This document shows, piece by piece, positions 1 to 38,523 of a DNA stretch of 38,523 bases; position 1 is the first letter of the stretch; each line of letters begins with the position of its first letter. A program made the position numbers and the translations under genes. Source of the stretch: Candidatus Kapaibacterium sp. (GTDB lineage Bacteria > Bacteroidota > Ignavibacteria > Kapaibacteriales > UBA4661); assembly GCA_025358765.1 (NCBI GenBank), contig JANYIG010000197.1, forward strand, positions 1 through 38,523. The letters are read 5' to 3'. A model generated the notes under the pieces. That model made no database searches. It was not told the origin of the DNA and worked only from the letters and a program-made list of their open reading frames with translations.

Positions 1-99
1 CAGCTTGAAAGACTAAGTTTACGACAGAATAATCTTTCTTTCGATGAAATGGCACGGATTAAATCCGCATTACCCAAGTGTAAAGTACAGTTCGATTAA
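1..99 (+). CDS. C-terminal fragment of a leucine-rich-repeat protein
   Basis: Frame 1 is open from the first base to the TAA at 97-99 and encodes the last 32 residues of a protein that starts outside the window. The segment LERLSLRQNNLS fits the LxxLxLxxNxLS core of a leucine-rich repeat. It is followed by a short helix and the ending LPKCKVQFD, a capping tail common at the end of bacterial LRR proteins. LRR domains usually bind other proteins; nothing more can be said about this one. A second, complete LRR protein lies at 23237-24682, but its ending is different. Confidence 0.7.
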   Translation, partial: QLERLSLRQNNLSFDEMARIKSALPKCKVQFD

Positions 100-276
100 T
101 AGCCTCTGGTCACGCCAAATTTTCGTTCTCAGTCAATCTGCTCTATCGCCGAGCTTTTGCTACAAAAGGGTTTAAAAAGAAGAATTATACTTTGGAATTC
201 TTCAACAATCAAGTTTTTATGAAGCTCCCAGCTGAAAAATGTCCGAATATTTTCCCCAAGTAAAACAACAATAATT

Positions 277-807
277 ATGACCAAATTCCTCCTCTCCCTC
301 TGCACCATTGCGACGTTCGCAGTCGCAAGCGCTTTTGCTCAAGCTGATTCTACAAGCGCCACTGGTTCGGCGTTTTCCAAAGCTGAAATGGATGCTATAG
401 TCGCGTTTCACAACAAAGTCCGCAAAGAAGTGGGTGCGCCGCCGATAGAGTGGTCGCAAGAATTGGCGGCACGTGCCCAAGAATGGGCAGACTATTTGGC
501 AAAAATGAATAAATTTGAACATCGTCCGCATAGCGGCAAATACGCACAGAAATACGGCGAAAACATTGCCGGCGCAATGAGCGAACAGCAAGGGGTAGAG
601 GCTTGTAAAATGTGGTATAGCGAAAAAAAATTCTATAAGGGCGGGAAATTAACGGGTGCGAATTGGTATAAATCCGGGCATTACACACAAATGGTATGGG
701 GCAAAACGACGAAAATAGGCTTGGGCAAAGCGAAAGGAAAACGCTGGGCAATCATTGTAGGCAATTACGATCCCGCGGGCAATATGATGGGCGAAAAGCC
801 ATATTGA
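277..807 (+). CDS. Secreted CAP-domain (SCP/PR1-like) protein
   Basis: This 176-residue protein has a clear signal peptide (basic start, hydrophobic core to about residue 21, AFAQA cleavage region), so it is exported. The rest is one CAP domain: an N-terminal helix with HNKVRKEVG, then the YGENIAGA segment, the CAP1-type motif GHYTQMVWGKTTKIG, and the CAP2-type ending VGNYDPAGNMMGEKPY. The conserved histidines in HNKVR and GHYTQ and the acidic residue in YGEN are present, so the usual metal or ligand cavity should be intact. Bacterial CAP proteins are extracellular and mostly of unknown activity; sterol or lipid binding and peptidase roles have been proposed for relatives. The gene stands alone and converges on the nuclease gene at 1107-2558. 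No good Shine-Dalgarno is visible before the ATG. Confidence 0.9.
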   Translation: MTKFLLSLCTIATFAVASAFAQADSTSATGSAFSKAEMDAIVAFHNKVRKEVGAPPIEWSQELAARAQEWADYLAKMNKFEHRPHSGKYAQKYGENIAGAMSEQQGVEACKMWYSEKKFYKGGKLTGANWYKSGHYTQMVWGKTTKIGLGKAKGKRWAIIVGNYDPAGNMMGEKPY

Positions 808-833
808 GGCGAAATTTCCGAGTGTATAAAGTT

Positions 834-1015
834 TTGAAGTTTAGATAAAATCTCGTAACTCGCATAAAACCTCGCTCTTGTGTTTGCCCTCACCCAACCC
901 TCTCCCAAAGGGAGAAGGCTTCAGAAGACATTGATTTTCTTTGTCTTCGCTCCTTCTCCCTTTGGGGGAAGGCGGGGGATGAGGGGCGAAACAGACAATT
1001 TTATCTAAACTTCAA
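834..1015. repeat. MITE-like nested inverted repeat
   Basis: A perfect 18-bp inverted repeat bounds the element (834-851 and 998-1015, containing GAAGTTTAGATAAAAT and its complement). Inside it, 886-918 and 952-987 form a second, longer but imperfect inverted repeat with the core CAAAGGGAGAAGG / CCTTCTCCCTTTG. A small third stem, GAAGACA (924-930) with TGTCTTC (942-948), sits at the tip. The whole 182 bases could fold as one extended hairpin. No coding frame is evident. TGTATA occurs just outside both ends (823-828 and 1023-1028) and could be a target duplication, but six AT-rich bases are weak evidence. Confidence 0.65.
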
Positions 1016-1033
1016 TAAGGTTTGTATAGCACA

Positions 1034-1069
1034 AGGGCGTACTGCGGAACATGTTCCATAGTACGCCCT
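1034..1069. terminator. Stem-loop terminator between convergent genes
   Basis: AGGGCGTACT (1034-1043) pairs perfectly with AGTACGCCCT (1060-1069). The loop itself contains the palindrome GGAACATGTTCC. The structure lies between the convergent CAP and nuclease genes. The flanking T-runs are modest, so a bidirectional terminator is the best reading but not proven. Confidence 0.6.
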
Positions 1070-1106
1070 CTGTTGTGATGTTTTGTATGATAAGAACAAA
1101 CCGTAT

Positions 1107-2558
1107 TTACTTTCCAACACGGCTTTCAATTGCCTTCTGCACGTCTGTTGGCAACGCATTCAAGAAATCGTAGCCCGTAGCTCGCTCTATGTCGTCCACC
1201 GTCGTTACGTATTGTTGCCAACCTTCGTGAATAATACCCGTTATGTTAGGCATCATCACCGCAATCACGCGCGTGTTGGCGTTCACGTCCTTCAAACCCT
1301 GCCCGCGATTCAACACCACCACGATTTTGAAGCATTTCTCCGGCACGGCAACCTTCCCTTTACCAATTGTCGGGAAATTTTTTGCGTAAATGCCGCCGCA
1401 AATAATGTAGAGTTCTTTGTTTTCACGCTGCGAAAGGTGCTGGCATTCTTCCTCCAAACGCAGCCACGGACCGGCATTCATGTCGTGTGTCTGTGGTAGC
1501 AGGTTCGTTGTAAAAAATGTTGATTCGTTGTCCTCTAATGTTGCGGTGCGCTCTTCGGAACGCACCATATGTCCTCGATCGTAGCCGGAACCCGTGTAAT
1601 CATTGTGCCGGACGCGGTAAAGGTTGTTTGGCAATGTCATGTCCGGCATAAATTGCCCTTGATGGCGCGGCACATCGCCGAAGTACGACGCATTCAGATT
1701 TGAGCTAACCCAATTGGGAACGTGTTTATCCTTATTGTACGACAGCGCGTATTGCTTTCTTTCAAGGATATAATCGTCCGACGGATCGCCGTCTGCTGCA
1801 ATCCCCATTGTCAAATGAATGCTGTTGCTTGAGTTGGTCGGCGGGTGGGATACGTCGCCGGAAGAAGAATTTGATGAAGGTACTGAGTTCGTGGATTGGG
1901 GATTGGCGGGCTGAGAGGCGCTTGCGCCGGAGCCATTATTGCTGCCATGCCCGTCGGATTGAACACTAAAATCGTCAATATTCAAACGATTTGGTGTGCC
2001 GTCAGTTTTGCGAATCTCAAAACGAATGTTTTTTTTACTATCCACCGCAATTGTTGTGGCTTGAAGCGTTGTACCGCTTGATTTCATGGGGCTTCCAACT
2101 GCCTTCCACGAAGCACCACCATCCGTGGAGGCGCGAAGCTCCCACGTTACGGGTTTATCCTTGCCATACACCGCATGGCTGAGGGAGACGCTTTTTGCGC
2201 CCTCTACGTCGAACATCATCCGCACGGCACCACTATTGCGGAGACGAAGTGCTTTTGAGCCGTTTTTCTGGTCGTTTTGTTCGCTTCCAACAAGTGCATC
2301 CTCAAACGACCACGTGCCAGAGTTCAATTTCTCCTCGCCAGCGCTATAATTGCCCTTGCTCGCCTTCTCGAAATCTTCCGTGAACGAAGCGGAATGTTGC
2401 GAGGAGGTGGTCTGTGCAGATGAGCCAGAAGAAGTGCCAGCGCTTGATGAGGAAGTTCCGGCAGGCTTTTGTTGTTTGCTACACGCAAAAAGCGGGAGCA
2501 GCAACGCCAGTATGTAAGCGACATACAAGCGTGGGACGTGAATACGAGAAGGTGTCAT
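1107..2558 (-). CDS. Lipoprotein DNA/RNA non-specific endonuclease (NUC1 family)
   Basis: The C-terminal half is a beta-beta-alpha-metal nuclease domain: GSGYDRGHMV carries the DRGH catalytic motif (His near residue 330) and TNLLPQTHDMNAGPW supplies the metal-binding Asn. Such enzymes cut DNA and RNA without sequence specificity. The N-terminus is a lipoprotein signal (hydrophobic stretch ending LPLFAC, lipidated Cys26). A Ser/Thr-rich linker follows, then a beta-rich module at about residues 58-210 (FEKASKGNYS to RLNIDDFSV) resembling carbohydrate-binding-like jelly rolls, then a second Ser/Asn-rich linker and the nuclease. The frame extends upstream to a TTG at 2618, but the ATG at 2558 gives a proper signal peptide, so it was chosen (483 residues). 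Likely role: surface or periplasmic nucleic-acid degradation for nutrition or defence. It is divergent from the GlmU-like gene. Confidence 0.88.
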   Translation of the reverse strand: MTPSRIHVPRLYVAYILALLLPLFACSKQQKPAGTSSSSAGTSSGSSAQTTSSQHSASFTEDFEKASKGNYSAGEEKLNSGTWSFEDALVGSEQNDQKNGSKALRLRNSGAVRMMFDVEGAKSVSLSHAVYGKDKPVTWELRASTDGGASWKAVGSPMKSSGTTLQATTIAVDSKKNIRFEIRKTDGTPNRLNIDDFSVQSDGHGSNNGSGASASQPANPQSTNSVPSSNSSSGDVSHPPTNSSNSIHLTMGIAADGDPSDDYILERKQYALSYNKDKHVPNWVSSNLNASYFGDVPRHQGQFMPDMTLPNNLYRVRHNDYTGSGYDRGHMVRSEERTATLEDNESTFFTTNLLPQTHDMNAGPWLRLEEECQHLSQRENKELYIICGGIYAKNFPTIGKGKVAVPEKCFKIVVVLNRGQGLKDVNANTRVIAVMMPNITGIIHEGWQQYVTTVDDIERATGYDFLNALPTDVQKAIESRVGK

Positions 2559-2703
2559 GGCTGTACAGCGATTGGAGTGAGGAAAGCACGACGACAGTAT
2601 TCTTCGGAATTCTTTCAAAAAATTGTTCTTTGGAAAAAATTGCGAAGAGCATCGTAAATTGTCGTGAAATTACGCGAAAATCCGAGAGAACCAACAAAAA
2701 TCT

Positions 2704-3990
2704 ATGAACCCAGCATCAATTCTCTTTTTTGAGCCGCAGAGCGTCCACAGCCTTTATCCTTTCAGCATCATGCACCCCTCATGGGAACTACGTTCGGGCG
2801 TTTTTCGCTTGTTCGAGAAAGTGCAGCACCAATTTCCTCATGCACGGCTGCTCTTCCACGCGACTAACAACCGCACACCGCAGTTGAACTCGTTTCTGGC
2901 GCGATTCCCGCAAGCAGAACAGGACGTTCGTGCAGAAGATATGCTCATTCTTGCCGGAAACGTTTGTCCCGATGCGGCACTGTGGCAAGCGCTCCACAAC
3001 ATCACCCAAGAACTCGCCCACACAACAGCCGCCGGACAAACAGTTGTTCTTACGAAAGATTCTACGCCGTTTGCAGCCTTCGTACCGTGCGAAGCATTCG
3101 ACAGTAAAACACTGCCCACGCTTGCGGAACTTAGCACTTTAGATAGTTCGTTCTATCAAGGTTGTACGGTAGTCAATGTTGAGGCATTTATCATTACGTA
3201 TCTTTGGGACGCGCTGCACGGTAATGGAAACGCCATCGAAGACGACGCTCGGTTTTTTAGTTTTAATGCTGCATCACACCTTGTGTTTATGACGGGCGTG
3301 TTTGCTGTGCAGCCGGAATGTATTGCTTTGGGAAAGCATGTTCGGATTGCGCCATGTACCGTTCTTGATGCGTCGAAAGGCTCTATTGTCATTGGTGATA
3401 ACGTGGAAATTATGGCACAAACCACGATTGTGGGTCCGTGTTTTATCGATAATAACGTTGTGGTAAAGGTAGGAACACGGCTGTACGAAAACACGAGTAT
3501 TGGGGAGGCGAGCAAGGTGGGCGGCGAACTTAAAAACACGATTTTTCAAGCATTCGGCAATAAACAGCACGATGGTTGTCTTGGTTATTCGTTCATTGGC
3601 GAGTGGGTGAATTTGGGTGCAGGTACGAATGTTTCCGATCTCAAAAATAATTATAGCCGGATTCGTGTACGCTTCGAGCGCGACAAAAGCCGCGAAATCA
3701 ATACTGGACACACCTCTCTTGGCTTGCTTTGCGGCGACCATACCAAAAGTGGCATCAATTCGATGTTCAACACAGGAACCGTCACGGGTGTGAGTGCGAA
3801 CGTGTTCGACGGAGGTTATCCTGAGAAGTATATTCCATCGTTCTCGTGGGGCGGGCGCAAGGATTCACCAATGTTCGACGGAGAAAAGGCTATAGAGCTT
3901 GCCCGCACGGTCATGAGTCGCCGGAAGCGCGTATTGACGGCAGAAGAGGAACTGATTTTGCGGCAGGAGTTTGAACGATGCCACCTATAA
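2704..3990 (+). CDS. GlmU-like sugar nucleotidyltransferase/acetyltransferase homologue
   Basis: This 428-residue protein resembles the Bacteroidota family often annotated as alternative GlmU (putative UDP-GlcNAc diphosphorylase / glucosamine-1-phosphate N-acetyltransferase). The N-terminal part (1-190) has the family's ILFFEP and LYPFSIMHPSWELRSG segments and LWDALHGNGNAIEDD. Residues about 200-290 form a left-handed beta-helix of hexapeptide repeats (ALGKHVRIAP, GSIVIGDNVEI, ATIV-type turns). The signature LGYSFIGEWVNLGAGTNVSD lies at about 293-312. Known family members are thought to make UDP-GlcNAc for peptidoglycan and outer-membrane glycans. The N-terminal domain lacks a textbook GlmU LAAGxGTRM loop, so the exact reaction is inferred. 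No Shine-Dalgarno is visible; ATG 2704 is the first start in frame. Confidence 0.82.
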   Translation: MNPASILFFEPQSVHSLYPFSIMHPSWELRSGVFRLFEKVQHQFPHARLLFHATNNRTPQLNSFLARFPQAEQDVRAEDMLILAGNVCPDAALWQALHNITQELAHTTAAGQTVVLTKDSTPFAAFVPCEAFDSKTLPTLAELSTLDSSFYQGCTVVNVEAFIITYLWDALHGNGNAIEDDARFFSFNAASHLVFMTGVFAVQPECIALGKHVRIAPCTVLDASKGSIVIGDNVEIMAQTTIVGPCFIDNNVVVKVGTRLYENTSIGEASKVGGELKNTIFQAFGNKQHDGCLGYSFIGEWVNLGAGTNVSDLKNNYSRIRVRFERDKSREINTGHTSLGLLCGDHTKSGINSMFNTGTVTGVSANVFDGGYPEKYIPSFSWGGRKDSPMFDGEKAIELARTVMSRRKRVLTAEEELILRQEFERCHL

Positions 3991-4147
3991 AGTTATTATC
4001 CCAGATTGTCCGATAATGAACACTTGGTGTATCGTGAGCGAACACTTTTTTCTCCGAAACCCGCATAAAATGGACTTGGCACAGTTTTTCAGGTTATAGT
4101 TATTACCAACATAGTTATCAACCTTTTGAGATGTACGACATACGACA

Positions 4148-5410
4148 ATGGATAAGCCAATCGAAAAAAAACGCTGGACACCAAAAAAGCTCGCCGCCAT
4201 TGGCGGAAGCGTGGCACTGGTGGTTGTAATTCTCTATATGACGGTGTTGGGCGATACACGCTCGAAGCTCAACGTCGAACTTGACAAAATAACCATTTCG
4301 GCAGTCGATAAAGGTGTTTTTCAAGAATTCATCCCCGTGACTGGCACTGTGCAGCCCATCCGCACGATTTACCTTGATGCTGTTGAAGGCGGGCGCGTGG
4401 AAAAAATCTATGCTGAAGCGGGAGCAATGCTGAACGAAGGCGATCCAATTGTACAACTTCGTAATTCGCAAATGATTTTGGATGCCGTCAACCGCGAAGC
4501 GCAGATGTACGAGCAGGTGAATAATCTCCAAAACACCCGCGTAACAATGGAGCAAACACGATTGAACTTAAAAAGTCAAGTTATTGACCTCGATAACCAG
4601 ATTGCAGCAGCCGAGCGTGTGTTCCGCCAAAATGAAAAACTCATTTCTGCCGGACATGTTTCTAAGGAAGAATACGCACGCACGAAAGATGCGTATGAAT
4701 TCCTGCTCAAACGCCGTACACTTACACTCGAAACGCAGCATCAAGACTCTGTTATGCGAACCGCACAAGTGGCGCAGTTGGAGCATTCAACGGGGCGTTT
4801 GCAATCAAACCTCGGCATCGTTCGCCAAAACCTTGATAACATGCTTGTCAGAGCGCCTGTGACCGGACAACTTACATCGTTGAATGCTGAAATTGGCGAG
4901 GCGAAAACACCCGGTCAACGCTTAGGGCAGATTGACGTGTTGAACGGTTTTAAAGTTCGTGTGCCGATTGATGAATTTTACATCGCTCGCACCGAAGTTG
5001 GGCAAAGCGGGCAATGCGAAATTGCTGGTAAGACCTATCGCCTCGTGATTCGCAAAGTATTTTCGGAGGTGAAAAACGGTCGTTTTGAGGTTGATATGAC
5101 CTTTGATAATGGCACAAATACTGGCGTACCTGACGGTATCAAACGAGGGCAATCGCTGCAAATTCGCCTTGAGCTTGGCAGCGAACAACAAGCTATTTTA
5201 CTGACTCGTGGCGGTTTCTACCAGAAAACAGGCGGGCAGTGGGTCTATGTGGTTGACCCGTCCGGTAGCTATGCCGTTAAACGCACCATCCGCCTTGGGC
5301 GGCAGAACCCGCAAGCATTCGAGGTTCTAGAGGGATTGCAAATCGGGGAAAAGGTGATTACCTCGAGCTATGATAATTTTGGAGACATCGAAAAACTCGT
5401 TCTTAAATAA
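4148..5410 (+). CDS. Membrane-fusion (HlyD/MacA-like) efflux adaptor protein
   Basis: This 420-residue protein has one N-terminal membrane anchor (about 15-36, IGGSVALVVVILYMTVLG). A beta/lipoyl half-domain follows (VTGTVQPIRTIYLDAVEGG). A long coiled-coil hairpin spans about 100-225, and the second lipoyl half is LVRAPVTGQLTSLNAEIGE. Beta-barrel and membrane-proximal domains run to the C-terminus. This is the layout of periplasmic adaptors that link an inner-membrane transporter to an outer-membrane channel. The ABC ATPase at 5448 starts 37 bases after its stop, so the two are almost surely co-transcribed, as in MacAB-type exporters. No permease or outer-membrane TolC-like gene is next to them. 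Substrate unknown. Confidence 0.87.
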   Translation: MDKPIEKKRWTPKKLAAIGGSVALVVVILYMTVLGDTRSKLNVELDKITISAVDKGVFQEFIPVTGTVQPIRTIYLDAVEGGRVEKIYAEAGAMLNEGDPIVQLRNSQMILDAVNREAQMYEQVNNLQNTRVTMEQTRLNLKSQVIDLDNQIAAAERVFRQNEKLISAGHVSKEEYARTKDAYEFLLKRRTLTLETQHQDSVMRTAQVAQLEHSTGRLQSNLGIVRQNLDNMLVRAPVTGQLTSLNAEIGEAKTPGQRLGQIDVLNGFKVRVPIDEFYIARTEVGQSGQCEIAGKTYRLVIRKVFSEVKNGRFEVDMTFDNGTNTGVPDGIKRGQSLQIRLELGSEQQAILLTRGGFYQKTGGQWVYVVDPSGSYAVKRTIRLGRQNPQAFEVLEGLQIGEKVITSSYDNFGDIEKLVLK

Positions 5411-5447
5411 TTTCAACACAAATACCTTCAACACAAGGAGCAGCGCT

Positions 5448-6137
5448 ATGATTAAATTAGTCGAACTTCGCAAAACCTACCGCACCGAAGAGGTAGAAAC
5501 AACGGCATTGGGCGGCGTGAACTTGGAAATTCAGGTTGGTGATTTTGCTGCCATCATGGGACCGTCCGGTTGCGGCAAATCCACGCTGTTAAACATCCTC
5601 GGGATGTTAGATAATCCCGACGGCGGTGAATATCATTTCTACGACAAAGAAGTTGCCAAATACTCCGAGCGCGAACGTGCGAATCTCCGCAAAATGCACA
5701 TTGGCTTCGTCTTCCAGAGCTTTAACCTGATTGACGAACTTACGGTGCAAGAAAACGTGGAGCTGCCGCTTCTCTACTTGGGATTCGATGCAACCTACCG
5801 CAAAGAGCGCGTGGCGGAAGTTCTCGACCAAATGCAGATGTCGCACCGCAAAGGTCATTTTCCGCAGCAGCTATCGGGCGGACAGCAACAGCGTGTGGCA
5901 GTGGCACGGGCAATCGTCGGCAAACCGCTCGTTATCTTCGCGGATGAGCCAACGGGAAATCTTGATTCCAAAAACGGCTTGGAGGTAATGAATTTGCTCA
6001 CGGAGTTGAACAAAAACGGTTCGACGATTGTGATGGTAACACACACACCAGAATACAGCGAATACGCAAACCGTGTGATTCACCTCTTCGACGGGCAGGT
6101 AGTTACCGAAAATATCAGAGGCAGAGTAGCGGCTTAA
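5448..6137 (+). CDS. ABC transporter ATP-binding protein (MacB/LolD-like)
   Basis: The protein has 229 residues and every ABC ATPase motif: Walker A GPSGCGKSTLLN, Q-loop FVFQSFNLIDELTVQENV, signature LSGGQQQRVAVARA, Walker B LVIFADEPTGNLDS and switch His in VTHTPEYSEYA. The closest group is the MacB/LolD/FtsE-type ATPases that power mechanotransmission exporters. The frame is open upstream into the adaptor gene, but the ATG at 5448 is preceded by AAGGAG (5435-5440) and begins the canonical MIKLVELRKTY, so that start was chosen. It needs a membrane partner; none follows, since the next gene is convergent on the other strand. The partner is either elsewhere or lost. Confidence 0.92.
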   Translation: MIKLVELRKTYRTEEVETTALGGVNLEIQVGDFAAIMGPSGCGKSTLLNILGMLDNPDGGEYHFYDKEVAKYSERERANLRKMHIGFVFQSFNLIDELTVQENVELPLLYLGFDATYRKERVAEVLDQMQMSHRKGHFPQQLSGGQQQRVAVARAIVGKPLVIFADEPTGNLDSKNGLEVMNLLTELNKNGSTIVMVTHTPEYSEYANRVIHLFDGQVVTENIRGRVAA

Positions 6138-6172
6138 CAGCTACAGACGGCTTGGAGCGGTTTTCGGATAGT

Positions 6173-6919
6173 TTATTGGGTTCGCACTGTAAACAACAAC
6201 ACCAACGCAATAACTGCCGCCGCAATAACTACAAGCGGCTCCACGACACTTTTCATAAAGCCGCCGGGTGGCTCAGGGACGATGCCGTTTGCAAACTCGT
6301 ATTGCCTGCTTTCAAGCAAAGGAACAGCGCGACGTGTGATGGTGTCGCGCTGTTGGTATGAAATATTCGTGAGTTGCCGAACTGCGCCGGAAGGCTCTTC
6401 AATGCTTGCGCTTACGATAATGCTTGCTTCGCGGGCAAGTGCATCATCGTCGGTTTCTACCAAAAAATACCGCACCGCAAAATCTATCATTCGCAGCGAT
6501 AATATGCGTCCTTTGCCGCTATCGCTTGTGCGGAAACGCTTCAATGCAGGATTGTCTGTAAGCACGTATTGGTCAAGCATCCACGAGGCAGCGTGTGTCG
6601 CAAATACGTACCGAAGCGTGTCTTGGGTTGTGTGAAATTGTCTCGCCTGTTCAGCTTTCACTTGTTCAGCTTTCACTTGTTCAGCAAGCGCTCGTGAGGT
6701 TTTGCGGGCAAGGGAGTCCAGCACCGTGAGGTTGCGTACTGTTGTTGACTGTACCCCACTCTGTGCTTGAGCATCCACAGCTGTGGTTGTTACAATCCAC
6801 AGCACTAAAATATAGACTATACTCGCCAAACTGCACGATTCACTGCGTCTTACAACACAGATAGATTGCGCTTTACCGAATACAACCTGCCATACATAAA
6901 GTTCTTGAAACTCTGCCAC
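6173..6919 (-). CDS. Hypothetical exported protein with C-terminal membrane anchor
   Basis: I do not recognise this family. A hydrophobic segment (IVYILVLWIVTTTAVDAQAQ) looks like a signal peptide, and the last about 28 residues (VVEPLVVIAAAVIALVLLF, then a short basic tail) form a C-terminal membrane anchor. Between them lies a soluble, mostly helical region with a tandem EQVKA repeat, encoded by a 15-base direct repeat at 6649-6678. The start is uncertain. GTG at 6919 has a purine-rich AGGGGG just upstream and is used here; TTG at 6952 or TTG at 6829 are alternatives, and the last would put the signal peptide at the very N-terminus. It is downstream of the peroxiredoxin-like gene on the same strand and converges with the ABC ATPase gene, 35 bases away. 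Confidence 0.6.
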   Translation of the reverse strand: MAEFQELYVWQVVFGKAQSICVVRRSESCSLASIVYILVLWIVTTTAVDAQAQSGVQSTTVRNLTVLDSLARKTSRALAEQVKAEQVKAEQARQFHTTQDTLRYVFATHAASWMLDQYVLTDNPALKRFRTSDSGKGRILSLRMIDFAVRYFLVETDDDALAREASIIVSASIEEPSGAVRQLTNISYQQRDTITRRAVPLLESRQYEFANGIVPEPPGGFMKSVVEPLVVIAAAVIALVLLFTVRTQ

Positions 6920-6931
6920 CGCGCCCCCTAC

Positions 6932-7012
6932 CTTGTGATATTCGTGATACAAATGCCGCTACTCACACACAAAAATATCACAAGAATCCATCCTTTCTAT
7001 AGAAATATCACG
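6932..7012. promoter_or_regulatory. GTGATA repeat cluster over a promoter-like site
   Basis: Four copies of GTGATA occur in 81 bases: two on the plus strand (6935-6940, 6944-6949) and two inverted (6976-6981, 7006-7011). The first and third belong to a perfect 11-bp inverted repeat, CTTGTGATATT (6932-6942) with AATATCACAAG (6974-6984). The second and fourth form CGTGATA / TATCACG (6943-6949, 7006-7012). The minus-strand sequence TATTTTTG at 6970-6977 fits a Bacteroidota -7 element and overlaps the third copy, though no matching -33 TTTG is present. The layout suggests an operator or a switchable RNA structure before the 6173-6919 gene. Confidence 0.45.
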
Positions 7013-7565
7013 CAGCCACGTGTTCGGCGGCAAATGTATCAATCGCCTCAAATGGAAGGTGGTCGAAAATGTGGTCGGTATAATGCGCCGTATCAATCAC
7101 CAAACCGGGCGCAATCAGAAAATCTGCTGGCGCACGAAAAAAGTTCGCTCCTTCTTCCATTTTGAGTTCATAACCCAGTTCGGATGCTGCTTTCACGTAC
7201 TCTTGCATAGCTGAATTTGTCTGTGCTCGCTCGACGGCTTCCGGCGAACTTTCTACGCCATAAAGGTCGTACAGCCGTGCTTGCGGGTCAGCAATAAGCG
7301 GAAAAGGTGGGTTTTGTTTACCCGCAAAAGGTATAATATTCTCTGTGGGTGACTCGAACACCGCAATAATTTCCATACCTTGCTTGCGATATTCATCATA
7401 ACGCCCGATAAGTTTATGCACTTGCAGATTACACATTGCACACGAACCATAACGGAAAAACGAAAGAAGGATTTTTTTGTCGGCAAAATTTGCCAAACAA
7501 ATGCGATTGCCCAGAACGTCCATTACATCGAACGTTGGAGCAGGTTGACCATATTGAAGTTTCAT
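7008..7565 (-). CDS. Peroxiredoxin-like / AhpC-TSA family protein
   Basis: This 185-residue thioredoxin-fold protein begins MKLQYGQPAPTFDVMDVLG, the usual start of AhpC/TSA and redoxin domains. Its active-site loop is FFRYGSCAMCNLQVH, with Cys42 and Cys45 in a CxxC arrangement. This matches the peroxiredoxin-like family that has FRYxxCxxCNL rather than the canonical PxxTxxC, so it may be a thiol reductase or peroxidase; the activity is inferred. There is no signal peptide, so it is cytoplasmic. ATG 7565 was chosen over a longer frame to 7613 because CGGAGA lies 8 bases upstream and the domain starts at once. A MarR regulator is encoded 105 bases upstream on the same strand, which suggests redox- or stress-linked control. 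Confidence 0.82.
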   Translation of the reverse strand: MKLQYGQPAPTFDVMDVLGNRICLANFADKKILLSFFRYGSCAMCNLQVHKLIGRYDEYRKQGMEIIAVFESPTENIIPFAGKQNPPFPLIADPQARLYDLYGVESSPEAVERAQTNSAMQEYVKAASELGYELKMEEGANFFRAPADFLIAPGLVIDTAHYTDHIFDHLPFEAIDTFAAEHVAA

Positions 7566-7670
7566 CGAAAAAATCTCCGAAAAATGTAAAAAAAACATAA
7601 CGCACAACCTCATAATTACCAGTACTGTTCGCTAAACAATAATTAGCACAACAAGTATTTGAGATAAAAA

Positions 7671-8105
7671 TTACCCACCAAAATTTTTGTACATGCGGTC
7701 AAGCATACGCTTGAGTTCTTGAAAGTCTGAGCGTTCAAGACCTTTCCAGCCATCAGCTCTAATACCTTCTATCACGGGAATAAGTGTTTGTACCGTTGTT
7801 CGCCCTTCATCGGTCAGGTACAGATTGAATTTTCGGCGGTCTGCATCGTCCAATTTCCGATAGACAAAACTTTTCTTCACGAGCATATCAATAATCCGCG
7901 TCACCGTTGGAGCATCTTTGAACGTACCCTCCGAGATAGCAATTTGTGCGCTGCCTTCTTCCTGCGAAATGGCATAAAGAATGACCCACTGCTCGACAGT
8001 CAGGTCGAACCCAGCATCGGTAATACGTTGCTGCGAAATCTTCTTCATTTGTCGAACCGTGCGTTCAAGAAGGAATGGATAAATTTGTTCAAAATTCACT
8101 TGCAT
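7671..8105 (-). CDS. MarR-family transcriptional regulator
   Basis: This 144-residue protein has the MarR winged-helix fold. A dimerisation helix is followed by VEQWVILYAISQEEGSAQIA, recognition helix KDAPTVTRIIDMLVKK, and the wing DDADRRKFNLYLT, which carries the conserved D-x-R motif. C-terminal helices complete the dimer interface. MarR proteins usually repress nearby genes and release DNA on binding phenolic ligands or on thiol oxidation. No cysteine is present, so direct thiol sensing is unlikely. The neighbour downstream is a peroxiredoxin-like gene, the likely target besides itself. ATG 8105 is preferred to a TTG at 8126; a matching promoter lies just upstream (8138-8170). Confidence 0.9.
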   Translation of the reverse strand: MQVNFEQIYPFLLERTVRQMKKISQQRITDAGFDLTVEQWVILYAISQEEGSAQIAISEGTFKDAPTVTRIIDMLVKKSFVYRKLDDADRRKFNLYLTDEGRTTVQTLIPVIEGIRADGWKGLERSDFQELKRMLDRMYKNFGG

Positions 8106-8119
8106 TGCGAATAGTTGTT

Positions 8120-8140
8120 TTGACAATTATATTGCGACAA
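8120..8140. promoter_or_regulatory. Possible MarR operator (imperfect palindrome)
   Basis: TTGACAAT-TAT-ATTGCGACAA is an imperfect palindrome (CAAT/ATTG arms, with outer TTG/CAA) placed between the -7 element and the ATG of the MarR gene, about where transcription would start. Its size and position suit autorepression by a MarR dimer. This is inference from position and symmetry only. Confidence 0.35.
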
Positions 8141-8170
8141 AAATATCATAAAATTACCACAAAATGCAAA
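8138..8170 (-). promoter_or_regulatory. Bacteroidota-type promoter of the MarR gene
   Basis: Read on the minus strand this is TTTG (8170-8167), a 21-base spacer and TATTTTTG (8145-8138). It matches the Bacteroidota consensus TTTG-N17-23-TAnnTTTG. The ATG at 8105 lies about 33 bases downstream. The -33 box abuts the stop codon of the upstream PH-like gene (8172), so the MarR gene probably has its own promoter. Confidence 0.6.
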
Positions 8171-8171
8171 T

Positions 8172-8669
8172 TTATTTTTTTGCTTCCATTAAACGACGCT
8201 TGAGTACTAAGAGCGCTTGCATGAGTTCGTGTTCACGTTCGTAGAGCGACGGGCGGACGCGCAGTATGCGGCGGCGATGCACAAGACGGATTCTCACCAT
8301 CCGATATGCTCCACCAAGTCGTGTGAGTTTTTTTCTGCCTGTGGCGATGGAAATAATTTCGTTGCTATAAAAGGTACGCGTACGGAAACGATTCCGAAAT
8401 CGTATAAACGTTTCGCCAACTACCACCGACCGCCGCATGTACCAATTGATAACGGACGTAAGAGCAGAAAGCAGTACGACCGCACCCAATAGCAGTACAA
8501 TCGGATCGTAGAGTGCTAACGTTAATGCGCCCGCGCTAATACTGCCTTTGAGTAACGCATATACCAACAACGCCACTGCATAGACCGCGATAGCCTGCCA
8601 GTAAAAATCCAAGCGATACGCAAATTCTTGCTCTGCCTGTTTGATAGGCTCTTGAACCTGTATGCTCAT
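8172..8669 (-). CDS. Membrane protein with bacterial PH-like domain
   Basis: This 165-residue protein has two transmembrane helices (about 26-42 and 53-72: AIAVYAVALLVYALL and YDPIVLLLGAVVLLSALTSV). A C-terminal beta-rich domain follows (RRSVVVGETFIRFRNRFRTRTFYSNEIISI), then a helix ending in basic residues. Two helices followed by such a domain are typical of bacterial pleckstrin-homology-like (bPH2/YdbS-type) membrane proteins, whose function is mostly unknown. ATG 8669 has CGGAG 8 bases upstream. It is far enough from murG (129 bases) to have its own promoter, and a candidate is visible at 8731-8762. Confidence 0.68.
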   Translation of the reverse strand: MSIQVQEPIKQAEQEFAYRLDFYWQAIAVYAVALLVYALLKGSISAGALTLALYDPIVLLLGAVVLLSALTSVINWYMRRSVVVGETFIRFRNRFRTRTFYSNEIISIATGRKKLTRLGGAYRMVRIRLVHRRRILRVRPSLYEREHELMQALLVLKRRLMEAKK

Positions 8670-8730
8670 GATGGTCTCCGAAACCTTCTAATTAAACTTC
8701 TTCCGCAAAGACTTTTTTCAATTTCTATCG

Positions 8731-8762
8731 CAAAGATATTCATTTCTCGCGGTAAGCGCAAT
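8731..8762 (-). promoter_or_regulatory. Promoter candidate for the PH-like membrane protein
   Basis: Minus-strand ATTG (8762-8759), a 20-base spacer and TATCTTTG (8738-8731) match the Bacteroidota pattern except for one base in the -33 box. The start codon at 8669 is about 60 bases downstream. The element lies in the gap between murG and the PH-like gene. Confidence 0.5.
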
Positions 8763-8798
8763 TTTCTTATGCTTTTTGCGCCATATCTTTTCTCTTCA

Positions 8799-9941
8799 TC
8801 AAGTATTTTTCAACATTTTCCCAACATTTTCATCGCCCCATCCCATAAACTTAAGTAATGATTCAGCGATACGATTAGCTGCATCGGGCTTAGCAACAGC
8901 GCCTAAACGTTCCTCCATTGCTGCTACGCGGGCAGGATCATTCAGAAGCGACGTTACGGTGTCGAAAAGCCTATCGTTCACATCTGCATCGGTGAGCATC
9001 AATGCTGCTCCTTGTTCCTGCATGGCACGTGCATTCACGGTTTGATGGTCGTTCGCCGCAAGCGAGAATGGCACAAGAATCGGCACCTTTCGGATGCAAG
9101 CGAGTTCAGCAATCGTTGTGGCTCCAGCACGGCACACTACCACGTCCGCTGCGCTATATGCCGCAGCCATATTGTCAATAAATGGCAATATAACCGTTGT
9201 CGCATCAGATGGATGCAAGGCTTGGAAATTTGCGCCTGTTTGCCAAAGGAGCTGAATGCCAGCATTTGCAAAGCGTTCACGGGATTCATTGACAGCTTGA
9301 TTAATGGAGCGTGCTCCCAAACTACCGCCGAAGCACAAGACGGTCGGGGCATCCGGCGCAAGACCAAAAAAATGCCGTGCTTGTTCCTTCGTAGGCATAG
9401 CGGTCGCGCTGAAGTTTGCACGAATGGGGTTGCCTGTAATCTCTGCCTTCGCTTGCTCGCGCTTGGAAAAATAAGACAGCGATTCCTCGAACGACAAAAA
9501 GAGCTTTGTAGCGCGAGGTGCAAGCCGCAAAATGGTTTTGCCGGGATACGCATTTGATTCCATCAAAAAAAGCGGAATCCCAAGTTGAGACGCTGCAAGT
9601 CCGACGGGATAGCTCAAATACGCGCCCGCACATATCACACAGTCCGGCTGGAGACGTTGCAAAATTTGGCGACTTTGCATCACAGAGCGGAGAATCTTCA
9701 AGGGTAGTTTGAGCGTATCGAGCGAAATGAGTTTCTGCAAACCGGCAATCGGGATAGCGTGAAAACGGTACGAATGTTTCGGAACAATAGTGGCTTCAAG
9801 CCGGTCAGCCGTACCGACAAATTCGATGAGCGCCTCGCCGCCCGTTCGTTGACGGAGTTGTTCGGCAACGGCAAGCGCCGGAAACAGGTGTCCGCCTGTG
9901 CCACCAGCGGCAAAAAGTGCTTTGAAGATACGATGTTTCAT
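8799..9941 (-). CDS. murG: UDP-GlcNAc:lipid I N-acetylglucosaminyltransferase MurG
   Basis: MurG transfers GlcNAc from UDP-GlcNAc to lipid I, making lipid II for peptidoglycan at the inner face of the cytoplasmic membrane. The 380-residue protein is a GT-B glycosyltransferase of normal length. The N-terminal Rossmann motif AAGGTGGHLFPALAVAE has the GGTGGH loop at 13-18; CAGAYLSYPVGLAA and MESNAYPGKT follow. The C-terminal half starts with LCFGGSLGARSINQAV and ends with the UDP-binding ADVVVCRAGATTIAELACI and PFSLAANDHQTVNA. Unlike in the usual dcw cell-division cluster, no mur, fts or ddl gene sits beside it. ATG 9941 is the only good start; no Shine-Dalgarno is visible. The SPOR-domain protein gene is divergent from it. 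Confidence 0.95.
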   Translation of the reverse strand: MKHRIFKALFAAGGTGGHLFPALAVAEQLRQRTGGEALIEFVGTADRLEATIVPKHSYRFHAIPIAGLQKLISLDTLKLPLKILRSVMQSRQILQRLQPDCVICAGAYLSYPVGLAASQLGIPLFLMESNAYPGKTILRLAPRATKLFLSFEESLSYFSKREQAKAEITGNPIRANFSATAMPTKEQARHFFGLAPDAPTVLCFGGSLGARSINQAVNESRERFANAGIQLLWQTGANFQALHPSDATTVILPFIDNMAAAYSAADVVVCRAGATTIAELACIRKVPILVPFSLAANDHQTVNARAMQEQGAALMLTDADVNDRLFDTVTSLLNDPARVAAMEERLGAVAKPDAANRIAESLLKFMGWGDENVGKMLKNT

Positions 9942-10118
9942 ACCAAAAATGGTTTAGCAGATGGTTTAGTCTAAAGATTTCGTAGGACAATTGTTCAGCG
10001 TAAAAATTGGTACGTTCTTTGATGCTATCAAATTACATTGTTTAACAACGTTTCCAAGAGCCTTTTATCACAATTGCATCACACCGTGTTTACATAACAC
10101 CAATATTTCACAACCGTT

Positions 10119-11000
10119 ATGAAAAAGAAGAGCATTTTCCTTATCACCCGAAGCCTTGTCGCAGCAACATGGGTTTTGGCAATTGTGACATCAAGCATTA
10201 GCAGCCTGAATGCTCAGAGCAGCGATAAAACTGACAAAATCACCGATGCAATGGTTCGCAACCGTCTGCGCCAAATTGCCCTTGGCAATGCAAATTCGGT
10301 ACGAAGCGAGCTTCCCACGCTGCTTGCCGAACACAAAGGTGATGCGGGCATGGAATATCTGAACGCAATTTTGATGACGGAGCCAAATAAGTCGCTGTTG
10401 TCATTGGAACGCATTGTGCGGGAAAGCCCGAAAAGCCAATGGGCGGACGATGCACAATGGCGCGTGGTACAAGCATATGCGCTACAGCGCGACACGGTGC
10501 GAGCACGCGAAGAATTACAACAGTTTCGCCGTGATTATCCGAATTCGGAATTTCTGATTTTCGCATCGGAGATGGTAAAATCAACCGTTGGGCTGCCAGC
10601 ATCGTTTGCAAATCGTGCTACGTCATTGCCGGCAGCATCGGCTATAGAACCGACTTTAGCGACTTCTGTTGAAAAAAAATCGCTCACGGCTCCGCTTACA
10701 ACAAAAACATCGGCATCGAATGCTAATGCAGTCAAACCTACTTTGGGGCAAGCCGCTGAAGCAGACGGACAACGGTACGCGCTGCAAGTGGGTGTGTATA
10801 TGTCAGAGCAAAGTGCAGCTTCGGATATGCAAAAGCTCATTAAAGCAAGAATTCGTGCGGATGTCATTGAAAAGAAAGTCGGCGACCAATCACGGTTTGC
10901 AGTGCTTGCTGGAGATTATTCCAGCCGTGTCAGCGCCGAAAAAGGTCGAGCCGTAGTACAAAAATACTGTAAATGTTTACCGTTTGTGGTGCTGAGATGA
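10119..11000 (+). CDS. Exported SPOR-domain protein with TPR-like region
   Basis: This 293-residue protein starts with a signal peptide (basic MKKKS, hydrophobic to about 28, SLNAQS). Residues 40-150 are helical and repeat-like (SLLSLERIVRESPKSQWADDAQWRVVQAYA), resembling TPR or tol-pal YbgF-type repeats. An Ala/Thr/Ser-rich linker (160-215) leads to a C-terminal SPOR domain (RYALQVGVYMSEQSAASDMQ to the end, with RFAVLAGDYSSR). SPOR domains bind denuded peptidoglycan glycans, often at division sites. The pairing with divergent murG suggests a shared link to wall growth, which is inference. It ends at a bidirectional terminator shared with cdaA. Confidence 0.82.
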   Translation: MKKKSIFLITRSLVAATWVLAIVTSSISSLNAQSSDKTDKITDAMVRNRLRQIALGNANSVRSELPTLLAEHKGDAGMEYLNAILMTEPNKSLLSLERIVRESPKSQWADDAQWRVVQAYALQRDTVRAREELQQFRRDYPNSEFLIFASEMVKSTVGLPASFANRATSLPAASAIEPTLATSVEKKSLTAPLTTKTSASNANAVKPTLGQAAEADGQRYALQVGVYMSEQSAASDMQKLIKARIRADVIEKKVGDQSRFAVLAGDYSSRVSAEKGRAVVQKYCKCLPFVVLR

Positions 11001-11091
11001 CTCTGCGTCATCACAACTGCTGGACAGAAAGTCGGTGGGAATAAAATCCCCCACAGTTGTCGCTCAAATATTGCCATAGATGGTTATGGAC

Positions 11092-11131
11092 AAAGCTGTA
11101 AAGCGTTCATTTGATGGGCTTTTACAGCTTT
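11092..11131. terminator. Bidirectional intrinsic terminator
   Basis: AAAGCTGTAAA (11092-11102) pairs perfectly with TTTACAGCTTT (11121-11131), followed by a T-run. It sits between the convergent SPOR and cdaA genes. The A-rich left flank gives a usable U-tract for the minus strand too. Confidence 0.8.
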
Positions 11132-11159
11132 TTTATTGATCGCTATCACTACTGAATAG

Positions 11160-12008
11160 TTACTGCCGAACGGCATCATTGTTCGTGATCTTGAGTTCTT
11201 CTACGAGTTCGAGAAGTTTTTTATTGCCTGTCTCGCCACCAGAAAGCGAAAGGCGTTCGGAAAGGACGGCATCAAGATTTGCCGCCGTAACGCCCGGAAT
11301 AAACGCACCTTCTTCCGCAATACTAATGCGCCCCGTCTCCTCCGACACAACTAATACCAACACATCTGCTTGCTCTGAAATACCCATTGCTGCTCGGTGG
11401 CGCGTGCCTAAATGCTTTCCCTGATAGCGTGTGGTAAGGCTTAGGGGCAAAATACACCGAGCGGCTTCAATCGTCATCCCTTGAATAATGACTGCGCCAT
11501 CATGAAGCGGCGATTTTGTGTTAAATATTGCTAACAAAAGCTCTTTCGAGAGTTTTGCTTGAATAGCAATGCCTGTTTCTATCGTCATTTTGATGTTCGT
11601 TGAGCGGGCAAAGACAATAAGCGCTCCAACGTGCTTTTCCGACATTTCAATTGCCGCTTTGACAACTTCATCAATCGTTTCGCTTAGTTGCGAACGCGTG
11701 AACAAGCTGAACAGCCGCGACCGCACAACCACCAAAAGCAACCGCCGTATTTCTTGCTGAAACAAGATGATAAACGCCAGCAGCCAGATGCCCGAGAGCG
11801 TTCGCAAAATCAAGTTCAGAAGCCGTAAATGAAGTGCTTCAGTCAAAAAATACAAGCCCAAAATCACCACGATGGCAATAAAGATTTGCACCGCAACCGT
11901 GTTTTTCGAGGCTTGATAAAGGAAATACAACACCGACGTGACAATCAAAATGTCTATCAAGTCGAGAACGGTGAAGTTGAGAAACGATATTTTGAAAAGT
12001 TCTATCAT
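11160..12008 (-). CDS. cdaA: Diadenylate cyclase CdaA
   Basis: This protein should make cyclic di-AMP from two ATP at the cytoplasmic membrane. Its 282 residues start with three hydrophobic helices (about 16-31, 40-56, 70-86), followed by a DAC domain. Both catalytic motifs are intact: DGA at 170-172 (SPLHDGAVIIQG) and RHR at 203-205 (LGTRHRAAMGISE). Length and layout match the CdaA/DacA type rather than DisA. In other bacteria c-di-AMP controls potassium and osmotic balance and wall stability. The common partner gene cdaR (YbbR domain) is not beside it. ATG 12008 begins the protein. The first kinase of the three-kinase cluster is divergent from it across a 185-base gap with a promoter candidate on this side. 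Confidence 0.95.
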   Translation of the reverse strand: MIELFKISFLNFTVLDLIDILIVTSVLYFLYQASKNTVAVQIFIAIVVILGLYFLTEALHLRLLNLILRTLSGIWLLAFIILFQQEIRRLLLVVVRSRLFSLFTRSQLSETIDEVVKAAIEMSEKHVGALIVFARSTNIKMTIETGIAIQAKLSKELLLAIFNTKSPLHDGAVIIQGMTIEAARCILPLSLTTRYQGKHLGTRHRAAMGISEQADVLVLVVSEETGRISIAEEGAFIPGVTAANLDAVLSERLSLSGGETGNKKLLELVEELKITNNDAVRQ

Positions 12009-12079
12009 AACGGTAGATTTACGTTGCGGAAAACCAGATGAACAAGCAATTTGTAGGCTCTCGCTGCCGCCCTTCCTAA

Positions 12080-12110
12080 CAAAGATACAGAACCTGATGG
12101 GTTTTTCATA
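12080..12110 (-). promoter_or_regulatory. Promoter candidate for cdaA
   Basis: On the minus strand TATG (12110-12107), a 19-base spacer and TATCTTTG (12087-12080) match the Bacteroidota promoter with a full -7 box and one mismatch in the -33 box. It lies about 72 bases before the cdaA ATG, in the gap shared with the divergent kinase gene. Confidence 0.5.
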
Positions 12111-12193
12111 ACAGTACTGATTCCGTTATGGTGGGTTGGAAGTCATCACAATATGATGCTTTGGACTTTGTAGTATAGCGTTCCGATTCCATT

Positions 12194-15100
12194 ATGCGTA
12201 CCCCAGCTTTTTTCTCCCGTGCGTTTACTTTACGAGTCATCGTAGGGTTGGTGGTTATTATAGGGTTATCCTTGTACAGAACCTACTACGCTCTGGAGAT
12301 TGTCAAATCAAGTACCCAGGACGTAGTGGCGCTCAATGAATCCAGTAAATTGCGATACCTCAGTCAACAGATGACCAAAACTGTTCTGTTGTTAGTCGCA
12401 CAGAACACCAAAACAATCCCGTTTAATGATAGCACAGACCAAAGTACCCGCCGTGAATTGCAAGAAAGCCGTCAAATGTATGATTCTATCTTGCGTAACT
12501 TGCTCTATGGAAATCCTGCGATGAGTCTGCTGCCAGCAAACGGAATGATTAGAGAACATTATCACATCTTAGAAGGCATCTGGAATGACTTTAACGCCCA
12601 ACTTAGCATTATCATTGAAACAATGCCGAACGCACCGGAAGTCGCTCGTAGCGATGAATACCGCGTCGCGCTCATCTATGTGGTGTCGGTAAATACCCAG
12701 CTTTTAAGCTATGCTGATACTGGGATGATGATGTTTCAACGCAAAACACAAGAGCGAGCGCAGGACACACACACGTTGATTCTATTGTCTATGGTGGCAA
12801 CGCTGACAATTTCTGCCGGAATAATGTTTTTGTTGTGGCTTGATTTGAGCCGCCGCCGCAAGCGAGAACAACACCTTCAGGACATGTTGAAGGATAAAGA
12901 ACAATTTTTTCATCTCTCGTTAGATTTGCTCTGCATTGTGGGATTCGACGGCTGTTTTAAGCAACTTAACCCCGCATGGAAGACAGCGCTTGGATTCTCG
13001 TTGGAAGAACTCACGGCAGAACCGATGATAACCTTTGTTCATCCCGATGACGTAGAATTTGCCAAAACACAATTGCAATTACTTGTGGCAAATAAAGATA
13101 GCGTCATGAGCGCTGCCGAGGTGCGATTTATGCGGAATGACGGCTCTTTTCGGTGGTGCGTGTGGACGGCTTTTTCATTTGATGTACGCCAGCTAATTTA
13201 CGTTGTTGGGCATGACGTGACAGACCGTAAATTAGCCGAAGAGCGCCTACGCCAAAGCGAGGAAACTTTTCGTTATCTGGTTAACAATGCCTTTGATGTG
13301 TTTTACACCTGCAACACAGAAGGCAGATTCACCTTTGTTAGTCGGGCTGTCGAGACAATTCTTGGCTTTGAACCATCGGAATTGATTGGGAAGCTTTATC
13401 TCACAGTGATTCCAGAACAATATCATCAGCAAGTTCTCGAATGGTACACCACGCAACTGAGTGAACGAATTATGGTGACATATCGGGAATTTCCCTGCTT
13501 AACAAAAGAAAACGATACAATTTGGGTAGGACAAAATGTCCAACTTATGGCGGACGCGAACGGCAAAATTACTGGTATTCAGGCTATTTTGCGGGATATT
13601 ACGGAACGACGCTTAATGGAAGAAGAAAGCCGCCACAAAAGCCAGATTTTGAAGGGTATCTTAGACAATATGCCCGTGATTGTGTTCCGCACTGACAACG
13701 ACGGTATAATTACGGAGTCGCGCGGGGCGGGTTTACAACGCATCGGTTTGTTGGAGCATCAACTTGTTGGGGCACAGTTTGGCACGCAATATTTCGACCA
13801 CCACCCTGATGCCTTGTCAGACATTCGGCGTGCAATGAAAGGCGAATCTGTGAGTTTTACCAGTCGGGGCGAGATGAATGGCAGAGAATATTACTTCGAG
13901 AATTATTTGTTTCCCGATGTGGAATATTCAGGCGGCGTGATTGGTTTTGCTCTGGACGTGACCGAGCGCAAACAAGCCGAAAATAAAGTGGAAGAGGCAT
14001 TCCAAGATATTGAGATGCAAAATCTCCAGTTGATGTGGGAAATCAGCGAACGCACAAAAACGGAGCAGGAGCTTAGTCTGGCTAAAGAAGCTGCTGAGTC
14101 GGCAAACGTTGCCAAATCTGAGTTTTTGGCAAATATGTCCCACGAAATCCGAACACCACTCAATGCAATTTTGGGGTTTGCTGAATTGTTACGCGAACAA
14201 ATACCGTCGCAAACGCCGCATCAGCAATATCTACAGACTATCGTCACAAGCGGAAACAACTTACTTTCCCTGATTAGCGATATCCTTGACCTCTCAAAAA
14301 TTGAATCGGGGAAACTCCACTTGGATTATCAACCCGTGCTGGTACACCAGCTCATGGGCGACAGCTGCCGCCTCTTTGAGCAGCAGGTACGGGAAAAGCG
14401 GCTCGACTTGCGCGTGGATATTGATTCTTCTGTGCCAATAGCGTTAATGCTTGATGGAAAACGCCTACGGCAAATTCTTTTTAACCTCGTTGGCAATGCG
14501 ATCAAATTTACCGACCAAGGTTTTGTACGTCTTTCCGTACGAGCTGTTGAGCAGCAGATGCCCGACCAAGCACTCAAGAATCAATCTCAAGCCAACCCAA
14601 TACACTATTTGTTGCTTATTGAAGTCCATGACACAGGCATCGGCATTTCAGAGCATCAACACGAGATTATTTTCGAGTCTTTTCGACAAAGCGACGGCAA
14701 CAACACCCGTAAATATGGCGGTACTGGTTTGGGGTTGGCAATCACAAAACGCTTAGTAGAGATGATGGGTGGAACCATTGTTCTGCAAAGCACAGTTGGC
14801 GCAGGGAGTACGTTTCGGGTAAAATTGCCTGCGGTGGAAACCACTTTCAAAGAATCACCTTTTATGCAACGGGAATTGGAAGTGCCGCAACCGGCACGAA
14901 AAAAAACTATACAGTTCCAGAATGTATCGGTTCTGGTTGTGGATGATATTGATTCAAACCGTATTTTGATGAAAACCATGCTCGCAACCGTTGGAATTCA
15001 GGTACATGAGGCTGCCAATGGCAAAGAAGCCGTAGCACTCACTCGCGAGCATTTGCCAGACCTAATTTTTATGGATTTACGAATGCCTGTCATGAATGGC

Positions 15101-15634
15101 TACGATGCCGTTCAACTCCTCAAACAGGATGATGAACTTAAGCATATTCCTGTTGTGATGGTCACGGCATCTGCAACAACTGAAATGGAGCGTCTGATGA
15201 CGGCACTTTGTGATGCTGTTCTCAAAAAACCAATTCGTACACCAGATATCCTTGCAATCGTGCAACGCTTTTTATCGTCAAAACAAATATCTCCTGACCC
15301 GCGCGAAAGCAGTGCTGATGCCGATCCTAACAAAACAACGAAAATCGGATTGTTATACTCATCTGCAATACAGAGTCAACGTGCGAATACGCTGGCGGAA
15401 GTTCGTGGTGAGCTAATGGCAAAATGGGCTTTTTTGCATGATGTGTTGGTTATTGATGATGTCGAACGATTTGCCGACCAAATTACGGCGCTTGCTGAAG
15501 AGATAGATAATAAGCCACTATTAGAGTTTGGTAATATGCTCAAATACCAAGCACAGACGTTTGATATGAAACAACTACCGCACACATTAGAACATTTTCC
15601 CGCACTCATCGCCGCCGCCGCAGATATGTTGTAA
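12194..15634 (+). CDS. Hybrid sensor histidine kinase (PilJ-N-like sensor, three PAS, HK, REC)
   Basis: This membrane-bound hybrid kinase has 1146 residues. A transmembrane helix (about 10-26) and a helical periplasmic domain (about 45-190, with LRYLSQQMTKTVLLL) resemble the PilJ-type sensor N-terminus; a second helix is at about 197-216. Three PAS domains follow (roughly 235-350, 355-475, 485-600; the second begins SEETFRYLVNNAFDVFY), then a coiled coil. HisKA has His650 in ANMSHEIRTPLNA, and the ATPase domain has DTGIGIS and YGGTGLGLAITKRLVE. A receiver domain starts VLVVDDIDSN, with the phospho-acceptor Asp961 in MDLRMPVMNG. The last about 95 residues look like a helical, Hpt-like tail. 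It opens a cluster with two more kinases and an MFS transporter. The signal is unknown. Confidence 0.9.
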   Translation: MRTPAFFSRAFTLRVIVGLVVIIGLSLYRTYYALEIVKSSTQDVVALNESSKLRYLSQQMTKTVLLLVAQNTKTIPFNDSTDQSTRRELQESRQMYDSILRNLLYGNPAMSLLPANGMIREHYHILEGIWNDFNAQLSIIIETMPNAPEVARSDEYRVALIYVVSVNTQLLSYADTGMMMFQRKTQERAQDTHTLILLSMVATLTISAGIMFLLWLDLSRRRKREQHLQDMLKDKEQFFHLSLDLLCIVGFDGCFKQLNPAWKTALGFSLEELTAEPMITFVHPDDVEFAKTQLQLLVANKDSVMSAAEVRFMRNDGSFRWCVWTAFSFDVRQLIYVVGHDVTDRKLAEERLRQSEETFRYLVNNAFDVFYTCNTEGRFTFVSRAVETILGFEPSELIGKLYLTVIPEQYHQQVLEWYTTQLSERIMVTYREFPCLTKENDTIWVGQNVQLMADANGKITGIQAILRDITERRLMEEESRHKSQILKGILDNMPVIVFRTDNDGIITESRGAGLQRIGLLEHQLVGAQFGTQYFDHHPDALSDIRRAMKGESVSFTSRGEMNGREYYFENYLFPDVEYSGGVIGFALDVTERKQAENKVEEAFQDIEMQNLQLMWEISERTKTEQELSLAKEAAESANVAKSEFLANMSHEIRTPLNAILGFAELLREQIPSQTPHQQYLQTIVTSGNNLLSLISDILDLSKIESGKLHLDYQPVLVHQLMGDSCRLFEQQVREKRLDLRVDIDSSVPIALMLDGKRLRQILFNLVGNAIKFTDQGFVRLSVRAVEQQMPDQALKNQSQANPIHYLLLIEVHDTGIGISEHQHEIIFESFRQSDGNNTRKYGGTGLGLAITKRLVEMMGGTIVLQSTVGAGSTFRVKLPAVETTFKESPFMQRELEVPQPARKKTIQFQNVSVLVVDDIDSNRILMKTMLATVGIQVHEAANGKEAVALTREHLPDLIFMDLRMPVMNGYDAVQLLKQDDELKHIPVVMVTASATTEMERLMTALCDAVLKKPIRTPDILAIVQRFLSSKQISPDPRESSADADPNKTTKIGLLYSSAIQSQRANTLAEVRGELMAKWAFLHDVLVIDDVERFADQITALAEEIDNKPLLEFGNMLKYQAQTFDMKQLPHTLEHFPALIAAAADML

Positions 15635-15683
15635 TTTACTCGATAATACTCATGATTCATTCATTGTGTTTTTTGTGACGTTT

Positions 15684-16844
15684 ATGCAATTATCCTCTTC
15701 TCCCAACGACAGCAAGCCCGTCATCCTCATCGTGGATGATATTGCCGACAACCTTCAGCTGCTCGGCTCTATGTTACGCATCAGAGGTTATACCGTCGCA
15801 GCAGCACAAAGCGGCGAGCAGGCGCTGAAAACCATCGAAAAAAAGCTCCCCGACATAATCCTCCTTGATATTCAAATGCCAGAAATGAACGGCTACGAGG
15901 TGTGTCAGCATTTAAAAAACAAGCCGGAAACAAAAGATATTCCCATTATTTTTCTTACAGCGCAGACTGAGACCGAGGACATCATTCATGGTTTTAAAGC
16001 AGGTGCGGTGGACTACATCACCAAGCCCTTTAACACCGCAGAATTGCTTGCACGAGTGCAAACGCACCTTGATCTCAAACGCGCACGTGACATCATTGCC
16101 GAAAAAAGTCGGCGATTGGAGTTGCTCAACGAGGGTCTGATGCGGCTCAACAACGAAAAAGATGAGTTTATGGGCATTGCCGCACATGACCTGAAAAGCC
16201 CGCTCACAGCCATTCGTGGGCTGGCAGAATTTCTTCAATATGAACCGTCCATGCCGCCAGAACGTATCCAAGAAATTCTCCACAATATTGTGCTTTCGGC
16301 GGATCGTATGTTCTCACTTATCAAAAACCTGCTCGACGTGAACGCACTAGAAGAAGGCAGTATGAATGCTGCTCTTGAATACATCCATCTTCACGGTATT
16401 GTGCAAAACGTTGTGGAACGTTTTACTGCAACGGCGGCTGAAAAACGAATAACACTTCATTATGACACCCCGCTCTCCGACAGCATTATGATATTTGCCA
16501 ACGCTAATATCATCACGCAAATAGGAGAAAACCTGCTCTCGAATGCCATCAAATATTCTCCGTTTGACAAAAACGTGTATGTCCGTATCCTTGTCAGTGA
16601 AGGTAACATTCGGTGCGAGATTCAGGACGAAGGACCGGGCTTGTCAGACGTTGACAAACAAAAGCTCTTTGGTAAATTCGCCCAGCTTTCAGCACGACCA
16701 ACCGCGGATGAGCATTCAACGGGGCTTGGGTTGTATATTGTCAAAAAATTTACCGAATCTATGAATGGGCGCGTGTGGTGCGAAAGTATTGAAGGACAGG
16801 GAGCAACATTCATTGTAGAATTTCCTCAAGCAGAACAATTATAG
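15684..16844 (+). CDS. Response regulator-histidine kinase fusion (REC-HisKA-HATPase)
   Basis: This soluble protein has 386 residues. An N-terminal receiver domain (VILIVDDIADNLQ) carries phospho-acceptor Asp62 in LLDIQMPEMNG and the conserved Lys in YITKPF. A short coiled coil leads to HisKA with His168 in GIAAHDLKSPLTAI. The ATPase domain has NAIKYSPFDKN, DEGPGLSD and GTGLGLYIVKKF. Such REC-first kinases typically receive phosphate from another kinase and pass it on or change their own activity. A GTG at 15666 is in frame, but ATG 15684 starts just before the receiver domain and was chosen. The gene lies 49 bases after the hybrid kinase and 12 before the third kinase, so all three are probably one operon and one relay. 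Confidence 0.92.
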   Translation: MQLSSSPNDSKPVILIVDDIADNLQLLGSMLRIRGYTVAAAQSGEQALKTIEKKLPDIILLDIQMPEMNGYEVCQHLKNKPETKDIPIIFLTAQTETEDIIHGFKAGAVDYITKPFNTAELLARVQTHLDLKRARDIIAEKSRRLELLNEGLMRLNNEKDEFMGIAAHDLKSPLTAIRGLAEFLQYEPSMPPERIQEILHNIVLSADRMFSLIKNLLDVNALEEGSMNAALEYIHLHGIVQNVVERFTATAAEKRITLHYDTPLSDSIMIFANANIITQIGENLLSNAIKYSPFDKNVYVRILVSEGNIRCEIQDEGPGLSDVDKQKLFGKFAQLSARPTADEHSTGLGLYIVKKFTESMNGRVWCESIEGQGATFIVEFPQAEQL

Positions 16845-16856
16845 GGATTTGGAGCT

Positions 16857-19010
16857 ATGCAAAGCATAAAATTTACGACAAAATTCACATTAGGACTACT
16901 CATTGCTGCTGTTGTGCCGCTTGCGCTTGGTGGATATTGGCTATCGGTGCTGAATCTATCCGCTATCAAATCTACCTCGCGCGAACTCTATCTCTCGATT
17001 GCCCAAAATATTGCGGGCAAACTTGAATATGAAACCACCGAGCTAACAAACCTACTCTTGCAAACGGAAAAGATTCTCAACGACCAATACATCACCGAGA
17101 GCTCTGCTGTAGCACTTGTTGGCAATGTGCTTGGCAATGTAGAATACACCAGTGCCATTGGCATCTACGACGTGAATGGTCATTTGGTGGACACGTTTGC
17201 CAAACAAACCGGACCATTTCAAACACCACTTCCTACGGTCATTCCGGAGCATTTGCTGAGAAAACTAGCATCCTCGCAGGTTGTCATTGCCACACCAACA
17301 CGCTTTACTCCTCGCGGAGATGCCGCTGTGTTGCCAGTATTAGTGCGCTGTTCAGGGGAGCGCTTTACGGGTGTCCTTATGGCAGTGATTGACAACGCAG
17401 CACTTCGGCGGCTGGTCTTGCAAACTGCTGCACCTACGTTTGCTGGTGTACGTGGTCAGGTTTATTTGGTGGATGATTCGTTGCGAGCGGTCGTACATTC
17501 GGATACAAATCGTGCTAAGGATAGTGAATCCCTCGCTGGGAAAGGTATTTTCAAGAGTGAGCAGCAATTGAGTACCTCGTCATACAACGTGTCGGGTTCG
17601 GTGGAATACGACGATGCTGCGGGCGAAGCCATGCACGGGACGTTTTCGAGCATTGCGGCACTCAACATTGGCATCGTGGTTGAACAGCCACAGTCGGTTG
17701 CGTACAAATCTGTTATCCAAACACGCAACACGCTTTTCTTTTGGAGCATTGCAAGTGCTGTCATTGCTGGGTTTGTCAGTATTGTTGTCGGACGGCAGTT
17801 TTCCAAACCGATCACGCAATTAGTGAGTGCCTCGCGGAAATTTGCCGAGCAAGATTTCTCCGAACGATTGCCAACAAGCCGCAAAGATGAATTTGGCGTT
17901 CTCTTCGACGTACACAATCACGTAGCGGCGGAGCTTGGACGGTATCAAAAACTGAACATTAACGAAGTTATCACCGAACGGAATAAGTTTGAGGCAATCG
18001 CCCGCCAAGCCAGTGACGGTATCATTATCCTCAGCCCCACAAAAAAAATTATGCTCGTCAACGACGTTTTTGCGGGATGGTTCGAGTGCGAACCAGCGGC
18101 GGTGGAAGGCATGGGTATGGAAACGGCACTGACGAGCGATGACCTTAAAACCTATATCGGCAATGCCTTTGCGTCGGAGGAATCGCTCACACCTGTAGAG
18201 TTGCGATTCAATCGTGTGGGGGAAGTGCGGGAGACAGTGTTGCGAGGCGCAATGGTCAAAGTTGTAGTGGACGAAGCGCTTGCTGCGCTGGTGTACGTTC
18301 TGCGAGATGTCTCGAAGGAAGTGGAAGTTGACCGCATGAAGACTGATTTGGTCTCTATCGTGGCTCACGAACTCCGTTCGCCGCTCAATATTATCAAAGG
18401 ATACAGTGATATGATTCACGGGCAGTATGTGGGTGCGGAAGAGGCTATTCAGTTTGCCGGTACGATTTCGTCGCAAGCAGACCGCCTGAACGGTGTTATC
18501 ACAAAGTTCTTAGATATTAGTCGCATAGAATCTGGCAAAACAGATATTCAGCAAATACCGTATCGGTTGCACGAGCTTGTGAAAGCCATTATTAGCGTTA
18601 ATAGCCGCTTGGCGGTAGAAAAAAAGATAACATTGGAGCTTGCCCTGCCCGCTACTTCTGCACCGATTGTGGGCGACCCTGATTTGATTGGGCAAGTGAT
18701 ACTGAACTTTCTGAGTAATGCCGTTAAATACTCCGAAGCAGAAAAAAAGATGCGGGTTGTGATGCAAGAGCGCGAACGCGAGATGTATTTTGCTGTGGAG
18801 GACGAAGGCTACGGCATTTCTGAATCCTCGCAGCAAAAACTGTTCTCGAAATTTTTCCGCGCCACGGAAGACACTCGTGTTCAAGCAAATGTCGGAACAG
18901 GGCTTGGGTTGTCATTTGCAAAGGAAATTATTGAAAAACACGGCGGCGCAATCGGTGTCAAAAGCACCATCAACGTCGGTTCAACGTTTTGGTTCACACT
19001 GCCCAAATAA
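16857..19010 (+). CDS. Membrane histidine kinase (Cache-like, HAMP, PAS)
   Basis: The protein has 717 residues. A first transmembrane helix (about 10-31) is followed by a large extracytoplasmic sensor (about 35-285) resembling double Cache domains (SAIGIYDVNGHLVDTFAK, VYLVDDSLRAVVHSD). A second helix (about 292-312) leads to a HAMP domain (GRQFSKPITQLVSASRKFAE). A PAS domain (EAIARQASDGIIILSP), HisKA with His504 (IVAHELRSPLNIIKGY) and an ATPase domain (NFLSNAVKYSE, DEGYGIS, GTGLGLSFAKEI) follow. It has no receiver domain, so it must pass phosphate to another protein. The REC domains of the two kinases encoded just upstream are the obvious candidates. The MFS gene starts 45 bases after its stop. 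Cache domains commonly sense small organic molecules. Confidence 0.9.
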   Translation: MQSIKFTTKFTLGLLIAAVVPLALGGYWLSVLNLSAIKSTSRELYLSIAQNIAGKLEYETTELTNLLLQTEKILNDQYITESSAVALVGNVLGNVEYTSAIGIYDVNGHLVDTFAKQTGPFQTPLPTVIPEHLLRKLASSQVVIATPTRFTPRGDAAVLPVLVRCSGERFTGVLMAVIDNAALRRLVLQTAAPTFAGVRGQVYLVDDSLRAVVHSDTNRAKDSESLAGKGIFKSEQQLSTSSYNVSGSVEYDDAAGEAMHGTFSSIAALNIGIVVEQPQSVAYKSVIQTRNTLFFWSIASAVIAGFVSIVVGRQFSKPITQLVSASRKFAEQDFSERLPTSRKDEFGVLFDVHNHVAAELGRYQKLNINEVITERNKFEAIARQASDGIIILSPTKKIMLVNDVFAGWFECEPAAVEGMGMETALTSDDLKTYIGNAFASEESLTPVELRFNRVGEVRETVLRGAMVKVVVDEALAALVYVLRDVSKEVEVDRMKTDLVSIVAHELRSPLNIIKGYSDMIHGQYVGAEEAIQFAGTISSQADRLNGVITKFLDISRIESGKTDIQQIPYRLHELVKAIISVNSRLAVEKKITLELALPATSAPIVGDPDLIGQVILNFLSNAVKYSEAEKKMRVVMQEREREMYFAVEDEGYGISESSQQKLFSKFFRATEDTRVQANVGTGLGLSFAKEIIEKHGGAIGVKSTINVGSTFWFTLPK

Positions 19011-19055
19011 GCGCAAATTTTCAAATACCAAGTATCAAACAAAACAACCAAACTC

Positions 19056-20390
19056 ATGCCCTATCCTCCCACACGTGCCGCATGGTATGCCGTTGTTATA
19101 CTCCTGCTTGCTTATGTTTCATCCATCATTGACCGTGTGGTGTTGGGTTTCCTTATTACGCCAATTAAACAAACATTTCAGGTCACGGACTCACACGTGA
19201 GTTTATTGTTGGGCATCGCCTTCACATTGTTTTACACCGTAGTGGGTATTCCCTCTGGATGGCTTGCAGACACGCGCACACGGCGCACCGTTGCAGCAGT
19301 TGGCATATTGCTTTGGAGCTTCGCTACAATGTACTGCGGTTTGGCGCAAAGCTATACGCAACTGTTTATCGGGCGTGTATTGGTCGGTGTGGGTGAGGCA
19401 ACGCTTGGACCGGCGGCATATTCGCTCCTTGCAGATTATTTTCCGCCACAACGCCGCGCTGGTGCGTTCAGCACATACTCGATGGGTATTACGGTAGGAG
19501 CAGGGTTGGCAGTAGTGATTGCGGGCATTGTTGTTGGGCTTGCCCGAACGCAAGCAACGATGACGCTTCCCGTCATTGGTGGTATCGTAGGTGACGTGCG
19601 AACGTGGCAGTACGTATTTTTCGTGGTCGGAGCGCCCGGACTTTTGATTGCGGCGCTGATGATGACTGTGCGGGAGCCAGAACGCCAAAACGCGCAACTC
19701 AAAAGAATTTCACTTGCCGAAACGTTTGTTTTTATGCGCTTGCACTGGAAAACAATGTTTTGCCATAGTGTTGGATTCGGCTTCTTTTCTATCTTCAATC
19801 AAGGCGTAGGGTTTTGGTTGCCGGAATTTTTTGTGCGGAGTTACGGCTGGTCGAAGCCTGATATTGGTCAAACGCAGGGGTTTATTGTGGCTGTCTGCGG
19901 CACATTGGGCTTAGTAGCAGGCGGGCGTTTGACGGCATGGTTTGCAGAGCGAGGACATACGGATGCTACGATGCGGACGATGATGGTGTGTGCCGCCGGA
20001 GTAGCATTTTTCGGTTTGCTATTGCCGTTCATGCCGGATGGTCGTACAGCCGCAATATTGCTGGCTCCTACTGTATTTTTCAGCTTTGCTCCATATGGCG
20101 CGGCAACAGCAGCACTGCAAGAAATTGTTCCGAATCAACTGCGTGGGCAGACAGCAGCGTTTTTTCTCTTCACGATTAACCTTATTGGCGGCGGATTAGG
20201 ACCAATCCTGATTGCAACGCTCACCGACGCGGTATTTAAGAATGAGGCTGCTTTGCGGTCATCCATCCTCGTGGCTACAGCGTTCGGATTAGGTATGGCG
20301 CTGTTATTATACGGCATCGGGCTACAACATTTTCGGGCAAGTGTGGCGGAGCGAAGGAACATAGAAGGAAAAGAAGAAAGTGCCGCGTAA
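19056..20390 (+). CDS. MFS transporter, Spinster-like
   Basis: This protein of 444 residues has about twelve hydrophobic segments in two halves. Between helices 2 and 3 the MFS loop motif appears as GIPSGWLADTRTRR, and the helix 4-5 region reads GRVLVGVGEATLGPAAYSLLADYFP, a pattern seen in the Spinster (SPNS)-like and related organic-anion MFS families. The substrate cannot be told. It follows the third kinase by 45 bases and may be part of the same transcript, so its substrate could be the ligand sensed by the Cache domain. It ends in a terminator shared with the convergent FmdB-type gene. Confidence 0.85.
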   Translation: MPYPPTRAAWYAVVILLLAYVSSIIDRVVLGFLITPIKQTFQVTDSHVSLLLGIAFTLFYTVVGIPSGWLADTRTRRTVAAVGILLWSFATMYCGLAQSYTQLFIGRVLVGVGEATLGPAAYSLLADYFPPQRRAGAFSTYSMGITVGAGLAVVIAGIVVGLARTQATMTLPVIGGIVGDVRTWQYVFFVVGAPGLLIAALMMTVREPERQNAQLKRISLAETFVFMRLHWKTMFCHSVGFGFFSIFNQGVGFWLPEFFVRSYGWSKPDIGQTQGFIVAVCGTLGLVAGGRLTAWFAERGHTDATMRTMMVCAAGVAFFGLLLPFMPDGRTAAILLAPTVFFSFAPYGAATAALQEIVPNQLRGQTAAFFLFTINLIGGGLGPILIATLTDAVFKNEAALRSSILVATAFGLGMALLLYGIGLQHFRASVAERRNIEGKEESAA

Positions 20391-20415
20391 CTCCGTTCGA
20401 GTCAGGCGGCACTTT
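20377..20415. terminator. Bidirectional intrinsic terminator
   Basis: AAAGTGCCGC (20377-20386) pairs perfectly with GCGGCACTTT (20406-20415). The left arm overlaps the last codons of the MFS gene. A T-rich stretch follows on the right and an A-rich one precedes on the left. The convergent FmdB-type gene ends at 20453. Confidence 0.8.
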
Positions 20416-20452
20416 GCTATTTTGCTATAAAGGCTTCCATTATTGGGGAGCA

Positions 20453-20830
20453 TTATTCGCTTGCAGATGAACTTGAAGAAGGTGCATTCGATGATGAATT
20501 CACAGGTGCAGATGCTACGCTCGACGAGGTAGATGAATCCGATGATGAATTGCTTGCGGAAGGCGCAGAGCTTGCTGCGGCATCGGAGGATGCGCTTGCG
20601 GGTTTAGTGGACGGAGCGCCAGATTTTTTGACGTAATCCGTTGAATAAAACCCATCGCCGTTAAAAATTAAACCGCTTCCACCACTGATTTTACGCTGGA
20701 CGGAGCCTTTGCCTTTTTGGGCGATCGTACACACGTTTTCGGGGCAGGTTGTGAGTTTTGCGTCCTTCATAGACTGGAACCACTCGAAATTCGCGCCGCA
20801 AGTGTCGCAATGATAATCATACGTTGGCAT
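20453..20830 (-). CDS. FmdB-family zinc-ribbon protein with Ser/Ala-rich tail
   Basis: The first about 65 residues of this 125-residue protein are an FmdB-type zinc ribbon: MPTYDYHCDTCG with Cys8 and Cys11, then Cys29 and Cys34 in TTCPENVC, and the family ending GGSGLIFNGDGFYSTDY. These small proteins may regulate or assist gene expression or metal handling; the role is unclear. The remaining 50 or so residues are almost only Ser, Ala, Pro, Asp and Asn, a low-complexity tail common in this family. ATG 20830 was chosen over a longer frame because AAGGAAGG lies just upstream and the ribbon begins there. It follows ispG by 16 bases, so the two are likely co-transcribed. Confidence 0.85.
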   Translation of the reverse strand: MPTYDYHCDTCGANFEWFQSMKDAKLTTCPENVCTIAQKGKGSVQRKISGGSGLIFNGDGFYSTDYVKKSGAPSTKPASASSDAAASSAPSASNSSSDSSTSSSVASAPVNSSSNAPSSSSSASE

Positions 20831-20846
20831 AGTAAAAACCTTCCTT

Positions 20847-22004
20847 TTAGTGCGCTGCTGCCTCTTCGGTGGGAACAAAATTTTGGATTTCTTCGATCAG
20901 CGCCGAAACAATTTCCTCCTCTTTAATACGGCGCACCACCACGCCTTTGCGGTAGAGAATTGCCACGCCCTTGCCGGCTGCAATGCCGATGTCTGCTTCG
21001 CTTGCTTCACCCGGACCGTTCACCACGCAACCCAGAAGCGCCACTTTGACGGGCTTTTTAATACCTTTTACGGCTTCTTCAAGTTGATTCGTAATTTTGA
21101 ACAAATCCACTTCCAAGCGTCCGCATGTTGGGCAGGCGATGATTTCCACTGTACGCTGTGCCAAACCTAACGACCGTAAGATTTCTTTGCCGACTTCGAC
21201 TTCTTTTTCTGGCTCGTCTGTGAGCGATACGCGAATCGTGTCGCCAATGCCCTCAGCAAGAAGCGTTCCAATACCAACTGCGGATTTAATCGTGCCTACA
21301 CGCGGCGTTCCCGCTTCAGTCACGCCCAAATGTAATGGGAAATCCGTGCGCTCGGCAAGCATTCTGTATGCTTCAATCATCAACCGTACATCGGTGGATT
21401 TCACGGAAATGATAATGTCGTCAAAACCGAAATCCTGTGCGATACCCGCGTGACGCATAGCGCTCTCGAACAGAGCTTCGGGGGTTGGGTAGCCATATTT
21501 CTGCAAAATATCTTCTTCAAGCGAGCCGGAATTTACACCGATGCGGATGGGAATCTGGCGCTCTTTTGCTTTGCTCAAAACCTCGTGAATACGCTCTTTG
21601 GATCCAATATTGCCCGGATTGATACGAACTTTTGCCACACCAGCTTCGATTGCCTTCAGCGCAAAGATGTGGTTAAAATGAATATCCGCCACAATCGGCA
21701 CTTCAGAACCACGCACGATTTCCGCCATTGCTTCGGCTGCATGTTTGTCGTTCACTGTCACGCGAACGATATCTACACCCGCTTCTTGGCAACGCTTGAT
21801 TTGCTCAATGGTGGCTTTTGCATCGGAAGTTTTCGTTTTGGTCATCGTTTGAACGCTTATCGGAGCATTCCCACCAACTTGAATACCGCCTACCATTACC
21901 GCACGAGACTTTCGGCGGCGGAAAGGCGCGGTTGCGTATGGTTGTTCATGCGTACCGTTGCTGCCATTACCATTCAAAACGGGAAGAGAAAAGGATTGCG
22001 ACAT
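20847..22004 (-). CDS. ispG: 4-hydroxy-3-methylbut-2-enyl diphosphate synthase IspG (GcpE)
   Basis: IspG makes HMBPP from methylerythritol cyclodiphosphate in the MEP isoprenoid pathway, using a [4Fe-4S] cluster. The protein has 385 residues, the short bacterial form without the insert seen in some Bacteroidota and plants. The TIM-barrel half includes GGNAPISVQTMTKTKT, PIVADIHFNH and RINPGNIG. The cluster ligands are Cys291, Cys294 (ACPTCGR) and Cys326 (LLGCVVNGPGE), with Glu333 as the fourth ligand. All are present, so the enzyme should be active. Its presence shows isoprenoids are made by the MEP route. The rhomboid gene lies 75 bases upstream and the FmdB-type gene 16 bases downstream on the same strand. 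Confidence 0.96.
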   Translation of the reverse strand: MSQSFSLPVLNGNGSNGTHEQPYATAPFRRRKSRAVMVGGIQVGGNAPISVQTMTKTKTSDAKATIEQIKRCQEAGVDIVRVTVNDKHAAEAMAEIVRGSEVPIVADIHFNHIFALKAIEAGVAKVRINPGNIGSKERIHEVLSKAKERQIPIRIGVNSGSLEEDILQKYGYPTPEALFESAMRHAGIAQDFGFDDIIISVKSTDVRLMIEAYRMLAERTDFPLHLGVTEAGTPRVGTIKSAVGIGTLLAEGIGDTIRVSLTDEPEKEVEVGKEILRSLGLAQRTVEIIACPTCGRLEVDLFKITNQLEEAVKGIKKPVKVALLGCVVNGPGEASEADIGIAAGKGVAILYRKGVVVRRIKEEEIVSALIEEIQNFVPTEEAAAH

Positions 22005-22079
22005 AACGTGTCTATAATTTTTAAGTGTCTGTAATTTGGTTATACCGTTTGTGCTTCTTCAGAATGAAGCTGAGGTGCG

Positions 22080-23009
22080 TCAGAGTTTTTTGCTGGCATC
22101 GTAGAGCTTTTGCTTTTCGTCATCGGAAAGGCTATTGTAGCCAGTGTGAGCGATTTTGTCCAAAATGCTGTCTATTTCTTCTTGTGTGATTTCACCGCGA
22201 GTACTCGCCGCTTCGTCCGATGATGCACGAAACCACGCACGCGGGCTACGCTGTGTCGTTGTGACGGAATTAATATCATAGATTTTCCGACTCGGTGCAA
22301 TCGCCCTGCGCCTACCCGTCAACACATCTGTTATTCGGTCGAAGAACCCAAAGATGCCGAGTCTGTCGCCAAAGCGCAAGAGTAGATATCCACACAATGC
22401 GCCACCTACGTGGGCAAAATGCGCCACATTACCACCACCACCCGTGATACCAAGAATAAAATCAATCGCAATCCAGCCTAATACTAATATTTTCGCAGGA
22501 ATCGGAAAAAAAATCGGGAACATCATAATCGGTCGGTCGGGGAACATGAAACCAAATGCCAGCAAGATACCGTTGATAGAACCAGATGCTCCAACTGTTG
22601 GAGCAGCATCGCCGAGTAAATAGCTAATGCAAATATGTACAAGCGCCGCACCAATACCGCAAAGCAGGTAAAATGTCAAAAAGCGCCGTGCACCCCAGAT
22701 GGATTCAAGTTCCGAGCCAAACATCCACAACGCGAACATATTAAAAAGCAAATGCGTAAATCCACCGTGCATAAACTGATACGACAGCATTTGCCAAGGC
22801 ATAAACTCGTCACCAAGAATCGGTTGCAGCGCGAACCAATGCATTAAATACGCCTGCACTGGTACGCCACCTATTGTCAGCAAGCCCAAAAACCAATGCT
22901 GGAGCAAATACACCACAACATTTGTAATAATCAAGGCTCGGATAACGGGCGGGAAGAAACTCCGCAGACCGCCACCGCTCCCGTAGTTCGTGTAATAATA
23001 ATTTGCCAT
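22080..23009 (-). CDS. Rhomboid-family intramembrane serine protease
   Basis: This 309-residue protein has six or so transmembrane helices and the rhomboid catalytic set: HGGFTHLLFNMFALWMFG (oxyanion region), Ser142 in VGASGSINGI, and His200 in AHFAHVGGALCG. Ser-His dyads of this kind cut transmembrane substrates within the membrane. A soluble tail (about 245-309) ends EEIDSILDKIAHTGYNSL and SDDEKQKL, a short C-terminal domain typical of Bacteroidota rhomboids. ATG 23009 (MANYYYTNYG) was preferred to a TTG at 23024. It may be co-transcribed with ispG, 75 bases downstream. Substrates are unknown. Confidence 0.93.
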   Translation of the reverse strand: MANYYYTNYGSGGGLRSFFPPVIRALIITNVVVYLLQHWFLGLLTIGGVPVQAYLMHWFALQPILGDEFMPWQMLSYQFMHGGFTHLLFNMFALWMFGSELESIWGARRFLTFYLLCGIGAALVHICISYLLGDAAPTVGASGSINGILLAFGFMFPDRPIMMFPIFFPIPAKILVLGWIAIDFILGITGGGGNVAHFAHVGGALCGYLLLRFGDRLGIFGFFDRITDVLTGRRRAIAPSRKIYDINSVTTTQRSPRAWFRASSDEAASTRGEITQEEIDSILDKIAHTGYNSLSDDEKQKLYDASKKL

Positions 23010-23236
23010 TGCTTTTTTGTTCAATAATCAAGTAGGTAATTAAACACTCTGTTGTTGATTTTGAGAATGAGACGTTTTATCGTATGAAGAATTGCCGCCG
23101 ATAGGGTTCTGCTCCATACTTCTGATGTGAATTAAAAGGTGAAACCTCAATTTCATCAAAACGTAGGATGTAGGCTTCACGAACTATTCGGCGGTCAAAC
23201 AGAGAATTATTGTATCAATTCTTAGGTTGTCTCCGA

Positions 23237-24682
23237 TTAGTTTGTCTCCAAAAAATCCTCTGAAAACAGATTTGGCAGCCAATCCATGATTTTTTGTTTT
23301 TCTCTTTTGGAAAGACGGTTGCCGGAAAGCTCGAGTGTTTGCAGTTGTTGGAGGTGCTTTATTTCTTCTGGAATTGAGGTGATTTGATTGCGGTTCAGCA
23401 GCAAGAGCTTGAGGTTAACGAGTTTGCTCATATCCGAGGGAATAGAGGTGAGCTTGTTACCCGTTAGGACGCATATTTTCAGGCTTGGAAGATTACCTAC
23501 ATTTGGAAGCAATGTTTGAAGCTGGTTATCGCTCAAGTTGAGGTCTTGTAAATTCACAAGGCTATCAATTTCTGGGGCAATAGTTTTGAGTTTGTTGCTC
23601 CCCAAATCTAATGTCTGGAGCGTACGGATACGGCATATCTGCGTTGGAAACGTAGAAAGCTGATTACTACTTGCGGAAAAAGTTTTTAGCGCCTGAAGTT
23701 TTCCAAGTTCTTGGGGTAAGTCCGTGAGCTGATTAAAACTTAAAACAAGCATTTGTAGGCTATCAAGATTGCCGATTTGATGCGGGATAGACGTGAGTTT
23801 GTTGGTACTCAATTCTAAGCGTTGTAACGCCCGAAGCCCTCCGATTTCCTCTGGAAGTGTCGTCAGACGATTATTGACGAGATCAAGCGTTTTGAGCGCT
23901 GCGAGTTTGCCGATACTGCGCGGTAATGTTGTCAATTTATTATTGACCAAAACTAATGTTTCAAGATTAAAGAGGCTTCCGATACCATATGGTATTGCCG
24001 TGAGTGGGTTGTAGCTTGCATTGAGGGATTTCAGCGAGGATAGATTGCCGATTTCATTCGGCAGCACGGCAATTTTGTTTGCACTGATGTCGAAATCACG
24101 TAAATGGGGAAAGCTACTAATGCTGGTAGGCAATATAGAAATCTGATTATTACTTAACAGCAGAGCGCGTATATTGAAGAGTTTGCCGATTTCGGGCGGG
24201 AGTTCTCTGATGCGATTGTAGCTTGCGCCGAGCGTATGCAGATATACCAGATTGTCAAGATGAATCGGAAGCGATGTAAGCTGATTATTGCTAATAATAA
24301 GCGTTTGTAAGTTTTGGAGCGTTGAAAGCTGTGCCGGTAACTCAGCGAGCTGATTGTTACTCACGTCTAAGACTTGCAAATTACGGAACAGCGCAATGTC
24401 GGATGATAACGCTGAGAGTTTTTGAAAACTCAAGTTGAGTTTATAGACTTTATTCCGCTCCTTGAGTGCTTCTTTGAGCGAATAATACGTTTTTTGTTTT
24501 GCAAGCGTGGCAGAATCAAGAAGCGCTGCTTGATTCGGTTGTGGTACCGCCTGTTGCTGGGCAAAAAGACGAAAAACAGAGGTGACGATACAGACAACAA
24601 TGATGCCTATACGACGAAGCGCGGTGCGATAAAAGGATGGTGTGTGCTGACGCATGTTCTGCAATAAGCTGTAGCGCATCAT
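23237..24682 (-). CDS. Exported leucine-rich-repeat protein (sixteen 23-residue repeats)
   Basis: The N-terminus of this 481-residue protein has a signal-like hydrophobic segment (IGIIVVCIVTSVFRLFAQQ), with the mature start near residue 43. After a 45-residue helical lead-in, at least sixteen consecutive LRRs of exactly 23 residues follow the pattern LxxLxLSxNxLTxLPxxIGxLxx, for example LKTLDLVNNRLTTLPEEIG. The last repeat runs into a helical cap (KREKQKIMDWLPNLFSED). The consensus is close to the plant-type/SDS22-like class common in environmental bacteria. LRRs form a curved solenoid that binds proteins, so a periplasmic or surface binding role is likely. Starts at 24682, 24679 and 24655 are possible; 24655 gives a more typical signal-peptide length. 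Confidence 0.9.
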   Translation of the reverse strand: MMRYSLLQNMRQHTPSFYRTALRRIGIIVVCIVTSVFRLFAQQQAVPQPNQAALLDSATLAKQKTYYSLKEALKERNKVYKLNLSFQKLSALSSDIALFRNLQVLDVSNNQLAELPAQLSTLQNLQTLIISNNQLTSLPIHLDNLVYLHTLGASYNRIRELPPEIGKLFNIRALLLSNNQISILPTSISSFPHLRDFDISANKIAVLPNEIGNLSSLKSLNASYNPLTAIPYGIGSLFNLETLVLVNNKLTTLPRSIGKLAALKTLDLVNNRLTTLPEEIGGLRALQRLELSTNKLTSIPHQIGNLDSLQMLVLSFNQLTDLPQELGKLQALKTFSASSNQLSTFPTQICRIRTLQTLDLGSNKLKTIAPEIDSLVNLQDLNLSDNQLQTLLPNVGNLPSLKICVLTGNKLTSIPSDMSKLVNLKLLLLNRNQITSIPEEIKHLQQLQTLELSGNRLSKREKQKIMDWLPNLFSEDFLETN

Positions 24683-24999
24683 TATTACTGGGTTGAACGT
24701 GAATAACTTGTGCTTCCCTCGCAGCTTACAAAATAAATGCTATTGTTTGAGTACAGCAACTGTTCCGAAGTTTAAGAAATATTCGTTAGCTTTACAAGTA
24801 AAGTCTTGATAGCATTTGTGCCATCGTGTTAAAATGCAGGTCGGAGCATTGCATCAATCACGACACGTCCAACAAGAACCGAATATTGCGGGGACATTGC
24901 TTCTACCCAACCACACGGCATACATAACAAAACTGCGCTGCTCACTCGTGCCGTGAACAACGCAGTTTCAATACTTCTGGTGTCGGATATTCGGCTGAT
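24683..24999. other. Intergenic gap between LRR and rpmA genes
   Basis: No convincing gene is visible in these 317 bases. The right part holds the rpmA terminator (24930-24968). The left part is AT-rich and should contain the LRR gene promoter, but no good TTTG/TAnnTTTG pair was found. Confidence 0.6.
24930..24968 (-). terminator. Terminator of the rplU-rpmA operon
   Basis: AAACTGCG (24930-24937) pairs with CGCAGTTT (24961-24968). Read on the minus strand the stem is followed by TTTTG, and it lies 31 bases after the rpmA stop. Confidence 0.65.
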
Positions 25000-25260
25000 T
25001 TAGTTAGCAGCAGAATACACGGAGATAAATTTCTTGCCATTTTTCTTGCGTTCAAACTTTACGATGCCATCTTCCAGAGCAAATAACGTATAGTCTTTTC
25101 CAAGACCAACATTTACGCCCGGGTGGGTAGCAGTACCATTTTGACGGATAAGAATATTGCCAGCAATAACGCTTTCGCCGCCGAATTTCTTTACGCCCAA
25201 CCGCTGGGCATTAGAATCGCGTCCGTTTTTCGTAGAGCCAGCGCCTTTTTTGTGAGCCAT
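25000..25260 (-). CDS. rpmA: 50S ribosomal protein L27
   Basis: L27 lies at the peptidyl-transferase centre of the large ribosomal subunit. The 86-residue protein starts [19 protein letters not shown], without the extra N-terminal leader cleaved in Firmicutes, and continues [17 protein letters not shown] and [14 protein letters not shown], all family signatures. Length is normal. It follows rplU by 31 bases, the usual rplU-rpmA order, and a terminator follows. Confidence 0.97.
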
Positions 25261-25291
25261 GACGATTGCTTCCTTTCAGAGATAAAGATTC

Positions 25292-25594
25292 TTAGAGAGC
25301 GATATTGCTAATTTGTATTTGAGTCGTGTATTGGCGATGACCGTTGCGCTTACGGTAACCTTTACGACGTTTTTTGTGGAACACGATAACCTTTTCGGCT
25401 CTGCCGTGTGCCAACACTTTTGCTTTCACGCTACCATTGATAGCGCCAAAACTTACATTACTACCTTCGCCACCAGCAAGGACATTGGAGAAAGTGAGTT
25501 CATCACCAACATTGCCCTTGAGCAGTGGAACCGTCAGTACATCAGAGTGTTTAACTCGGTACTGGAAACCTGCGATTTCAACAACAGCAAACAT
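25292..25594 (-). CDS. rplU: 50S ribosomal protein L21
   Basis: L21 binds 23S rRNA in the large subunit. The 100-residue protein begins MFAVVEIAGFQYRVKHSD and has the C-terminal VIVFHKKRRKGYRKRNGHRQ signature that contacts RNA. Length is normal. It is the first gene of the rplU-rpmA pair. The Bacteroidota-type promoter at 25641-25672 would give a leader of about 40 bases. Confidence 0.97.
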   Translation of the reverse strand: MFAVVEIAGFQYRVKHSDVLTVPLLKGNVGDELTFSNVLAGGEGSNVSFGAINGSVKAKVLAHGRAEKVIVFHKKRRKGYRKRNGHRQYTTQIQISNIAL

Positions 25595-25955
25595 GACAAT
25601 TGTATATTTGAGGTTTTTAAGAGTTTTTGTTACAGAACTACAAACTTACATCTTTGGCGTATTTTGCACAAATATTTTTCCACATTTTTTATGAAGACAA
25701 TCATTTTGATTACAATACTTCCATTCAAATTAGGAATAATGAACAAAAATTAACCGTTCATACATTGAATACACACAAAAAATGGCACAGTTTTGTAACT
25801 GTTCAATTTCGTCTTTGTTACTCTATAGTATCTGCACTTTCTTGCTACAATTCCTTTGGGTGCATTAAGCAAAAACGAAGCATTCTGCGTCTATACCCAT
25901 TGAAAGTAAACGCTTTCGCTTGCCCTTTCAACGTTTCACGATATTTATCTACATA
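25595..25955. other. Divergent intergenic region, rplU / acyltransferase-like gene
   Basis: This 361-base AT-rich gap contains the rplU promoter near its left end. Several open frames cross it but have no domain features or start signals, and I regard them as non-coding. No clear promoter for the rightward gene was found. Confidence 0.6.
25641..25672 (-). promoter_or_regulatory. Bacteroidota-type promoter of rplU-rpmA
   Basis: On the minus strand TTTG (25672-25669), a 20-base spacer and TAAGTTTG (25648-25641) match TTTG-N17-23-TAnnTTTG exactly. It lies about 47 bases before the rplU ATG. It is one of the two full matches in the window and sits before genes that must be strongly expressed, which supports its reality. 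Confidence 0.75.
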
Positions 25956-27179
25956 ATGATTTCTACGCCTTCTTCCCTTGCATCATCGCAATTAGTATCA
26001 GCATCACCAACATTATCTGTACCATCGCGGACTTCGCAATTATGCACTGCTTCGCCACAGTCACGGTTTTATATCCTTGATTTAGTACGCCTTGTAGCAA
26101 TGGTACTCATGATGCAGGGGCACACATTAGATGCCCTTGTTGCACCACAACACCTGAGCATTGCTGATTTCCCGTGGAACATTTGGCATTTTATGCGTGG
26201 CTTAACCGCGCCGATTTTCCTGATGATTTCCGGTGCAGTGCAAGTGTTTGCTAATAAACGCGATGAAAGTGGTTCTATTGGTTTTAACCGTTATTGGAAG
26301 CAAGTACGTTGGGCGATTACGCTCATGGGTATTGGGTATTTGCTTGTGTTCCCGGCAAACCGCTTGCGCGACTTGCCATTTGTGAGTGCAGAAGGTTGGA
26401 AATTCTTTTTTCAAGTAAATATCCTTCAGCTTTCGGGGCTTATGCTTATTGGTGTAATGACGGTGATGTTTTTTACAAAGTCCACCAAATCGTTTGCACG
26501 GATAACATTCGCCATCGGTGCAGCGCTCATGATGCTTTCGCCATTTGCCTACACTATCAATTGGTTCTCTTTTTTGCCGGAAGTTGTAGCTGCGTATCTA
26601 TCGTTTGCACACGGGTCGCTGTTTTGCGTATTTCCATTTGCAGCATATATGTTCTTTGGCGTGAGTATTGGCACGTTTTTGGCGAAAATACCTACTGACC
26701 AACGTGAAATGCTTTTCCCTCGTTATGCGCTTCGGTATGGCTTTATTGCTGTGGTGTTAGGGTTAGTTGGCACATACGCTCCTGTGTCGTTTTACCCAAC
26801 TCACGATTATTATCTTGCAAGCCCGAATTTTGTGCTAATTCGCATGGGTTGTACTCTCCTGTTGATGGGTGGTTTAACCTATGTGTATCGTTTCACAAAA
26901 CGCTTTGAAGAATATTACTCGCGGCTTGGCAAAAAATCACTGTATATCTACACCACCCACCTTGTCTTATTGTTCGGAACGCCTTGGTTTGGCGGCATAG
27001 CACGAAATCACTATCGAGCATTAGATTTACCAACAGGCATGGCAATTGCTATTGCCGTCGTTGCAGGAACGCTATTGACAGCATATATGCTGGATTTTCA
27101 TCAACGCAACTCCTTAAGCATTCGCCGTGGATTACACGTTTCGCTCACAGCAATGTTGCTCTATGCATTGCTTGTGTGA
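25956..27179 (+). CDS. Acyltransferase-like multi-spanning membrane protein (HGSNAT/DUF1624-like)
   Basis: The protein has 407 residues and about ten transmembrane helices. After a Ser-rich N-terminal stretch, RFYILDLVRLVAMVLMMQGH and WHFMRGLTAPIFLMISGAV match the N-terminal pattern of the heparan-alpha-glucosaminide N-acetyltransferase-like and OpgC-like membrane acyltransferases. In these, the Asp in LDLVR, the His in QGH and the Arg in MRG are conserved. Related proteins move acetyl or succinyl groups across the membrane onto sugars. The acceptor here is unknown. ATG 25956 was chosen over the in-frame TTG at 25920. The asnB gene follows 125 bases later, an interval that holds a possible leader peptide. 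Confidence 0.72.
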   Translation: MISTPSSLASSQLVSASPTLSVPSRTSQLCTASPQSRFYILDLVRLVAMVLMMQGHTLDALVAPQHLSIADFPWNIWHFMRGLTAPIFLMISGAVQVFANKRDESGSIGFNRYWKQVRWAITLMGIGYLLVFPANRLRDLPFVSAEGWKFFFQVNILQLSGLMLIGVMTVMFFTKSTKSFARITFAIGAALMMLSPFAYTINWFSFLPEVVAAYLSFAHGSLFCVFPFAAYMFFGVSIGTFLAKIPTDQREMLFPRYALRYGFIAVVLGLVGTYAPVSFYPTHDYYLASPNFVLIRMGCTLLLMGGLTYVYRFTKRFEEYYSRLGKKSLYIYTTHLVLLFGTPWFGGIARNHYRALDLPTGMAIAIAVVAGTLLTAYMLDFHQRNSLSIRRGLHVSLTAMLLYALLV

Positions 27180-27192
27180 GATATATTTTGTA

Positions 27193-27252
27193 CACGTGCA
27201 TTGCTTCATTTCCGAGTGCCATCGAAACGATCGCTGCTCAAGGAGGCACGTG
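27193..27252 (+). promoter_or_regulatory. Inverted repeat enclosing a strong Shine-Dalgarno before asnB
   Basis: CACGTGC (27193-27199) and GCACGTG (27246-27252) form a perfect 7-bp inverted repeat. The right arm includes the end of AAGGAGG (27240-27246), the strongest Shine-Dalgarno-like sequence in the window, and the GTG at 27250. Pairing would hide part of this ribosome site. It lies 53-112 bases before the asnB start. Confidence 0.4.
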
Positions 27253-27294
27253 AACGATTTCCGTGGTGAGCGGCGCAAACCACGACAAACCTAA
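27250..27294 (+). CDS. Possible 14-residue leader peptide upstream of asnB
   Basis: GTG at 27250 opens a 14-codon frame encoding a basic peptide (MNDFRGERRKPRQT) ending TAA at 27292-27294, ten bases before the asnB ATG. AAGGAGG precedes it, but with only three bases of spacing, tighter than usual. asnB itself has no Shine-Dalgarno, so coupled translation is possible. The peptide has no run of Asn or other obvious attenuation codons. Existence is uncertain. Confidence 0.3.
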   Translation: MNDFRGERRKPRQT

Positions 27295-27304
27295 TACAAA
27301 AAAT

Positions 27305-29242
27305 ATGTGTGGATTAGCCGGAATTATTGAATATAGCGTCACCGAATCCACTATCACGCACGTATTGCTAAAGCGGATGAGCGACGAAATTGCTCACCGA
27401 GGACCTGACGATGAAGGACAGTGGCTTTCTGAAAACCACCGCGCAGGCTTCGCCTATCGCCGCCTTGCTATCATTGACCTCTCTGCCAACGGACACCAGC
27501 CTATGACCACGCCCGATGGGCGCTTCACGATTGTTTTCAACGGCGAAATCTATAATCACCGCGTACTACGCGCTGAACTTGAGGCAAAAGGGTACAAATA
27601 CCGCTCCCAATCTGATACGGAAACAATACTCTATGGTTTTGCCGAATGGGGTGAAAAAATTGTGTCAAAAATGGTCGGTATGTGGGGGCTGGCGATCTGG
27701 GACAACGATCGGCAAGAACTCTTCTGTGCCCGCGACCGTGTGGGCATTAAACCGCTCTATTACACGCTGCAAGGTGGGCGATTTGTTTTTGGTTCAGAAA
27801 TAAAGTCTATTCTTCAATGTCCGCAAATAAGCGCCGCGATGAACCTTGCGGAGCTGCCAAATTGCCTCGCTTTTTCGATGACGGGTTTTTCGACGCTGTT
27901 CGAGGGCATCCACAAACTTCGCCCCGGTCATTGGCTGAAACTAAGCAGTGACGGCACGTTGAGAATTCATGAGTATTGGAATCCATTGCAACAGGCAATC
28001 ACTAATTCACAAAACACGATGTCCGAACAGGATGTGCAGGCGGAAATCATGCGTCTTCTGCGACAGGCAGTCAAAGACCGCATGATGAGCGATGTGCCGT
28101 TTGGTGTATTTTTGAGCGGTGGCATTGATTCGAGCGTAAACGTGGCACTCATGGCGGAATTGATGAATCGTCCGGTAGATACGTTCTCAGTTGGTTTCAA
28201 AGAACATGAGGCATATAATGAGAATTTCTATGCACGGAAAGTGGCACAGTTATTTCATACGAACCACCACGAAATCTTGATTGACCATAACGATGCACTT
28301 TCCGTGTTCGAGGATCTTGCGTGGCACGAAGACGAGCCAAACGGCGACCCCGTGTGTATCCCGCTCAATTTCGTGAGCAAGCTCGCCCGTGAGGCGGGAG
28401 CAATCGTTGTGCAGGTGGGCGAGGGCAGCGATGAACAGTTTGCTGGTTATCGCTGGATGCACCGCGAACTCAAGTTTTATCACGGTTGGTGGAAGATGTA
28501 CGGTGCAGCACCTCAGTTCATGCGGTCGCTGGCGTACAACGCGGCAAAACCCTTATTTCTGAGCCGTCAACAGTATTTGGCGCTGGATTACATGCGGCGT
28601 GGAACAGAAAATGATGAATTGTACTGGGGTGGCGCTGTTGACCTAACGCCCGTACATTTAAAGGCTCTTTTTTCGGCAGATTTTCAGTATCTTGCGGATT
28701 CGCCACCGCGCTTTCCGAAGCACATTCACAACGATATTCTTGCACGAATGCCAAACGCAGACTATTTGCAGCGTATGGCGTATTTTGAATTTAGCCATCG
28801 GTTGCCGGAACTTCTGCTGATGCGTGTCGATAAAGTTACAATGGCACATGGAATCGAAGCGCGTGTCCCGTTTCTCGACCACCGTTTGGTGGAGTTCACA
28901 ATGACGCTGCCAGAACGCATGAAGATTCCTCGCTACGCCTCACAAGGCGGCGAAACCAAACATTTGCTAAAAAAAACGGTTGAATCGCTGTTGCCACACG
29001 ACATCATTTATCGCAAAAAACAAGGCTTCGCCGCACCCGTCGGCGAATGGTTCCGCGCACCGCTTAAATCCTACTGGGAAACGACGGTGTTGGAGTCTGC
29101 GCTTGTGAAAGACGGCATCTTTGACAAACAAGCACTCACGCAATTTTTCAACGCGCATGTTTCTGGCAAACGCAATTTTGGGAAATCGCTCTACGCATTG
29201 ATGAACCTTGCGTTATGGCATAAACGCTTCATCAAAGGGTAA
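27305..29242 (+). CDS. asnB: Asparagine synthase (glutamine-hydrolysing)
   Basis: AsnB makes asparagine from aspartate, ATP and glutamine. The protein has 645 residues. The N-terminal class II amidotransferase starts MCGLAGIIEYS, where Cys2 becomes the nucleophile after Met removal; this fixes ATG 27305 as the start against an in-frame GTG at 27263. HRGPDDEG, FNGEIYNH and SDTETILYGF are conserved glutaminase motifs. The synthetase half has the PP-loop VFLSGGIDSSVN and KKTVESLLPH. The size and the C-terminal part fit AsnB relatives often found with envelope glycan genes, which may amidate other substrates. It starts 125 bases after the acyltransferase-like gene; the Gly-rich membrane protein gene follows 17 bases after its stop. 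Confidence 0.93.
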   Translation: MCGLAGIIEYSVTESTITHVLLKRMSDEIAHRGPDDEGQWLSENHRAGFAYRRLAIIDLSANGHQPMTTPDGRFTIVFNGEIYNHRVLRAELEAKGYKYRSQSDTETILYGFAEWGEKIVSKMVGMWGLAIWDNDRQELFCARDRVGIKPLYYTLQGGRFVFGSEIKSILQCPQISAAMNLAELPNCLAFSMTGFSTLFEGIHKLRPGHWLKLSSDGTLRIHEYWNPLQQAITNSQNTMSEQDVQAEIMRLLRQAVKDRMMSDVPFGVFLSGGIDSSVNVALMAELMNRPVDTFSVGFKEHEAYNENFYARKVAQLFHTNHHEILIDHNDALSVFEDLAWHEDEPNGDPVCIPLNFVSKLAREAGAIVVQVGEGSDEQFAGYRWMHRELKFYHGWWKMYGAAPQFMRSLAYNAAKPLFLSRQQYLALDYMRRGTENDELYWGGAVDLTPVHLKALFSADFQYLADSPPRFPKHIHNDILARMPNADYLQRMAYFEFSHRLPELLLMRVDKVTMAHGIEARVPFLDHRLVEFTMTLPERMKIPRYASQGGETKHLLKKTVESLLPHDIIYRKKQGFAAPVGEWFRAPLKSYWETTVLESALVKDGIFDKQALTQFFNAHVSGKRNFGKSLYALMNLALWHKRFIKG

Positions 29243-29259
29243 TCATAATTTTCATACTG

Positions 29260-30792
29260 ATGCAGATTTCTATGACCTTTACCCCAACCATTACCACTCA
29301 GCGATTCTACCGATTGCTCTTGTTTGTTCTTGTAACATTGGTATGCTCTTTGCCAATGATGGCGCAAGAAACTCAAGTGCCGATGGATACGGAAGGCAGA
29401 GTAATGATCATAACAGCGGAATCGGAGCAAACGTATCGACTTTTTCCAGAATATCCTGGTTTTCTGGAAGCACGGCTGTTTCAGGCGGTAGATTCTTCGT
29501 TTACGTTAGAAATCACACAAACGATAAATGGTCAAACACAACGTTTACGCAAAGCTGTTACGCTTGCCGAAGTACAAACCCTTCGCCTCCGCGTAAGCGC
29601 CATTTACCAATCTGTACCGACGCTTGACCCAGAGCAGAATTTGAGCGGATGGGAAAGAACTTCCGTTGCACTGGCGGCAGGCTTGTTTGGATTGGAATAT
29701 GGATTGATTGCGGATTTAGCTTCCACACCTTATTCTTCTCGTTATAGTTCTGTTGGAACGTGGACAATTCTTACCCCACTTATCTATGCTGGCGGAACAA
29801 TATGGGCTTCCAATGAGCCGTGGTTCACTCGTTCATCGTCGCAAATGCTGACGAATGGTTTGACCTTGGGTTTTGTACACGGGCTTAGTCTGTACGGACT
29901 TGTGGCAGGAGAGAGCCAAACAAGTCCGGGTGCGGTTTGGGGAACAGGTATTCTTGCTGGCGCTGTGGAAGGTTTTAGCACCATGCGATTACCGGAAAAA
30001 TTAGGGCTAAATTTGGGACAAACCACTGTGCTGACAAGTCTTGGCTTCTCTGGGCTTCTTGCTGGTATTTTGGTGCCTGCCACGCTCGGAGCATTTGACG
30101 GCAACGGCTGGACGGCACGCGGTGCAAGCGCTTCCGTACTGGCGATGTCTGTTGGTGGGTATTGGTTAGGCTATCGTCTTAGTCAGTCACAATATTTTGC
30201 TGGTGGTGACGGCGTTGTTTTTTCAACACCAGCTTCATTGGGGTTATTTTTGCCCGTTTCTGTTGCATTAGTTGCTAATTCATCATCATTTGACGGAAAG
30301 ATTATTGCTGGTCTCAGTTTGGCAACGCATGTACTCGGATACGTGATCGGCAATTCGTTAATCAACAACAAAGATTTTACGTTTGACCAAGGGCGTGCAA
30401 TCTCAACTGCTACGGGGTTGGGTACATTGGCAGGGCTTGTTGCACTCTATGGCGCACGCAATAATGAAAGTCTGTTGAGAGCTTCTCCACTGATTACTAT
30501 TTTGGGCGGCGCAATCGGTTTTGCTATCGCATATGGAGCACATTCAGCCGAAGCCAAACTCAACGCACAAGTTCGCCAAGCTGCTCAGGGTGGTCGTTCG
30601 TCGTTATACAGCGATGATTCGTGGTTTGAGCGCTTTGCTCATAACGCCGATGTACAGTTTTGTCCGGTAGGGCTATTGGGGATGGCGGCTCCCACGCTTA
30701 TTCCGACGGGTCTGACGCTGCCTATCCTGAACATGCGCTATACCTTTGGTCAGACGGGCAAGCAAGCGCAAACCGATGAACACGATGAATAA
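29260..30792 (+). CDS. Hypothetical Gly-rich multi-spanning membrane protein
   Basis: I do not recognise this 510-residue protein. A signal peptide (about 15-36, FVLVTLVCSLPMMAQE) is followed by a soluble region of about 90 residues that includes TLAEVQTLRLRVSAI. Then come about ten Gly/Ala-rich hydrophobic segments from residue 130 to 470 (such as GLFGLEYGLIADL, SGLLAGILVPATLG, LSLATHVLGYVIGN, GLGTLAGLVALYGA) and a polar tail. The density of small residues and GxxxG pairs resembles tightly packed helices, but long hydrophobic beta-strands are not excluded. ATG 29260 is used; ATG 29272 is possible. It starts 17 bases after asnB, so it is probably co-transcribed with it. Confidence 0.72.
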   Translation: MQISMTFTPTITTQRFYRLLLFVLVTLVCSLPMMAQETQVPMDTEGRVMIITAESEQTYRLFPEYPGFLEARLFQAVDSSFTLEITQTINGQTQRLRKAVTLAEVQTLRLRVSAIYQSVPTLDPEQNLSGWERTSVALAAGLFGLEYGLIADLASTPYSSRYSSVGTWTILTPLIYAGGTIWASNEPWFTRSSSQMLTNGLTLGFVHGLSLYGLVAGESQTSPGAVWGTGILAGAVEGFSTMRLPEKLGLNLGQTTVLTSLGFSGLLAGILVPATLGAFDGNGWTARGASASVLAMSVGGYWLGYRLSQSQYFAGGDGVVFSTPASLGLFLPVSVALVANSSSFDGKIIAGLSLATHVLGYVIGNSLINNKDFTFDQGRAISTATGLGTLAGLVALYGARNNESLLRASPLITILGGAIGFAIAYGAHSAEAKLNAQVRQAAQGGRSSLYSDDSWFERFAHNADVQFCPVGLLGMAAPTLIPTGLTLPILNMRYTFGQTGKQAQTDEHDE

Positions 30793-30883
30793 TAGTCTGT
30801 GTCTTGTCCAAAGTGTGCTTCCGATTTTGAAATGAAAGTAAGTGAGATTTTTGCAAAATAACGTAATCCGCAACTGATTGAGT

Positions 30884-33643
30884 ATGGTACAAGATGACAG
30901 TATGAGTATCCCAACGAACGAACTTCCCAAATCTTACACGCCCGCCCACAGCGAGCAAAAATGGTATGCCGAGTGGTTGGAGCGCAAGTATTTTAAGACT
31001 TCGGACGATTCCCCGAAGCCTGCGTACAGCATCCTTATGCCCCCGCCAAACGTGACGGGGATTTTGCATTTTGGGCATATTCTTAACCACACAATTCAAG
31101 ATATTTACATCCGTTGGAATCGGATGCGAGGTGCTGAATCGTGCTGGTTTCCGGGTACGGATCATGCTGGTATTGCTACACAAACCCGCGTGGAAAAAGA
31201 ACTCGCCAAAGAAAAAATTTCACGGTACGATTTGGGGCGTGAGAAGTTTCTGGAGCGTGTGTGGCAATGGAAAGAGCAGTACGGCGGCATTATTTTGAAA
31301 CAACTCCACGCTCTCGGCAACTCCAGCGATTGGGACAGAGACTTGTTTACGATGGATCCATCCGCTTCCCGCGCAGTTCAGGAAGTCTTCATCCAGCTTT
31401 TTGATGAAGGGTTAATTTATCGCGGTAAGCGCATCATCAACTGGTCGCCGCTTGCTATGTCTGCCCTATCGGATGAGGAAGTACAGTTCCGCGAGGTTCG
31501 GGAATATATGTACACGCTGCGCTATCACTTTGAGGACAGTTCGGGAACGTTGCTCGTGGCAACGGCGCGTCCTGAAACTTTGTTTGGCGACGTGGCGGTG
31601 GCGGTGAATCCGGACGACGAACGGTATAAACATTTGATTGGCAAGTTCGTTCGTGTGCCGCTTGCAGGGCAGCTCGTGCCGATTATTGCGGATGAATACG
31701 CCGACCCAGCATTTGGAACGGGTTGTGTGAAAATAACGCCCGCGCACGACCCGAATGACTTCCTTGTGGGCGAACGGCATGGCTTGGCAATGCCAAACAC
31801 AATGAATCCAAACGGCACACTGAACGAGCTTACAGGCGTGTTTAATGGTATGGAGCGCTTTGCAGCACGGAAGGCAATCGTTGAAAAGCTGCAAGAATTG
31901 GATCTCGTCGAAAAAATTGAAGACTACACACACAACGTCGGTTTTTCGGAGCGCGGCGGTGAGCCAGTAGAGCCGTATTTAAGCGATCAGTGGTTTGTAC
32001 GGATGAAGCCGCTTGCAGAGCCAGCATTGAAGGTGGTTCGGGATGGCGAGATTACATTTTATCCTGAACATTGGGTGAAAACCTACGAGAACTGGATGAC
32101 GAACATACGCGATTGGTGCATATCGCGCCAGCTCTGGTGGGGACACCGCATCCCCGTGTACTACGCGCCCGATGGGCGATTCACAGCAGCGCGTTCGGCG
32201 GAGGAAGCTCGCACGAAGCTAAACATAGCGCCGGACGTAGAATTAGTGCATGATGCAGACGTGTTGGATACGTGGTTTTCGTCGAACATCTGGCCTCTGA
32301 CCACGATGGGCTGGGACGGAACGTCTGCAACCCAGAACACGCCGACGATGCAGAAATTTTTGCCGACAAATCTGCTTGTGACTGGACCGGATATTATTTT
32401 CTTTTGGGTAGCGCGGATGATCATGTTCACGCTGAAGTTCAAGGGCGTGATACCGTTCCGCGACGTGTATTTCACAAGTATCATCCGCGACGGCAAGGGT
32501 CGGAAACTCTCTAAGTCGCTTGGAAACTCGCCTGACCCGCTTGGCATTATCGAAAAATATGGCACGGATGCCATGCGTTTTACGATGATTAACGCCGCGC
32601 CAATTGGACAGGATGTCCGGCTTGCCATCAACGAAAAGACGCAAGACATCGAAGCGGTGGAGCTTGGTCGGAATTTTGCGAATAAAGTCTGGAATGCTGC
32701 TCGGTTCCTGATGATGAAGCGCGAAGAGGCGTATGCTGATATGAACCCGCTTGAACGTTCGCTTTCCGCAAGCATTCTTCAGCCAGCATCGTTCGATGTG
32801 TCGGATGCGTGGATTGCTGCTCGGTTTCACCAAACCATAGCCGACACGCAACGAATGTTAGAAACATACAAACTAAACGAGTATTCACGGACGATGTACC
32901 AGTTTATCTGGAACGATTTTTGTGATTGGTACGTCGAAATTGTGAAAACTCGCTTGTACAATAGCAGTGACAAAAAATACAACCAAGCGCTTGTGAACTT
33001 TGCTCTGAGCCTGTTCGATGGCGTGTTGCGCTTGCTGCATCCGATTATGCCATTTGTGACGGAAGAACTTTGGCAAGCAATTTCCCAACGTGCTGACGGT
33101 GAGAGTATTTGTATTGCGCCCGTGCCAGAGTTTGACGCTGCGACGGCAACATCAAAGGCGCAGTTGCAAGCAATAGAGAGCTTCGAGCGTGTACAAACGC
33201 TGGTGGAAGGCATCCGTGCGCTGCGTGGTTTGATGAATATTCAGCCACACGAAAAATTACCTGTCGTCGTGAACGTTGCCGACGCAGCGCTTGCAGAAGT
33301 TTTTGTATCGCAAGAGCGCGTGATTGCAAACCTTGCAAAAGCCTCTGCGTTCCACGCAAGTGTTGGTGCGGTAAAGCCAGAAGGCTCCGTATCGGCTGTG
33401 CTGCCGGGCTTGGAGATTTTTGTAGTAGTTAAAGACGTGATTGACGTAGAAAAAGAGCGCTTGCGCTTGGAGAAAGAATTTGTGCGGCTTGAAGGGTTGG
33501 GAAAATCGGTGGAGGCAAAACTTGCTAACGAAAAATTTGTTACCAACGCCGCGCCAGACCTTGTGGAGTATGAACGCGAAAAACTCCGCAGCGCACAGGA
33601 TTCAATGGCTAAAATTCGTGCGAATATTCAGGAATTGGTGTAA
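30884..33643 (+). CDS. valS: Valyl-tRNA synthetase
   Basis: ValS charges tRNA-Val. The 919-residue class I synthetase has the HIGH-type motif as HFGH (62-65) in PPPNVTGILHFGHILNH. The CP1 editing domain (VATARPETLFGDVAVAVNP) removes mischarged threonine. The DWCISRQLWWGHRIPVYY segment is present, and the KMSKS motif reads KLSKS (541-545) in RKLSKSLGNSPDPL. An anticodon-binding helical domain follows, and the C-terminal coiled-coil arm (EKERLRLEKEFVRLE) is intact. Starts at 30884 and 30902, or a TTG at 30878, are all possible; none has a clear Shine-Dalgarno. The toxin-antitoxin pair begins 19 bases after its stop. Confidence 0.96.
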   Translation: MVQDDSMSIPTNELPKSYTPAHSEQKWYAEWLERKYFKTSDDSPKPAYSILMPPPNVTGILHFGHILNHTIQDIYIRWNRMRGAESCWFPGTDHAGIATQTRVEKELAKEKISRYDLGREKFLERVWQWKEQYGGIILKQLHALGNSSDWDRDLFTMDPSASRAVQEVFIQLFDEGLIYRGKRIINWSPLAMSALSDEEVQFREVREYMYTLRYHFEDSSGTLLVATARPETLFGDVAVAVNPDDERYKHLIGKFVRVPLAGQLVPIIADEYADPAFGTGCVKITPAHDPNDFLVGERHGLAMPNTMNPNGTLNELTGVFNGMERFAARKAIVEKLQELDLVEKIEDYTHNVGFSERGGEPVEPYLSDQWFVRMKPLAEPALKVVRDGEITFYPEHWVKTYENWMTNIRDWCISRQLWWGHRIPVYYAPDGRFTAARSAEEARTKLNIAPDVELVHDADVLDTWFSSNIWPLTTMGWDGTSATQNTPTMQKFLPTNLLVTGPDIIFFWVARMIMFTLKFKGVIPFRDVYFTSIIRDGKGRKLSKSLGNSPDPLGIIEKYGTDAMRFTMINAAPIGQDVRLAINEKTQDIEAVELGRNFANKVWNAARFLMMKREEAYADMNPLERSLSASILQPASFDVSDAWIAARFHQTIADTQRMLETYKLNEYSRTMYQFIWNDFCDWYVEIVKTRLYNSSDKKYNQALVNFALSLFDGVLRLLHPIMPFVTEELWQAISQRADGESICIAPVPEFDAATATSKAQLQAIESFERVQTLVEGIRALRGLMNIQPHEKLPVVVNVADAALAEVFVSQERVIANLAKASAFHASVGAVKPEGSVSAVLPGLEIFVVVKDVIDVEKERLRLEKEFVRLEGLGKSVEAKLANEKFVTNAAPDLVEYEREKLRSAQDSMAKIRANIQELV

Positions 33644-33662
33644 CATCAAAAAAGATACCGAT

Positions 33663-33866
33663 ATGCTTCATATCCATAAGCAGATTGTCATGGGCGAAGA
33701 CAATGCGCCTGTAGCAGTGCAAATTCCTATTGCGGAGTTCTATCGTATTGAAGAAATATTAGAAAACTATGGACTTGCACAACTCATGGCAGAAGTTGCT
33801 GACGACGAGCGTGTGAGCGGCGAGGCAGCGCAAGAGTATTACCGTTCGTTGAACAATGCCGTATAG
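33663..33866 (+). CDS. Putative antitoxin of a type II toxin-antitoxin pair
   Basis: This acidic 67-residue protein has an N-terminal beta-like part (MLHIHKQIVMGEDNAPVAV) resembling Phd/YefM-like antitoxins, which start with a strand-rich element and continue with PIAEFYRIEEILENYG. The C-terminal half (LAQLMAEVADDERVSGEA) should be the toxin-binding helix. Antitoxins of this kind bind the toxin and repress their own operon. Its last 11 bases overlap the toxin start, typical of coupled TA genes. The frame is open upstream into valS, but ATG 33663 gives the sensible protein. Assignment rests mostly on the toxin partner. Confidence 0.7.
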   Translation: MLHIHKQIVMGEDNAPVAVQIPIAEFYRIEEILENYGLAQLMAEVADDERVSGEAAQEYYRSLNNAV

Positions 33867-34131
33867 TGTTCACTACACCAAGCGCTTTTTGAAGGAACTT
33901 GCCAGCCTTCCTGCAAACCCTCGGAAGAAAATTGAGAAAATTGTTTTTGATGAATTGACAAAAATCAATGTCGCAGAATTAGGGTATGTGCAAAAAATGA
34001 GTGGTTACAAGGACAAATATAAAATTCGGGTTGGAGAGTATCGGATCGGGCTAACGATTGATGTAACGGATCGGACAATAAGCGTTGAGCGCGTTGCCCA
34101 TCGAAAAGAAATCTATCGGATATTTCCATGA
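33856..34131 (+). CDS. RelE/ParE-family toxin
   Basis: This basic 91-residue protein has the RelE/ParE fold pattern: MPYSVHYTKRFLKELASLP, a helical hairpin with basic residues (NPRKKIEKIVFDEL), then the beta-sheet YKIRVGEYRIGL and the ending VERVAHRKEIYRIFP. RelE-type members cut mRNA on the ribosome and ParE-type members poison gyrase; sequence alone cannot tell which. The ATG overlaps the antitoxin stop by 11 bases, and the stop overlaps the TlpA-like ATG by 4 bases (ATGA at 34128-34131), so three genes are translationally linked. Confidence 0.85.
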   Translation: MPYSVHYTKRFLKELASLPANPRKKIEKIVFDELTKINVAELGYVQKMSGYKDKYKIRVGEYRIGLTIDVTDRTISVERVAHRKEIYRIFP

Positions 34132-34628
34132 AACGTATTGTTTGCAGCCTATTGTTTTTTCTGTGCTGTGGCCAAATATTCGCCCAAAAGCTCGCATCTG
34201 TACCAGTTGTGACTTTTGAGCAATTTGAGGCTCTTATTCAACCAAGCGCCGATACGGTTAAAGTCATAAATTTCTGGGCAACATGGTGCAAACCGTGTGT
34301 GGCGGAAATGCCGAGTTTTGAGCGTTTGCAGAAAGAATACGGCACAAAAAGCGTTGCTGTCATGCTTGTGAGTCTTGATTTTAAGCGCGACCTCGAAAAA
34401 CGTGTTATGCCGTTTGTGCGCGGGCGAAAGCTGCAATCGCGTGTGCTGTTGCTCGACGGCGGCAACCCCAATGCGTGGATAGACCGCGTGAGCAAAGATT
34501 GGTCGGGTGCGATTCCTGCGACCGTTATTATACCTCGCTCCGGCGGCATGAAGACAAGAATCTTTCACGAAGGCGAATTGACATTTGATAGTCTCGTAAC
34601 AAAAATTCAACCACTGCTTGCAAAATAA
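34128..34628 (+). CDS. TlpA-like exported thioredoxin-fold protein
   Basis: The signal peptide (1-19, IVCSLLFFLCCGQIFAQ) sends this 166-residue protein out of the cytoplasm. It has the redox motif WCKPC (Cys54, Cys57) in VINFWATWCKPCVAEM and the cis-proline loop GAIPATVIIP. TlpA/ResA-like proteins reduce or shuffle disulfides of exported proteins, for example in cytochrome c maturation. Its ATG overlaps the toxin stop by four bases, an odd partner for a TA module. A second thioredoxin-fold gene follows 79 bases later. Confidence 0.9.
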   Translation: MKRIVCSLLFFLCCGQIFAQKLASVPVVTFEQFEALIQPSADTVKVINFWATWCKPCVAEMPSFERLQKEYGTKSVAVMLVSLDFKRDLEKRVMPFVRGRKLQSRVLLLDGGNPNAWIDRVSKDWSGAIPATVIIPRSGGMKTRIFHEGELTFDSLVTKIQPLLAK

Positions 34629-34707
34629 GTGATCCGTAAGGAATCATTAGCTTTGCAGGTGTTTTTCGTTTCACTTCATAAACTTCACGTTGTAAGGAGT
34701 CGTTTGT

Positions 34708-35322
34708 ATGAAATCTCTTTTTGTGTTCATTTTCGCGCTTGTTTTTACGGGTGCTGTTGCGAATACTGTCTTTGCCGCTGACGGCTACTCCGTAGGAAGT
34801 GCGGCGCGTGATTTTACGCTCAAAAACGTGGATGGCACAATGGTATCGCTTAAAAATTACTCTGATGCCAAGGGTTTTATTGTGGTATTTACATGTAATC
34901 ACTGCCCGTTTGCAAAGGCGTACGAGGAGCGTATTATTGCGCTGCACAAACAATTTGCGCCGAAAGGGTATCCGGTAGTTGCTATTAATCCAAATGACAC
35001 CAAAGCCTCGCCTGAAGATTCGTTCGAGAACATGGTACAACGTGCAAAAGACAAAAAATTCCCGTTCGCCTATGTGTTCGACGATACGCAGGAGATAGCT
35101 AAAACCTACGGTGCGACTCGCACACCGCATATTTACTTGCTCAAGAAAAATGCCGAGAAATTGGAAGTGGCATACATCGGCGCGATAGATGACAACTCCG
35201 AGGACGCAAAAGCCGTAAAGGAAAAATATGTGGAAAGCGCTCTTGCCGCACTTATGAGCGGTCAAGCACCAGCGGTAAACTCGACGAAAGCGATTGGCTG
35301 CACGATTAAATGGAAGAAATAA
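34708..35322 (+). CDS. Exported thioredoxin-family protein (CNHC motif)
   Basis: This 204-residue protein has a signal peptide (1-23, ending ANTVFA) and an AhpC/TSA-redoxin-type fold. The start DFTLKNVDGTMVSLKNYSD leads to the active site FTCNHCPFAKAYEERI with Cys63 and Cys66. The ending TKAIGCTIKWKK is a conserved tail in this family, which is common in Bacteroidota and Planctomycetes and has no assigned role; peroxidase or disulfide reductase activity is inferred. A good Shine-Dalgarno (TAAGGAG) precedes ATG 34708. TAGCTTTG at 34648-34655 resembles a -7 box, but no -33 box is present, so co-transcription with the TlpA-like gene is also possible. Confidence 0.88.
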   Translation: MKSLFVFIFALVFTGAVANTVFAADGYSVGSAARDFTLKNVDGTMVSLKNYSDAKGFIVVFTCNHCPFAKAYEERIIALHKQFAPKGYPVVAINPNDTKASPEDSFENMVQRAKDKKFPFAYVFDDTQEIAKTYGATRTPHIYLLKKNAEKLEVAYIGAIDDNSEDAKAVKEKYVESALAALMSGQAPAVNSTKAIGCTIKWKK

Positions 35323-35652
35323 GGCAATAGTTCGGGTAATCGGATTTTGGATTGCGAAATTTATTTCGCCTCTGTTCTTGCAAATACCGGCAATACTTTA
35401 CTTTATGCAGAATAAATTCTGCACTCCGCGGTGTAGCAATATCCAAACTATTGTAAGCGCAAGATTAAATTTAGTGGGGAGTGTGGAAAACCATGACTTT
35501 TAGTCATGCCAAATTCTGACCGCTCGGCACTTTTACAGAACTCTTTATTTCCGCATATTTGTATTGTTCAAAAGTGTCTTGAACATTCATAACCATCAAT
35601 CATATACCAACGATAACAACCATAGTTTTTTTGTTTCATTAAGGATAATTGT
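35323..35652. other. Intergenic region with three short hairpins
   Basis: These 330 bases hold no convincing gene. Three tight palindromes occur within 154 bases. They are GCGAAAT-TT-ATTTCGC (35354-35369), TGCAGAAT-AA-ATTCTGCA (35406-35423) and CATGACT-TTT-AGTCATG (35491-35507). None has a T-run after it, so they are not classical terminators. AAGGATA (35641-35647) is the ribosome site of the giant repeat protein gene. Confidence 0.65.
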
Positions 35653-38523
35653 ATGAAAACACGTTTTTCTCTTCTTTTATTTGCCCTTGTGCTTGCGCTC
35701 ACTGCAAGCGCCACCACACTGAGGGCGCAGTTTACTTCTACAGCCGGCGGGGCTTGGAATACCTCTGGTGGAGGTTCACCATGGGGTGCTGCATCTGTAC
35801 AATTCCCGGGTCAATCTAGCGGCAATGGCACTGTCACTATTAGCGGTGCTGGTCCATATATCTATACAAATCTGCCAGGATTGCCAATTACATCGTTAAA
35901 CCTAACGCAAACAGGCTCGGTAACTTTGCAGGGTCCTGGGTTGCTTGCGATAAATGGTGCTTTAACCGTGGGAGCTGGCGGCTTGATTATTGATGTTGGT
36001 CTAACGGTTCAAGTAGATGGTGTTCTGACCTTAAATGGACCAATCACTCTTAACGCTACTGCTGCTGGTAGGGGGAAGTTGATTGTTAATGGTACGATTG
36101 TGACTGGAACAGGAGCAATCACTGCTGGAGCATTCACCAATCCAAACTGGGGTGAGGTAGTATTTAATGGCTCCGTAAACGCTAGTCAAATTCCCGGCTC
36201 CCTATTTGCGGCGAATTATGTTGGTTTGATTACCACGAACTCTCCAATGACGTTGACTTCCAGTTTGGCCCTTGGTGCTACGGGTGCGTTGAATCTTGGC
36301 GGTCAGTTGACCGTTGCGGCGAATACGCAATTGGTCATACCGAATACGAATACGACAGCTGCAACGGGTGGTCCTGGATTACAAGGCGCTGGGACGCTCC
36401 AAGGCGCAAGTTCCACAAGCGCTGTGAATTTGCCCACCGGCTTCAATGCCAATACTATTCCCGTCACTAGCTTTGCCTCACCCTACAACGGGACGCTTAT
36501 CACCGGCGTGGGTGCAGCAATGACATTGAATGGATCGCTCACCATCGGCTCTACGGGCATCCTCATACTTGGGAACACGCTTACCGTGCCAGCTGCGTCA
36601 ACACTTACGCTCAACAATACTGCTTCTGCCTCAATAAAGGCAATCAACGCTACGCCACCGGCATCTATTGTCGGCGCAGCAGCAACCGCAAATGTTGTGC
36701 TTGGTCCAGGGTTTAATGGTAGTACTATCGAACCGAAATTTTTCACCAATCCTTTTGTTGGAGCACTTCAAACAAGTGGTGCGTTGACTGTTTCGGCGAC
36801 GGCAGCTACTGGAACATTGGTTTTGGGTGCTAATGGCACAATCGCTCTGGGTGGCGATCTGACCGTCAGCGCAAATAATACGTTGACGATTAACAATACC
36901 GCAACGGCTATTAGTGGTTCCGGCAAAGTGCAAGGCGTGGCAGGTACTCCTAACAACGGTACATTTGCTCTGGGTAATGCGGCGAATGCGAACGTGATTC
37001 CTGCACAAAACATTGCAAACCCCTATAATGGCACACTGCAAACGGGTACAGGTCTTGCTACAATGAATGCGAGCCTAACGATGGGTGCAACATCAATTAT
37101 GAATTTGGGTGCGAACCTAACTGTAGCTGCCGCACAAACATTGACGCTGAATATGACGGGTGTTGTTGCTACATCGTTCCCGGGCGCATTCACGGTTGAT
37201 GCTGCTGCGGGCGGCACAATTATCATGGGTACAGGTTCCTTTGGAAATTTGATTCCGGCAGTGAAGATTGGTGCGGTACCCGGCACATTGGCAAGTGGCA
37301 CATTGCAAATAGATGGAGCGAATGCTCAACTTCCAACAGCCCCTGCAAATAACTTAACGATTGCTGCTCCTGCTACTCTGAGAGTAACGGGGTTGTTTAC
37401 GATAGGGAGTACTCGCAGCCTGATTTTGAATAACACAGGCGCGAATACGCTGACGGGTGCTGGTACGCTGCAAGGGCAGGATGGGACGGCAAAAGTTGTT
37501 CTTGGTAATAACTTCAATTTAAACTCATTGCCCGGCGCAAACTTCGCAAACCCGTTCAATGGTTTTATTGACGGCACTGCGCTAACCGCAGGCATAACAT
37601 TGGCTTCAAACCTTACGATGGGCAATTCCGGTATTTTGGGATTGGGTACCCAACAAATGATAATCACAAGCGGGGCTGTTGCTCCATTGCCCGTTGTACT
37701 CACACTGAATATGACCACCCCTGCGGCAACGGCGCTTCCTGGTACGAATGTTGCGATGTTTGCGAGTTCAGGCGCACCGAACAATGCTACCATCGTGATC
37801 GGTAACAGTACTTTCGGCGGCGTGTATCCTGTAGGCGGTGCCAATGGTGTAAATGGCAACTTTGGTGGTATTATTCAAGTGGGATCTGGCTTGAATGTTA
37901 ATGCCGCATACACTGTTTCTGGTACAACCGTACTTAATCTTACGGCTCCGCTCACGGTGAATGGGGTGACATTGAGTTTGAACAACACCGCAGCAAATGC
38001 TTTGACCGGCACAGGTACGCTGACTGCTGCGAATAACCTCGGCATTGTGAGTCTGGCATCTGGCTTCAATGCGGGCAATATTCCGGGCGCTCGTTTTACG
38101 GTGCCATTCAATGGAACGCTACAAACGAACAGCGCAATGACGCTCGCATCCAACTTGACCATCGGAACGACAGGAGCTTCAACAGGTGTTTTGGACTTGA
38201 CTCTCGGCGGTAACTTGACAGTAGCAAATGCCGTAACATTGACACTTAACACTGCTGCTGCTGAAACCATATCTTTACTTCCGAATGCTGCAACTCCGAA
38301 CATTACTGGACCAGTAGGTTCGACCATTGCGCTTGGTCCAGGTGCTATAAACGGTATCATTCCTATAGGTGGTACACTTGGGCAGGGTCGTATCGCATCG
38401 GGTTTTGCGGGTACACTATCTCTTGCAAATGCTCTATCATTTCCATCGGTAGCCGCGATTTCATCGCCAGCGTCGTTCAATTTACAAGGGACGGTAACGG
38501 TTCCGGCAGGAACCAACCTCACA
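35653..38523 (+). CDS. Giant secreted repeat protein, N-terminal 957 residues (partial)
   Basis: The frame runs open from ATG 35653 to the end of the window, 957 codons without a stop, so the gene continues beyond it. AAGGATA precedes the ATG. A signal peptide (1-26, LLLFALVLALTASAT, ending LRAQ) is followed by GGAWNTSGGGSPWG, a pattern seen at the start of Bacteroidota surface proteins. From about residue 60 the chain is strand-rich and built of Gly, Ala, Thr, Asn, Leu and Val with very few charges and no cysteine. From residue 167 a unit of 85-99 residues repeats about nine times. A beta-helix or beta-solenoid adhesin or S-layer-like protein is the likely fold. The C-terminus is outside the window, so a sorting signal cannot be checked. 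Confidence 0.85.
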   Translation, partial: MKTRFSLLLFALVLALTASATTLRAQFTSTAGGAWNTSGGGSPWGAASVQFPGQSSGNGTVTISGAGPYIYTNLPGLPITSLNLTQTGSVTLQGPGLLAINGALTVGAGGLIIDVGLTVQVDGVLTLNGPITLNATAAGRGKLIVNGTIVTGTGAITAGAFTNPNWGEVVFNGSVNASQIPGSLFAANYVGLITTNSPMTLTSSLALGATGALNLGGQLTVAANTQLVIPNTNTTAATGGPGLQGAGTLQGASSTSAVNLPTGFNANTIPVTSFASPYNGTLITGVGAAMTLNGSLTIGSTGILILGNTLTVPAASTLTLNNTASASIKAINATPPASIVGAAATANVVLGPGFNGSTIEPKFFTNPFVGALQTSGALTVSATAATGTLVLGANGTIALGGDLTVSANNTLTINNTATAISGSGKVQGVAGTPNNGTFALGNAANANVIPAQNIANPYNGTLQTGTGLATMNASLTMGATSIMNLGANLTVAAAQTLTLNMTGVVATSFPGAFTVDAAAGGTIIMGTGSFGNLIPAVKIGAVPGTLASGTLQIDGANAQLPTAPANNLTIAAPATLRVTGLFTIGSTRSLILNNTGANTLTGAGTLQGQDGTAKVVLGNNFNLNSLPGANFANPFNGFIDGTALTAGITLASNLTMGNSGILGLGTQQMIITSGAVAPLPVVLTLNMTTPAATALPGTNVAMFASSGAPNNATIVIGNSTFGGVYPVGGANGVNGNFGGIIQVGSGLNVNAAYTVSGTTVLNLTAPLTVNGVTLSLNNTAANALTGTGTLTAANNLGIVSLASGFNAGNIPGARFTVPFNGTLQTNSAMTLASNLTIGTTGASTGVLDLTLGGNLTVANAVTLTLNTAAAETISLLPNAATPNITGPVGSTIALGPGAINGIIPIGGTLGQGRIASGFAGTLSLANALSFPSVAAISSPASFNLQGTVTVPAGTNLT
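36151..38523 (+). repeat. About nine diverged 90-residue repeats in the giant protein
   Basis: Units start near residues 167, 257, 351, 436, 522, 614, 713, 799 and 892 of the protein. Each begins with a strand such as VVLGxxFNxxxIPG, followed by PFNGTLQT, MTLxSNLTIGxxGxLxLG and LTVAxxxTLTLNNT, often then GxGTLQG. Spacing is 85-99 residues. Identity is low at DNA level, so the repeats are old. Confidence 0.7.

Follow-up and report, generated by a model that had tools for sequence, protein, structure and literature searches.

A giant repeat protein of uncultured Kapabacteria with a predicted beta-solenoid and a T9SS sorting domain, a candidate component of a surface coat

The window analyzed here, a stretch of 38,523 nucleotides from Candidatus Kapaibacterium sp., ends within an open reading frame that encodes long repeats, which raises the question of what the complete protein looks like, where it is delivered and what it might do there. 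The frame (957 aa) is open at the end of the window, where contig C69 of a 4.86-Mb draft genome stops as well. An exact overlap of 141 bases, with no second site in the genome, connects this end with the beginning of contig C185, and in-frame joining of the two contigs yields a complete protein of 1,960 aa (Table 1). This join is backed by the alignments of the orthologues, which continue through it uninterrupted. The complete protein contains no Cys and no His, and 5.2% of its residues are charged. The earlier note on this DNA, which was made from the window alone, described a giant cysteine-free repeat protein of at least 957 aa, and this observation is confirmed for the completed gene. The near absence of charge that was also reported holds for the window half (D, E, K and R together 2.6%) but is weaker in the C-terminal half (7.6%). 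The lack of Cys is not strictly kept in the orthologues, which contain 1–3 such residues.

Table 1. Features of the giant gene and its surroundings. Plain positions are those of the window; positions preceded by L003 are those of contig C185 (G000:C185).
Feature	Position	Strand	Basis or remark
TlpA-like thiol-disulfide oxidoreductase gene	34128..34628	+	
Thioredoxin-like/redoxin gene	34708..35322	+	conserved upstream neighbor
CATATTTG, one mismatch to the Bacteroidota -7 promoter element TAnnTTTG	35554..35561	+	consensus match only
Giant gene, codons 1-957 of 1960	35653..38523	+	remainder: L003:142-3153
Signal peptide, likely Sec/SPase I (MKTRFSLLLFALVLALTASATTLRA-Q), no lipobox; residues 1-26	35653..35730	+	by eye; N-terminus conserved in orthologues; cleavage site inferred
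N-terminal region (W..GG..FPGQ..NG.VTI), solenoid cap/start, residues 27-127	35731..36033	+	conservation, structure model
Repeat unit 1 (aa 128-218)	36034..36306	+	
Repeat unit 2 (aa 219-309)	36307..36579	+	
Repeat unit 3 (aa 310-402)	36580..36858	+	
Repeat unit 4 (aa 403-488)	36859..37116	+	
Repeat unit 5 (aa 489-581)	37117..37395	+	divergent
Repeat unit 6 (aa 582-667)	37396..37653	+	
Repeat unit 7 (aa 675-766)	37675..37950	+	divergent
Repeat unit 8 (aa 767-854)	37951..38214	+	
Repeat unit 9 (aa 855-947)	38215..38493	+	divergent
Repeat unit 10, beginning	38494..38523	+	
Repeat units 10-12	L003:112-873		
Short domain after the repeats	L003:874-~1434		
TIG/CoaZ domains	L003:~1435-2811		
T9SS type A CTD	L003:2917-3150		
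Stop codon of the giant gene	L003:3151-3153		
Terminator-like stem-loop, 15 pairs, between the giant gene and glyS	L003:3207-3240		
glyS ORF	from L003:3249		

Twelve units of 82–93 aa occupy residues 128–1201, and the nine that lie wholly inside the window (86–93 aa) correspond to the approximately nine repeats of 85–99 residues originally counted there. In leave-one-out profiles, the individual units score 38–98 bits, whereas 500 shuffles of that region never exceed 21.7 bits, and the repeat is therefore far beyond chance. A profile search, named in the earlier note as a check that could refute the novelty of the unit, placed it in no described family of Pfam, NCBIfam, PHROGs or the PDB sequences. 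Specifically, the PDB sequence search returned chance matches only, and the repeat half remained unmatched in Pfam and NCBIfam up to E = 1, the autotransporter-associated beta-strand repeat (PATR and kin) included. The C-terminal half, in contrast, contains approximately five Ig-like domains that belong to the TIG/CoaZ repeat family (NF058597, CoaZ_rpt_PGGG, 1.4e-30), whereas the 90-residue unit lies outside the coverage of this model. Across the genome, there are 143 NF058597 domain matches, and contigs C58, C142, C201 and C330 encode proteins of 1,500–2,400 aa with long arrays of such TIG-like domains, more than 20 in a single frame.

For the window part together with five orthologues, AlphaFold predicts a beta-solenoid (mean pLDDT 77.8, pTM 0.66) composed of short strands, mostly 6–8 residues apart, with one longer loop per unit; in the model of an orthologue, the solenoid part reaches a pLDDT of ~90. 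A Foldseek search of the PDB with the solenoid model gave no significant match (E 0.1 or weaker). Nevertheless, when the top Foldseek chains were aligned with VIA-align, Z values of 13.0 for Ag43b, 11.9 for TibA, 11.6–12.1 for Ag43 and 11.4 for EtpA were obtained, with further beta-helices represented by an Antarctic bacterial antifreeze protein (3p4g, 12.3), AlgE4 (10.9) and PL6 (9.7). A right-handed parallel beta-helix fits these values, which can arise for any beta-helix and do not imply common descent. The assignment of the repeat to the beta-solenoid class is a well supported prediction; this fold class is already known, and what is undescribed is the family of sequences and how it is deployed. 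The C-terminal half of the orthologue model is similar to proteins with tandem Ig/IPT domains, among them chains 9flp and 9flw of GhpA, the grappling hook protein of Aureispira, which is likewise a very large Bacteroidota protein with tandem domains. This match, however, involves generic Ig-like domains, and GhpA is not known to have a 12-unit solenoid of this sequence family.

The presence of beta-helix enzymes and of the Antarctic antifreeze protein among the fold neighbors could indicate an enzyme or a ligand-binding helix, similar in type to polysaccharide lyases, epimerases or ice-binding proteins, in which active or binding faces are repeated. We consider this very improbable given that Z values of this magnitude are not specific to any one kind of beta-helix, that the Pfam and NCBIfam scans matched no enzyme family, and that charged residues are scarce and His is lacking in the repeat half. 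The calcium-dependent antifreeze helix binds calcium via acidic residues, whereas Asp accounts for just 0.8% here.

The N-terminus of the giant protein looks, by eye, like a typical Sec signal peptide and is conserved in the orthologues. The C-terminus of the completed gene, where the earlier note had proposed to look for a sorting domain, matches both T9SS type A models above their cut-offs (PF18962, Por_Secre_tail, 33.6 bits against 27; TIGR04183, 30 bits against 23); these matches extend to the last residues, and a type A CTD was detected in the orthologues as well. The genome, in which approximately 140 type A sorting-domain matches were found, encodes on contig C303 both SprA (TIGR04189, 523 bits against a cut-off of 200) and the PorU sortase (NF033707, 801 bits against 420). 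The SprA_N model (PF14349) had no match in this genome, but it matched none of the controls either and is thus uninformative, whereas the full SprA model decided the matter. Because the sorting domain coincides with SprA and PorU in the same genome, export through T9SS is well supported, and sequence signals accordingly support the deployment of the protein on the cell surface. Together with the predicted solenoid and the lack of a described family, the tag favors the original suggestion that the unit represents a new surface beta-solenoid repeat. In the type A pathway as reviewed, cargo is attached to lipopolysaccharide (PMC10202324), and by analogy the giant protein would be attached in the same manner.

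The same genome contains a tandem, same-strand run of T9SS-tagged proteins of 390–630 aa (contig C174, ~13000–31800), most of which are 45–75% identical in the C-terminal ~90 residues and differ in the remainder, that is, a cassette-like cargo cluster with one common sorting tag.

The export route separates the giant protein from its closest fold neighbors. Ag43, TibA and EtpA have a right-handed parallel beta-helix ectodomain, as is predicted for the giant protein (Z 11–13), but depend on type V export with a beta-barrel or a TpsB partner, whereas here a type V C-terminal beta-barrel translocator is absent and the C-terminus consists of TIG domains, a putative stalk, followed by the T9SS tag; the ~90-residue unit also differs from the units of these proteins. 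The T9SS of Flavobacterium delivers gliding-motility adhesins (PMC10202324), so that a T9SS cargo of this kind might be a moving adhesin comparable to SprB or RemA. This interpretation seems very improbable, considering that SprB has a type B CTD, in contrast to the type A domain of the giant protein, and that none of the profiles found here links the latter to SprB or RemA.

The unit profile matches eight of the nine other genomes sampled from this GTDB family, the one without a match being 70% complete, and, marginally, one of the 70 other genomes of the order; at E <= 1e-5, it matches 4 of 395 genomes sampled across the phylum, every one of them from this family (Kapabacteria relatives). 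Judging from these profile matches, the repeat sequence family appears so far to be confined to a single GTDB family, and the named carriers are Kapabacteriales bacterium Clear-D13 (deposited as Ignavibacteria bacterium) and Candidatus Kapaibacterium MAGs. Among the genome contigs, a scan with the window part alone had no match, and a scan with an alignment of the orthologues identified five named loci. None of the viral contigs searched had a match, and hence there is no phage link. The full-length orthologues, from two genera, are ~1,900–1,950 aa long and 35–39% identical to the giant protein, and exactly twelve units are present in the giant protein and in all four related copies counted. 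A larger paralogue of ~3,080 aa, in which 14–16 units can be detected, shares the TIG domains and the CTD of the giant protein. In the genome of the window, contigs C56 and C288, which do not overlap, bear fragments of a further repeat protein that are likely to be the local counterpart of this paralogue, split by the assembly.

The gene neighborhood is conserved too: in six of eight related loci, the orthologue is located directly upstream of glyS, and in several a thioredoxin-like gene is found on the opposite side, as in the window. An exact TAnnTTTG element precedes the start codon by 84–129 nt in all six orthologues tested. In several orthologues, this promoter-like element is followed by a hairpin near the presumed 5' end of the mRNA, with mostly weak z-scores; the Rfam search found no RNA family in the region.

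Codon choice was compared with that of the ribosomal proteins, with correction for amino acid content, using small background sets (9–20 genes per genome) and a ranking among 86 frames in the genome of the window. By this measure, the giant gene has a ratio of 1.089 (z 7.1) and is surpassed among the 86 frames just by its own C-terminal part taken alone and by the repeat paralogue on C56, which shows the strongest ribosomal-like bias of all frames compared (1.237, z 15.8). In three relatives, the ratio is 1.094–1.150 (z 9–11) for the glyS-linked orthologues and 1.14–1.235 (z 17–20) for the ~3,080-aa paralogue; the means for the ribosomal proteins of the same genomes are 1.06–1.15. No bias was found in the T9SS giants of 4,500–5,600 aa (0.97–1.00). 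Codon bias is an indirect proxy, but these values suggest that the giant protein and the ~3,080-aa paralogue are highly expressed in each of the four genomes, and that the giant protein could be among the most abundant of the cell, as would be expected of a surface coat. Copies of the giant gene also occur away from glyS, in G007 (C32, L110) and G005 (C50, L108); the L110 copy has twelve units and lacks codon bias (0.963), suggestive of a duplicated, weakly expressed version.

Considering the fixed length, the conserved locus, the terminator-like site, the codon bias of two paralogues, the uncharged solenoid, the Ig stalk and the T9SS tag, we favor, at about even odds, an abundant lipopolysaccharide-anchored structural coat, S-layer-like or in the form of a dense fiber layer, built on the undescribed solenoid repeat. 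The sequence signals, the export genes, the fixed array of twelve units, the orthology and the codon bias were read from the data, and the solenoid is predicted, whereas the function and assembly of the coat, its anchoring chemistry and its abundance are what we infer. Under this model, PorU would remove the C-terminal tag, after which the protein would be attached to lipopolysaccharide; next to the membrane, the Ig/TIG domains would serve as a stalk, and the beta-helix of twelve units, with its small uncharged residues, would project outward or lie within the layer. Along with its similarly built paralogue of ~3,080 aa, the giant protein would be produced in very large amounts, and the two would constitute an S-layer-like lattice or a dense layer of fibers. 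The Pfam and NCBIfam scans of the protein detected no known S-layer anchoring or assembly domain, in place of which the T9SS sortase would provide the anchoring.

A precedent for such a pair exists in Tannerella forsythia, where the S-layer consists of TfsA and TfsB, both of them large proteins exported as T9SS cargo (PMC4175972, PMC10202324). These are large abundant surface proteins with a signal peptide and a T9SS CTD, as the giant protein and its paralogue would be, but without the signal peptide they measure ~133 and ~151 kDa before glycosylation, whereas the proteins described here are 1,960 and ~3,080 aa long and combine a beta-solenoid with a TIG stalk. The proposed likeness is one of the way of working rather than of family membership.

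A fibrillar adhesin would have just such a build, with a solenoid carried on an Ig stalk, and this is the main rival to the coat, although we consider it rather unlikely. Under this scenario, a rigid solenoid rod on its Ig stalk would bind particles, other cells, such as bloom cyanobacteria, or sister cells, and would be strongly expressed without forming a closed coat. The fold neighbors Ag43b, TibA, Ag43 and EtpA are self-associating adhesins, the combination of a solenoid, Ig repeats and a surface tag is usual for adhesins, and the orthologue-bearing Clear-D13 genome comes from a Dolichospermum enrichment (PMC7714850). However, a codon bias at or above that of ribosomal proteins in two paralogues exceeds the need of most adhesins, and twelve units were found in every copy counted, whereas the length of an adhesin stalk is often variable. 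Furthermore, no known adhesive domain was found in the Pfam and NCBIfam scans, even though the TIG stalk is present and the solenoid itself could be adhesive.

Extending the coat model to the entire lineage, we tentatively propose, with somewhat less than even confidence, that this GTDB family covers its cells with a two-component, T9SS-exported beta-helix coat of conserved length (twelve units plus the ~3,080-aa partner), a solenoid-based type of S-layer. If this is true, the T9SS-built S-layer of Tannerella would be joined by one of a second kind. As far as literature searches show, the surface coats of the uncultured Kapabacteria are undescribed, and what is new here is the complete architecture and export route of the protein, its constant number of twelve units, its restriction to a single GTDB family and its expression signature. 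The evolutionarily fixed copy number of the ~90-residue unit could serve as a length ruler, and the unit profile can be used to annotate giant proteins that are as yet unnamed in these genomes.

Several other genes of the window deserve mention. A leucine-rich-repeat protein (23237–24682, minus strand) resembles several type III effector LRR models below the cut-off, which probably reflects the shared repeat only. Three consecutive two-component genes (12194–19010) encode a hybrid histidine kinase, a response regulator-histidine kinase fusion and a PnpS-like kinase. Finally, an asparagine-synthase-type amidotransferase (27263–29242), similar to the XrtA/PEP-CTERM amidotransferase but below the cut-off of that model, is perhaps part of an exopolysaccharide locus.
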